Shown: one piece after another, positions 1-42,987 of the stretch | Layout of the letters: each line of letters begins with the position of its first letter | Numbering within the stretch: position 1 is the first letter of the stretch | Source: an uncultured Oscillospiraceae bacterium | GTDB lineage: Bacteria; Bacillota; Clostridia; Oscillospirales; Oscillospiraceae | NCBI GenBank assembly: GCA_947629975.1 | Contig: CANRFU010000004.1 | Location: 1-42,987 of the forward strand | Length of the DNA: 42,987 nucleotides | Reading direction: 5' to 3' | Position numbers and translations under genes: made by a program | The notes under the pieces: generated by a model | The model's database searches: none | What the model was told of the DNA's origin: nothing | The model's input: the letters and a program-made list of their open reading frames with translations, nothing else

Positions 1-436
1 TGAGCATGGACTGGAACACCTCGCCCAGGGCGGCCACGGCGGCGTCCAGCTCGCCGGAGGTGGCGGCGAAGCCGTAGGGGAAGATGTCGCCGGCGTCGTC
101 GGTGCGGGTCTTGTAGTGGTACTCCGGCACGTTGACCGACATGATGTTCCGGAAGGTCATGGACAGCTCCACGGACTGCTTGGGGTACATGAGGGCCTGC
201 TCCATGGCGGGGCCGCTCATGAGGGCGGAGGCCACGGTGAAGGAGCTGTGGACTTTCATCAGCTCCTGCTCCACCTGGGCCCGGAGGGTCCGCAGCTCCC
301 GGACGGTGTCCAGGAACTGCTTCATCAGCTCGTCCCGCTTGTCCTTGAGGAGCTTGTGGCCCCGCTGGGCGGTGCGCAGCTTGCCCTTCAGCCGGGTGAG
401 CTCCATTCGGGTGGGATTCACAACGGTTGCGGCCAT
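1..436 (-). CDS. ntpD: V-type ATP synthase subunit D (partial, C-terminus off the window)
   Basis: Central-stalk subunit D of a V/A-type ATPase, which couples rotation of the membrane ring to the A3B3 head. The visible 145 residues start MAATVVNPTRMELTRLKGKL and are mostly long amphipathic helix, as expected for the coiled-coil shaft; the C-terminal part lies beyond base 1. The start is the ATG at 436-434, three bases after the subunit B stop. Its ribosome site, AAGGAGGG, lies across the last codons of the B gene, so the two are translationally coupled. It is the last visible gene of the operon. Identification rests on the N-terminal sequence and its position after subunit B. Confidence 0.93.
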   Translation of the reverse strand, partial: MAATVVNPTRMELTRLKGKLRTAQRGHKLLKDKRDELMKQFLDTVRELRTLRAQVEQELMKVHSSFTVASALMSGPAMEQALMYPKQSVELSMTFRNIMSVNVPEYHYKTRTDDAGDIFPYGFAATSGELDAAVAALGEVFQSML

Positions 437-439
437 TGC

Positions 440-1822
440 TTAGCCCTCCTTTTTGGGCAGATACTTCTCGATATACTCGGGCTTGATACGCTTCAACTCG
501 GAGGTGGGCAGGATGGACAGCAGCTCCCAGCCCAGATCCAAGGTCTCCTCGATGGACCGGTTCTCCTCATACCCCTGGTTCACATACCGCTTCTCGAACT
601 CGTCGGCGAACTTGGCGTAGAGCAGATCGGTGGGGGTCAGAGCGGCCTCGCCCAGGATGGACATGAGCTCCTTGTTGTCCTTGCCGGTGGAGTAGGCGGC
701 GAAGAGCTGGTTCATAGTGTTGGCGTGGTCTTCCCGGGTCTTGCCCACGCCGATGCCCTTGTCCTTCAGACGGGACAGGGAGGGCAGCACGTCCACCGGG
801 GGATTGATGCCCTGCCGGTACAGGGGCCGGGACAGGATGATCTGGCCCTCGGTGATGTAGCCGGTCAGGTCGGGGATGGGGTGGGTCTTGTCGTCCTCGG
901 GCATGGTGAGGATGGGGATCATGGTGATGGAGCCGGGCTTGCCCAGCTGCCGGCCGGCCCGCTCGTACATGGTGGCCAGGTCGGTGTAGAGGTAGCCGGG
1001 GAAGCCGCGCCGTCCGGGGACCTCCTTCTTGGCGGCGGAGACCTCACGCAGGGCCTCGGCGTAGTTGGTGATGTCGGTCAGGATGACCAGCACGTGCATG
1101 TCCTTCTCGAAGGCCAGGTACTCGGCGGCCGTCAGGGCCATGCGGGGGGTGGAGATGCGCTCCACGGCGGGGTCGTTGGCCAGGTTGGTGAACAGCACCG
1201 TGCGGTCGATGGCGCCGGTGCGGCGGAACTCCTGGACGAAGAACTCGGACTCCTCGAAGGTGATGCCGATGGCGGCGAACACCACGGCGAAGTTGCCGGC
1301 GTCGTCCCCCAGCACGCGGGCCTGACGGGCGATCTGGGCGGCCAGGTTGGCGTGGGGCAGGCCGGAGCCGGAGAAGATGGGCAGCTTCTGCCCGCGGACC
1401 AGGGTGTTCAGCCCGTCGATGGTGCTGACGCCGGTCTGGATGAACTCGTTGGGGTAGTCCCGGGCGGCGGGGTTCATGGGCAGGCCGTTGATGTCCCGGT
1501 ACTCCTCGGCCAGGATGTCGGGGCCGCCGTCGATGGGCACGCCCATGCCGTTGAATACCCGGCCCAGCATATCGGCGGACACGCCCAGCTGGAGGGGGTG
1601 GCCCAGGAAGCGCACCTTGGACTCGGCCAGGTTGATGCCGGCGGCGGACTCAAACAGCTGGACCACGGCGGTGTCGCCGTTGACCTCCAGCACCTTGCCC
1701 CGGCGGATGCCGCCGTCGGGCAGCTCCACCTCCACCAGCTCGTCATAGGTGACGTTTTCCACCATCTTGACCATCATTAGCGGGGAGACGATCTCCTGGA
1801 TGGTCTTATACTCTCGGATCAC
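440..1822 (-). CDS. ntpB: V-type ATP synthase subunit B
   Basis: Non-catalytic nucleotide-binding subunit of the soluble V1 head, alternating with subunit A in the A3B3 hexamer. The 460-residue product has the usual family length. It has the B-type N-terminal barrel, then a degenerate P-loop region (IFSGSGLPH near residue 150) in place of a true Walker A, and the [20 protein letters not shown] segment typical of B subunits. The start is GTG at 1822, which overlaps the TGA of subunit A by four bases (GTGA), with a GAGGAG ribosome site within the end of the A gene. Assignment is secure; it is part of the H-I-K-E-C-F-A-B-D operon. Confidence 0.97.
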
Positions 1823-3594
1823 AGCTCCTCACCTGCCTTTCTGATGACCTCGTCGATCTCCCGCTCCATATCGGACACGATGTCGGCGTAGACCTGCACA
1901 TACTTCTCGGCGGGGACGGACTTGGCCCGGCCCACCCGCTCCCGGGCGGGGATGTCGAACAGTTTGGCGGCGGGGGCGCCCTTGGCGATGGCCTCCCGGC
2001 ACAGCTTGTCGTAATAGAGGATCATGGCCAGCAGCTTTTCCTGTCGGTCGTAAGTGGAGAAGGAGTCGATGTCCACAAAGGAGTTCTGCTGGAGGAAGTC
2101 CTCCCGGACCATCCGGGCGGACTCCAGGGTCAGCTGGTCGTTGGGGGACAGGGAGTCCTTGCCCACCAGCTGGACGATCTCATTGAGGCTGGCCTCGCTC
2201 TGGAGCAGCCCCATGGCCTGTTCCCGGTTCTTCAGGAAGTCCCGGCCCAGGTTCTCGTCGAACCAGGGCTTCAGGGAGTCCAGGTACAGGGAGTAGGAGT
2301 TCAGCCAGTTGATGGCCGGGAAGTGGCGCTTATAGGCCAGGGAGGCGTCCAGGGCCCAGAACACCTTGACGATGCGCATGGTGCCTTGTGAGACGGGCTC
2401 GGACAGGTCGCCGCCGGGAGGGGACACGGCGCCCACGGCGGTGAGGGAGCCAGCCCGCTCGTCGGTGCCCAGGCAGGACACGGCGCCCGCCCGCTCGTAG
2501 AACTGGGCCAGACGGGAGGCCAGATAGGCGGGGTAGCCCTCCTCGCCGGGCATCTCCTCCAGACGGCCGGACATCTCGCGGAGGGCCTCGGCCCAGCGGG
2601 AGGTGGAGTCGGCGATGACGGCCACGTCGTAGCCCATGTCGCGGAAGTACTCGGCGATGGTGATACCGGTGTAGATGGACGCCTCACGGGCGGCCACCGG
2701 CATATCGGAGGTGTTGGCGATGAGCACGGTGCGCTTCATCAGGGTCTCGCCGGTGCGGGGGTCCACCAGCTCGGGGAACTCCCGCAGCACGTCGGTCATC
2801 TCGTTGCCCCGCTCGCCGCAGCCGATGTAGACCACGATGTCCACGTCGGACCACTTGGCCAGGGCGTGCTGCATGACGGTCTTGCCGGAGCCGAAGGGGC
2901 CGGGGATGGCGGCGGTGCCGCCCTTGGCCACGGGGAAGAAGGTGTCCACGATGCGCTGGCCGGAGGACAGGGGCCGCAGGGGCGGGAATTTCCGCTTATA
3001 GGGCCGGCCCACACGGACAGGCCACCGCTGGCTCATGGTCAGCTCCACGTCGGTGCCGTCGTCCTTCGTCAGGACGGCCACCACCTGCTTCACGTTGTAG
3101 GAGCCGGCGGGGGCGACGCTCTTGAGGGTGCCGTGGAGGGTGGGGGGCACCATGATCTTGTGGAGCACCACCGGAGTCTCGGGAACGGTGCCGATCACGT
3201 CGCCGCCGGTGACCTTGTCGCCGGCCCTGGCCACGGGGGTGAACTCCCACAGCTTCTCCGGATCGATGGCGGGGACCTCCACGCCCCGGGGGAGGTTGTT
3301 GCCGTGGACCTTCTTCATGATCTCCTCCAGGGGGCGCTGGATGCCGTCGTAGATATTCTCGATCATGCCGGGGCCCAGTTCCACGCTCATGGGGGAGCCG
3401 GTGGTGACCACCTCGGTGCCGGGGCCCAGGCCGGAGGTCTCCTCGTACACCTGGATGGAGGCGGAGTCGCCCGTCATGGTGAGGATCTCACCGATGAGGC
3501 GCTCGGGGCCCACGCGGACCACGTCGGACATGTTGGCGTCCGCCATGCCGGTGGCCACCACCAGGGGGCCGGAGACCTTGACTACTTTACCCAT
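1819..3594 (-). CDS. ntpA: V-type ATP synthase catalytic subunit A
   Basis: Catalytic subunit of the V1 head. The 591-residue protein carries a Walker A P-loop GPFGSGKT at about residues 232-239. It also has the extra 'bulge' domain between the N-terminal barrel and the nucleotide-binding domain that separates A subunits from F-type beta subunits, and the catalytic segment around CGERGNEM. I place the start at the ATG at 3594 ([10 protein letters not shown]), because the AAGAAGG ribosome site is about ten bases away; a TTG three codons upstream is too close to it. The gene lies 32 bases after subunit F and overlaps subunit B by four bases. Confidence 0.97.
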
Positions 3595-3626
3595 AGATTC
3601 CAAACCTTCTTTCTAAGGTCGATTTC

Positions 3627-3941
3627 TTACAAAATGTCGGCGCCCACGGCGCGTTCCACTGATTTTTTGATGTTGGCCATGCCCAGCCCCAGGCTGCCCT
3701 CCTTGCCGGGGATCAGAATGATGGCGGGGGTGAGGGCGTCCTTGTAGCGGTTCACGTCGGCCTCCATCTGGACGGCCAGCTGCTCGGCGAGATAGACCAC
3801 CGCATAGTCCTCTTTCGCGATGCGGTGGAGGGTGTGGCGGGCGTCGTCCAGACTTTCCACGGGGAACACGTCCAGCCCCAGGGCCTTGAAGCCCAGCACG
3901 CTGTCCTTGTCGCCCATGACGGCGATGCGGTAATTTGCCAT
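3627..3941 (-). CDS. ntpG: V-type ATP synthase subunit F
   Basis: Small central-stalk subunit (called F in general nomenclature, NtpG in Enterococcus hirae). The 104 residues begin MANYRIAVMGDKDSVLGFKALG, the usual Rossmann-like start of this family, and contain DYAVVYLAEQLA and a terminal IPGKEGSLG segment. The reading frame is open from a GTG three codons earlier, but GGAGG ends only a few bases before the ATG at 3941, so that ATG is chosen. It lies between subunits C and A, as in other clostridial V-ATPase operons. Confidence 0.95.
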   Translation of the reverse strand: MANYRIAVMGDKDSVLGFKALGLDVFPVESLDDARHTLHRIAKEDYAVVYLAEQLAVQMEADVNRYKDALTPAIILIPGKEGSLGLGMANIKKSVERAVGADIL

Positions 3942-3954
3942 ATTCGCCACCTCC

Positions 3955-4956
3955 TCAGCAGTAGCCGCGGCGAAGCCGCTGGCGGATGGTGGCGCCGTCC
4001 AGCCCGGCCATGCGGCCGGCCAGGATGATGCGGATGGCGGTGGCCTCCGCCTCCCGGGCGTACAGGTAGCCGATGACCGGCTCCACGCCGAAGGGCACCA
4101 TACGGGCTTTGGCGAGGTACGCCATCACCGCGTCGTCGCACGCCCGCTCAAAGTCGGTGAGGGGGCCGCCGCCGGGATGGGCCAGCGCCGCGCCCGCCTC
4201 GGCGGCCTCCCGGAGGGCCGTGCCCTTGAAGAGCCGGTCCAGCTGTTCGCCGGGGGCGTTGGCGATGGTTTCCGGGTCCACATTGCCGCCGGGGACCAGC
4301 ACCTGCCGGAGGAACTGGGGCCCCTTGTCCAGCCGGGCGGCCCGGACGGCCGCGCGGAGGTTGGCCGCGTCGATGGCGGTCCTGGCGTATCCCTCCAGGA
4401 AGGCGCTGCCGGACTGCTTGGCCAGGGCGGTCAGCTCCTCAAAATAGGCCCGGTCCAGGGCGAAGTCGGCCTGCTGGGGGTCGCCGGTGGAGCCCAGCAC
4501 CTCCCGGGCGCGGGCCACGCCTTTGCGGAAGATGTCCGAACAGGCGGACAGATCCTCCCGGCGGTAGTCCTCGGCCAGATCGGCGGGGGCGTACCGCCCG
4601 CCGCCCAGCAGGAGCCGGTCCTGATTGGTTCCCAGGGCGCCGGCCTTCACCAGCACCTTGGCGTTGTGATAGTCGTATTTGCAGCGGAACACGTCCAGCA
4701 GGGCCGGATCGTTCACCGCGCTCCCCAGGTCGGCGAACACGTCGGCCTGGGCCTGGGCCAGCAGCTCCTCCAGGGCGGAGGGGGTGGCCGACGCCAGTTC
4801 GGGGTAGCCGCACTCGGCCAGCACCTTGGCGGCCTCGGCCGCGTCCCGGGCGTCGATCATCCGCTCCATCCGTTCAGTGGTGAGCAGCCTGGTCTCCAGC
4901 ACCCGGACCCGGGCGGAGATATACAGATAGTCGGTGTCTTTGATCTTTCTCAACAA
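3955..4956 (-). CDS. ntpC: V-type ATP synthase subunit C
   Basis: Subunit C (called d in eukaryotes) is the funnel that connects the central stalk to the membrane rotor. The 333-residue product is of normal family length, largely helical, starts LLRKIKDTDYLYISARVRVLE and contains the DYHNAKVLVKA segment typical of the family. The probable start is TTG at 4956, preceded at six bases by AAAGGGGG; no ATG lies nearby in frame. It sits 13 bases upstream of subunit F and 35 bases downstream of subunit E. Confidence 0.93.
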   Translation of the reverse strand: MLRKIKDTDYLYISARVRVLETRLLTTERMERMIDARDAAEAAKVLAECGYPELASATPSALEELLAQAQADVFADLGSAVNDPALLDVFRCKYDYHNAKVLVKAGALGTNQDRLLLGGGRYAPADLAEDYRREDLSACSDIFRKGVARAREVLGSTGDPQQADFALDRAYFEELTALAKQSGSAFLEGYARTAIDAANLRAAVRAARLDKGPQFLRQVLVPGGNVDPETIANAPGEQLDRLFKGTALREAAEAGAALAHPGGGPLTDFERACDDAVMAYLAKARMVPFGVEPVIGYLYAREAEATAIRIILAGRMAGLDGATIRQRLRRGYC

Positions 4957-4991
4957 GGTGTTCCCCCTTTCATCGGGTGTCAGGGGGCGGA

Positions 4992-5582
4992 TCAGTCGAA
5001 CAGCACTTTGGCCACCTGGCCGGCCAGCGCGCCCCGCTGGAGCCGGATCAGGGTGTCAAAGGTGCAGTTGACCTCCGTAACGCCGCCGCTGAGGATGAAG
5101 CCGCCGTCCATGGGGCGGGTCTCCTCCGCCAGGGTGAGGGCGGCGGAGGGGCCGATCTTGGCGTTGGCGGCCACCACCACGGCCTTGCCCACCCTGGCCC
5201 GGTCGGTCTGGGAGAAGATGAGCTTCTCCCTGGCGGTGGAGGAGGCCTTCACCGCCAGAGAGGCCAGCAGGGCCACATATTCCCCCTGGGGCAGGGCCAG
5301 CAGCTTCTCCTTGGCCCGCCGGAAGGCCAGATCGATGACCTCCTGCTTGGCGGCGAGAACGGCCTTGCGGCACTCCAGCTGATCCACGCTGGCCAGCCGG
5401 CTCTCCCGTTCGGCGGCGGCCTTCTCGCCCCGGGCCACGATGTCGGCGGCCTCGGCCTCGGCCTGGGCCTGATACCGGGCGGCGATGTCCGCCGCCTGGG
5501 CCTTCGCCTGGGCCAGCAGAGCGTCGATCTCCTTCTGGCTGTCCTCCTCGATGCGGGCGGTGATCTTTTCGATTCCGTTCAT
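4992..5582 (-). CDS. ntpE: V-type ATP synthase subunit E
   Basis: Peripheral-stalk subunit E, which with subunit H forms the stator that stops the A3B3 head from turning. The 196 residues show the expected plan: a long charged N-terminal helix rich in Ala, Glu, Lys and Gln (residues 1-80, likely coiled coil) and a globular C-terminal domain ending GGVTEVNCTFDTLIRLQR. The ATG start at 5582 follows an AAAGGCGG ribosome site at about ten bases. It lies 27 bases after subunit K. Confidence 0.92.
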   Translation of the reverse strand: MNGIEKITARIEEDSQKEIDALLAQAKAQAADIAARYQAQAEAEAADIVARGEKAAAERESRLASVDQLECRKAVLAAKQEVIDLAFRRAKEKLLALPQGEYVALLASLAVKASSTAREKLIFSQTDRARVGKAVVVAANAKIGPSAALTLAEETRPMDGGFILSGGVTEVNCTFDTLIRLQRGALAGQVAKVLFD

Positions 5583-5609
5583 ACAGTCAATACCGCCTTT
5601 CCCAGCGGA

Positions 5610-6104
5610 TCAGCCCAGGGGATAGAGCATGACCAGCAGGATGGTGGCCAGCAGAGACAGGATGGCGTAGAACTCCACGATGCCGCAGAGGATGATGCCC
5701 TTGGTGGATTCCTCGGGGCGCTTGGCCACGATGTTGATGGAGGCGGTGGCCACGCGGCCCTGAGCGATGGCGGACAGCAGGCCGCCGAGGGCGATGGGCA
5801 GGCAGGCGCAGAAGATGGCCAGGCCGTTCTGGATGGTGAGGGTGGCCCCGCCGCCGCCGAACACGCCGATCTTCAGCAGGACCATGAACCAGGCCACGAT
5901 GCCGTACAGGCCCTGGGTGCCGGGAAGCACCTGGAGGATCAGGCACTTGGAGAACTGCTCGGGGGCCTCGCTGATGACGCCGGTGGCGGCCTCGCCGGTC
6001 ATGCCGGTGCCTTTGGCGGAGCCGACGCAGCACAGGGCGACGGCCAGAGCGGCGCCCAGATAGGCCAGGCCGATGCCGCCGAAAGACTCAAAAAAAGCTT
6101 GCAT
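5610..6104 (-). CDS. ntpK: V-type ATP synthase subunit K, sodium-type proteolipid
   Basis: Membrane rotor subunit made of two fused hairpins (164 residues, four membrane helices). The second hairpin carries the ion-binding glutamate E144. In the E. hirae NtpK ring Na+ is held by a Leu-Thr-Gln-Gln-Glu set; the equivalent residues can be read here as L60, T63 and Q64 (VLPGTQGLYG), Q115 (AIAQGRV) and E144 (IVEFYAIL). This predicts a Na+-coupled rather than H+-coupled enzyme, though coupling is inferred from sequence. The ATG start lies two bases after the subunit I stop (TAACATG), so translation is coupled. Confidence 0.96.
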   Translation of the reverse strand: MQAFFESFGGIGLAYLGAALAVALCCVGSAKGTGMTGEAATGVISEAPEQFSKCLILQVLPGTQGLYGIVAWFMVLLKIGVFGGGGATLTIQNGLAIFCACLPIALGGLLSAIAQGRVATASINIVAKRPEESTKGIILCGIVEFYAILSLLATILLVMLYPLG

Positions 6105-6105
6105 G

Positions 6106-8091
6106 TTAGTTTTCCTCCTTAATGATGTCAGTGTATTTTGTTTCTATCGCCAGGGGACGGTAAGGTTTGCCGCCCTCCTTGTAGAACCGGTTGAAAAACT
6201 CAAGACACTGGAGCCGCAGGTCGTGGACATAGCAGCCCAGCAGGTTCAGGGCCATGTTCAGGGCGTTGCCCACCATGGAAATGACCACGAACAGGACGAC
6301 ACCGACCACCGGGACGGTCCCCACCGTGGCCCCCAGGGTGTTGAACACCGAGGCGATGACGCTGCCGGACAGCATCAGGGCCATGAGCCGGATGTAGGAC
6401 AGCGCGTCGCTGAAATAGCCGGTGACGCCGTTGTACACAAGGCCCACCAGGCCGGTGACCTTGCCGAAGCCCTTCTCGTTCCGGGTGCCGCCGATGGCCA
6501 GCATCAAAAAGCCCACGATGATGACCACCGTGCCCACCGCAGTGGGGAAGGAGGCGATGCCCATGGCGCTCACCACCAGCAGGGCCAGCCCCGCCAGGAT
6601 GATCCACCAGGTGAACTCGTCGAACAGGGCGTCGATGAAGTTGCCGTCCCTGATCTTTTTGACCACGCTCACCGTCATGCCGGTGAAGATCTGGATGACG
6701 CCCAGCACAATGGAGCCCACCATGATGGCCACCGTGTCGTCCAGGGGGGTGAACAGGGCGGGCATCTCAAAGGTGCTGTTGGGGTCGATGAGTTTGAGCA
6801 GCTGGGGGATGAAGTCCCCGAAGAAGCCGCCGGTCATGGCCCCCACGATAAAGGTGCTGACGCCGCACCAGAACACCAGCTCCATGAAGTTGCGGGTGCC
6901 CTCTCTGGGCCTCGTCTTCAAAAGGACCACCAGGGCGGCGGCGATCATCAGGATGCCGTAGCCCATATCGGCCATCATGAAGCCGAAGAAGAAGATGAAG
7001 AAGGGGGCCATCAGGGGGTTGGGGTCGATACCGTCGTACGCCGGCAGGGAGTACATCTCGGTGACCACGTTCATGCACCGGTCGAAGATGTTGTTTTTCA
7101 GCTTGACGGGCACCTGGGGGTACTCCTCCTCGGTGGGATCGGCGGCCTCACAGGCGCAGGCGAAGGGGGCCAGGGCCTTCTCCACCTTGTCCAGCTGGTC
7201 GGCGGGCAGCCAGCCGTCCAGATAGAAGGCGGCCTCCGTGTCCACCAGGCGGGCCTTGCCCTCTTCCCGGCCGATCTCCTGCATCGAGCGGTCCACGCAC
7301 CGGCGCAGGGTGTCCCGCCGGTCCGCGAAGGAGGCGATGCGGTCTTTGTGCTCCTGTTCCTCCCGGTCCAGGGCGGCCAGCTTGTTATCGATGGCGCGGA
7401 TGTTGTCCTCCGCCGTGCCGGTCCAGCCCCGCAGATTCACGCGGGAAAACCCGAAGGGCCGCAGGGCCTCGGCGCAGTCATGCTCCACGCTGGCGTGGCA
7501 CACCAGCAGGAAGTACCGCAGTTCCCGGTCGTGTCCGGCGGGATAGAGCTGGGCCAGTTCGGTGGACTCGGCCACCGCGCCCTCCAGGGCGGCGAAGTCC
7601 ACTTTGGAGGGGGCCGCGCCAAAGATCACCGACACATTTGCCGTGCTCTCCTGATCCAGGGGCACGTCCAGGGACGACCAGGGTTCCAGGGAGGCCCGCT
7701 GGGTCTTCAGCTTGCCCTGCTCCGCCTGACAGGCGGCCAGGGCCTTTTCCTCCCCGGCGATCTGCCGGGCGGCCTCCAGGCCGGAGGCGTAGGCGCTGTC
7801 GTCGAAGAGATCCGCCTCGCTGACCTCGGGCCGGACGGAAAACAGGCCGTCCTTCGCCGGAGCATACTTGCCAAGGGACGTGAGCGCGCCGGCCAGCAGC
7901 TGGTTCTGCTCCTTCGCTCGGCTGAGGCCGGAACCGTCCGGCTTTGCCAGAGCGGCCCAGTCCGGATCGCTCAGGTCGATCTCCGGCTCCCGCAGCTCTA
8001 CGCAGCCCATGCTCTGGAGCAGGCGGAGCAGATCCTCCCGGTCCGAGCGCAGGCCCATGAGCCGCAGCCGCTTCATTTTGACGATCGCCAT
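6106..8091 (-). CDS. ntpI: V-type ATP synthase subunit I
   Basis: Stator membrane subunit (called a in eukaryotes), which forms the ion half-channels next to the K ring. The 661-residue product has a soluble N-terminal half (about residues 1-330) that contacts the peripheral stalks. The C-terminal half has about seven to eight membrane helices, including FFFGFMMADMGYG and the segment around SYIRLMAL with the conserved arginine that faces the rotor carboxylate. The start is the ATG at 8091 (MAIVKMKRLRL), overlapping the subunit H stop by one base (TGATG). Upstream in-frame codons belong to the H gene region read in another frame. Confidence 0.95.
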   Translation of the reverse strand: MAIVKMKRLRLMGLRSDREDLLRLLQSMGCVELREPEIDLSDPDWAALAKPDGSGLSRAKEQNQLLAGALTSLGKYAPAKDGLFSVRPEVSEADLFDDSAYASGLEAARQIAGEEKALAACQAEQGKLKTQRASLEPWSSLDVPLDQESTANVSVIFGAAPSKVDFAALEGAVAESTELAQLYPAGHDRELRYFLLVCHASVEHDCAEALRPFGFSRVNLRGWTGTAEDNIRAIDNKLAALDREEQEHKDRIASFADRRDTLRRCVDRSMQEIGREEGKARLVDTEAAFYLDGWLPADQLDKVEKALAPFACACEAADPTEEEYPQVPVKLKNNIFDRCMNVVTEMYSLPAYDGIDPNPLMAPFFIFFFGFMMADMGYGILMIAAALVVLLKTRPREGTRNFMELVFWCGVSTFIVGAMTGGFFGDFIPQLLKLIDPNSTFEMPALFTPLDDTVAIMVGSIVLGVIQIFTGMTVSVVKKIRDGNFIDALFDEFTWWIILAGLALLVVSAMGIASFPTAVGTVVIIVGFLMLAIGGTRNEKGFGKVTGLVGLVYNGVTGYFSDALSYIRLMALMLSGSVIASVFNTLGATVGTVPVVGVVLFVVISMVGNALNMALNLLGCYVHDLRLQCLEFFNRFYKEGGKPYRPLAIETKYTDIIKEEN

Positions 8092-8405
8092 CAGTCGCCG
8101 CCCACCTTTCCAACGATCAGATCGGCGGCCTTGTCCAGACGGCTCATGGCGGCCTGCTTCAGCGCCTCGCACTTTCCGGCGTTTTCCGCCAGCGTCCGCC
8201 TGGAGGTCTCGCCGGCCCTGGCCTCGGCCTGGGAGAGCAGCTCCTTTGCTCTGGCCTCCGCCCGGTCGCGGGCGTCCGTCACAGCCTGCCTCCCGGCCCG
8301 CTCCGCCTCGGAGACGATCCGTTTGCACTCCTCCGCCGCCTGGGCCTTGCGCTGCTGGACGGCCTGCTCCGCCGCTGTGACCTGTTGAATGGCCTCAAAG
8401 GACAT
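8091..8405 (-). CDS. V-type ATP synthase subunit H (peripheral-stalk subunit)
   Basis: First gene of the ATPase operon. The 104-residue product starts MSFEAIQQVTAAEQAVQQRK and is almost entirely a charged helix rich in Ala, Glu, Arg and Gln, matching the small stator subunit that pairs with subunit E (NtpF in Enterococcus, H or G elsewhere). An in-frame GTG lies three codons upstream, but the ATG at 8405 is better spaced from the GAGGTGAGG ribosome site. The family is weakly conserved, so the call rests on length, coiled-coil composition and position. Confidence 0.88.
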   Translation of the reverse strand: MSFEAIQQVTAAEQAVQQRKAQAAEECKRIVSEAERAGRQAVTDARDRAEARAKELLSQAEARAGETSRRTLAENAGKCEALKQAAMSRLDKAADLIVGKVGGD

Positions 8406-8477
8406 ATTCCTCACCTCGCTCGTATTACCAACTTTACGGGGACCCGGGCAGCGTATACCACCCCAAGTCTAACGACC

Positions 8478-8508
8478 ATTTTACCATACCACGCGGCAGT
8501 TCCGCAAC
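8478..8508 (-). promoter_or_regulatory. Probable sigma-A promoter of the V-ATPase operon
   Basis: On the minus strand an extended -10 (TGG followed by TAAAAT, the hexamer at 8483-8478) lies about 70 bases before the subunit H start. The -35 is poor: TTGCGG at 8508-8503 with a 19-base spacer. This is the best promoter-like sequence between the tRNA terminator and the operon, and the extended -10 could compensate for the weak -35. Confidence 0.5.
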
Positions 8509-8592
8509 CCCTGATTTTTCAATTCGGGCAAATCGCCGGGTCCCCGCCAAGGTATGGGAACCATATCACAGTACCGGCCTGCCGCCTACGGA

Positions 8593-8637
8593 CAAAGCGT
8601 GCCCTGTGTCTGATTTTCAGACACAGGGCACGCTTTG
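8593..8637. repeat. Perfect 21-bp palindrome with a 3-base loop
   Basis: The left arm 8593-8613 (CAAAGCGTGCCCTGTGTC, then TGA) is repeated in perfect inverted orientation at 8617-8637 around the loop TTT. Neither side has a run of T, so it is not an ordinary intrinsic terminator. It lies between the tRNA-Gly terminator and the ATPase promoter, in DNA with no gene. It could be an RNA hairpin, a protein-binding site or a remnant of a small palindromic repeat element; the function is unknown. Confidence 0.8.
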
Positions 8638-8699
8638 ACCGGGCCTGACGGCGGGACCTGGGGACACGGCCCTTCTGGGCCGCGGCGCAGGAAAGGAAA

Positions 8700-8791
8700 C
8701 GCGGCGACGAGGCTCGAACTCGCTTCCGCACCCCACAAAGCTGCGCTTTGCGGGGGCGCCTCAGATTGCAAAAAACCGCGGCTACACCGCG
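8700..8791 (-). pseudogene. Possible degenerate tRNA or tRNA-derived remnant
   Basis: Read on the minus strand, 8724-8706 is identical over 19 bases to the T-arm part of the adjacent tRNA-Gly. It is followed by CGCCGCG (8706-8700), which can pair, with one G-U, with CGCGGTG at 8791-8785, itself followed by TAGC as at the start of tRNA-Gly. The span is 92 bases and holds a strong hairpin at 8731-8755, whose 11 pairs are complete only in minus-strand RNA. No cloverleaf with normal D and anticodon arms can be drawn and no CCA follows, so this is not a working tRNA. The supposed acceptor half overlaps the tRNA-Gly terminator, and the pairing may be chance. Confidence 0.3.
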
Positions 8792-8796
8792 GTTTT
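8770..8796 (-). terminator. Intrinsic terminator of the tRNA-Gly transcript
   Basis: On the minus strand AAAACCGCGG, a five-base loop and CCGCGGTTTT form a perfect 10-bp stem whose 3' side runs into six Ts. It lies about 80 bases beyond the tRNA 3' end. The opposite strand has a shorter T run and may also terminate. Confidence 0.8.
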
Positions 8797-8832
8797 ATAG
8801 TGGAGGCAGCGAGTTCGGAACTACATCCTTAT

Positions 8833-8880
8833 TCCAGAAAGGAAGTCCCCCATCTGACGATGGGGGACTTCCTTTCTGGA
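8833..8880. repeat. Perfect 22-bp palindrome abutting and including the tRNA 3' end
   Basis: The arms at 8833-8854 and 8859-8880 are exact inverse complements around a four-base loop TGAC. The outermost four bases of the right arm (8877-8880), read on the minus strand, are the discriminator T and CCA of tRNA-Gly, so the hairpin starts inside the tRNA 3' terminus. There is no T run after it; the true terminator is further on. It may guide 3' processing of the precursor or be a relic of DNA insertion. Confidence 0.85.
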
Positions 8881-8952
8881 GCGAGTGACGAGGCTCGAAC
8901 TCGCTACCTCCACCTTGGCAAGGTGGCGCTCTACCAGATGAGCTACACTCGC
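8877..8952 (-). tRNA. tRNA-Gly (anticodon GCC)
   Basis: A complete 76-base cloverleaf is readable on the minus strand. The acceptor GCGAGTG pairs with CACTCGC, the D arm is GCTC/GAGC, and the anticodon stem is CCACC/GGTGG with loop TTGCCAA, giving anticodon GCC. A five-base variable loop and the T arm GCGAG-TTCGAGC-CTCGT follow. The discriminator is T and the CCA end is encoded. It has its own promoter just upstream and a terminator downstream, so it is a single-gene unit between the lipoprotein gene and the ATPase operon. Confidence 0.97.
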
Positions 8953-8965
8953 AGGGACAAGGGGG

Positions 8966-8994
8966 AGTGTACCAGAAAAACTCCCCATTGTCAA
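8966..8994 (-). promoter_or_regulatory. Sigma-A promoter of tRNA-Gly
   Basis: On the minus strand a perfect -35 TTGACA (8994-8989), a 17-base spacer and -10 TACACT (8971-8966) place the transcription start about six bases before the mature tRNA 5' end. The promoter lies in the gap after the lipoprotein stop codon. Confidence 0.85.
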
Positions 8995-9011
8995 GGGGCG
9001 GGCCGAAATTT

Positions 9012-10148
9012 TTACGGGTTTTCCGTCTCCGCCGGCTCTGTGGGCGCCGGTTCCGGCTCCGGGCAGACGGGGTACAGGTCCCGGTTCCACTGGTGCCCCA
9101 GCGCCTCCATCCTCCGGTCGGTGTAGAGCAGAGGCGGGAGCTCCGCCTCCGGGTCGCCGGAGGGGATCAGCCCCTGGGCCGGCAGATGGCGGTATCCCTC
9201 CGGGGCAGCCACGATGAGCCACAGGACGTCTCCCGATCCCGCCACGGGAAGGGCCTCGATCCCCGCGCGGCGGCACAGGAACTCCATGGCCAGGATCAGG
9301 CCCCGCCCGGAGACGGGTTCCCCGGTGAAAGCGGCCAGGGCCAGATCCGATCCCTCGTCCTCATAGAGGGCGCTGTTCCGCAAAAGGGCGGCCAGCTCCT
9401 CCAGGGTATAGCCCTCCCCGGCGGGCGGGTTGGCCGCCAGCAGCCCGGCGGCGGAGGCCTCCAGCCGGGCGGCGTAACCCTCGCCGTCCTCCGGCGCGTC
9501 GCCCCAGAGGAGGGTGACCTCCGCGATCCGGCGGCTCCCCTCCTCCGGATAGAACGCGGCCTGCACCTCGGGAGGCTCCGGGTCGCTCCGGGCGGGGTCG
9601 CCGTACCATGCCAGCCTGAACAGCTCCTCCACCAGAGAGCTGTCCCCGGGGAAGCCGGACACCAGCAGGGCTGCGCCGCTCTCCCGCTCCTCCGCCAACC
9701 GCTCCAGTTCGGCGCTCAGGCCGCTCTGGCCGTAGACGGCCCGAACGGCGGCCATCTCTTCGGCGGTGTGCGCGTAGGAGATGCGCACCTCCACCTCATA
9801 GTAGGTGAGGATGCGGGTGACGGTATAGCTCAACTCCCGGACGGCCCAGGCGGACAGGGGGTCCCGCTCCGTCACCTGGGTCCTGGCCCGCTCCAGATCG
9901 TCCTCCACCTCGCCGGAGTAGTTGTACAGCCGGACAGTACCGGCGTAGCTGTGCTCGGTCACGTAGTACAGCAGGGCGTTGACCAGGCTCTGATAGTTTT
10001 CCACCCGGAGGGTGGAGTCATCCTCCACCACAGGGTAGTCTATGTGGGTCTCGGAGCCGGACCAGGTCCGCTCCAGCATGGCGGCGCAGCCGGTCAGCGG
10101 CAGAGATACGGCCAGCAGCATGGCCAGCGCCGGGATGATCCTTTTCAC
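9012..10148 (-). CDS. Lipoprotein with a transglutaminase-like C-terminal region
   Basis: A 378-residue protein of unknown function. It starts VKRIIPALAMLL with a GTG at 10148 preceded at seven bases by AGAGGGGG, and has a signal peptide ending in the lipobox LTGC, so it should be membrane-anchored outside the cell. The C-terminal third (LAAFTGEPVSGRGLILAMEF, then LCRRAGIEALPVAGSG and a YRHL segment) recalls the transglutaminase fold, but the catalytic Cys-His-Asp set is not clearly complete, so enzymatic activity is doubtful. The tail is rich in Pro and Glu. It is the last gene of the minus-strand group after YitT, 48 bases beyond that gene's stop, across a parS-like palindrome. Confidence 0.75.
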   Translation of the reverse strand: MKRIIPALAMLLAVSLPLTGCAAMLERTWSGSETHIDYPVVEDDSTLRVENYQSLVNALLYYVTEHSYAGTVRLYNYSGEVEDDLERARTQVTERDPLSAWAVRELSYTVTRILTYYEVEVRISYAHTAEEMAAVRAVYGQSGLSAELERLAEERESGAALLVSGFPGDSSLVEELFRLAWYGDPARSDPEPPEVQAAFYPEEGSRRIAEVTLLWGDAPEDGEGYAARLEASAAGLLAANPPAGEGYTLEELAALLRNSALYEDEGSDLALAAFTGEPVSGRGLILAMEFLCRRAGIEALPVAGSGDVLWLIVAAPEGYRHLPAQGLIPSGDPEAELPPLLYTDRRMEALGHQWNRDLYPVCPEPEPAPTEPAETENP

Positions 10149-10168
10149 GGCTGTGCCCCCTCTCTGAG

Positions 10169-10188
10169 TATGTTTCACACGAAACATA
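10169..10188. promoter_or_regulatory. parS-like palindrome
   Basis: The bases TGTTTCACACGAAACA at 10171-10186 match the parS (Spo0J/ParB) consensus TGTTTCACGTGAAACA at 14 of 16 positions. Both mismatches are in the centre, and the symmetry extends one pair further to TATGTTTC/GAAACATA. It lies between the YitT and lipoprotein genes. The central CG of parS matters for ParB binding, so this may be a weak or decayed site, or the operator of another regulator. Confidence 0.4.
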
Positions 10189-10196
10189 CGTTCCAA

Positions 10197-11069
10197 TCAC
10201 AGATCGTCCTTGTTGTAGTCCCGGAAACCCTCGCCCAGCACCTCGTGGGCGTTGCATACGATCAGAAAGGCGTCGGGATCGATCTCCTTCACGGCGGCCT
10301 TGATGGCCGCGATCTCCCGCTGCTTGAAGGCGCACAGCAGCACCCGCTTGGGGTCGCCGGTGTAGCCGCCCTGGCCGTGGAGGATGGTGACCCCCCGGTC
10401 CAGGCCGTTCACGATGGCGGCGGCGATGGCCTCGTTCTTGCCGCTGATGATATAGGCCACCTTGGCGGTGTCGATGCCGTAGAGCACGCCGTCCATGACG
10501 ATGGTGGAGATATACAGGGCCACCAGGCCGTAGAGGGCGGCCTCCAGGGTGCCGAAGGCCACCGCCACCGCCAGGATCACCGCCAGGTCGATCCCCAGCA
10601 GCAGGCGGCCCATGGGCAGCCAGGCCAGACGCAGCTTCAGCAGACGGGCCAGCAGATCGGTGCCGCCGGTAGTGGCCCCCTGCTGGAACACCAGGCCCAG
10701 GGACAGCCCCAGCAGCAGGCCGCCGAAAATACAGGCCAGGATGGGGTCCATGGGCTGCCAGTCGTACAGGGGGGTGAGCAGATCGATGAACACCGAGGAC
10801 AGGAACATGGCGTACAGGGACGACACCAGCAGCCGCCCGCCGATGAACTTCCACCCCAGCAGGAACAGGGGGATGTTCAGCGCGATGACGGTGACGCCGA
10901 TAGGGGCGGCGGGGATCAGGCGGTTGATGATCTGCGCTATGCCGGTGACTCCGCCGAAGGCGATGCCGCTGGGGTCATAGCACCACACAAAGCCCAGCGC
11001 GTAGATCAGCGAGGCCGCCGTGATGACCAGCGCGGGGATAATATACTGTTTCCAGACGGAATGGTTCAT
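10197..11069 (-). CDS. YitT-family membrane protein
   Basis: A 290-residue integral membrane protein with five to six hydrophobic segments in residues 15-190 (DUF161-type; for example GIAFGGVTGIAQIINRL and GLVFQQGATTGGTDLLARL) and a soluble C-terminal DUF2179 domain from about residue 210 (ILHGQGGYTGDPKRVLLCAF). Both features define the YitT/YqfU family; transport has been suggested but no substrate is established. The ATG at 11069 lies 34 bases after the LUD gene. Confidence 0.92.
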   Translation of the reverse strand: MNHSVWKQYIIPALVITAASLIYALGFVWCYDPSGIAFGGVTGIAQIINRLIPAAPIGVTVIALNIPLFLLGWKFIGGRLLVSSLYAMFLSSVFIDLLTPLYDWQPMDPILACIFGGLLLGLSLGLVFQQGATTGGTDLLARLLKLRLAWLPMGRLLLGIDLAVILAVAVAFGTLEAALYGLVALYISTIVMDGVLYGIDTAKVAYIISGKNEAIAAAIVNGLDRGVTILHGQGGYTGDPKRVLLCAFKQREIAAIKAAVKEIDPDAFLIVCNAHEVLGEGFRDYNKDDL

Positions 11070-11103
11070 ACTGCCTCCATTGGCATGGGACGCTGCCCGC
11101 GCG

Positions 11104-11694
11104 TCAGTAGCCCAGTTCCTGGTCGATGAGGACCACCTCGGCCCGTTTGACGCCGTTGGGCTTCTCCCACAGGACGGTGAGCGCCTTGCAGATGCGCTCG
11201 GGGCTGTCGCAGTCGTAGCATCTGTCGCCCTTCACGGCACAGGGAGTCTTGCGGTGCAGGCGCTGGGCGTTTTTGGGGGAGGCGATGTTCCGGGCCCGCC
11301 ACAGGGCGGCGTCGTAGTCGGGGGCGATCTTGTTTCTGCCCACCACCAGATAGACCTCGTCGTGGCCGAAGATGGTGGAGCACACCCGGTTGCCGGTGCC
11401 GTCGATGTTGACGATCTCGCCCGTCTCCGCCAGGCCGTTCACCGAGCAGAGGTACGCCTGGGTGAAGGCGGCGCTTTCGATGGGGTCCCCCTGCCAGTGG
11501 CTCACCACGGTGGAGCGCTCCCCCAGCCGGTCCATCAGCCCGATCTCCGACAGGGTCATGGAGCCGCCGTAGCCCACCGTCTTGCCCGCCAGCTTCTCCA
11601 GCAGGTAGTCCACCGCCTCCGCCCCGGTGGCGAAGCAGGAGACATCAAATCCCCGTTTTTCTAGGTTAACCTTTACTTTCTCGAAATCTGCCAT
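11104..11694 (-). CDS. LUD-domain (lactate utilization-like) protein
   Basis: A 196-residue protein of the LUD/DUF162 family, which includes LutC. The core motif GKTVGYGGSMTLSEIGL (about residues 35-51) and the segment SVNGLAETGEIVNIDGTGNR are typical. Stand-alone members like this are common in Clostridia and their function is not settled; no lutA or lutB is nearby. The C-terminal CYDC and a later Cys could bind a metal. Start choice: the ATG at 11694, ten bases after AAAGGAG; a GTG three codons upstream is too close to that site. It follows parC by 29 bases. Confidence 0.87.
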   Translation of the reverse strand: MADFEKVKVNLEKRGFDVSCFATGAEAVDYLLEKLAGKTVGYGGSMTLSEIGLMDRLGERSTVVSHWQGDPIESAAFTQAYLCSVNGLAETGEIVNIDGTGNRVCSTIFGHDEVYLVVGRNKIAPDYDAALWRARNIASPKNAQRLHRKTPCAVKGDRCYDCDSPERICKALTVLWEKPNGVKRAEVVLIDQELGY

Positions 11695-11723
11695 ACATGA
11701 CACGCTCCTTTATATATGATGTT

Positions 11724-13982
11724 TTATGCGTTCTCCAGGGTCAACTGTTCCTCGCCCCGGTCCTGCTCTTTCAGCAGGGCCCCGGCGATGGGCAGGGACC
11801 GGGCCCGGTATCGGGCGGTGTTGACGATGGCGGTGGCCTCCAGGGGCAGGGCCCGCTCCACCCGGTATTTGGGCTTCAGGGTCATCACGCTGACCCCCTG
11901 GGTGCTCCGGGTGGTCTTGGGGTTGAGGGAGGCGGTGTGGAACACCACGCAGCGGCCCTCGGTGGAGATAACCGCCATCTCCTTATCCTCCGTGAGCAGG
12001 GCGGCGGACACCAGAGGCGACTTGTCCGAGTAGGCCCCGGTGAGTTTCCGCCGGTTGGAGGTGGTGGCGTAGGCGGACAGCTCCACCCGGGCTGCCTTGC
12101 CGTTTTCAAAGAAGAACAGCACATGGGCGGAGTAGTCCCCGGGGGCGCAGGCCCACACGAATCTCTCGTCCGGGTCCATTCCCAATTTTGTGGGGAGGTA
12201 GTCCCCCAGCACGCTGGCCTTGGAGTCCTCGAACTCGCTGAGGCGGGTCTTGTAACACTGCTGCTTGTCGGTGAACACCAGCAGCTCGTCGCCGCTGTTC
12301 CCCTCCCACCGGAGGAAGGGGCCGTCCCCCTCCTTGTACTTCTGGTCGCCGGACATCCGCAGGGACAGGGGGGTGATCTTTTTCAGGTAGCCCTCTTTGG
12401 AGATGAACACGTTCACCGGGTAGGAGGGGGCCTCCTCCGCGGCGGCCCTCTCCTCCTCCACCGCCTGCTGGTACTCGTAGACGATCTCGGTGCGGCGGGG
12501 GACGGCGTACTTCTTCTTCACGTTCTCCAGCTCGGCGGTGATGATGGTCTTGATCCGCCTGGGGGAGTTGATGACGTCCTTCAAGTCGGCGATCTCCTCC
12601 TCCAGGGCGGAGACCTCCTCGGTGCGCTTGAGGATATATTCCTTGTTGATGTTCCTGAGGCGGATGTCCGCCACGAACTCCGCCTGGACCTGGTCGATGC
12701 CGAAGCCGATGATGAGGTTGGGCACCACTTCCTCGTCCGACTCGGTCTCCCGGATGATGCGGATGGCCTTGTCGATGTCCAGCAGGATGCGCCGGAGGCC
12801 CTTCAAAAGGTGGAGTTTTTCCTCCTTCTTTTTGCAGACGAAGTACGTCCGGCGGCGCACGCCGTCCATCCGCCAGGCGGTCCACTCGTCCAAGATCTCC
12901 GCCACCCCCATGACCCTCGGTATACCGGCGATGAGGATGTTGAAGTTGCAGGAGAAGGCATCCTGGAGGGGGGTGGCCTGGAACAGCCGGGCCATCAGCT
13001 TGTCGGGGTCGGCCCCCCGCTTCAGGTCGATGGTCAGCTTCAGGCCGTTCAGGTCGGTCTCGTCCCGCATATCCGATATTTCTTTGGCCTTGCCCGCCTT
13101 GACCAGCTCGGCCACCTTGTCCAGGATGGCCTCCGCCGTGGCGGTGTAGGGGATCTCGTAGATCTCGATGAGGTTTTCCTCTTTCACGTACCGCCACCTG
13201 GCCCGGAGCTTGAAGCTGCCCCGGCCGGTGCGGTAGATCTCCGCCAGGGCGGCCCCGTCGTACAGGAGCTGCCCGCCGGTGGAGAAGTCCGGGGCCTTCA
13301 GAATACCCATCAGGTCCACGTTGGGGTCCTTCATGTAGGCGATGGCGGCGTCGCACACCTCGCCCAGATTGAAGCCGCACAGGTTGGAGGCCATGCCCAC
13401 GGCGATGCCCTGGTTGGCCGCCACCAGCACGTTGGGGAAGGTGGTGGGCAGCAGGGTGGGCTCCATGAGCTTGCCGTCGTAGTTGGGCACGAAGTCCACC
13501 GCGTCCTGGTCGATGTCCCGGAACAGCTCGGCGCAGATGGGGTCCAGCCGCACCTCGGTGTACCGGGAGGCGGCCCAGGCCATGTCTCTTGAGTACACCT
13601 TGCCGAAGTTGCCCTTGGAGTCCACCAGCGGGTGGAGCAAGGCGCCGTAGCCCCGGCTGAGGCGGACCATGGTGTCGTAGATGGCGGCGTCCCCGTGGGG
13701 GTTCAGCTTCATGGTGGCCCCCACCACGTTGGCGCTCTTGGTGCGGGGCTTGGTGAGCAGGCCCATGTCGTACATGGTGTAGAGCAGCTTCCGGTGGGAG
13801 GGCTTGAAGCCGTCGATCTCCGGGATGGCCCGGGACACAATGACGCTCATGGCGTAGGGCATGAAGTTCAGCTCCAGCGTCTCGGTGATGGGCTGCTCCA
13901 GCATCTGGGCCCGAAGGCCCATGACGTTGGTGGTATCCACTTTTTTGTGCCCGGACTGCTCCGGGGTCTTCTTTTTGGCCAT
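11724..13982 (-). CDS. parC: DNA topoisomerase IV subunit A (divergent clostridial type)
   Basis: Breaks and rejoins DNA in a type IIA topoisomerase that decatenates chromosomes. The 752-residue protein has the GyrA/ParC winged-helix domain with catalytic tyrosine Y141 in AASRYTEVRL, a coiled-coil segment around residues 440-480, and a C-terminal domain of about 200 residues lacking an obvious GyrA box, which argues for ParC rather than GyrA. In the quinolone-contact loop (NPHGDAAIYD, residues 94-103) the position equivalent to Ser83 of E. coli GyrA is alanine (A99), while the acidic residue is kept (D103). It lies 22 bases after parE in the same operon. Confidence 0.93.
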   Translation of the reverse strand: MAKKKTPEQSGHKKVDTTNVMGLRAQMLEQPITETLELNFMPYAMSVIVSRAIPEIDGFKPSHRKLLYTMYDMGLLTKPRTKSANVVGATMKLNPHGDAAIYDTMVRLSRGYGALLHPLVDSKGNFGKVYSRDMAWAASRYTEVRLDPICAELFRDIDQDAVDFVPNYDGKLMEPTLLPTTFPNVLVAANQGIAVGMASNLCGFNLGEVCDAAIAYMKDPNVDLMGILKAPDFSTGGQLLYDGAALAEIYRTGRGSFKLRARWRYVKEENLIEIYEIPYTATAEAILDKVAELVKAGKAKEISDMRDETDLNGLKLTIDLKRGADPDKLMARLFQATPLQDAFSCNFNILIAGIPRVMGVAEILDEWTAWRMDGVRRRTYFVCKKKEEKLHLLKGLRRILLDIDKAIRIIRETESDEEVVPNLIIGFGIDQVQAEFVADIRLRNINKEYILKRTEEVSALEEEIADLKDVINSPRRIKTIITAELENVKKKYAVPRRTEIVYEYQQAVEEERAAAEEAPSYPVNVFISKEGYLKKITPLSLRMSGDQKYKEGDGPFLRWEGNSGDELLVFTDKQQCYKTRLSEFEDSKASVLGDYLPTKLGMDPDERFVWACAPGDYSAHVLFFFENGKAARVELSAYATTSNRRKLTGAYSDKSPLVSAALLTEDKEMAVISTEGRCVVFHTASLNPKTTRSTQGVSVMTLKPKYRVERALPLEATAIVNTARYRARSLPIAGALLKEQDRGEEQLTLENA

Positions 13983-14004
13983 TGAGTTCAGTCCTTGTCA
14001 GATA

Positions 14005-16005
14005 TTAGGAAATATCCGCCATGTCCAGGTATTTATACCCGTTGTCAGCGATGTGATCCTTCCGCCCTTGGAGGTTGTTGCCCAGCAGCAGATCGAACAC
14101 CTGGGCGGTGCGCTCGGCGTCCTCGGGCATCACCTTGATGAGGCGGCGGGTCTCCGGGTTCATGGTGGTCAGCCACATCATGTCCGGCTCGTTCTCGCCC
14201 AGGCCCTTGGAGCGCTGGACCTCGTACCGCTTCCCCTCCAGGGAGGCGGTGATCTCGTTCCGCTCCCGGTCCGAGTAGGCGAACCAGGTCTTTTCCTTAT
14301 ACGTGATCTCGTACAGGGGGGACTCGGCGATATACACGTAGCCCTCCTGGATCAGGGTGGGGATCAGCCGGTAGATCATGGCCAGCACCAGGGTGCGGAT
14401 CTGGAAGCCGTCCTCGTCGCCGTCGGTGCAGATGACGATCTTGTTCCAGCGGAGGTTATTGAGGTCGAAGGCGGCCAGGTCCTTCACGTGCTTGTCCTTG
14501 ACCTCCACCCCGCAGCCGATGACCTTCAAAAGGTCGGTGATGATCTCGCTTTTGAAGATGCGGGCGTAGTCCACCTTCAGGCAGTTCAGGATCTTGCCCC
14601 GGATGGGCATGATGCCCTGGAACTCCGCGTCCCGCCCCAGCTTCACGCTGCCCAGGGCGGAGTCGCCCTCCACGATGTAGAGCTCCCGCCGGTCCACGTC
14701 CTTGGTGCGGCAGTCCACGAACTTCTGCACCCGGTTGGAGATGTCCAGGGAGCCGGACAGCTTTTTCTTGATGCCCAGCCGGGTCTGCTCCGCTTTTTCC
14801 CGGCTGCGCTTGTTGATGAGCGTTTGGGCGCCGATCTTCTCCGCGTCCTGGGGGTTCTCGATGAAATAGACCTCGAACTGGCTCTTGAGGAAGTCGGCCA
14901 TGGTCTCCTGGACGAACCGGTTGGTGATGGACTTTTTCGTCTGGTTCTCGTAGGAGGTCTGGGTGGAGAAGTTGTTGGACACCAGCACCAGGGCGTCCTG
15001 GATGTCGTTCCAGGAGATCTTGGACTCGTTCTTGGTGTACTTATTGTTCCGCTTCAGCCACCCGTCGATGGCGGAGACGAAGGCGGAGCGCATGGCCTTC
15101 TCCGGGGAGCCGCCGTGCTCCAGCCAGGAGGAGTTGTGGTAGTGCTCGATGACCTGGACCCGGTTGGAGAAGCAGAAGGACACCGACAGCTTCACCTTGT
15201 ACTCCGGCTTGTCCTCCCGGTCCCGGCCCCTCCGCTCCGCCTGCCAGAACACCGGCTGGGTCAGGGGGTCCTCCCCGGCCAGCTCGGTCACGTAGTCCAC
15301 GATGCCGTTCTCGTATTTGAAGTCGGTGGTCTCGAACTTATTCCCCACCTGATTGCGGAACCGGAAGGTGATCCCGGCGTTGACCACCGCCTGCCGCTTC
15401 ATCACGTCCAGGTAGTACTCCACTGGGATGTCGATGTCGGTGAACACCTCCAGGTCGGGCTTCCAGCGGAATCTGGAGCCGGTCTTCCGCCCGGTATAGG
15501 GGGCGCTCTGGAGGAACTTGTCTTTGGGCGCGGTGATCTCGCCCTTCTCGAAGTGGAGGGTGTACTCCTTCCCGTCCCGGTGGATGACCGCGTCGAAGTA
15601 CTCGGAGGCGTACTGGGTGGCGCAGGTGCCCAGACCGTTGAGCCCCAGGGAGTACTCGTAGTTGTCCCCCGCGCCATCTTTGTACTTGCCGCCGGCGTAC
15701 AGCTCGCAGAATACCAGCTCCCAGTTCCAGCGGCCCTCCGCTCCGTTCCAGTCCACCGGGCATCCCCGCCCGAAGTCCTCCACCTCGATGGATCTGTCCT
15801 CGTACCGGGTGACGGTGATAAGATCGCCGTAGCCCTCCCGGGCCTCGTCGATGGCGTTGGAGAGGATCTCGAACACCGCGTGCTCGCAGCCCTCCAGCCC
15901 GTCGGAGCCGAAGATGACGCCGGGGCGCTTGCGGACCCGGTCGGCCCCCTTCAGGGCGGAGATGGATTCGTTTCCGTATTGTTTTTTGGGAGCGGACTTC
16001 GCCAT
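14005..16005 (-). CDS. parE: DNA topoisomerase IV subunit B (divergent clostridial type)
   Basis: ATPase and TOPRIM subunit partnering ParC. In the 666-residue protein the GHKL ATP-binding elements are visible: FEILSNAIDEA (residues 45-55) and DFGRG (77-81). The TOPRIM part has EGDSALGS and the metal-binding DGDEDG, then QRSKGLGE near the C-terminus. Compared with standard GyrB/ParE the motifs deviate: EGDSALGS for EGDSAGGS, DGDEDGFQIRT for DADVDGSHIRT. This suits the second, divergent type IIA enzyme of many Clostridia. A near-consensus promoter lies upstream and parC follows. Confidence 0.94.
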   Translation of the reverse strand: MAKSAPKKQYGNESISALKGADRVRKRPGVIFGSDGLEGCEHAVFEILSNAIDEAREGYGDLITVTRYEDRSIEVEDFGRGCPVDWNGAEGRWNWELVFCELYAGGKYKDGAGDNYEYSLGLNGLGTCATQYASEYFDAVIHRDGKEYTLHFEKGEITAPKDKFLQSAPYTGRKTGSRFRWKPDLEVFTDIDIPVEYYLDVMKRQAVVNAGITFRFRNQVGNKFETTDFKYENGIVDYVTELAGEDPLTQPVFWQAERRGRDREDKPEYKVKLSVSFCFSNRVQVIEHYHNSSWLEHGGSPEKAMRSAFVSAIDGWLKRNNKYTKNESKISWNDIQDALVLVSNNFSTQTSYENQTKKSITNRFVQETMADFLKSQFEVYFIENPQDAEKIGAQTLINKRSREKAEQTRLGIKKKLSGSLDISNRVQKFVDCRTKDVDRRELYIVEGDSALGSVKLGRDAEFQGIMPIRGKILNCLKVDYARIFKSEIITDLLKVIGCGVEVKDKHVKDLAAFDLNNLRWNKIVICTDGDEDGFQIRTLVLAMIYRLIPTLIQEGYVYIAESPLYEITYKEKTWFAYSDRERNEITASLEGKRYEVQRSKGLGENEPDMMWLTTMNPETRRLIKVMPEDAERTAQVFDLLLGNNLQGRKDHIADNGYKYLDMADIS

Positions 16006-16132
16006 GGGAACACCTCATATGCTCCGGGCCGCCGTGTGAGCAAAAACACGTCAAAATCAGGCGGCGGGCCGGGAAAATCGCCGGATACCGGCACAAAAAC
16101 AGAGCGTTTAGCCGGAATTTCACTAATTTTAT

Positions 16133-16161
16133 AGTATACCCAAAAACCGCCGCCCTGTCAA
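16133..16161 (-). promoter_or_regulatory. Sigma-A promoter of the parE-parC operon
   Basis: On the minus strand a perfect -35 TTGACA (16161-16156), 17-base spacer and -10 TATACT (16138-16133) lie about 130 bases before the parE start. The leader between them is AT-rich then GC-rich with a weak GCCGCC/GGCGGC pairing; no known riboswitch was recognised. Confidence 0.88.
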
Positions 16162-16253
16162 GCGCATGGAACGGATGTTTCCGGCAGAGGACGGTATATC
16201 CACTGGAATATTTGTCCAAACTGGACATACAGTGTGATACGGAGGTGATACGG

Positions 16254-16499
16254 ATGACACAGACCATCTTTGGCCGGCGGCGGGCGGTCAGCGGGGCGGA
16301 GTCGGAACGGGAGCAGCTGATGGAGGGGCTGCGGCAGACCCGGGGCCTGCTCAACTGCGCCTATTCCCAGTTCAATATGTACAGCGACCCCGACCTGGTG
16401 GAGGCCTGCGTGTATGAGATCAACGCCCTGCGCAGCCGGTACGCCTATTACGTCCGGCAGGTGAAGCGGCTGGACGCCCAAAAGGAGGAGGGCCCATGA
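16254..16499 (+). CDS. YaaL-like DUF2508 small protein
   Basis: An 81-residue soluble protein starting MTQTIFGRRR. It contains LMEGLRQTRGLLNCAYSQFN and a Tyr/Arg-rich C-terminus, consistent with the DUF2508 family (YaaL of Bacillus), whose role is unknown. The ATG at 16254 follows a strong GGAGGTGA ribosome site. Its stop overlaps the start of the BofA-like gene by four bases (ATGA). yaaL and bofA are also adjacent in Bacillus, downstream of recR; here recR is absent and topoisomerase IV is the divergent neighbour. Confidence 0.85.
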   Translation: MTQTIFGRRRAVSGAESEREQLMEGLRQTRGLLNCAYSQFNMYSDPDLVEACVYEINALRSRYAYYVRQVKRLDAQKEEGP

Positions 16500-16753
16500 G
16501 CCAGCCGGCCCTCTGGGGCGGGGCGCTGGCGGTCCTGCTGCTGGCCGCGGCCCTCTTTCGCCGTCCGCTGTCCGCCCTGTTGGGGCTGCTGGCCCGTTCG
16601 GGGGCGGGGCTGATCTTCCTCTGGCTGTTTCGGGGGGTGGGCGGTCTGCTGGGGGTGGAACTGGGGGTGAACCTCCTCAACGCCCTGGTGCTGGGGCTGC
16701 TGGGAGCGCCCGGTTTTGCCCTGCTGCTCATGGCCCAATGGGCGATTCGCTGA
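16496..16753 (+). CDS. Pro-sigma-K processing inhibitor BofA family protein
   Basis: An 85-residue, almost wholly hydrophobic protein with two to three membrane segments. The C-terminal part (VELGVNLLNALVLGLLGAPG) matches the BofA signature. BofA holds the intramembrane protease SpoIVFB inactive in the mother cell of Bacillus until the forespore signals, so its presence supports a spore-forming host. Function here is inferred from family. It is translationally coupled to the YaaL-like gene. Confidence 0.87.
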   Translation: MSQPALWGGALAVLLLAAALFRRPLSALLGLLARSGAGLIFLWLFRGVGGLLGVELGVNLLNALVLGLLGAPGFALLLMAQWAIR

Positions 16754-16805
16754 GACGCGCCGCCCATATTTCAAAAAAGTTTACAAAGAAACGGGGATTC
16801 GGGGG

Positions 16806-16834
16806 TAGAAATGCCCCCGTTCCTGTGATATGAT
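16806..16834 (+). promoter_or_regulatory. Probable promoter of the DUF4015-like gene
   Basis: An extended -10 TGA-TATGAT (hexamer 16829-16834) lies 41 bases before the ATG; a weak -35 TAGAAA (16806-16811) sits 17 bases upstream. The same bases overlap two mutually exclusive hairpins: CGGGGG/CCCCCG at 16800-16819 and AACGGGG/CCCCGTT at 16790-16821. These may terminate bofA transcription or influence the promoter. Confidence 0.45.
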
Positions 16835-16875
16835 ACACAAAGATTCGACAGAAAAGACCGTTTGGGAGGCGCGCG

Positions 16876-17964
16876 ATGTCCGGGCGGAAAGAGTACAGCC
16901 GATATCAGGGTTACCGGGGGGGAGGAAGCGGAAGCGTCCTCCTCAAGGTGATCGTCATCCTGCTGGCGGTCCTTCTGCTGGCCGGCCTGATCTTTGTGGT
17001 CTTTTTCATGGGGGAGTACATGGAGTACACCGACGAGGGCCCCCAGTTCCACCCCCCCTGGGAGGACGCGGAGTCGGCGCCGCCGGAGATCCCCTCCGAC
17101 CCGGTGGTGGTGGACGATCCCGTCGTGGTGAGCAGCGACCCGCCCAGGCCGCTTGAGCCGAGCGGGCCGGGTCCCGCCCAGCTGCCGGCGCCCGAACCCA
17201 TTCGCGCGCTGGAGGTCACCTCCGCCCAGGTCGGCGGCGGCCAGGCCGCTCAGCTGGCGGCGGCGGCCCAGGCCAACGCCCTGGTGGTGGAGATGAAAAA
17301 CGTCAACGGGATGCTGGCCTGGAGATCCGCCTCGGAACTGGCCGCCTCCATGAATGTGAATGCCCCGGACGACTCTGTGTCCGGCGCGGTGCGCGCTCTG
17401 GCGGCGGAGGGGAATCTGTACCTGGTGGCCCGCATCCAGTGCTTCCGGGACCCGCCCCTGTCCCTCAGCGCGGACAGCCTGCCCACCTGGTCGGGTGAGG
17501 TCTGGCTGGACGACCAGGGCCTGTCCTGGGCCACCCCGGTCAGCCAAAAGGCCACCGACTATATCACCGCTCTGTGCCTGGAACTGGCGGACATGGGCTT
17601 TGATGAGATCGTGCTGGATTCCTCCGGCTTCCCGGAATCCGGCGATCTGAGCACCCTGGCCCAGGGCGCCGCGCGTCCCGCCGAGATGAGCGGCACGGTG
17701 ACGGCGTTCTACGCCAGGCTCAGCGCGGCCATGGCCTCCACCGGCGTCCGCCTGTCCGTTCAGGCCAGCGAGCCTATGCTCCGGGGGGAGATCCAAAGCA
17801 GCGGCCTCACCGCCGCCCTGCTGGCCCGGTATGCCCAGCGGGTGTGGCTGCCCGCCCCGCAGAGCGGGACCGATTACGCGGCCATCCTCACCGACGCCGG
17901 AATGAACAGCGCCTCCGCGAGGATCGCCGTGCGGACGGACACCGGCTGGAGCACGCCGCAGTGA
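16876..17964 (+). CDS. Membrane-anchored DUF4015-like putative glycoside hydrolase
   Basis: A 362-residue protein with a short basic N-terminus, one membrane helix (about residues 24-47), a Pro/Val/Asp-rich linker to residue 110, and a C-terminal (beta/alpha)-barrel-like domain. The markers NALVVEMKNVNG, LYLVARIQCFRD, WSGEVWLDDQGLSW and MGFDEIVLDSSGFP follow the order seen in the putative glycosyl hydrolase family DUF4015 (PF13200). Catalytic residues of this family are not well defined, so activity on a cell-surface glycan is an inference. The ATG follows GGGAGG by six bases. It is probably exported and tethered outside the membrane. Confidence 0.78.
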   Translation: MSGRKEYSRYQGYRGGGSGSVLLKVIVILLAVLLLAGLIFVVFFMGEYMEYTDEGPQFHPPWEDAESAPPEIPSDPVVVDDPVVVSSDPPRPLEPSGPGPAQLPAPEPIRALEVTSAQVGGGQAAQLAAAAQANALVVEMKNVNGMLAWRSASELAASMNVNAPDDSVSGAVRALAAEGNLYLVARIQCFRDPPLSLSADSLPTWSGEVWLDDQGLSWATPVSQKATDYITALCLELADMGFDEIVLDSSGFPESGDLSTLAQGAARPAEMSGTVTAFYARLSAAMASTGVRLSVQASEPMLRGEIQSSGLTAALLARYAQRVWLPAPQSGTDYAAILTDAGMNSASARIAVRTDTGWSTPQ

Positions 17965-18009
17965 CCCGCCCATTCGCCGGGCCGACGGAACAATCGAACA
18001 GAACGCGAA

Positions 18010-18041
18010 AGCGGCCCCCGGCCATCCAGCCGGGGGCCGCT
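18010..18041. terminator. Bidirectional hairpin terminator between convergent genes
   Basis: A perfect 13-bp stem AGCGGCCCCCGGC (18010-18022) and its complement (18029-18041) flank a six-base loop. It lies between the stop codons of the DUF4015-like gene and murE. The T runs are short on both sides, which is common for the very stable GC-rich terminators of this genome. Confidence 0.7.
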
Positions 18042-18086
18042 CTTGCCTCGGCGGTCCGTTTCCCCCGATCGGCGAAGAAAGAGGGA

Positions 18087-19529
18087 TCAGCGGCCTCCGC
18101 CCGCCCTGAAATAGTCCTCCAGCGCCTCCCACTCGGAGAAATGCCGCCGGACGCCGTTTCTCTCAATGTAGTCCTCGTGGCCCTTGCCCAGAAGGGCCAC
18201 CAGGTCGCCGGAGCGGGCCATGTCCAAAGCGGCGAAGATGGCCTCCCGGCGGTCCGGGACGGTGACGTGGGGGATGGCGTCCCCGATGGCGGCGGCGATC
18301 TGGGCGCAGATGTCCTCCGCCCGCTCGGACCGGGGATTGTCCTCGGTGAGGACGGCATAGTCGGCGAACTGGGCGGCGGCCCGGCCCATATCGACGCGGC
18401 GGATGGGAGGCCGGTCGCCCCCCGCGCCGAACAGGGCGATGATCCGGCCCTCCACATGGGGCCGGAGGGCGGAGAGCAGGGCCCGGAAGGACTGGCCGTT
18501 GTGGGCGTAGTCGATGAGGATGGAATAGGGGGCTGGTGCGGGATAGAGCTGGGCCCGCCCCGGCACGGAGACCTTCGCCAGCCCCCGGCGGACGGCCGAG
18601 TCGTCCACCCCAATGGTGCGGCAGAGGGCGATGGCGGCCAGGGCGTTGGCGGCGTTGAACTCCCCCGGCATGGAGATGAGATAGGGCTCGGGAGAGCCCG
18701 CCACGGCGAGCCGGGAGGACAGGCCCTCCGGGGGCAGGAGGGCGCCTCGCACGTCCGCGCCGGAGCACATCCCGAAGGTAAAGGCCGGGGCGCCGGGGCG
18801 GAGTTGGGCCCGCATGGCGGGCCAGGCGGGGTCGGCCAGATTGCCCACCGCCACCCGGCACTGGCGGAAGAGGGCGGCTTTGCAGGCGCGGTACTCGGCA
18901 AGATCGGCGTGCTCATATTCGCCGATGTGGTCGGGGGACAGGTTGAGGAACAGCCCCGCGGCGAAGTCGATCCCCTCCACCCGGCGGAGCTTCATGGCCT
19001 GGGAGGACACCTCCATGACCACGTGGGTGCAGCCCCCGTCGGCCATCTGCCGGAGGGTCCGGTGGAGGGCGATGGGCTCCGGGGTGGTGTTGGCGGCGGG
19101 GGCGATGAGGCCATCGCCGAGAAAGGAGCCCAGGGTGCCGATCATGCCGCAGCGGCGACCCGCCTCAGTGAGGATGGCGCGGAGCATATGGGCGGTGGTG
19201 GTCTTGCCCTTGGTTCCGGTGACGGCCAGCATGGTCATCTGCCTTGCCGGCCAGCCGTAAAACTGGGCGGCGATGGGCCCCAGAGCGGCCCGGGGGTCGT
19301 CCACGGCTACGGCGGGGACCCCTTCCGGCAGGGGCGGGGCGCAGAGGACGGCGGCGGCCCCCCGCTGAATGGCCTCCCCGATGTGGGCATGGCCGTCCTC
19401 CCGGGCGCCGGGGAGGGCAACGAACAGCGCGCCGGGGCGTACCTCCCGGGAGTCGCAGGCGAGAGAGGCGATCTCCGCGTCGGCGGGGCAGGACAGGCGC
19501 AGTACGGACAGCAGACGGGACAGCTTCAT
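18087..19529 (-). CDS. murE: UDP-MurNAc-tripeptide synthetase MurE (meso-diaminopimelate type)
   Basis: Adds the third amino acid to UDP-MurNAc-L-Ala-D-Glu in the cytoplasm. The 480-residue protein has the three Mur domains: the uridine-binding N-domain, the P-loop GTKGKTT (105-111) with TTPEP (148-152) and the probable carbamylated lysine K217, and a C-domain with DYAHN and DNPR (397-400). DNPR is the signature of meso-DAP-adding MurE. The usual GDRDxxKRP stretch reads GDRPPIRR, a small deviation. The ATG at 19529 follows AAAGGGGG by seven bases. It lies downstream of the Mur-kinase fusion gene but is separated from it by a terminator, so it may have its own weak promoter (TAATAT near 19560). 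Confidence 0.93.
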   Translation of the reverse strand: MKLSRLLSVLRLSCPADAEIASLACDSREVRPGALFVALPGAREDGHAHIGEAIQRGAAAVLCAPPLPEGVPAVAVDDPRAALGPIAAQFYGWPARQMTMLAVTGTKGKTTTAHMLRAILTEAGRRCGMIGTLGSFLGDGLIAPAANTTPEPIALHRTLRQMADGGCTHVVMEVSSQAMKLRRVEGIDFAAGLFLNLSPDHIGEYEHADLAEYRACKAALFRQCRVAVGNLADPAWPAMRAQLRPGAPAFTFGMCSGADVRGALLPPEGLSSRLAVAGSPEPYLISMPGEFNAANALAAIALCRTIGVDDSAVRRGLAKVSVPGRAQLYPAPAPYSILIDYAHNGQSFRALLSALRPHVEGRIIALFGAGGDRPPIRRVDMGRAAAQFADYAVLTEDNPRSERAEDICAQIAAAIGDAIPHVTVPDRREAIFAALDMARSGDLVALLGKGHEDYIERNGVRRHFSEWEALEDYFRAGGGR

Positions 19530-19577
19530 GGGATTTCCCCCTTTGTTTGAGCTGCCCCATATTATGATTTGGACGCG

Positions 19578-19611
19578 AAAACGGTCCCTCCGAAGCTGGA
19601 GAGACCGTTTT
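19578..19611 (-). terminator. Intrinsic terminator after the Mur ligase-kinase fusion gene
   Basis: AAAACGGTC (19578-19586) and GACCGTTTT (19603-19611) form a 9-bp stem extended by a further CTCC/GGAG after one mismatch. On the minus strand it begins 16 bases after the fusion stop codon and ends in four Ts; on the plus strand it is followed by more Ts. It separates the fusion gene from murE. Confidence 0.75.
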
Positions 19612-19626
19612 TTTACCTGTTTCCGC

Positions 19627-21996
19627 TTATTTCGTGAAGATGGTGCCGGCCACCCGCTCGTGGAGCGTGTCCAGCAGCAGGGCGTGCTCGGTGGTGCCGT
19701 CCAGCACCGACACCTCCCCCACCCCGTGTTCCAGGGCGTGGAGGCAGCCCGTGACCTTGGGGACCATCCCCCCGGCGATGAGGCCGGCGTCCAGCAGCTC
19801 CCGGGCCCGCTGGGCGTCCATGCGGGCCACGGCGGTGGACTGGTTGCGGCTGTCGATGCGCACGCCCCCCACGTCGGTGAGGAATACCAGCCGGTTGGCG
19901 TGGAGGGCCTCGGCCACGGCCTGAGCCGCGTCGTCGGCGTTGCAGTTGTAGCCCGCGCCGTCCTCGCTTCCGGCGATGGGGGAGACCACGGGGAGGAACC
20001 CCGCGCCCAGCAGGGTGTCCAGCAGCCGGGGATCCACATTGGTGATCCGGCCCACCCGGCCCAGGGCGGGGTCCTTGCACTCCGCGGTGAGGAGCCTGCC
20101 GTCCTTGCCGGAGACCCCCACGGCGGACACGTCCAGCCCGTTCAGGGCAGACACGATGGACTTGTTCACCTGAGCGGACAGGGCCAGTTCGGCGCACTCC
20201 AGGGCGGCCCCGTCGGTGACCCGGTAGCCGTTCTCAAAATGAGTGGGCACGTTCAGCCGGTTCAGCAGGGCGGTGATGTTCTTCCCGCCCCCGTGGACCA
20301 GGACTACCCGGATGCCGGACATCTGGAGCACCGCCACGTCGTGGAGGATGGAGTCCACCGCGCCGCCGGGGCCCAGAGCGGAGCCGCCGTATTTCACCAC
20401 CACGGTGGTCCCCGCCTGCTGCTTCAGCCTGGGCAGCACGTAGGACAGGGAGCGGGCCTTCTCCAGTCCGTCCAGGTGGTGGGTCACGTCGTACTCCCTC
20501 AGCCAGGTCTGGGCGTATTCCACATCGGAGGGGGTGTCGATGTATTCAAGCCCCCGCTTCTGCCGGGTCTCGGCCCCCTTGCCGGTGATGAGGATGACGG
20601 TGGGGGTCTCGCAGCCCAGCACCGCCTGGCGGATGGCCTCCCCCCGGTTGGGCTGGATGACGTACCGGCAGCTCTGCTCCGCCACATGGGCCGCGATCTC
20701 CTTGCAGATGGAGACGGTGTCCTCCTCCCCGGAGTCCTCCTCGGTGAGGACCACCAGGTCGGAGTATTTTCCCGAGATCTCCCCCAGGTCCCGCCGGCGG
20801 TCCAGGGCCTTCTTGCCGGGGCAGCCGAACACGGTGACGATCCGCCGGCCGGGGTACTCCTTTTGGACCGAGCGGAACAGGGTCTCAAAGCTCATGCGGT
20901 TGTGGGCGTAGTCCACGATGGCGGTGACGCTGTCGTCCGCGTTGGTGTAGACCTCCATCCGGCCGGGGACCCGGGCCTTCATCAGCCCCACGTAGATGCA
21001 CTGCTGGGGGATGCCCAGGGCCTGACATACGGCGATGGCGGCCAGGGCGTTCTCCACGTTGAACAGCCCCGGCATGGTGAGCTGGAACTCCCTGGACAGG
21101 TGCTGGAAGGTCACCCGGAAGATGATGTCCGTCCCCCGCTTGCGGACGTCGGACCCGTACACGTCGGCGGAGGGGTCCTTCTGGGAGAAGGTGATGATCC
21201 GGCGGCAGTCCCGGCGGGCGGCGGCCAATATCTCCTCCGCGTGGTCGCTGTCCAGGTTGACGCAGGAGGTGGACGCCTGGGCGAAGATCTTCAGCTTGGA
21301 GTGGAAGTAGTCGTCGAAGTCCGGGTGCTCGATGGGGGAGATGTGGTCGGTTCCGATGTTCAGGAAGGCGGCGGCGGCAAACCGGGTGCCCAGGGTCCGG
21401 TGGTACTTGAGGGCTTGCGAGGACGCCTCCATCACCAGATAGCCCAGTCCGGCGGACAGGGCGTTGGCGAAGTGCTTCTGGAGCTCCAGGGGCTCCGGGG
21501 TGGTGAGGTGGGACTCGAACTTCTCCACCCCGTCCCAGGTGTCGATGGAGCCGAGCACGCCGCAGGTCACCCCCCTGGGGGCCAGGTACTCGTCCAGGAT
21601 GTATTTCAGGTAGTAGGCGGTGGAGGACTTGCCCTTGGTGCCGGTGATGCCGATGACGTTCAGCCGCCGGGAGGGGTCGTTGTAGTACTTCACCGCCATG
21701 GGGGCCATGGCCCGGCGCATGTCGCTGACCAGAATGCAGGGCAGAGCCACCTCCGGGTAGGGCCGCTCGCTGACATAGGCGAAGGCCCCCTTTTCGGCGG
21801 CTTGGGCCAGATACTCAGGCTTGAAGTGGGCCCCCTTGCAGATGAACAGGGTGCCGGGGATCACCTCATTGGAGTTGTAGGACACCAGCTCCACCGTGCG
21901 GTCCAGGTCCAGGTTTTCAGGCAGAGGGGCGGAGAGCAGCCCCTCCCGGCCCAGCAGGGCGGCGTATTCCCGAAGGGGGTACAGGGTCAGGTCCAT
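19627..21996 (-). CDS. Mur ligase fused to N-acetylglutamate kinase (MurE-like/ArgB-like)
   Basis: A single uninterrupted 789-residue frame. Residues 1-500 form a full MurE-type ligase: N-domain, P-loop GTKGKSS (119-125), TTPEPLEL (165-172), probable carbamylated lysine K234 and DYAHN (362-366). Where MurE has DNPR it reads TEEDSGEED (418-426), so the added amino acid is probably not DAP and cannot be told from sequence. From about residue 512 the chain is a complete amino-acid kinase of ArgB type: the N-helix KARSLSYVLPRL seen in arginine-sensitive kinases, KYGGSAL (535-541), VHGGGKN (567-573), ENGYRVTDG, VGVSGKDG, NCNADDAA (684-691) and GGMVPKV with the catalytic lysine K747. Both halves look active. 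The ATG at 21996 follows GGAGG at eight bases. It is 45 bases after the racemase gene. Confidence 0.92.
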   Translation of the reverse strand: MDLTLYPLREYAALLGREGLLSAPLPENLDLDRTVELVSYNSNEVIPGTLFICKGAHFKPEYLAQAAEKGAFAYVSERPYPEVALPCILVSDMRRAMAPMAVKYYNDPSRRLNVIGITGTKGKSSTAYYLKYILDEYLAPRGVTCGVLGSIDTWDGVEKFESHLTTPEPLELQKHFANALSAGLGYLVMEASSQALKYHRTLGTRFAAAAFLNIGTDHISPIEHPDFDDYFHSKLKIFAQASTSCVNLDSDHAEEILAAARRDCRRIITFSQKDPSADVYGSDVRKRGTDIIFRVTFQHLSREFQLTMPGLFNVENALAAIAVCQALGIPQQCIYVGLMKARVPGRMEVYTNADDSVTAIVDYAHNRMSFETLFRSVQKEYPGRRIVTVFGCPGKKALDRRRDLGEISGKYSDLVVLTEEDSGEEDTVSICKEIAAHVAEQSCRYVIQPNRGEAIRQAVLGCETPTVILITGKGAETRQKRGLEYIDTPSDVEYAQTWLREYDVTHHLDGLEKARSLSYVLPRLKQQAGTTVVVKYGGSALGPGGAVDSILHDVAVLQMSGIRVVLVHGGGKNITALLNRLNVPTHFENGYRVTDGAALECAELALSAQVNKSIVSALNGLDVSAVGVSGKDGRLLTAECKDPALGRVGRITNVDPRLLDTLLGAGFLPVVSPIAGSEDGAGYNCNADDAAQAVAEALHANRLVFLTDVGGVRIDSRNQSTAVARMDAQRARELLDAGLIAGGMVPKVTGCLHALEHGVGEVSVLDGTTEHALLLDTLHERVAGTIFTK

Positions 21997-22041
21997 GTGC
22001 ATGGCCTCCAAATCGTCTTTTGTGAGAACAGGTTCTAAGGT

Positions 22042-22749
22042 TCAGATGGTGCGCAGGGGATAGCCGCAGGCGGCGATGGCCCGCTCGGCCAGCACCATCA
22101 TGGCGTCGGTGTAGAAGGGGGGAAGGGGGTGCCAGGTGGCGAATACCGACAGCTCGGTGCAGGCCAGCACGGCGCAGTCGCATCCCAGCCGCCGGATGGC
22201 CTTGTCGATCTTGGCAAACTTCTCCCGGCTGCCCTTCTCCCCCTGCTTGATCTCGTCGTAGATGATGGACATGACCAGCTTCTGGGTGTCCGGGTCGGGG
22301 ACGGCGGCCTCCAGCCCCAGGGCGGCGAATTCCTTTTGATAGAGCTCCGTCTGGATGGTGCCGTCGGTGGCCAAAACGCCGGGGCGCTTTTTCCCCTGGG
22401 CGGCCAGCAGCCCGGCGGTCTCCCGGATCATGTGGAGGATGGGCACGCCCACCTCCCCCTGGAGCCGGTCCACAAAGTAGTGGGAGGTGTTGCAGGGAAT
22501 GGCCAGGACGGTGCAGCCGCACTGTTCCAGCAGCTTGGCGTCGGCCAGCAGGCGGGTATAGATGCCGGCGGTGTCCCCGGACAGGATGGCGGCGGTGCGG
22601 TCGGGCATCCGGGTGTCGGACAGGATCAGGGTGGGCACGTGCTCCTGATCCCTGGCTGCGTCGGTGCGGTCCAGCACGAACTGATAGAAGGTCTGGGAGG
22701 CCTGAGGGCCCATGCCCCCCAGCACCCCTAATTTCGCCTGCTTGTCCAT
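22042..22749 (-). CDS. Aspartate/glutamate racemase family protein
   Basis: A 235-residue cofactor-independent amino-acid racemase. The start KLGVLGGMGPQAS is typical of the aspartate/glutamate racemase superfamily, and the two catalytic cysteines are present at C86 (AIPCNTSHY) and C197 (VLACTEL). The pattern is nearer to aspartate racemase (and YgeA) than to MurI glutamate racemase. The gene starts three bases after the stop of the ATP-grasp gene, so the two are probably translated together. In Enterococcus faecium an aspartate racemase gene likewise accompanies the D-aspartate ligase gene. Substrate (Asp or Glu) is inferred. Confidence 0.88.
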   Translation of the reverse strand: MDKQAKLGVLGGMGPQASQTFYQFVLDRTDAARDQEHVPTLILSDTRMPDRTAAILSGDTAGIYTRLLADAKLLEQCGCTVLAIPCNTSHYFVDRLQGEVGVPILHMIRETAGLLAAQGKKRPGVLATDGTIQTELYQKEFAALGLEAAVPDPDTQKLVMSIIYDEIKQGEKGSREKFAKIDKAIRRLGCDCAVLACTELSVFATWHPLPPFYTDAMMVLAERAIAACGYPLRTI

Positions 22750-22752
22750 GTG

Positions 22753-23970
22753 TCAGTCCTCCGGCCTCTTGCAGTATTTGTTGAAGCGGACCCAGTTGCC
22801 CACATGGTTCTTCCAGATCTTGAGCCGGCGGCTCAGAGAGGCGTCCCCAGCGTACTCCATGGAGTGGTGGTCCGCCCCGGCCCTCACCAGCGCCTTCATC
22901 TGAGCGTGGTAGCGCTTGGGGATGAACTTATAGGCCACGAATTTGGGCACCATCCGCCACAGGGACTGGTTTTTGGTGACGGTGAGAGGCAGGTCCCTCC
23001 CCTCCACCAGGTCGCCCACCAGGTACTCGGCGATGTTGTGGCCGGATCCGGTGACGTAATAGTTGCTCCGCCCCTGGCGGCAGTTGATCTCGAAGGCCTT
23101 GTACTTCCCGTCCCGCTGGTCGAACTTGATGTCGAAGTTGGAGAAGCCCACATAGCCCTGGTCCTCCAGCATCCCCCGGATCTTCTCGCTGAGGGCCTCG
23201 TCGTATTCGGTGACGATGACGGCGTGGTTGCCGATGCCGTGGGGGGAGTGCTCCTCCAGCAGGGTGTGGCCTAGGCACATGAGCTTCACCTTTCCGCGGG
23301 TGTCGGAGTAGTTGGTGAGCACCCGCATATAGGTGTCGTCCCCGGGGATGAACTCCTGGAGGATCATCTTGCCCGGATAGCCGGCGGCGTAGACCTGGTC
23401 CAGGGCGGCCAGCAGCTCCTCCCAGCTCTGGCAGACGTACACCTTTTTCAGCTCCCGGTGGCCGGTGGCCCAGTAGGCCACCCCGTCGGCGGGCTTGGCG
23501 ATGTAGGGCGCCCCCCAGGGCAGGGTGAAATCGTGGCCCATGGACCCCTCGTACACGAAGGTGGCCGGGTGGTCGATGCCGTATTGGTCGCAGAGCTGAT
23601 AGAACTGCTCCTTGTCGGTGAGCCGGTCCAGCATCTCCCCGCTGATATAGTTGCACTTCACGTTGGCGGGGAACCGGTCCTTCAGATGGGCGGCCAGCTT
23701 CACGTAGCTGTCGCCGCAGCCCACCACCAGCACCGTCCTGTCCGGGCACTCCGCCGCCACGGTCCGGACGTTTCGGAGAAAGGCCTCCGCGTCCTCGTTT
23801 TCCGCGCAGGAGCGGTAGTCGATGATGGCGCTGCCGGAACAGGGGAAGGTGCCGGCGAACTTGCCGTAGGCGATGCTCTTGACGCCATAGGCCTCGTGGA
23901 AGGCCCGGGCCACGCTGTATACGTTGATGTCGCCGCCAAAGAGCAGCGGCTGGAAATCGGGTGTGGACAT
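22753..23970 (-). CDS. ATP-grasp ligase, D-aspartate ligase-like
   Basis: A 405-residue ATP-grasp carboxylate-amine ligase, expected in the cytoplasm. The N-terminal FGGDINVYSVARAFHEAYG, the central LQEFIPGDDTYMRV and the C-terminal FEINCRQGRSNYYVTGSG resemble, from memory, the D-aspartate ligase of Enterococcus faecium (Aslfm), which attaches D-Asp to the stem-peptide lysine. A racemase gene directly follows, as would be expected for a D-amino-acid-using ligase. The neighbouring MurE is of DAP type, so a classical Lys-linked D-Asp bridge is not expected, and the acceptor is unknown. ATG at 23970 with AAAGGAG ten bases upstream; the gene is 18 bases after relA. Confidence 0.83.
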   Translation of the reverse strand: MSTPDFQPLLFGGDINVYSVARAFHEAYGVKSIAYGKFAGTFPCSGSAIIDYRSCAENEDAEAFLRNVRTVAAECPDRTVLVVGCGDSYVKLAAHLKDRFPANVKCNYISGEMLDRLTDKEQFYQLCDQYGIDHPATFVYEGSMGHDFTLPWGAPYIAKPADGVAYWATGHRELKKVYVCQSWEELLAALDQVYAAGYPGKMILQEFIPGDDTYMRVLTNYSDTRGKVKLMCLGHTLLEEHSPHGIGNHAVIVTEYDEALSEKIRGMLEDQGYVGFSNFDIKFDQRDGKYKAFEINCRQGRSNYYVTGSGHNIAEYLVGDLVEGRDLPLTVTKNQSLWRMVPKFVAYKFIPKRYHAQMKALVRAGADHHSMEYAGDASLSRRLKIWKNHVGNWVRFNKYCKRPED

Positions 23971-23988
23971 GAGAATCGAACTCCTTTG

Positions 23989-26244
23989 TCAATCGGAAGT
24001 CTGGGCGCCGGCCCGCCGCACCAGGAACACGCCGGGGATCTGGGACAGCTTGTTGACGACGGCGCTGACCTCCGAGCGGTCCTTGACGGACAGCTCCAGG
24101 AACACGACGGCGTAGCCGTCGGGCTGGCTGCGGGCGGAGAGGTTGTTCACCTTCACCTTCTGGGCGGACAGCACGGTGGCGATGTCCAATGCCAGGCCGT
24201 CCCGGTCCTTGGCGGAGATGTCCAGCGAGGTGCGGTAGGCGGCCTCGGCGGCGTCGGCGGCCCAGGTGACCTTCACCCAGCGGCCCCGCTCCTCCGGCTT
24301 GCGGCGGGCGGGATCGGCGTTGGGGCAGTCCTGCCGGTGGATGGAGACGCCGTAGCCCCGGGTGATGAACCCCACCACCGGATCGCCGGGGACGGGGGTG
24401 CAGCACTTGGAGAACTTGACCATGCAGTTGTCCAGCCCCTCCACGATGATGCCGCTGGTGGACTTGCTCTGGCCGGCGGAGGGCGCGGCCTTGGCGGAGG
24501 CGGGGAAGATGGCCTCCCCGGCGGAGGACGCGGCGGCCTGGAGGGTCTCCTGCTCGGCCCGCTGGCGCTCCAGCCGGCCCAGGCGGGTCAGCTCCTCCTT
24601 GATGCGGCCCGCCGCCTTCTGGGCGGACATACCGCCGTAGCCGATGGCGGCGTACAGCTCGTCCAGAGAGCCAAAGCGCAGCTGCTTCATCAGGGCGTCC
24701 AGCACCTGGTCGGAGGCGGTGACGGCGGCCAGGGTCAGCCCTGCGTGTTTCAGCTCCGATTCGAACATGGCGCGGCCGGTGGCGATGTTCTCCTCCCGCC
24801 GCTCCTTCTTGAACCACTGCCGGATCTTGTTGCGGGCCTCGTTGGACTTGCAGATCTTCATCCAGTCCCGGCTGGGCCCTTTGGCGGACTTGGAGGTGAC
24901 GATCTCCACGATATCGCCGTTGGTCAGCGGGGTGTCGAAGGTGACCAGCCGCCCGTTGACCCGCGCCCCGGTCATGTGGTTGCCCACGGCGGAGTGGATG
25001 GAATAGGCGAAGTCGATGGGAGTGGCCCCGGCGGGGAGGGACTTCACGTCCCCGTTGGGGGTGAAGACGAACACCTCGTCGGCGAACATATCCACCCGCA
25101 GGGTGTGGACGAACTCGTCCGGGTCGGCGTCCTGCTGGCTCTCCAGCAGCTTGCGCACCCATTCGAATTCCTTTTCGCTGCCCAGCCTGTGGTTGGCCAT
25201 GCCCTGCTTGTACTTCCAGTGGGCGGCCACGCCGTACTCGGCGGTCTGGTGCATCTCCCAGGTCCTGATCTGCACCTCGAAGGGGATGCCCTCCCGGCCG
25301 ATGACGGTGGTGTGGAGGGACTGGTAGCCGTTGGGCTTGGGGGTGCCGATATAGTCCTTGAACCGGCCCAGCACCGGATTGAACATGTCATGGATGCAGC
25401 CCAGCACGTTGTAGCAGGCGGGGATGTCGTTCACGATGACCCGGAAGGCGTACAGGTCGAAGATCTCCTTGATGGTCTTGTTCTGGGCGTACATCTTGCG
25501 GTAGATGGAGTAGATGTGCTTCACCCGGCCGTAGACCTGGCACTGGATGCCCTCCTCGGCCAGCCGCTTTTCGATGCGCTCCTGCATACTGGCCAGAAAC
25601 TCCGCGTGGGCGGAGGTGACCTCCGCCAGCTCCTGCTCCACCTCGTCGTAGGCCACCGAATCCAGGTAGCGCAGGGACAGGTCTTCCAGTTCCCATTTGA
25701 TCTTCTGCATCCCCAGCCGGTGGGCGATGGGGGCGTAGATCTCCATGGTCTCCAGGGCCTTTTCCTTCTGCTTGGCGGTGGACTGGTACTGGAGGGTGCG
25801 CATATTGTGGAGCCGGTCGCACAGCTTGATGAGGATGACCCGCACGTCCCTGGCCATGGCCATGAACATCTTGCGCAGGTTCTCCATCTGCTCGTCCTCT
25901 TTGGAGGTGTAGTGGATGCGGGTCAGCTTGGAGACCCCGTCCACCAGTTCCGCCACCTGGCGGCCGAACAGCCGGGCGATCTCGTCGTAGGTGGCGTCGG
26001 TGTCCTCCAGACAGTCGTGGAGGAGGGCGGCGACGATGGAGTCCGGGTCCAGCTCCAGCTCGTTGACGATCTCCGCCACGGCGATGGGGTGGATGATATA
26101 GGGCTCCCCGCTCTTGCGGAGCTGGCCGCCGTGGTGGGCGTTGGCGTACTCAAAGGCGGAGCGGATGCGCTCCATATCGGCCATGCTGGTGGAGGCCGGG
26201 ATATGCTTGATCAGTTGGGTGTAGCGCTCATGGGCGATGTCCAT
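23989..26244 (-). CDS. relA: Bifunctional (p)ppGpp synthetase/hydrolase
   Basis: Makes and degrades the stringent-response alarmone. In the 751-residue Rel/SpoT protein the HD hydrolase domain is intact (HH at 37-38, HD at 76-77 in LLHDCLEDT). The synthetase domain carries RFKDYIGTPKPNGYQSLHT, whose RxKD form belongs to bifunctional Rel proteins, and EVQIRT. A TGS domain (about 395-455), a conserved Cys/His region (KCCTPVPGD) and a C-terminal ACT domain (about 675-745) follow. The ATG at 26244 has an AAAGGAGG ribosome site. It lies 34 bases after recJ, a common order in Firmicutes, although apt is missing between them. Confidence 0.96.
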   Translation of the reverse strand: MDIAHERYTQLIKHIPASTSMADMERIRSAFEYANAHHGGQLRKSGEPYIIHPIAVAEIVNELELDPDSIVAALLHDCLEDTDATYDEIARLFGRQVAELVDGVSKLTRIHYTSKEDEQMENLRKMFMAMARDVRVILIKLCDRLHNMRTLQYQSTAKQKEKALETMEIYAPIAHRLGMQKIKWELEDLSLRYLDSVAYDEVEQELAEVTSAHAEFLASMQERIEKRLAEEGIQCQVYGRVKHIYSIYRKMYAQNKTIKEIFDLYAFRVIVNDIPACYNVLGCIHDMFNPVLGRFKDYIGTPKPNGYQSLHTTVIGREGIPFEVQIRTWEMHQTAEYGVAAHWKYKQGMANHRLGSEKEFEWVRKLLESQQDADPDEFVHTLRVDMFADEVFVFTPNGDVKSLPAGATPIDFAYSIHSAVGNHMTGARVNGRLVTFDTPLTNGDIVEIVTSKSAKGPSRDWMKICKSNEARNKIRQWFKKERREENIATGRAMFESELKHAGLTLAAVTASDQVLDALMKQLRFGSLDELYAAIGYGGMSAQKAAGRIKEELTRLGRLERQRAEQETLQAAASSAGEAIFPASAKAAPSAGQSKSTSGIIVEGLDNCMVKFSKCCTPVPGDPVVGFITRGYGVSIHRQDCPNADPARRKPEERGRWVKVTWAADAAEAAYRTSLDISAKDRDGLALDIATVLSAQKVKVNNLSARSQPDGYAVVFLELSVKDRSEVSAVVNKLSQIPGVFLVRRAGAQTSD

Positions 26245-26278
26245 GGGAACGCCTCCTTTCGCGGGGATGAGACCCGAT

Positions 26279-28345
26279 TCATTCCAGTATGGCCCGGAGC
26301 CGCCGCATGAGCTGGGACTGCTCCAGGTCCACCTTCTGCTCCGGCCGGCAGATGGCCACCGTGGTCTGGCCGCCGGTCCGCTCCCAGCGGATGAGCCCCC
26401 GGTCGTCCATCACGTGGAGGCACACCAGGACGCGGCCGTAGCAGCACCGGCCGGAGGGATCTTTGGCGGCCTGCCTGATGAGGGCGGGCCCGACGGGGAC
26501 GGGACCGGCGGCGCACAGCTGCTCCAGCAGCCGCCACAGCCGGGCGAAGTCCTGCCGCCGGGGGAGAAGCAGCCCCGCCTCCCAGCGGGAGAGCGCCTCT
26601 CCCTCCCGGAGGCGGGCGTACAGCTCCCGTTCAAGCTGCGCCCGGGTGGGGGCGGGGCGCAGATCGCACAACTGCAGCTGGACGGCGCGCTCCCCCCGGA
26701 ACTCGTTGATCTGCAGGGTAAAGATCAGATCCAGATGGTCCCCGGCGGACACACCGCAGGCGGCGGCGTTGGCGGAGAAGAAGATGGCGTCCAGGACCAC
26801 CCCGTCCCGCCGGAGCTTCATTTTCAGATGGCGGCCGCCCCCCACATCGCAGCAGGACACCACCGCGGCGGAGCGGAGCAGGAACACCGGCCTGGGGTTG
26901 CCGGCGCCGAAGGGCTCCAGCGCGGACAGGGCCTCCGCCTGCCGCAGATCCAACAGGGAACAGTGTTCGATCTCCAGATCCACGTCGATCTCGGAGGTCA
27001 TGGGCCGGCCGCCGGTGTACTCCGTCACCTGTTCCAAAAGGGCCGCCTTGAAAGCGGGGATGTTCTCCTCCCGGATGGTGAAGCCCGCCGCCAGGTGGTG
27101 GCCGCCGAATTCCTCCAGCAGGGGGGCGCACTTCTCCAGGGCGCGGAACAGGTGGAACCCCCCGAAAGAGCGGCAGGAGCCCTTCCCGATGCCATCCTCC
27201 AGAGAGATCATGACGGCGGGACAGGCGTATTTCTCCGCCAGGCGGGAGGCCACGATGCCCACAACCCCCTGGTGCCAGCCCTCGCCCGCCAGCACGATGG
27301 CGGGGGCGGTCTCCTCCGGGTGCTGTTCCAGATAGGCCTCGCACTCCTGGTCGATGGCCTGTTCGATGGCCTGCCGCTCCCGGTTCATCTGGCACAGCGT
27401 CTGCGCCAGATCCTCCCCGTGGGCGGGGATATCGGTGCGCAGCAGCTCCAGGGCCAGGTTGGTGCGGCCCATGCGGCCGGCGGCGTTGATGCGGGGGGCC
27501 AGGCCGTAGCCCACGTTGACGGTAGTGAGGGGGACGTTCTCGCACCCCGCCTCCCGCAGCAGCGCCCGGAGGCCCGGCCGCCTGGTGCGGCGCAGCAGCT
27601 CCAGCCCCAGGTGGACCAGGGAGCGGTTCTCGTCGGTGAGGCTCATCACGTCGGCCACGGTGCCGATGGCCGCCAGTTCGCCGTAGCGGCGGAGCACCCG
27701 GTCCCGCTCCCCCTCCGGGGCGAGGGCCATGGCCAGCTTCAGGGCCAGCCCCACGCCGCACAGCTCCTTGAAGGGATAGGAGCAGTCCGGCCGGCGGGGG
27801 TCCACCACGGCGGCGGCCTCGGGCAGATCGGTCTTGCAGTGGTGGTGGTCGGTGATGATCACGTCCAGCCCCAGGGAGCGGGCGTAGTCCACCTCGGCGC
27901 CGGCGGTGATGCCGCAGTCCACCGTGACGATGAGGGACACCCCCTGCCGTTTCAGCCGGTCGATGGCGGAGCGGTTGAGGCCGTAGCCCTCGTCCGCCCG
28001 GTCGGGGATGTAGCTGACCACGGCGCCCCCCCGCTCCTCCAGGAACTGAGAGAGCAGGGCGGTGGCGGTGATGCCGTCCACGTCGTAGTCCCCGTAGACG
28101 GCGATGATCTCGTTCTGGTCCAGGGCGGCCGTGATCCGGGCGGCGGCCCGGTCCATGTCCTTCATCAAAAAGGGGTCGTGGAACCGCTCCTCCCCATAGG
28201 AGAGGAAGCGGGCGGCCTCCTCGGGCCGGGTGAACCCCCGGGCGCACAGGACGGCGGCGCAGAGCGGGGGCAGGCCCGCCCGGACCGCCTCCGCCACCTC
28301 GGCCGGCGCGGGGGCCGGCTTCAGCGTCCACTGTTCGTATTTCAT
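26279..28345 (-). CDS. recJ: Single-stranded-DNA-specific exonuclease RecJ
   Basis: 5'-3' exonuclease of recombination and mismatch repair. The 688-residue protein has the DHH phosphoesterase motifs YGDYDVDGI (near residue 85), DCGI and TDHHH, followed by a DHHA1 domain with GGHHLAAGF (near residue 400), then an OB-fold and a C-terminal extension of about 110 residues, longer than E. coli RecJ but within the Firmicutes range. The start is the ATG at 28345 (MKYEQWTLKP), with GAGGAA upstream; the frame stays open further upstream across the promoter, which cannot be translated leader. It heads the minus-strand operon. Confidence 0.94.
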   Translation of the reverse strand: MKYEQWTLKPAPAPAEVAEAVRAGLPPLCAAVLCARGFTRPEEAARFLSYGEERFHDPFLMKDMDRAAARITAALDQNEIIAVYGDYDVDGITATALLSQFLEERGGAVVSYIPDRADEGYGLNRSAIDRLKRQGVSLIVTVDCGITAGAEVDYARSLGLDVIITDHHHCKTDLPEAAAVVDPRRPDCSYPFKELCGVGLALKLAMALAPEGERDRVLRRYGELAAIGTVADVMSLTDENRSLVHLGLELLRRTRRPGLRALLREAGCENVPLTTVNVGYGLAPRINAAGRMGRTNLALELLRTDIPAHGEDLAQTLCQMNRERQAIEQAIDQECEAYLEQHPEETAPAIVLAGEGWHQGVVGIVASRLAEKYACPAVMISLEDGIGKGSCRSFGGFHLFRALEKCAPLLEEFGGHHLAAGFTIREENIPAFKAALLEQVTEYTGGRPMTSEIDVDLEIEHCSLLDLRQAEALSALEPFGAGNPRPVFLLRSAAVVSCCDVGGGRHLKMKLRRDGVVLDAIFFSANAAACGVSAGDHLDLIFTLQINEFRGERAVQLQLCDLRPAPTRAQLERELYARLREGEALSRWEAGLLLPRRQDFARLWRLLEQLCAAGPVPVGPALIRQAAKDPSGRCCYGRVLVCLHVMDDRGLIRWERTGGQTTVAICRPEQKVDLEQSQLMRRLRAILE

Positions 28346-28423
28346 AAGTCGTTCCTCAAGGCGCAGACCCTCTCCCCCCGCGGCCTGACGAAGCGCCGTA
28401 GGGCAATACTCATAGATTTTATC

Positions 28424-28452
28424 ATTATAGCAAATCTTTTTTCTCATTTCAA
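28424..28452 (-). promoter_or_regulatory. Sigma-A promoter of the recJ-relA-ligase operon
   Basis: On the minus strand -35 TTGAAA (28452-28447), exactly 17 bases, then a perfect -10 TATAAT (28429-28424), about 80 bases before the recJ ATG. It probably drives recJ, relA, the ATP-grasp gene, the racemase and the Mur-kinase fusion, as gaps between these genes are 3-45 bases. Confidence 0.88.
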
Positions 28453-28510
28453 CCGTTTCCCGCCGTTTGCGCCGCACTTTGAGAAATCGGCGGAATTTAC
28501 ACCGTATTTA

Positions 28511-28539
28511 TTGATTTTTCCGGTGAAGGGGTGTACACT
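28511..28539 (+). promoter_or_regulatory. Probable promoter of the purine salvage operon
   Basis: TTGATT (28511-28516), a 17-base spacer and TACACT (28534-28539) lie about 30 bases before the purine nucleoside phosphorylase ATG. The -10 overlaps the palindrome GTGTACAC, a possible operator. Each hexamer matches consensus at four of six positions. Confidence 0.55.
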
Positions 28540-28571
28540 ATATGGCTGATAACACTGGAGGAGGGGCTTTT

Positions 28572-29399
28572 ATGGCGTTTACCTATGCCCAATATGAGCA
28601 GAGCGCGGCTTGTATCTGGGAAAAGCTGAACGGGTTCACGCCCCGGGTGGCCCTGATCCTCGGCTCCGGCCTGGGGTCCCTGGGGGACCGGGTGGAGGAC
28701 GCCGTGGCCGTCCCCTACGGGGACGTGCCCCGGTTCAGGGAGTCCACCGCCCCCGGCCACAGGGGCCGGCTGGTGTTCGGAACGCTGGCGGGGCAGAGGG
28801 TGGCCGTCATGCAGGGCCGGGTGCACCACTATGAGGGCCGCTCCTATGAGGAGGTCGTCTACCCCCTGCGGGTGCTGCGGCTGCTGGGGTGCGATACCCT
28901 CGTCGTCACCAACGCCGCCGGCTGCGCCAACCCCGATTGGAACGCCGGCGACCTCATGCTCATCTCCGATCAGATCAAGCTGTTTTCCGAATCTCCCCTC
29001 CGGGGGGAGAACCTGCCCGAGTTCGGCCCCCGGTTCCCGGACTGCTCCCATCTGTACTCCCCCCGCCTCCGGGAGATCGCCCGGGCCGCGGCGAGGGAGG
29101 AGGGGATCGCGCTCCGGGAGGGCGTCTACTTCTACTGTTACGGCCCCCAGTTCGAGACCCCCGCCGAAGTCCGGGCGGCCCGCCTGCTGGGCGGGGACGC
29201 GGTGGGGATGTCCACCGCCCCGGAGGTCATCGCCGCCGTCCACTGCGGCATGGAGGTGCTGGGCTTCTCCCTGCTGTCCAACATGGCGGCGGGGCTTCAG
29301 GCACACCCCCTCACCGAGCGGGAGGTGCTCGAGGCGGGGGAGGCCGCCCAGGAGCGGTTTGCCCGGCTGGTGCTGGGCTGCCTGGAGAGGCTGGCATGA
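28572..29399 (+). CDS. punA: Purine-nucleoside phosphorylase (trimeric type)
   Basis: Splits purine nucleosides with phosphate in purine salvage. The 275-residue product has the class II signatures ILGSGLGSL (phosphate loop), GRVHHYEG, TNAAGC, YGPQFETPAE (base-contacting Glu) and MSTAPEVIAA followed by LLSNMAAG. The Asn in the last motif corresponds to the residue that favours 6-oxopurines (inosine, guanosine). The ATG at 28572 follows GGAGGAGG; the frame is open ten codons further upstream but without a ribosome site. Its TGA overlaps the next gene's ATG (ATGA), coupling it to the MTA/SAH deaminase, whose inosine-type product it could cleave. Confidence 0.94.
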   Translation: MAFTYAQYEQSAACIWEKLNGFTPRVALILGSGLGSLGDRVEDAVAVPYGDVPRFRESTAPGHRGRLVFGTLAGQRVAVMQGRVHHYEGRSYEEVVYPLRVLRLLGCDTLVVTNAAGCANPDWNAGDLMLISDQIKLFSESPLRGENLPEFGPRFPDCSHLYSPRLREIARAAAREEGIALREGVYFYCYGPQFETPAEVRAARLLGGDAVGMSTAPEVIAAVHCGMEVLGFSLLSNMAAGLQAHPLTEREVLEAGEAAQERFARLVLGCLERLA

Positions 29400-30697
29400 C
29401 CACGCTGTTCATCCACGTCACCGCCCTGACGATGGACGGGGATTTCTCCGTCCTGCGGGACGGTTTCGTGGCCGTGTCGGGCACGGACATCTCCTATGTG
29501 GGGGCCGGGCGGCCCGCCGGGGAGTTCGACCGGATCATCGACTGTACCGGCAAGGTGATGATGCCCGGCCTCGTCAACGCCCACACCCACCTGCCCATGA
29601 CCCTGCTGCGGGGCTACGGGGGCGGACACGACCTCCAGCACTGGCTCAACGACTGGATATTCCCCGCCGAGGCCGGACTGGACGGCAGGGCGGTGGCCGC
29701 CGGAGCGGCCCTGGGCCTGGCGGAGATGATCGCCTCCGGGATCACCTGCGTGGCGGACATGTACGACTGGACGGGATCCATCGCCACCCAGGTGCTGGCC
29801 TCCGGCATCTCGGCCAATCTGTCCATCGGGAGCACCTGCTTCTGCGACCCGGCGGATTTTGACCCGGAGACCTTTCGGGACTGCGCCCTCCAGCGGGCCG
29901 TCACCGAGGAGTGGCACAACGCGGGCGGCGGCCAGATCAGGGTGGACGCGTCCATCCACGGGGAGTACACCTCCAGCGCGCCCCTGTGGGAGTGGATGGC
30001 GGACTATGCCCGCGCCCACGGGCTGGGGATGCACGTCCACGTGTCCGAGACGGAGGCGGAGCACCGGGCCTGCCTGGCCCGACACGGGCTGACCCCCATC
30101 GGGACCCTGGACCGGTACGGCGTGTGGGACGTGCGGGCGCTGGCCGCCCACTGTGTCTACACCACCCCTGAGGACTGGGCGCTCATGGCCCGAAAGGGCG
30201 TGGCCTGCGTCCACAACCCCTGGTCCAATTTGAAGCTGGCCTCCGGGGTGGCGCCCATCCCGGCCATGCTGGCGGCGGGGGTCAACGTGGCCCTGGGCAC
30301 AGACGGGGTGGCCTCCCACAACAGCACCGACCTGTTTGCTGACCTGAAACTGGCCGCGGTCCTCCACAACGGCGTGGGGCGGGACCCTTCCGCCATGACC
30401 GCCCGGACGGCGCTGGAGATGGCCACCGTCAACGGGGCGCGGGCGCTGGGCCGTCACACCGGCCGCATCGCCCCGGGATATACGGCGGATCTGATCCTGC
30501 TGGACTTCGAGGCCCCCAATCTGTTCCCCTGCCACGATATCGCGGAGAATGTGGCGTTCTCCGCCCACGGCTCCAACGTGGTGATGAATATGGCCCGGGG
30601 GACCGTCATATACCAAAACGGGACGTACCTGACCCTGGACGTGGACAAAATCAGAGATGAGGTCCGGCGGTACGCGCTGCCCCTGATTTTTGGCTGA
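29396..30697 (+). CDS. mtaD: 5'-methylthioadenosine/S-adenosylhomocysteine deaminase
   Basis: An amidohydrolase (433 residues) that would deaminate methylthioadenosine and S-adenosylhomocysteine to the inosine forms. Metal ligands are readable: NAHTH (HxH) after strand 1, MHVHVSETEAEH, AAHCVYTT and GTDGVASHNSTDLF. The order fits the MtaD/SsnA/TrzN branch of the family. It shares a four-base overlap with the phosphorylase gene, and the pair forms a compact route for recycling the adenosine part of SAM by-products. Related members deaminate other bases, so the substrate is probable, not certain. Confidence 0.88.
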   Translation: MTTLFIHVTALTMDGDFSVLRDGFVAVSGTDISYVGAGRPAGEFDRIIDCTGKVMMPGLVNAHTHLPMTLLRGYGGGHDLQHWLNDWIFPAEAGLDGRAVAAGAALGLAEMIASGITCVADMYDWTGSIATQVLASGISANLSIGSTCFCDPADFDPETFRDCALQRAVTEEWHNAGGGQIRVDASIHGEYTSSAPLWEWMADYARAHGLGMHVHVSETEAEHRACLARHGLTPIGTLDRYGVWDVRALAAHCVYTTPEDWALMARKGVACVHNPWSNLKLASGVAPIPAMLAAGVNVALGTDGVASHNSTDLFADLKLAAVLHNGVGRDPSAMTARTALEMATVNGARALGRHTGRIAPGYTADLILLDFEAPNLFPCHDIAENVAFSAHGSNVVMNMARGTVIYQNGTYLTLDVDKIRDEVRRYALPLIFG

Positions 30698-30719
30698 TTT
30701 GAGAAGGAGAGTTGAGACT

Positions 30720-32357
30720 ATGGCCGGTTCCCAACCCAAAAAGAACACGTTTTTCGGCGGCGCGGCGATCCTGGCGGGGGGCATCATCATCGTCAAGATC
30801 ATCGGCGCCCTGTATAAGATCCCCCTGGGCTGGATCCTGACCGACGCCGCCTTCGCCGACTTCAACATCGCCTACTATATCTATTCCCTGCTCATCGTCA
30901 TCTCCACCGGCGGCCTGCCGGTGGCCCTGTCCAAGATGGTGTCCGAGGCCTGTACCACCGGCCGGGGCAATCAGGTGCAGAAGGTGTTCCGCATCTCCTT
31001 GGCGGCGTTCTGCACGCTGGGCACCATCACCTGCGCCGTCATGTTCCTGTTTCCCCATCAGCTGGCGGACCTGATGAACAACAGCCGCAGCTATTGGAGC
31101 ATCCTGGCCCTGGCCCCGGCCCTGTTCTTCATCTGCCCCCTGTCCGCCATGCGGGGCTATTTCCAGGGCCACTCCCTCATGGGCCCCACCGCCGTCTCCC
31201 AGATCATCGAGGCCATGTGCAAGCTGGTGTTCGGCCTGTCCCTGGCCTGGCTCCTGGTCAGCAGGGGGGTGGACGAGTCCATCGCCGCCGGCGGCGCCAT
31301 CGTGGGCGTCAGCATTGGCTGCGCCCTGGCGGCGGCGTATATGTTCTTCGTCTACCGGCGCTACCGGGCCAAGGCCCCCGCTTATGACGACACCCCCGAC
31401 GGGTCCGGCGAGATCTTCCGCACCCTGGTGGCCCTGGCCGTGCCCATCACCCTGGGCTCCTCGGTGATGGCGGTGGCCAATCTGATCGACGCCAGCCTGG
31501 TCATGGGCCGTCTCCAGGACGCGGTGGGCCTGCTGGAGGACGACGCCGCCACCCTGAAGGGGGTCTATGACAAGGCCATCACCCTCTACAATCTGCCCAC
31601 CCAGTTCATGGTGCCCCTCACCGCCAGCGTCATCCCGGCGGTGTCCGCGGCCATCGCCGTGCGCAACCACAAACAGGCCGCCCTGGTCAGTGAGACTGCC
31701 CTGCGCACCACCGCCCTTCTGGCTATCCCCGCCGGCGTGGGCCTGTCCGTGCTGGGGCAGCCCATCATCCGCCTGCTGTTTCCCAGCACCGACGTGGTCC
31801 TTGGCGGCCAGATCCTGTCGGTGCTGGGCTTCGCGGCCATCGCCGTGTGCCTGATGCTGGTGTGCAACTCCATCATGCAGGCGTACAAGATGGCTACCCT
31901 CACCATGGTCACCACCATCATCGGCTGCGTGCTCAAGGTGCTCATGAACTACTTCCTGGTGGCCGTCCCGGAGATCAACATCAGGGGGGCCGGTTTCAGC
32001 ACCCTGGCCTGTTTCGGGACCGTGGCGCTGCTGGACCTCATCATCATCAGGCTGGTGCTGCCCAAGTCCCTCAGCTATCTCCGGGTGTTCGTCAAGCCGG
32101 TGCTCAACTCCGCGGTGATGGGCCTGGCCGTCTGGGCCGTGTACGGCCTGACCTCCCGGGTCCTGGCCGGCGTGGGCCCCTTCGGGGACGGGAACGCCCT
32201 CTCCAACCTGGGCAACGCCGCCTGCGTGGTCATCGCCATGGGGGTGGGGGTGGTGGTCTACTTCGCCCTGGTCCTGCTGACCCGGGCCATCTCCAAAGAC
32301 GACCTCTCCCTTATGCCAAAAGGGGACAAGATCGCCAGGCTGCTCAGGCTGCGCTGA
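30720..32357 (+). CDS. Polysaccharide/lipid flippase, SpoVB/MurJ-like
   Basis: A 545-residue MOP-superfamily membrane protein with about 14 hydrophobic segments. The N-terminus FFGGAAILAGGIIIVKIIGALY and the loop ALSAMRGYFQGHSLMGPTA-like segment (near residue 140) mark the SpoVB/YtgP/MurJ branch, whose members flip lipid II or related lipid-linked sugars; SpoVB is needed for spore cortex. The ATG at 30720 has AAGGAGAG eight bases upstream, while the frame opens earlier inside mtaD. It lies 22 bases after mtaD, so it may share that transcript. Whether it serves vegetative or spore wall synthesis cannot be told. Confidence 0.87.
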   Translation: MAGSQPKKNTFFGGAAILAGGIIIVKIIGALYKIPLGWILTDAAFADFNIAYYIYSLLIVISTGGLPVALSKMVSEACTTGRGNQVQKVFRISLAAFCTLGTITCAVMFLFPHQLADLMNNSRSYWSILALAPALFFICPLSAMRGYFQGHSLMGPTAVSQIIEAMCKLVFGLSLAWLLVSRGVDESIAAGGAIVGVSIGCALAAAYMFFVYRRYRAKAPAYDDTPDGSGEIFRTLVALAVPITLGSSVMAVANLIDASLVMGRLQDAVGLLEDDAATLKGVYDKAITLYNLPTQFMVPLTASVIPAVSAAIAVRNHKQAALVSETALRTTALLAIPAGVGLSVLGQPIIRLLFPSTDVVLGGQILSVLGFAAIAVCLMLVCNSIMQAYKMATLTMVTTIIGCVLKVLMNYFLVAVPEINIRGAGFSTLACFGTVALLDLIIIRLVLPKSLSYLRVFVKPVLNSAVMGLAVWAVYGLTSRVLAGVGPFGDGNALSNLGNAACVVIAMGVGVVVYFALVLLTRAISKDDLSLMPKGDKIARLLRLR

Positions 32358-32482
32358 CCGGGCGGGACCGCCGGCGGAGCGATTCCAGCGGATGGAAAAA
32401 ACGGAATGCCCTGGTTTATTTGTAAAAATTCTGCGCTTTTGGCGTTTTGAACGAGAAAAGTGCTTGCATTGGGAGCGAAAGT

Positions 32483-33283
32483 ATGGTAGATTTTTTGGAG
32501 AAAGAAAAGTACACCCTTGATGACCTGATCGAGATCGTCCGCATCCTTCGCGCTCCGGGGGGCTGCCCCTGGGATATGGAGCAGACCCACCAGTCCATCC
32601 GGCGGGGTCTGCTGGAGGAGTCCTACGAGTTGGCCGAGGCCATCGACGAGAACTCCCCCGAGCACATGAAGGAGGAGCTTGGGGACGTTCTCCTGCAGGT
32701 CATCTTCCACGCCTCCATCGAGGAGGACGCCGGCCGGTTCGACCTGGACGGCGTGGCCGACGGGGAGTGCCGCAAGCTCATCTACCGCCACCCCCATGTG
32801 TTTGGGGACGTGACGGTCAGCTCCACCGGCGAGGTCCTGTCCAACTGGGAGGAGCTCAAGAAGAAGGAGAAAGGGCAGGCCTCCCAGGCCGACGCAGTGG
32901 ACGCGGTGGCCAGGACCCTTCCGGCCCTGTGGCGGGCGGAGAAGGTCCAGAAGAAGGCCGCCAAGGTGGGCTTCGACTGGCCGGACGTGTCCGGCGCGCT
33001 GGACAAGCTGTCGGAGGAGACGGCGGAGCTGAAGGCGGCCGCCGCCGGGCAGGGCGATCCGGCGGAGGAGCTGGGGGATCTGCTGTTCGCCGCGGTGAAC
33101 GCCGCCCGGTTTTTGAAGGTGGACCCGGAGGACGCCCTCCAGGCCGCCAGCGACAAGTTCGCCGCCCGGTTCCGCCGGATGGAGGAACTGGCAAAGGGGA
33201 GAGGCCGGAGCCTGGACGAACTCTCGCTGACGGGGCTTGACGAGCTGTGGAACGAGGTAAAGCAGGCGGAGACCAGGGCTTAA
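32483..33283 (+). CDS. mazG: Nucleoside triphosphate pyrophosphohydrolase MazG
   Basis: Hydrolyses (d)NTPs to monophosphates and PPi, clearing unwanted nucleotides. The 266-residue protein has the duplicated MazG fold: the first copy with RAPGGCPWD, LEESYELAEAI and KEELGDVLLQV (about 20-100), the second with SEETAELKAA and AEELGDLLFA (about 180-235). Start: ATG at 32483, seven bases after GGGAG; an in-frame TTG 12 codons upstream has no such site. The 125-base gap from the flippase gene is AT-richer and may hold a promoter, but none is convincing. In E. coli MazG lowers ppGpp levels. Confidence 0.94.
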   Translation: MVDFLEKEKYTLDDLIEIVRILRAPGGCPWDMEQTHQSIRRGLLEESYELAEAIDENSPEHMKEELGDVLLQVIFHASIEEDAGRFDLDGVADGECRKLIYRHPHVFGDVTVSSTGEVLSNWEELKKKEKGQASQADAVDAVARTLPALWRAEKVQKKAAKVGFDWPDVSGALDKLSEETAELKAAAAGQGDPAEELGDLLFAAVNAARFLKVDPEDALQAASDKFAARFRRMEELAKGRGRSLDELSLTGLDELWNEVKQAETRA

Positions 33284-33355
33284 CAGCGCGAAGCGCGCTT
33301 TAAGTATAGCGGGAGACCGCGCGCACACCCGAGAAAATTATTTGGAGGTATTGTC

Positions 33356-33631
33356 ATGAATAAAACCGAACTCATCGCTGCCGTGGCCGAGAAGGCCAAC
33401 CTGTCCAAGAAGGATGCCGACGCCGCCATTTCCGCCGTTGTCGCCTCCATCACCGAGGCCCTGTCCAAGGGCGAGAAGGTGCAGGTGGTGGGCTTTGGCA
33501 CCTACGAGGTGAAGGCCCGCTCCGCCCGCATGGGCCGCAACCCCCAGACCAAGAAGGAGATCGAGATCCCCGCGACCAAGGTCCCCGTGTTCAAGGCCGG
33601 CAAGGCCCTGAAGGACGCGGTGGCAAAGTAA
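33356..33631 (+). CDS. hup: HU-family DNA-binding protein
   Basis: A 91-residue histone-like nucleoid protein starting [20 protein letters not shown]. It has the arm region [20 protein letters not shown] and the C-terminal [11 protein letters not shown] typical of HU. The ATG follows TTTGGAGG. The 72-base leader contains a small hairpin AGCGCG-AAG-CGCGCT at 33285-33299 and a possible TTAACA/TATAGC promoter with a long 19-base spacer (33280-33310). A strong hairpin follows the stop codon. Confidence 0.96.
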
Positions 33632-33652
33632 TCGCTGACCCCCATAAATCGA

Positions 33653-33680
33653 GGGCGGCCTCCCGTATGGGAGGCCGCCC
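33653..33680. terminator. Terminator between hup and the converging FNT gene
   Basis: A perfect 12-bp stem GGGCGGCCTCCC / GGGAGGCCGCCC with loop GTAT. It lies 22 bases after the hup stop and 12 bases after the stop of the opposing gene. T runs are short on both strands. Confidence 0.75.
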
Positions 33681-33692
33681 TTCTGCGTCTCG

Positions 33693-34331
33693 TTATACGC
33701 TGGCGGCGACTTTGTCCCGCAGTTTGAAGCACAGGGGGAACAGCACGCCGCCTGCCGCGTTGCCCAGGGTGATGACGATGAGGCACAGCAGCGTCCGGGG
33801 GCTCCAGGCCCCGGCCACGGCGAAGTAGAACATGTCGGCCACGCAGTGTTCGAACCCCGCCAGGATGAACACCGTCACCCCGAACATGAGGCCCAGGTAC
33901 TTGCCGATGGGGTGGGGGTTCTTCTGGTAGCTCTCCACCGCCAGATAGATGAGGATGTTGCAGAAGATGCCCAGGAGGAACAGGGAGGGGAGGGAGTCGC
34001 CGGTCTTGGCTGCGGCCATGCCGGCGGCCTTCTCCGCCATGGCGGCCCCGACCCGGGTGGCGCGGAGGAGCAGGGCGGTCAGCTCCGCCCCCGTCAGGTT
34101 GCCCAGCCACACCAGCCCCAGGAAGCCCAGGTAGGCGGGGGTGGGCTGATTGGGCAGGGCGCACACCTTGCCGGTGAACAGGTTCAGCCCCAGGGTACAC
34201 ACCATGAACAGCCCTACGCAGAAGAACACCGCCCCCAGCACCTTATTGTCCAGGGACAGGAACACCGCGCCCCCGATGGAGATGGACGCCCCGGCCAGCA
34301 CCGCCAGCACAAAATTGTTCAGATACTTCAT
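33693..34331 (-). CDS. Formate/nitrite transporter (FNT) family protein
   Basis: A 212-residue membrane protein with about six hydrophobic helices. FVLAVLAGASISIGG at the start, LFTGKVCALP near residue 52 and AGFEHCVADMFYF near 160 correspond to FNT landmarks; the His in the last motif matches the central pore histidine of FocA. It is about 50-60 residues shorter than typical FocA/NirC, chiefly at the cytoplasmic N-terminus, as in some clostridial members. Substrate (formate, nitrite, lactate or hydrosulfide) cannot be assigned. ATG at 34331, 12 bases after rqcP, with GAGGAGG upstream. Confidence 0.85.
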   Translation of the reverse strand: MKYLNNFVLAVLAGASISIGGAVFLSLDNKVLGAVFFCVGLFMVCTLGLNLFTGKVCALPNQPTPAYLGFLGLVWLGNLTGAELTALLLRATRVGAAMAEKAAGMAAAKTGDSLPSLFLLGIFCNILIYLAVESYQKNPHPIGKYLGLMFGVTVFILAGFEHCVADMFYFAVAGAWSPRTLLCLIVITLGNAAGGVLFPLCFKLRDKVAASV

Positions 34332-34343
34332 GAGAGACCCTCC

Positions 34344-34583
34344 TCAAAGCTGTTTGTACATGGCCCCGGCGTCAGCCTTGCCCACGATCTCGGCCACCGA
34401 CAGCACCTCTACCTTTACGGTCTTGTCGCCGAATTTCAGCTCCAACACGTCCCCAATCTTCACGTCGTAGGAGGCCCGGGCCTCCTTGCCGTTTGCCAGG
34501 ATGCGGCCGTTGTCGCAGGCCTCGTTGGCCACGGTGCGCCGCTTGATGAGCCGGGAGACCTTCAACCACTTGTCCAGACGCAT
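34344..34583 (-). CDS. rqcP: RNA-binding S4-domain protein RqcP
   Basis: A 79-residue single S4 domain starting MRLDKWLKVSRLIKRRTVAN, with ILANGKEARASYDVKIGD in the RNA-binding loop region. The length and sequence match RqcP (YabO in Bacillus, Hsp15-like), which acts with RqcH on 50S subunits to add alanine tails to stalled nascent chains. It is 13 bases after the helicase gene and 12 before the FNT gene; rqcH is not in the window. Confidence 0.9.
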   Translation of the reverse strand: MRLDKWLKVSRLIKRRTVANEACDNGRILANGKEARASYDVKIGDVLELKFGDKTVKVEVLSVAEIVGKADAGAMYKQL

Positions 34584-34596
34584 AAGTAATGCTCCT

Positions 34597-37146
34597 TTAC
34601 AGTTTTTTGAGGTATTGGGCGGCGGACTTCAGCATCAGCCGCTTGGTGCCCACCCCGTCGAAGGCGATCTCCAGCAGCACATCGCCGCCGATCTTCTGGG
34701 CGGAGGTCACCATCCCCCGGCCGAAGGCCTTGTGCTCCACCGCGTCCCCCGGCTGGATGCCGGGCAGGGAGACGGGGGGCTTGGCCGCCCCGCCCCCTGT
34801 GGCGGATGGCCGGGAGGACGCGGGCCGGGAGGCGGGAGCCCCCGGCCTGGGATGGGCGGAGGCCGCCTCCGGCCGGCGGGGATAGCCGCCGGTATAGCTG
34901 CCCGTATTCCGTTCCCGGACGGGCCAGCCGCCGGCGGCGCGGCCCTCGCGCCCATAGGGACTCCGGTAGGAGGGACGGGGGGTCTGGTCGAAGTCGTCCC
35001 AGTCCCGGTCACGGGCGGCGTAGGGGTCTAAGTAGGACCGGCCGGAGGCCTCGATGAGCTCCGCCGGGATCTCCCCCGCGAACCGGGAGGGCCGGTTGTT
35101 GGCGGTGTGGCCAAAGAGCATCCGCTGCCCCGCGCAGGTGAGCACCAGCCGTTCCTTGGCCCGGGTGAGGGCCACGTAGCACAGCCGCCGCTCCTCCTCC
35201 ATCTCCTCCTGCTCCCCGATGGAGCGGAGGCCGGGGAAGATGCCCTCCTCCATGCCCACCACGAACACCACCGGGAACTCCAGCCCCTTGGCGGAGTGCA
35301 TGGTCATGAGGACCACCGCGTCCTCGCCGGGGTCGTGGCTGTCGATGTCGGTGTACAGGGCGACTTCGTCCAGAAAGCCGGCCAGGGAGGGCTCCTCGGC
35401 GTTCTCCATGTACCCGTTGATGGAGGTCAGCAGCTCCCGCACGTTCTCTAAGCGGGTGCGGCTCTCCACGTCGTTTTTCATCTGGAGCATGGCGGCGTAG
35501 CCGGTGCGGGAGACCACCTCGTCATAAAAGGCGGGCAGCTCCATGGTCTGGGACAGGCCGGTCAGCTCCTCCATGAGCTTCACGAACTGGCCCAGCCGGG
35601 CGGCGGATTTCTGCAGGTCCGGCCAGTCGGCGGCGTGGGAGATGACCTCCCACAGGGACAGTCCCTTTTCCGCCGCGATGGCCCGGGCCTTGTCCACGGT
35701 GGTGTTCCCGATGCCCCTGGGCGGGTTGTTGATGATACGGCTCAGCCGCAGATCGTCGGCGTGGTTGTGGACGGCGCAGAGGTAGGACAGCATGTCCTTC
35801 ACCTCCGCCCGGTCGAAGAACCTTGTGCCCCCGATGACCCGGTAGGGGATGCCGTTGCGTTTCAGGGCCACTTCCAGCTGGTTGGACTGGGCGTTCATCC
35901 GGTAGAGGACGGCGTGATCCTTCCACTTCCGGCCCGCCCGCCAGCCGTCCATGATCTGCCCCGCCACGTACTGGGCCTCGTCGCTCTCGTTCATGGCGGT
36001 GTAGAGGGTGACCTTGTCCCCCTCTCTGCCCGCCGTCCACAGCTCCTTGCCCTTGCGGCTCTGGTTGTTCTGGATGACCGCGTTGGCCGCCGCCAGGATG
36101 TTTTTGGTGGAGCGGTAGTTCTGCTCCAGCCGGATGGTGCGGCAGTCCCGGTACTGGTCCTCAAAGGAGAGGATGTTCTCGATGGTGGCCCCCCGGAACC
36201 GGTAGATGGACTGGTCGTCGTCCCCCACCACGCAGATGTTCTTCCGGCCCCCGGCCAGCAGGGAGGCCAGCAGATATTGCAGATTGTTGGTGTCCTGGTA
36301 CTCGTCGATGAGTACGTAGCGGAATTTTCTCTGATAATATTCCCGTACGTCATCGTGCTCCTGGAGCAGCCGCACCGTGTGGAGGATGATGTCGTCGAAG
36401 TCCAGGGCCCCGGCCTCCCACAGCCGCTTCTCATAGGCGGCGTACAGCCGGGCGATCCTCTGCAGCCGGTAGTCCCCGGAGCTGTCCGCGTCCTTTGTGA
36501 AGTCGGCGGAGAGCTGGAGTTTGTCTTTGGCCCTGGAGATGGCCGCCAGCACCGAGCGGGGCGGGAACTGCTTGTCGTCCATGTTCAGTTCCTTGAGGCA
36601 GTCCTTCATCACCCGCACCGAGTCGTCGGTGTCGTAGATGGTGAAGGAGGCGGGGAACCCCAGCTTTTCGATGTCCCGGCGCAGGATGCGCACGCAGGCG
36701 GAGTGGAAGGTGGAGGCCCAGATGTCGTTTGCCGAGGGCCCCAGCATTTTGGCGAGGCGCTCTTTCAGCTCCCCCGCCGCCTTGTTGGTAAAGGTGATGG
36801 CGATGATGGTCCAGGGGGGCGCCGGATCCACGGCGCACAGCCGGTCGGCCCGGTCCTTTTGCGCCTTGTCGGGGTGGGCGGCGTAAGTCCTCAGAAAGGC
36901 CAGGTCGTCCTCGGTGATCCAGTCCGGCACGTCCTCGCAGTCGGAGCCCTTGCCGTAGCGGATGAGGTTGGCCACCCGGTGGATGAGCACGGTGGTCTTG
37001 CCCGAGCCCGCCCCCGCCAGCAGCAGGAGGGGCCCCTCGGTGGCCAGCACGGCCTTGCGCTGCTCCGGGTTCAGGGTTTTGTAGTTCAGGGCGATGGCGG
37101 CCCGGCGGGCCCGGCAGAATTCCAGTTGTTGGCTGGGAGACAGCAT
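34597..37146 (-). CDS. pcrA: UvrD/PcrA-type 3'-5' DNA helicase
   Basis: A superfamily 1A helicase of 849 residues. Visible motifs: LNPEQRKAV (Q motif, near 25), GAGSGKT (45-51), AITFTNKAA, DEYQDTN (near 278), GDDDQSIYRFRGA, QNYRSTKNILAAAN, VVLMTMHSAKGLEF and YVALTRAKERL. A basic Pro/Arg/Gly-rich linker after residue 680 leads to a C-terminal Tudor-like region (GDAVEHKAFGRGMV), which in PcrA contacts RNA polymerase. It is about 110 residues longer than Bacillus PcrA, mainly in a loop near residues 75-105 and in the linker. It heads the pcrA-rqcP-FNT operon. Confidence 0.95.
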   Translation of the reverse strand: MLSPSQQLEFCRARRAAIALNYKTLNPEQRKAVLATEGPLLLLAGAGSGKTTVLIHRVANLIRYGKGSDCEDVPDWITEDDLAFLRTYAAHPDKAQKDRADRLCAVDPAPPWTIIAITFTNKAAGELKERLAKMLGPSANDIWASTFHSACVRILRRDIEKLGFPASFTIYDTDDSVRVMKDCLKELNMDDKQFPPRSVLAAISRAKDKLQLSADFTKDADSSGDYRLQRIARLYAAYEKRLWEAGALDFDDIILHTVRLLQEHDDVREYYQRKFRYVLIDEYQDTNNLQYLLASLLAGGRKNICVVGDDDQSIYRFRGATIENILSFEDQYRDCRTIRLEQNYRSTKNILAAANAVIQNNQSRKGKELWTAGREGDKVTLYTAMNESDEAQYVAGQIMDGWRAGRKWKDHAVLYRMNAQSNQLEVALKRNGIPYRVIGGTRFFDRAEVKDMLSYLCAVHNHADDLRLSRIINNPPRGIGNTTVDKARAIAAEKGLSLWEVISHAADWPDLQKSAARLGQFVKLMEELTGLSQTMELPAFYDEVVSRTGYAAMLQMKNDVESRTRLENVRELLTSINGYMENAEEPSLAGFLDEVALYTDIDSHDPGEDAVVLMTMHSAKGLEFPVVFVVGMEEGIFPGLRSIGEQEEMEEERRLCYVALTRAKERLVLTCAGQRMLFGHTANNRPSRFAGEIPAELIEASGRSYLDPYAARDRDWDDFDQTPRPSYRSPYGREGRAAGGWPVRERNTGSYTGGYPRRPEAASAHPRPGAPASRPASSRPSATGGGAAKPPVSLPGIQPGDAVEHKAFGRGMVTSAQKIGGDVLLEIAFDGVGTKRLMLKSAAQYLKKL

Positions 37147-37175
37147 GAGATCAGTCCTTCGTGTGTAGTACTGCC

Positions 37176-37204
37176 ATTATAGCAGAAGGAACGGGGAAGG
37201 GCAA
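37176..37204 (-). promoter_or_regulatory. Sigma-A promoter of the helicase operon
   Basis: On the minus strand TTGCCC (37204-37199), 17 bases, then a perfect TATAAT (37181-37176), about 30 bases before the helicase ATG. Confidence 0.8.
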
Positions 37205-37239
37205 TTTTTATTTTCCCGGCAAGGGCATTTGATCGGATA

Positions 37240-37248
37240 TGGTATAAA
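37240..37248 (+). promoter_or_regulatory. Possible extended -10 promoter of the M23 protein gene
   Basis: TGG-TATAAA (hexamer 37243-37248) lies about 40 bases before the ATG with no recognisable -35. A sporulation sigma factor is possible given the SpoIIQ-like product, but no clear sigma-F, -E or -G sequence was recognised. Confidence 0.4.
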
Positions 37249-37288
37249 CTCCCTCCCGCCTGTCCACAATAGGGCCGGAGGTGTTATC

Positions 37289-38077
37289 ATGAACAAGAAA
37301 CGCAGCTGGCTCGAAACCCTTGGGGACTTTATCTCGGGGAAGGGATTCTATCTGGTGGTGCTGGTGTGCGTGGCGGCCATCGCCCTGTCCGGTTACTATC
37401 TGGTGCGGGGCGTCCGGGGCACCCTGGATGACGCGGGCGGCCAGCCCGTGTCGGGCACGGCCCACATCGCCGAGAGCAGCCCGCCCACGGTAAAACCGTC
37501 GTCCGCCCCCACGGCGAAGCCGTCCGCGGCGCCCACCGCGAAGCCCACGGCCCCCGCCGCCACCGACGCGCCGGCGTCCACGCCCGCCCCCACGGCGAAG
37601 CCGTCCGCCGCGCCCACCGCAAAGCCCACCGCGCCCGCTACCGCCGCGCCCGCGCCCACCCCTGCCGCCCTGGTCTTTACATGGCCGGTGAACGGCTCGG
37701 TGCTGGCCGACTTCTCGGTGGACGCCCTGGCCTATGACGTGACCATGGCCGACTGGCGCACCCACGCCGGCCTGGACCTGTCCGCCGATGTGGGCACCAA
37801 GGTCAAAGCCGCCGCCGCCGGCACCGTGGCCTCCGTCGAACAGGACGACCTGATGGGCACGGTGGTGACCATCGACCACGGCGACGGACTCACCAGCGTG
37901 TACGCCAACCTGGCGGCCACCCCCACCGTGAAGAAGGGGGACAGCGTGACCACCGGAACCGTGATCGGCGCGGTGGGCCGCACCGCCGCCGCCGAGATCG
38001 GCCAGGCCAACCACCTGCACTTCGCTATGTATAAGGACGACAGGGCGGTGGACCCCAGGGATTACCTGCCCCAGTGA
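37289..38077 (+). CDS. M23-family peptidoglycan endopeptidase, SpoIIQ-like
   Basis: A 262-residue membrane-anchored protein. It has a short cytoplasmic part, one membrane helix (about residues 19-40), a Pro/Ala/Lys/Thr-rich linker (about 68-127) and a C-terminal M23 (LytM) domain. The zinc ligands appear complete: HAGLD (H159, D163) and HLH (H242, H244). Bacillus SpoIIQ has lost some ligands while clostridial SpoIIQ keeps them, so the protein could be the SpoIIQ of the engulfment channel or a vegetative wall hydrolase. ATG at 37289 after GGAGG; the frame is open 20 codons upstream but without a ribosome site. Confidence 0.85.
   Translation: MNKKRSWLETLGDFISGKGFYLVVLVCVAAIALSGYYLVRGVRGTLDDAGGQPVSGTAHIAESSPPTVKPSSAPTAKPSAAPTAKPTAPAATDAPASTPAPTAKPSAAPTAKPTAPATAAPAPTPAALVFTWPVNGSVLADFSVDALAYDVTMADWRTHAGLDLSADVGTKVKAAAAGTVASVEQDDLMGTVVTIDHGDGLTSVYANLAATPTVKKGDSVTTGTVIGAVGRTAAAEIGQANHLHFAMYKDDRAVDPRDYLPQ
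37508..37639 (+). repeat. Tandem repeat encoding the PTAKPSAAPTAKPTAPA linker
   Basis: Two 51-base copies (37508-37558 and 37589-37639) lie exactly 81 bases apart and differ at only a few positions. They encode the proline/lysine-rich spacer between the membrane helix and the M23 domain. Copy number may vary between strains. Confidence 0.85.
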
Positions 38078-38116
38078 CACAAAAGGCCCGGCGCGCCGCG
38101 CGCCGGGCGTTTTGTG
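38078..38116 (+). terminator. Intrinsic terminator after the M23 gene
   Basis: GCCCGGCGCG (38086-38095) pairs perfectly with CGCGCCGGGC (38099-38108), flanked by CACAAAA and TTTTGTG, which extend the stem past one mismatch. It begins at the base after the stop codon. Confidence 0.85.
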
Positions 38117-38147
38117 CGCTTTGCCCCTTCCATTTTGCGCGAAAAGG

Positions 38148-38156
38148 TGATATAAT
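38148..38156 (+). promoter_or_regulatory. Promoter of the MATE gene (extended -10)
   Basis: TGA-TATAAT: a perfect -10 at 38151-38156 with an upstream TG, 34 bases before the start codon. The -35 region (TTCCAT at 17 bases) is poor. Confidence 0.6.
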
Positions 38157-38189
38157 CCCCCCGAACGCTGAAAAGGGGAGGATGGGCCT

Positions 38190-39566
38190 TTGTCAGACCG
38201 GGAAAACGACTTCTCCCAGGGGATCATCCCCGGCAACATCATGAAGCTGGCCCTGCCCATGACGGCAGCCCAGCTGGTGAACGTGCTGTACAGCGTGGTG
38301 GACCGCATCTACTTAGGGCATCTGCCGGACAGCGACCACCTGGCCCTCACCGGCATCGGGGTGGCCATGCCCATCATCACCATCCTCATGGGCTTCGCCA
38401 ACCTGTGCGGCACCGGCGGCGCGCCCCTGTGCTCCATCAGCCGGGGGGAGGGAGACGACGGGGAGGCCGAGCGCATCCTGGGCAACTCCTTTACCCTGCT
38501 GCTGATCCTGGGGGTGCTGTCCACCGCCTTTTTCCTGGTGTTCAAACGGCCCATCCTCTATCTGTTCGGCGCCAGCGACGCCACCTTCCCCTACGCCGAC
38601 GGCTATATGACCATCTACCTCTGCGGCACCCTGTTCGTGATGATCAGCCTGGGGATGAATCCCTTCATCAACGCCCAGGGCTTCGGCCGCACCGGGATGA
38701 TGACCGTCCTGCTGGGGGCGGCTGCCAACATCGTATTGGATCCCATCCTCATCTTCGGCTTCCACATGGGGGTCCAGGGGGCGGCCCTGGCCACCATCGT
38801 CTCCCAGGGGCTGTCCGCCGTGTGGGTGCTGGCCTTCCTGGTGGGGAAGAAGGCCATCCTGCGGCTGAAGCTCCCCTGTCTCCGGTTGGAGATCGGGCGG
38901 GTGAAGCGCATCGTGGCCCTGGGCCTGTCCGGCTTCTTCGTGAACCTGACCAACAGCCTGGTCCAAGTGGTGTGCAACGCCACCCTCCAGGCCTACGGCG
39001 GCGACCCCTACGTGGGGGTGATGACCATCATCAACTCCCTCCGGGAGGTGTTCATCATGCCGGTCCACGGCCTCACCAACGGCTCCCAGCCGGTGGAGGG
39101 CTACAACTACGGCGCCCGGAAATACCAGCGCGTCCGGGAGTCCATCCGGTTCAGCGTGGGGATCACGGTGGTCTACTCCGCCCTGTTCTGGGCGGTGGCC
39201 ATGGCCTTCCCCGGCCTGCTCATCCGGATCTTCAACGACTCCCCGGATATCATCGCCATCGGCGTCCCCGCCCTGCGGATCTACTTCGGGATGTTCCTCT
39301 TCATGTCCCTCCAGCTGGCGGGGCAGGGGGTGTTTACCGGCCTGGGCCGGTCCAAACAGGCGGTGTTCTTCTCGCTTCTGCGCAAGGCCATCATCAACGC
39401 GCCGCTGACCGTGCTGCTGCCCCTGTGGGGGATGGGTACCACCGGCGTGTTCGTAGCGGAGGCGGTCTCCCAGCTGGTGGGCGGGCTGGCCTGCTTCATC
39501 ACCATGTACTTCACCGTATATCGGCCCCTGGGCCGCCTGGCCGACGGCGAGCCGCCGGAGGGGTGA
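38190..39566 (+). CDS. MATE-family multidrug/metabolite efflux transporter
   Basis: A 458-residue MOP-superfamily transporter with 12 predicted membrane helices in two halves. The N-terminal IMKLALPMTAAQLVNVLYSVVDRIYLG, then GTGGAPLCSISRGEGD, and in the second half VHGLTNGSQPVEGYNYGA are typical of MATE proteins, which extrude drugs or metabolites using H+ or Na+. The start is TTG at 38190, seven bases after GGGGAGG; no suitable ATG is in frame. It has its own promoter, and the regulator gene follows after 48 bases, so the sensor pair could control or be co-transcribed with it. Confidence 0.93.
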   Translation: MSDRENDFSQGIIPGNIMKLALPMTAAQLVNVLYSVVDRIYLGHLPDSDHLALTGIGVAMPIITILMGFANLCGTGGAPLCSISRGEGDDGEAERILGNSFTLLLILGVLSTAFFLVFKRPILYLFGASDATFPYADGYMTIYLCGTLFVMISLGMNPFINAQGFGRTGMMTVLLGAAANIVLDPILIFGFHMGVQGAALATIVSQGLSAVWVLAFLVGKKAILRLKLPCLRLEIGRVKRIVALGLSGFFVNLTNSLVQVVCNATLQAYGGDPYVGVMTIINSLREVFIMPVHGLTNGSQPVEGYNYGARKYQRVRESIRFSVGITVVYSALFWAVAMAFPGLLIRIFNDSPDIIAIGVPALRIYFGMFLFMSLQLAGQGVFTGLGRSKQAVFFSLLRKAIINAPLTVLLPLWGMGTTGVFVAEAVSQLVGGLACFITMYFTVYRPLGRLADGEPPEG

Positions 39567-39614
39567 GCGGGGACGGCCATTCCCGTGTGTCTGTCGGAAC
39601 GGAGGGGAGCAGAC

Positions 39615-40331
39615 GTGAGAAACATCGCCATCGTGGAGGACGAGGACGCCGCCGCCCAGCGGCTGGCGGAATATGTGCAGCGGTACGCCGCCGGGACCGG
39701 CCAGGAGTTCAACGTCGTCCGTTTCCCCAACGGCGCGGAATTCCTCCGGGACTATCAGACGGTATACGCCGTGGTGTTCATGGACATCCAGATGCCGGAG
39801 AAAAACGGCATGGACACCGCCATCGAACTGCGGAAGCATGACAGGAACGTCTCCCTCATGTTCATCACCAACCTGGCCCAGTACGCCCTGCGGGGGTATG
39901 AGGTGGACGCGGTGAGCTACCTGCTCAAGCCGGTGAGCTATTACGACTTCTCCCTGAAGTTCAAAAAGGCACTGGATATCTACGTCATGAACGAGGAGCG
40001 GTCCTTTACGGTGAACACTCCGGGCGGGCTGTGCCGAATCTCCACCGATAAGCTGATGTATGTGGAGATCATTCGCCACCGGCTGTACTACCACCTGATC
40101 GACGACGTGATCGAGATGACCGGCATCCTCTCCAATGTGGAGCGGGAACTCAGCGCCCACGGGTTCCTGCGCTGCAACAAGTGCTATCTGGTGAACCCCA
40201 AGTTCATCACCCGGGTGAAGGGGTACGACGTGCGGATCGGCAACGAGACCCTGCAGATCAGCCGCCCCCGCCGGGCGGAGTTCATGGCGGAGCTGGCCAA
40301 CTGGTACGCCGGCTCCAGAGGGGAGGGGTGA
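39615..40331 (+). CDS. LytTR-family response regulator
   Basis: A 238-residue response regulator of the AgrA/LytR type. The receiver domain (1-120) keeps the acidic pair E8/D9, the phosphoryl-accepting D57 (VVFMDIQMP), T85 and K105 (YLLKPVS). A LytTR DNA-binding domain (about 133-235) follows, with LMYVEIIRHRLYYH and FLRCNKCYLVNPKFI. The start is GTG at 39615 with GGAGGGGAG upstream. The cognate kinase starts three bases after its stop. No peptide-signal gene (AgrD-like) was found next to it. Confidence 0.92.
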   Translation: MRNIAIVEDEDAAAQRLAEYVQRYAAGTGQEFNVVRFPNGAEFLRDYQTVYAVVFMDIQMPEKNGMDTAIELRKHDRNVSLMFITNLAQYALRGYEVDAVSYLLKPVSYYDFSLKFKKALDIYVMNEERSFTVNTPGGLCRISTDKLMYVEIIRHRLYYHLIDDVIEMTGILSNVERELSAHGFLRCNKCYLVNPKFITRVKGYDVRIGNETLQISRPRRAEFMAELANWYAGSRGEG

Positions 40332-40333
40332 CG

Positions 40334-41728
40334 ATGGAGATCGGATTCGTCTACCGGGCGATCATATTGGAGTTCCTGTTTGAGCTGTATGTGTTCTATT
40401 TCCTCATCGCCGGGAAGCTGGACCGGGCCCCCCGGTTCCCCCTCCGGTTTCTGGCGGGTGCGGCGGCCATGCTGGCTGTCGCCTTCCCGGTGGCCTGTTT
40501 CTATCAGACCTTTGGCGGCAACGTGTGGGGACGCAGCTTCCTCTACCTGTTCCTGTTCGCCGCTTCGGTGCTCCAGATGGGCTTCTGCTTTGAGGAGCGG
40601 CGCTCCACCGTGCTGTTCTGCTGCTCCATGGCCTACGCCGCCCAGAACATGACCTACAAGCTGTTCCTCCTGCTGTGGTGCGGCCTGCGGCAGACCGGCG
40701 TCTGCGACGGATGGGGGGAGCGGTTTGAGCTCTACTACCATCTGCTCTATTACATCTTCTTCTTCGCGGCCGCGGCGGCGGTGTACTTCCTCCTGGTCCG
40801 GCGGCTGCTGCCCTATCTGTCCAACCGGCGGCTGGATCACGGCCTGCTGGCCCTGTCCCTGCTGATCCTGGGCCTGACGGTGATTCTGTGCTCCTTTGAG
40901 GACATCTATTTCGACGCCCTCAGCGTGGGCGGGGAGAACCGCTTTGAGGTGTGGGAGTACTTCGTGCTGCGGCAGACGGGGAACTGCTTCTCGGTGATCT
41001 GCTGCGCCGTGGTGCTGCTGCTCAGCTTCAAGACGGTGGAGGCGAAGGAGCTCCAGCAGCAGCTGGCCTATCTCCGCCACGCCATCCACCAGAGCCAGCG
41101 GCAGTATGAGATCTCCAAGGACACCATCGACCTCATCAACGTGAAGTGCCACGACATCCGCTACCGGCTGGGGACCATGGCCACGGCCGGCGAAGGGGTG
41201 ACGGCGGAGGCGGTGGACGACCTGCAGAAGTCCATCTCCATCTACGACTCCGCCGTGGAGACGGGCAACCATCTGCTGGACGTGCTGCTCACCGAAAAGA
41301 GCCTCTACTGCGAGCAGCACGGCATCACCTTCTCCTGCATGGCCGACGGGGGGCGGCTGTCCTTTCTCCGGGACGGCGATCTGTACTGCCTGTTCGGCAA
41401 TATCATCGACAACGCCCTGGAGGCCGCCCGCCGGGTTCCCGACCGGGAGCGCCGGGTGGTGAACCTGGTGGTGAAGGCCCGGGGGGACATCCTGCTGATC
41501 CAGGAGGACAACTACTTCGAGGGGGAGCTGACCTTCAAAGACGGCCTGCCCCTGACCACCAAGGAGGACAAGGGGTACCACGGCTTCGGCACCCAGTCCA
41601 TCCGCATGATCGTCCGCCAGTACGGCGGGGAGATGACCGCTTCGGCGGAGGACGGGGTGTTCCACCTGAACATCCTGTTCGCGCCGGAGTCCGTCAGTCC
41701 AGCTTCTGGAAGCGGAGCGACAGAATAA
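40334..41728 (+). CDS. GHKL-domain sensor histidine kinase (AgrC-like)
   Basis: A 464-residue membrane kinase. Six to seven hydrophobic segments fill residues 6-232, followed by a coiled-coil linker and a GHKL kinase core: the phospho-accepting H273 in KCHDIRYRL, the N-box GNIIDNALEA (355-364) and the glycine loop GYHGFGT (414-420). The plan is that of AgrC-type sensors paired with LytTR regulators. The Asp-Xaa-Gly box of the ATP site is not clear (QEDNYFEGEL occupies it), as in other members of this subgroup. The ligand is unknown. It is followed by a terminator, then the GH16 lipoprotein gene. Confidence 0.9.
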   Translation: MEIGFVYRAIILEFLFELYVFYFLIAGKLDRAPRFPLRFLAGAAAMLAVAFPVACFYQTFGGNVWGRSFLYLFLFAASVLQMGFCFEERRSTVLFCCSMAYAAQNMTYKLFLLLWCGLRQTGVCDGWGERFELYYHLLYYIFFFAAAAAVYFLLVRRLLPYLSNRRLDHGLLALSLLILGLTVILCSFEDIYFDALSVGGENRFEVWEYFVLRQTGNCFSVICCAVVLLLSFKTVEAKELQQQLAYLRHAIHQSQRQYEISKDTIDLINVKCHDIRYRLGTMATAGEGVTAEAVDDLQKSISIYDSAVETGNHLLDVLLTEKSLYCEQHGITFSCMADGGRLSFLRDGDLYCLFGNIIDNALEAARRVPDRERRVVNLVVKARGDILLIQEDNYFEGELTFKDGLPLTTKEDKGYHGFGTQSIRMIVRQYGGEMTASAEDGVFHLNILFAPESVSPASGSGATE

Positions 41729-41747
41729 GTAATTAAAAAGCAGTTGG

Positions 41748-41782
41748 AGGAACGCCCATTGTCAGTGGGCGTTCCTTTTTTT
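41748..41782 (+). terminator. Intrinsic terminator after the sensor kinase gene
   Basis: AGGAACGCCCA (41748-41758) pairs with TGGGCGTTCCT (41766-41776) around a seven-base loop and is followed by a run of Ts to 41782. It lies 19 bases after the stop codon. Confidence 0.88.
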
Positions 41783-41787
41783 ATAAT
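41759..41787 (+). promoter_or_regulatory. Promoter of the GH16 gene, embedded in the terminator
   Basis: TTGTCA (41759-41764), a 17-base spacer and a perfect TATAAT (41782-41787). The -35 lies in the loop of the preceding terminator hairpin, and the spacer is the 3' arm and T run. The start point would be near 41794, about 67 bases before the GH16 ATG. Confidence 0.75.
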
Positions 41788-41798
41788 GCAGGCAAGTT

Positions 41799-41835
41799 CC
41801 GGCCCGGCGGAAAAAGTGACCGGCGGGGCGGAAAA
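41799..41835 (+). repeat. Pair of 16-base direct repeats in the GH16 leader, 21 bp apart
   Basis: CCGGCCCGGCGGAAAA (41799-41814) and CCGGCGGGGCGGAAAA (41820-41835) agree at 14 of 16 bases, start to start 21 bp, i.e. two helical turns. A third CGGAAAA follows ten bases later at 41839. The spacing suits a dimeric activator or repressor such as a LytTR regulator, but the sequence is not the LytTR consensus. Confidence 0.55.
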
Positions 41836-41860
41836 TATCGGAAAAAAGGAGCGAGATCAC

Positions 41861-42987
41861 ATGAAAAAGAACATCCTTGCGATCCTTCTGGCGGCGGCCA
41901 TGCTGCTGGCCCTGTGTGCCTGCAACAACCAGCCTGCGGCGGGCACCAATCCCCCCGCCAGCAATCCTCCCGCCAGCGAGCAGCCCTCCAACGCCCCCGA
42001 GGCCCCCTTCGGCGGCGACATGCTGGTGGACTTCGCGAATGGCGCCGACCCCACCGGCAACGTGTTCGCCTCTGACGGCTGGTCCAACGGCAGTGTGTTC
42101 AACACCTTCTGGAAGGCCGACTACCTCACCTACTCCGACGGCCAGATGCACCTCGGCATCGGCGACGCCAACGGCGAGGTGGAGCAGGGCTACTACTCCG
42201 GCGAGGCCCGCACCAACCTGTACTACGGCTACGGCGACTATGTGGTCAGCATGAAGCCCGCCAAGGTGGAGGGCACCGCCAGCACCTTCTTCACCTGCAC
42301 CGGCCCCTATGACATCAACGCCAACGGCGAGGAGAACCCCTGGGACGAGATCGACATCGAATTCCTGGGCAAGGACACCACCGGCGTCCAGTTCAACTAC
42401 TTCGTCAACGGCCAGGGCGGCCATGAGTACTGGTACGACCTGGGCTTCGACGCCTCCGAGGAGTTCCATGAGTACGGCTTCCGCTGGACCCAGGACTCCA
42501 TCACCTGGTACGTGGACGGCGAGGGCGTTTACACCGTCACCGCCTCCGCGGAGAATCCCCTGCCCGCCACTCCCGGCCGCATCCTGATGAACTACTGGTG
42601 CGGCACCACCGACGCCGAGGGCTGGATGGGCAAGTACGAGCTCTCTGACGCCACCGCCGACTACAAGTACGTCAAGACCTCCGCCGTGGGCGCCCCCCTG
42701 ATCCCCGACAACGGCGAGTACCGGGTGGCCTTTACCAACGGCTTCCCCGAGGACGGCAGCTGCTTCGCCTCCGACGGCTGGTCCAACGGCTCCGTGTTCA
42801 ACACCTTCTGGAAGGGCGATATGGCCACCTTCAGCGACGGCCAGCTGCACTTGCACATCTCCGACGCCAAGGGCGAGGTGGAGCAGGGCTATTACTCCGG
42901 CGAGACCCGAACCAACCTCCACTACGGCTTCGGCAACTACCGGGTCAGCATGAAGCCCGCCAAGGCGGAGGGCACCGCCAGCACCTT
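41861..42987 (+). CDS. Lipoprotein with tandem GH16 lichenase domains (partial, C-terminus off the window)
   Basis: An exported beta-glucanase, 375 codons visible. The signal peptide ends in LCAC, making C21 the probable lipid-anchored cysteine, then comes a Pro/Ser/Asn-rich linker to about residue 50. The first GH16 domain (about 53-275) closely resembles Bacillus licheninase, with the catalytic motif EIDIE (E163 nucleophile, E167 acid/base) and the following FLGKDTTGVQFNY. A second copy begins near residue 285 with SDGWSNGSVFNTFW repeated at a 233-residue period and is cut by the window end. Likely substrate: mixed-linkage beta-1,3-1,4-glucan from cereal fibre. ATG at 41861 with AAAAGGAG upstream. 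Confidence 0.93.
   Translation, partial: MKKNILAILLAAAMLLALCACNNQPAAGTNPPASNPPASEQPSNAPEAPFGGDMLVDFANGADPTGNVFASDGWSNGSVFNTFWKADYLTYSDGQMHLGIGDANGEVEQGYYSGEARTNLYYGYGDYVVSMKPAKVEGTASTFFTCTGPYDINANGEENPWDEIDIEFLGKDTTGVQFNYFVNGQGGHEYWYDLGFDASEEFHEYGFRWTQDSITWYVDGEGVYTVTASAENPLPATPGRILMNYWCGTTDAEGWMGKYELSDATADYKYVKTSAVGAPLIPDNGEYRVAFTNGFPEDGSCFASDGWSNGSVFNTFWKGDMATFSDGQLHLHISDAKGEVEQGYYSGETRTNLHYGFGNYRVSMKPAKAEGTAST

Follow-up and report, generated by a model that had tools for sequence, protein, structure and literature searches.

MurE tripeptide synthetases and ArgB-type N-acetylglutamate kinases (NAGK) are the closest described relatives of the protein reported here. Among the former (TIGR01085), the lysine-type enzyme of S. 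aureus (4c12) is without the Arg needed for DAP and binds the lysine amine through the first Asp of its pocket motif and a Glu on another loop (PMC3829189). According to the same source, this enzyme binds lysine weakly, which is made up by a high pool, and accepts ornithine 400-fold less well than lysine; besides MurE selectivity, the supply of metabolites can influence which diamino acid goes into the wall (PMC3829189). In lactic acid bacteria, AslA, a ligase of the ATP-grasp fold, is described as adding D-Asp to residue 3; racD lies in the aslA operon of L. lactis, and residue 3 of the L. fermentum peptide is ornithine (PMC4155827). The known fusions MurE-MurF (PRK11929; 8f5d) and NAGS/NAGK (M. 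maris, X. campestris) likewise join linked steps, but none of them joins wall ligation to ornithine synthesis, as the MurE::kinase described below is predicted to do. No enzyme of this architecture was found in the literature searched, in line with a sequence-only reading of the same DNA, which had known of none.

The window is the whole stretch of DNA analysed, 42,987 nucleotides of contig CANRFU010000004.1 (assembly GCA_947629975.1) from an uncultured Oscillospiraceae bacterium. On its minus strand, relA, ATP-grasp, racemase and fusion genes follow in this order with gaps of 18, 3 and 45 bases, the last ending at the ATG at 21996. The features are:

19627..21996, minus strand: MurE-type ligase fused to an ArgB-type kinase, 789 aa, ATG at 21996, stop at 19627
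20482..21996, minus strand: MurE half, residues 6-510 of P0002, with P-loop TGTKGKSST and E425-D426-S427-G428 at the DNPR place
19630..20481, minus strand: kinase half, residues 511-794, with VKYGG, HGGG, GYR, NxNAD and GGMxPK kept and the arginine-site Gly changed to Val
22042..22749, minus strand: Asp/Glu racemase gene, nearest solved structure 1jfl (aspartate racemase)
22753..23970, minus strand: ATP-grasp ligase gene, D-aspartate ligase (AslA) kind
23989..26244, minus strand: relA/spoT gene
18087..19529 (18087-19535 in the scans), minus strand: second, canonical MurE with the DNPR motif, downstream of the fusion

The fusion frame is intact and stays open back to a TTG at 22011 (22011-19627, 794 aa); the ATG at 21996 is the better start since a GGAGG ends 8 nt upstream of it. 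Profile scans assigned the first ~505 residues to a MurE-type ligase and the remainder to an ArgB-type kinase, with Pfam matches to Mur_ligase_M (122-329), Mur_ligase_C (350-479) and AA_kinase (536-770), while the N-terminal Mur_ligase domain of Pfam gave no match. Both NCBIfam models passed their cut-offs, murE TIGR01085 with 309.9 bits against 257.3 (spanning residues 38-489) and argB TIGR00761 with 226.9 against 151.3. The AlphaFold model (pLDDT 89.9, pTM 0.81) matched solved structures of both folds, namely MurE 2wtz (TMt 0.85) and the NAGKs 2rd5 (0.91) and 2bty (0.89). The claim of a full MurE and a full ArgB-type kinase in one frame is thus borne out, and, judged by its sequence, the protein is a MurE ligase with its own NAGK. 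It resembles the MurE tripeptide synthetases in the whole-length match, the P-loop, the Mur motifs and the non-DNPR pocket, and differs from them in the C-terminal kinase, the E-D-S-G motif and the operon with ATP-grasp and racemase genes.

On sequence grounds, we put it at slightly better than an even chance that an arginine-insensitive NAGK here supplies ornithine to a MurE adding it to the stem peptide, with D-Asp coming next. The kinase half would phosphorylate N-acetyl-L-glutamate, the committed step to ornithine, without arginine feedback, and ArgC, ArgD and ArgJ, encoded elsewhere, would complete ornithine. UDP-MurNAc-L-Ala-D-Glu would receive a basic diamino acid from the MurE half, most probably this ornithine. 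D-Asp made by the racemase would be joined by the ATP-grasp ligase to the amine left free on the side chain, and the product would be an A4-type Orn(D-Asp) precursor. We infer all the substrates, the order of the steps and the coupling of supply to use as the point of the fusion; the arrangement suggests that in these gut bacteria the production of a wall amino acid is coupled directly to its incorporation.

The fusion was counted across genomes at several levels. Of 350 sampled Oscillospiraceae genomes, 74 carried this MurE family (E 1e-85 or better); 30 of these, in 10 genera, had the full fusion and 44 did not, two of the latter (G226 and G166) having a decayed kinase domain. The own genus (n = 25) had 10 fused genomes, 14 with MurE alone and one with neither. 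At the order level, in a sample overlapping the family one, 46 of 295 genomes matched, and the seven fused all belonged to the same family. The GTDB scan gave 19 loci, 16 of them matching at least 781 of 794 residues; L012 and L020 are truncated where their contigs end, yet include kinase sequence, and L024, from the same MAG as L012, covers only MurE and sits at the end of a contig. The GTDB loci include Pseudoflavonifractor, Lawsonibacter, Intestinimonas, a Ruminiclostridium MAG, a soil Oscillospiraceae MAG and a Eubacteriales MAG at 52% identity. A sequencing or strain accident is ruled out by the 10 genera that carry it. Relatives examined had either the fusion or MurE alone, never MurE and kinase as adjacent separate genes, the finding that would have spoken for such an accident. 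There was no convincing kinase remnant downstream of 12 unfused MurE genes (the best match, in L099, had E 0.001 and was antisense and short), and many lineages retain the operon without the kinase, which counts against the ornithine-supply reading.

Of 40 fused proteins, all but L095 and L096 retain the catalytic motifs of the kinase, and the window's protein is among the 38 that do; catalytic-residue loss in the alignment is therefore not general. With the MurE P-loop also present, the key residues of both halves are in place, as had been claimed. The sequence-only reading had further pointed to the N-terminal helix found in arginine-sensitive kinases. This helix is present, and the alignment to hexameric NAGKs starts in it, but it is not accompanied by the C-terminal arginine-contact residues (Glu, Gly). 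The arginine-feedback Gly, the first of GxGT, occurs in none of 38 fused kinases vs all 32 separate ArgB proteins, and the Glu before GxGT in 13 of 38 vs 32 of 32. The N-helix Glu is kept in 3 of 38 vs all 30 ArgB proteins with a residue there; the arginine-site His position, variable in ArgB too, holds His in 0 of 38 vs 10 of 32. In X. campestris NAGS-K, the changes G286P and G288S ended arginine inhibition of the synthase, and the kinase was inhibited only 33% and 25% (PMC2566978); these GxG glycines are presumably the same as those lost in the fused kinases. The fused kinase is thus apparently, by its residues, freed of arginine feedback. It shares the fold, the catalytic motifs and the N-terminal helix with arginine-sensitive hexameric ArgB (TIGR00761), from which it differs in its place behind a MurE, in the lost arginine-site residues and in its own clade apart from same-family ArgB.

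A further question is whether the fused kinase serves arginine synthesis. The window's genome has argH-argC-argJ-argB-argD-argF together as a complete separate operon, so arginine synthesis does not need the fused kinase, and its role as the sole ArgB is ruled out for this genome. A separate ArgB was present in 32 of 36 fused genomes examined, the exceptions being G007, G225, G076 and G321. In G076 the apparent absence reflects a contig end inside argJ; G007 and G225 also gave no match to argC, argJ or argH, and are uninformative since the genomes are incomplete. The proposal that the fusion ties arginine supply to the wall survives as a supply link, but as one of ornithine: the complete separate argHCJBDF operon and the lost arginine-feedback residues make ornithine supply the better account. 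These data bear also on a rather unlikely alternative, in which the kinase serves as an additional NAGK, be it for arginine or for general ornithine and polyamine supply, the fusion serves co-expression only and MurE adds lysine. Kinase motifs identical to those of NAGK, and a pocket motif that also suits lysine enzymes, agree with it; the separate arg operon and the separate ArgB of most fused genomes disagree, as does the loss of arginine-site residues in fused copies only.

A natural test case that also counts against a second NAGK for arginine is G321, which keeps the fusion. Its argC-argJ-argD genes are contiguous (L166:2043-5586), and argB is missing between argJ and argD; argH was not found and no argF scored above the cut-off, the three carbamoyltransferase matches being weaker. 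G321 is a single MAG, 83% complete. In five stretches from its genus argB is in place, and of 10 other genomes of this genus, nine carry the fusion as well as a separate argB, and G642 (74% complete) has argB only. Since no argB was detected, the fused kinase is the only candidate NAGK of G321, and any ornithine synthesis in this organism would have to use it for the second step.

A second natural case is seen in G166 and G226, where neither the fused kinase nor the native ArgB next to argF retains its catalytic motifs, a further argC-argJ-argB set being present elsewhere in each genome. This joint decay fits a shared role, although coincidence is possible. The decayed native ArgB (L164:6406-7305 in G166, L165:5408-6262 in G226) retains the arginine-site GIGT end, possibly as an arginine-sensing relic. 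The fusion frames of G226 and G166 are still open (750 and 747 aa) despite the lost motifs, which, together with the N-terminal interlacing helix, would suit a kinase domain acting mainly as scaffold or sensor, its NAGK-like oligomer arraying or controlling the MurE domains and catalysis being secondary. We regard this as quite improbable, for the catalytic motifs are kept in the other 38 fused proteins across wide divergence, and the residues lost are the arginine-sensing ones.

Beyond the arginine site, fused kinases and ArgB each have their own fixed residue at 22 more positions family-wide, so another N-acyl substrate is possible; solved NAGKs also vary at some of these positions, and the residues therefore do not settle a change of substrate. 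Such differences would be expected if the halves acted in sequence on one molecule, for example with the kinase phosphorylating a glutamate that MurE has attached to the UDP-MurNAc-peptide, since glutamate bound in a peptide belongs to the N-acyl glutamates, on which ArgB-type kinases act. We give this very little probability. G321 keeps argJ, which serves free N-acetylated intermediates, and in G166 and G226 the fused kinase has decayed along with the native ArgB. Moreover, models of LysW-type kinases (LysZ/ArgZ) all fell below their NCBIfam cut-offs on the fusion (NF010659 131.5 vs 223, NF010661 110.8 vs 251 and NF010662 103.3 vs 194 bits). The earlier suggestion that two acyl-phosphate reactions follow each other on one substrate has fared accordingly: nothing found points there, and the argC-argJ-argD set of G321 fits ordinary N-acetylglutamate. 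Scarcely credible at all is a variant in which the UDP-MurNAc-peptide is an amino-group carrier, MurE attaching glutamate, the kinase phosphorylating its side chain, and ArgC and ArgD making ornithine in place; intermediates are likewise carrier-bound in the LysW route, the carrier here being a wall precursor instead.

For the MurE half of the ornithine-supplying fusion favoured here, the choice of amino acid was read from the pocket. The DNPR motif of DAP-adding MurE occurs in none of the 74 family members, and all NCBIfam DAP-ligase equivalogs scored below cut-off for the fusion; at the DAP-binding site the Arg is absent and acidic residues are present instead. The first motif position is Glu in all 36 fused proteins read, and among 53 unfused ones 21 have Glu and 31 have Asp there, with one unread, the rows not being independent in either set. 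As a guess, Glu, one methylene longer than Asp, may match ornithine, one shorter than lysine. The acidic pocket itself does not imply ornithine, because S. aureus MurE disfavours it so strongly. The Glu state is also found in genus g95 and in G021 and G012. In the latter two, argB, argC, argJ and argH were not detected and argF is present, so Glu does not strictly mark genomes that make their own ornithine; their ornithine might come from arginine by an arginine-degrading route. In genus g95, argC-argJ-argB-argD were found in 6 of 6 genomes examined and argH was not detected in 4 of 6 (at E 1e-60), a pattern that looks like ornithine without arginine synthesis; the clusters L185-L190 have no argF or good argH beside them. 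In the plasmid collection, the MurE from outside the class that matched best was that of Collinsella aerofaciens (40.4%), with asnB next door; the wall of this species is of the A4 type. The bulk wall of the present organism may be of DAP type, because the MurE next door has the DNPR motif and mesoDAP is given for Faecalibacterium, a genus that NCBI places in the same family (PMC11382707). A DAP-type MurE beside the fusion suggests that the latter serves a second or stage-specific wall precursor, not the bulk wall.

The partner genes point to D-Asp. The ATP-grasp protein had no Pfam match, and showed 34.9% identity over 98% to a Latilactobacillus curvatus gene adjoining an amino acid racemase, 36.6% over 93% to a Lactobacillus crispatus gene adjoining asnB, and 34.0% over 97% to a Limosilactobacillus fermentum gene. 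It thus has both the sequence kinship and the racemase neighbour of a D-aspartate ligase (AslA), the lactobacillar comparators themselves being putative; its best fold matches include the L-amino acid ligase 3vot and PylC, solved with L-lysine-Ne-D-ornithine. The racemase scored 200.5 bits on TIGR00035 (cut-off 93.1) and aligns both catalytic Cys residues to 1jfl. It (22042-22749, minus strand) is also above the NCBIfam cut-off for cysteate racemase, CuyB (195.6 vs 190); this double match is likely an annotation trap. An ATP-grasp and racemase pair is common to this locus and to AslA/Aslfm with RacD of lactic acid bacteria and E. faecium, whereas the pair here belongs to a member of the Clostridia, shares one operon with MurE and a kinase, and has a DAP-type MurE nearby.

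All fused loci with enough flank have the order ATP-grasp, racemase, MurE::kinase, with wider gaps in L016, L018 and L020. The same order with plain MurE was seen in 11 of 12 kinase-less same-clade relatives with flanks examined, the twelfth (L098) having MurE alone. More distant families have mostly MurE alone, about five stretches (L102, L104, L110, L112, L079, L085) having an ATP-grasp gene within a few kb. We infer co-transcription in the window, where the relA/spoT gene is probably transcribed together with the ATP-grasp gene; no relA was found in the available flanks of L016, L020, L021 and L022. Between the fusion and the second MurE the terminator scan listed none, and a hairpin followed by T was seen by eye near 19575-19615.

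If the ornithine reading is true, a MurE with a committed, feedback-free ornithine enzyme would be a direct genetic answer to the supply problem. Ornithine and D-Asp would then be expected in the wall precursors of Oscillospiraceae from the gut, and the halves can be assayed alone, which makes the idea directly testable. A review table gives no wall type for Oscillibacter, and host enzymes poised to act on lysine- or ornithine-containing fragments are discussed in the same review (PMC11382707).

In the MurE tree (74 family members and 3 outgroup rows), the fused rows belong to a single clade (support 98), in which kinase-less rows are nested too. The fused proteins as one clade without losses were rejected (AU p 0.00076; 40 fused rows, two decayed included, vs 33). 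In a kinase tree restricted to ArgB of the same family, 38 fused kinases separated cleanly from 32 ArgB proteins. Kinase and MurE distances among the 38 were correlated (r 0.83, 0 of 999 permutations as high). One gain of the fusion and several losses are the simplest account. Distances to own-genus fused proteins, taken as the ratio of kinase-less to other fused lineages (20 loci, RecJ 18), were raised in one kinase-less clade for MurE (1.69) and ATP-grasp (1.24) vs racemase (0.80), RelA (0.85) and RecJ (0.87); MurE substrate-side loops had also changed there. Within the own genus the effect was small (MurE 1.11, ATP-grasp 1.12, racemase 1.05, RelA 0.97, RecJ 1.01). The rise in the first clade counts in favour of the ornithine-supply reading, the weak own-genus effect against it. 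Branch lengths had a median of 0.656 in fused and 0.989 in unfused rows (p 2.7e-8, the tips being non-independent). The dN/dS (NG86) was below 1 for both halves in 6 of 6 pairs, with a dS that looks low; since the kinase exceeded MurE in L047 (0.39 vs 0.32) and L051 (0.57 vs 0.45) and dS is seemingly low, motif conservation is preferred as support.

Elsewhere in the window, a DUF4015 putative glycosyl hydrolase gene (16876-17964, plus strand) is convergent with the second MurE. Translations at 440-8328 (minus strand) read as a run of putative V/A-type ATPase subunits, near which lies a tRNA-Gly (8877-8952).
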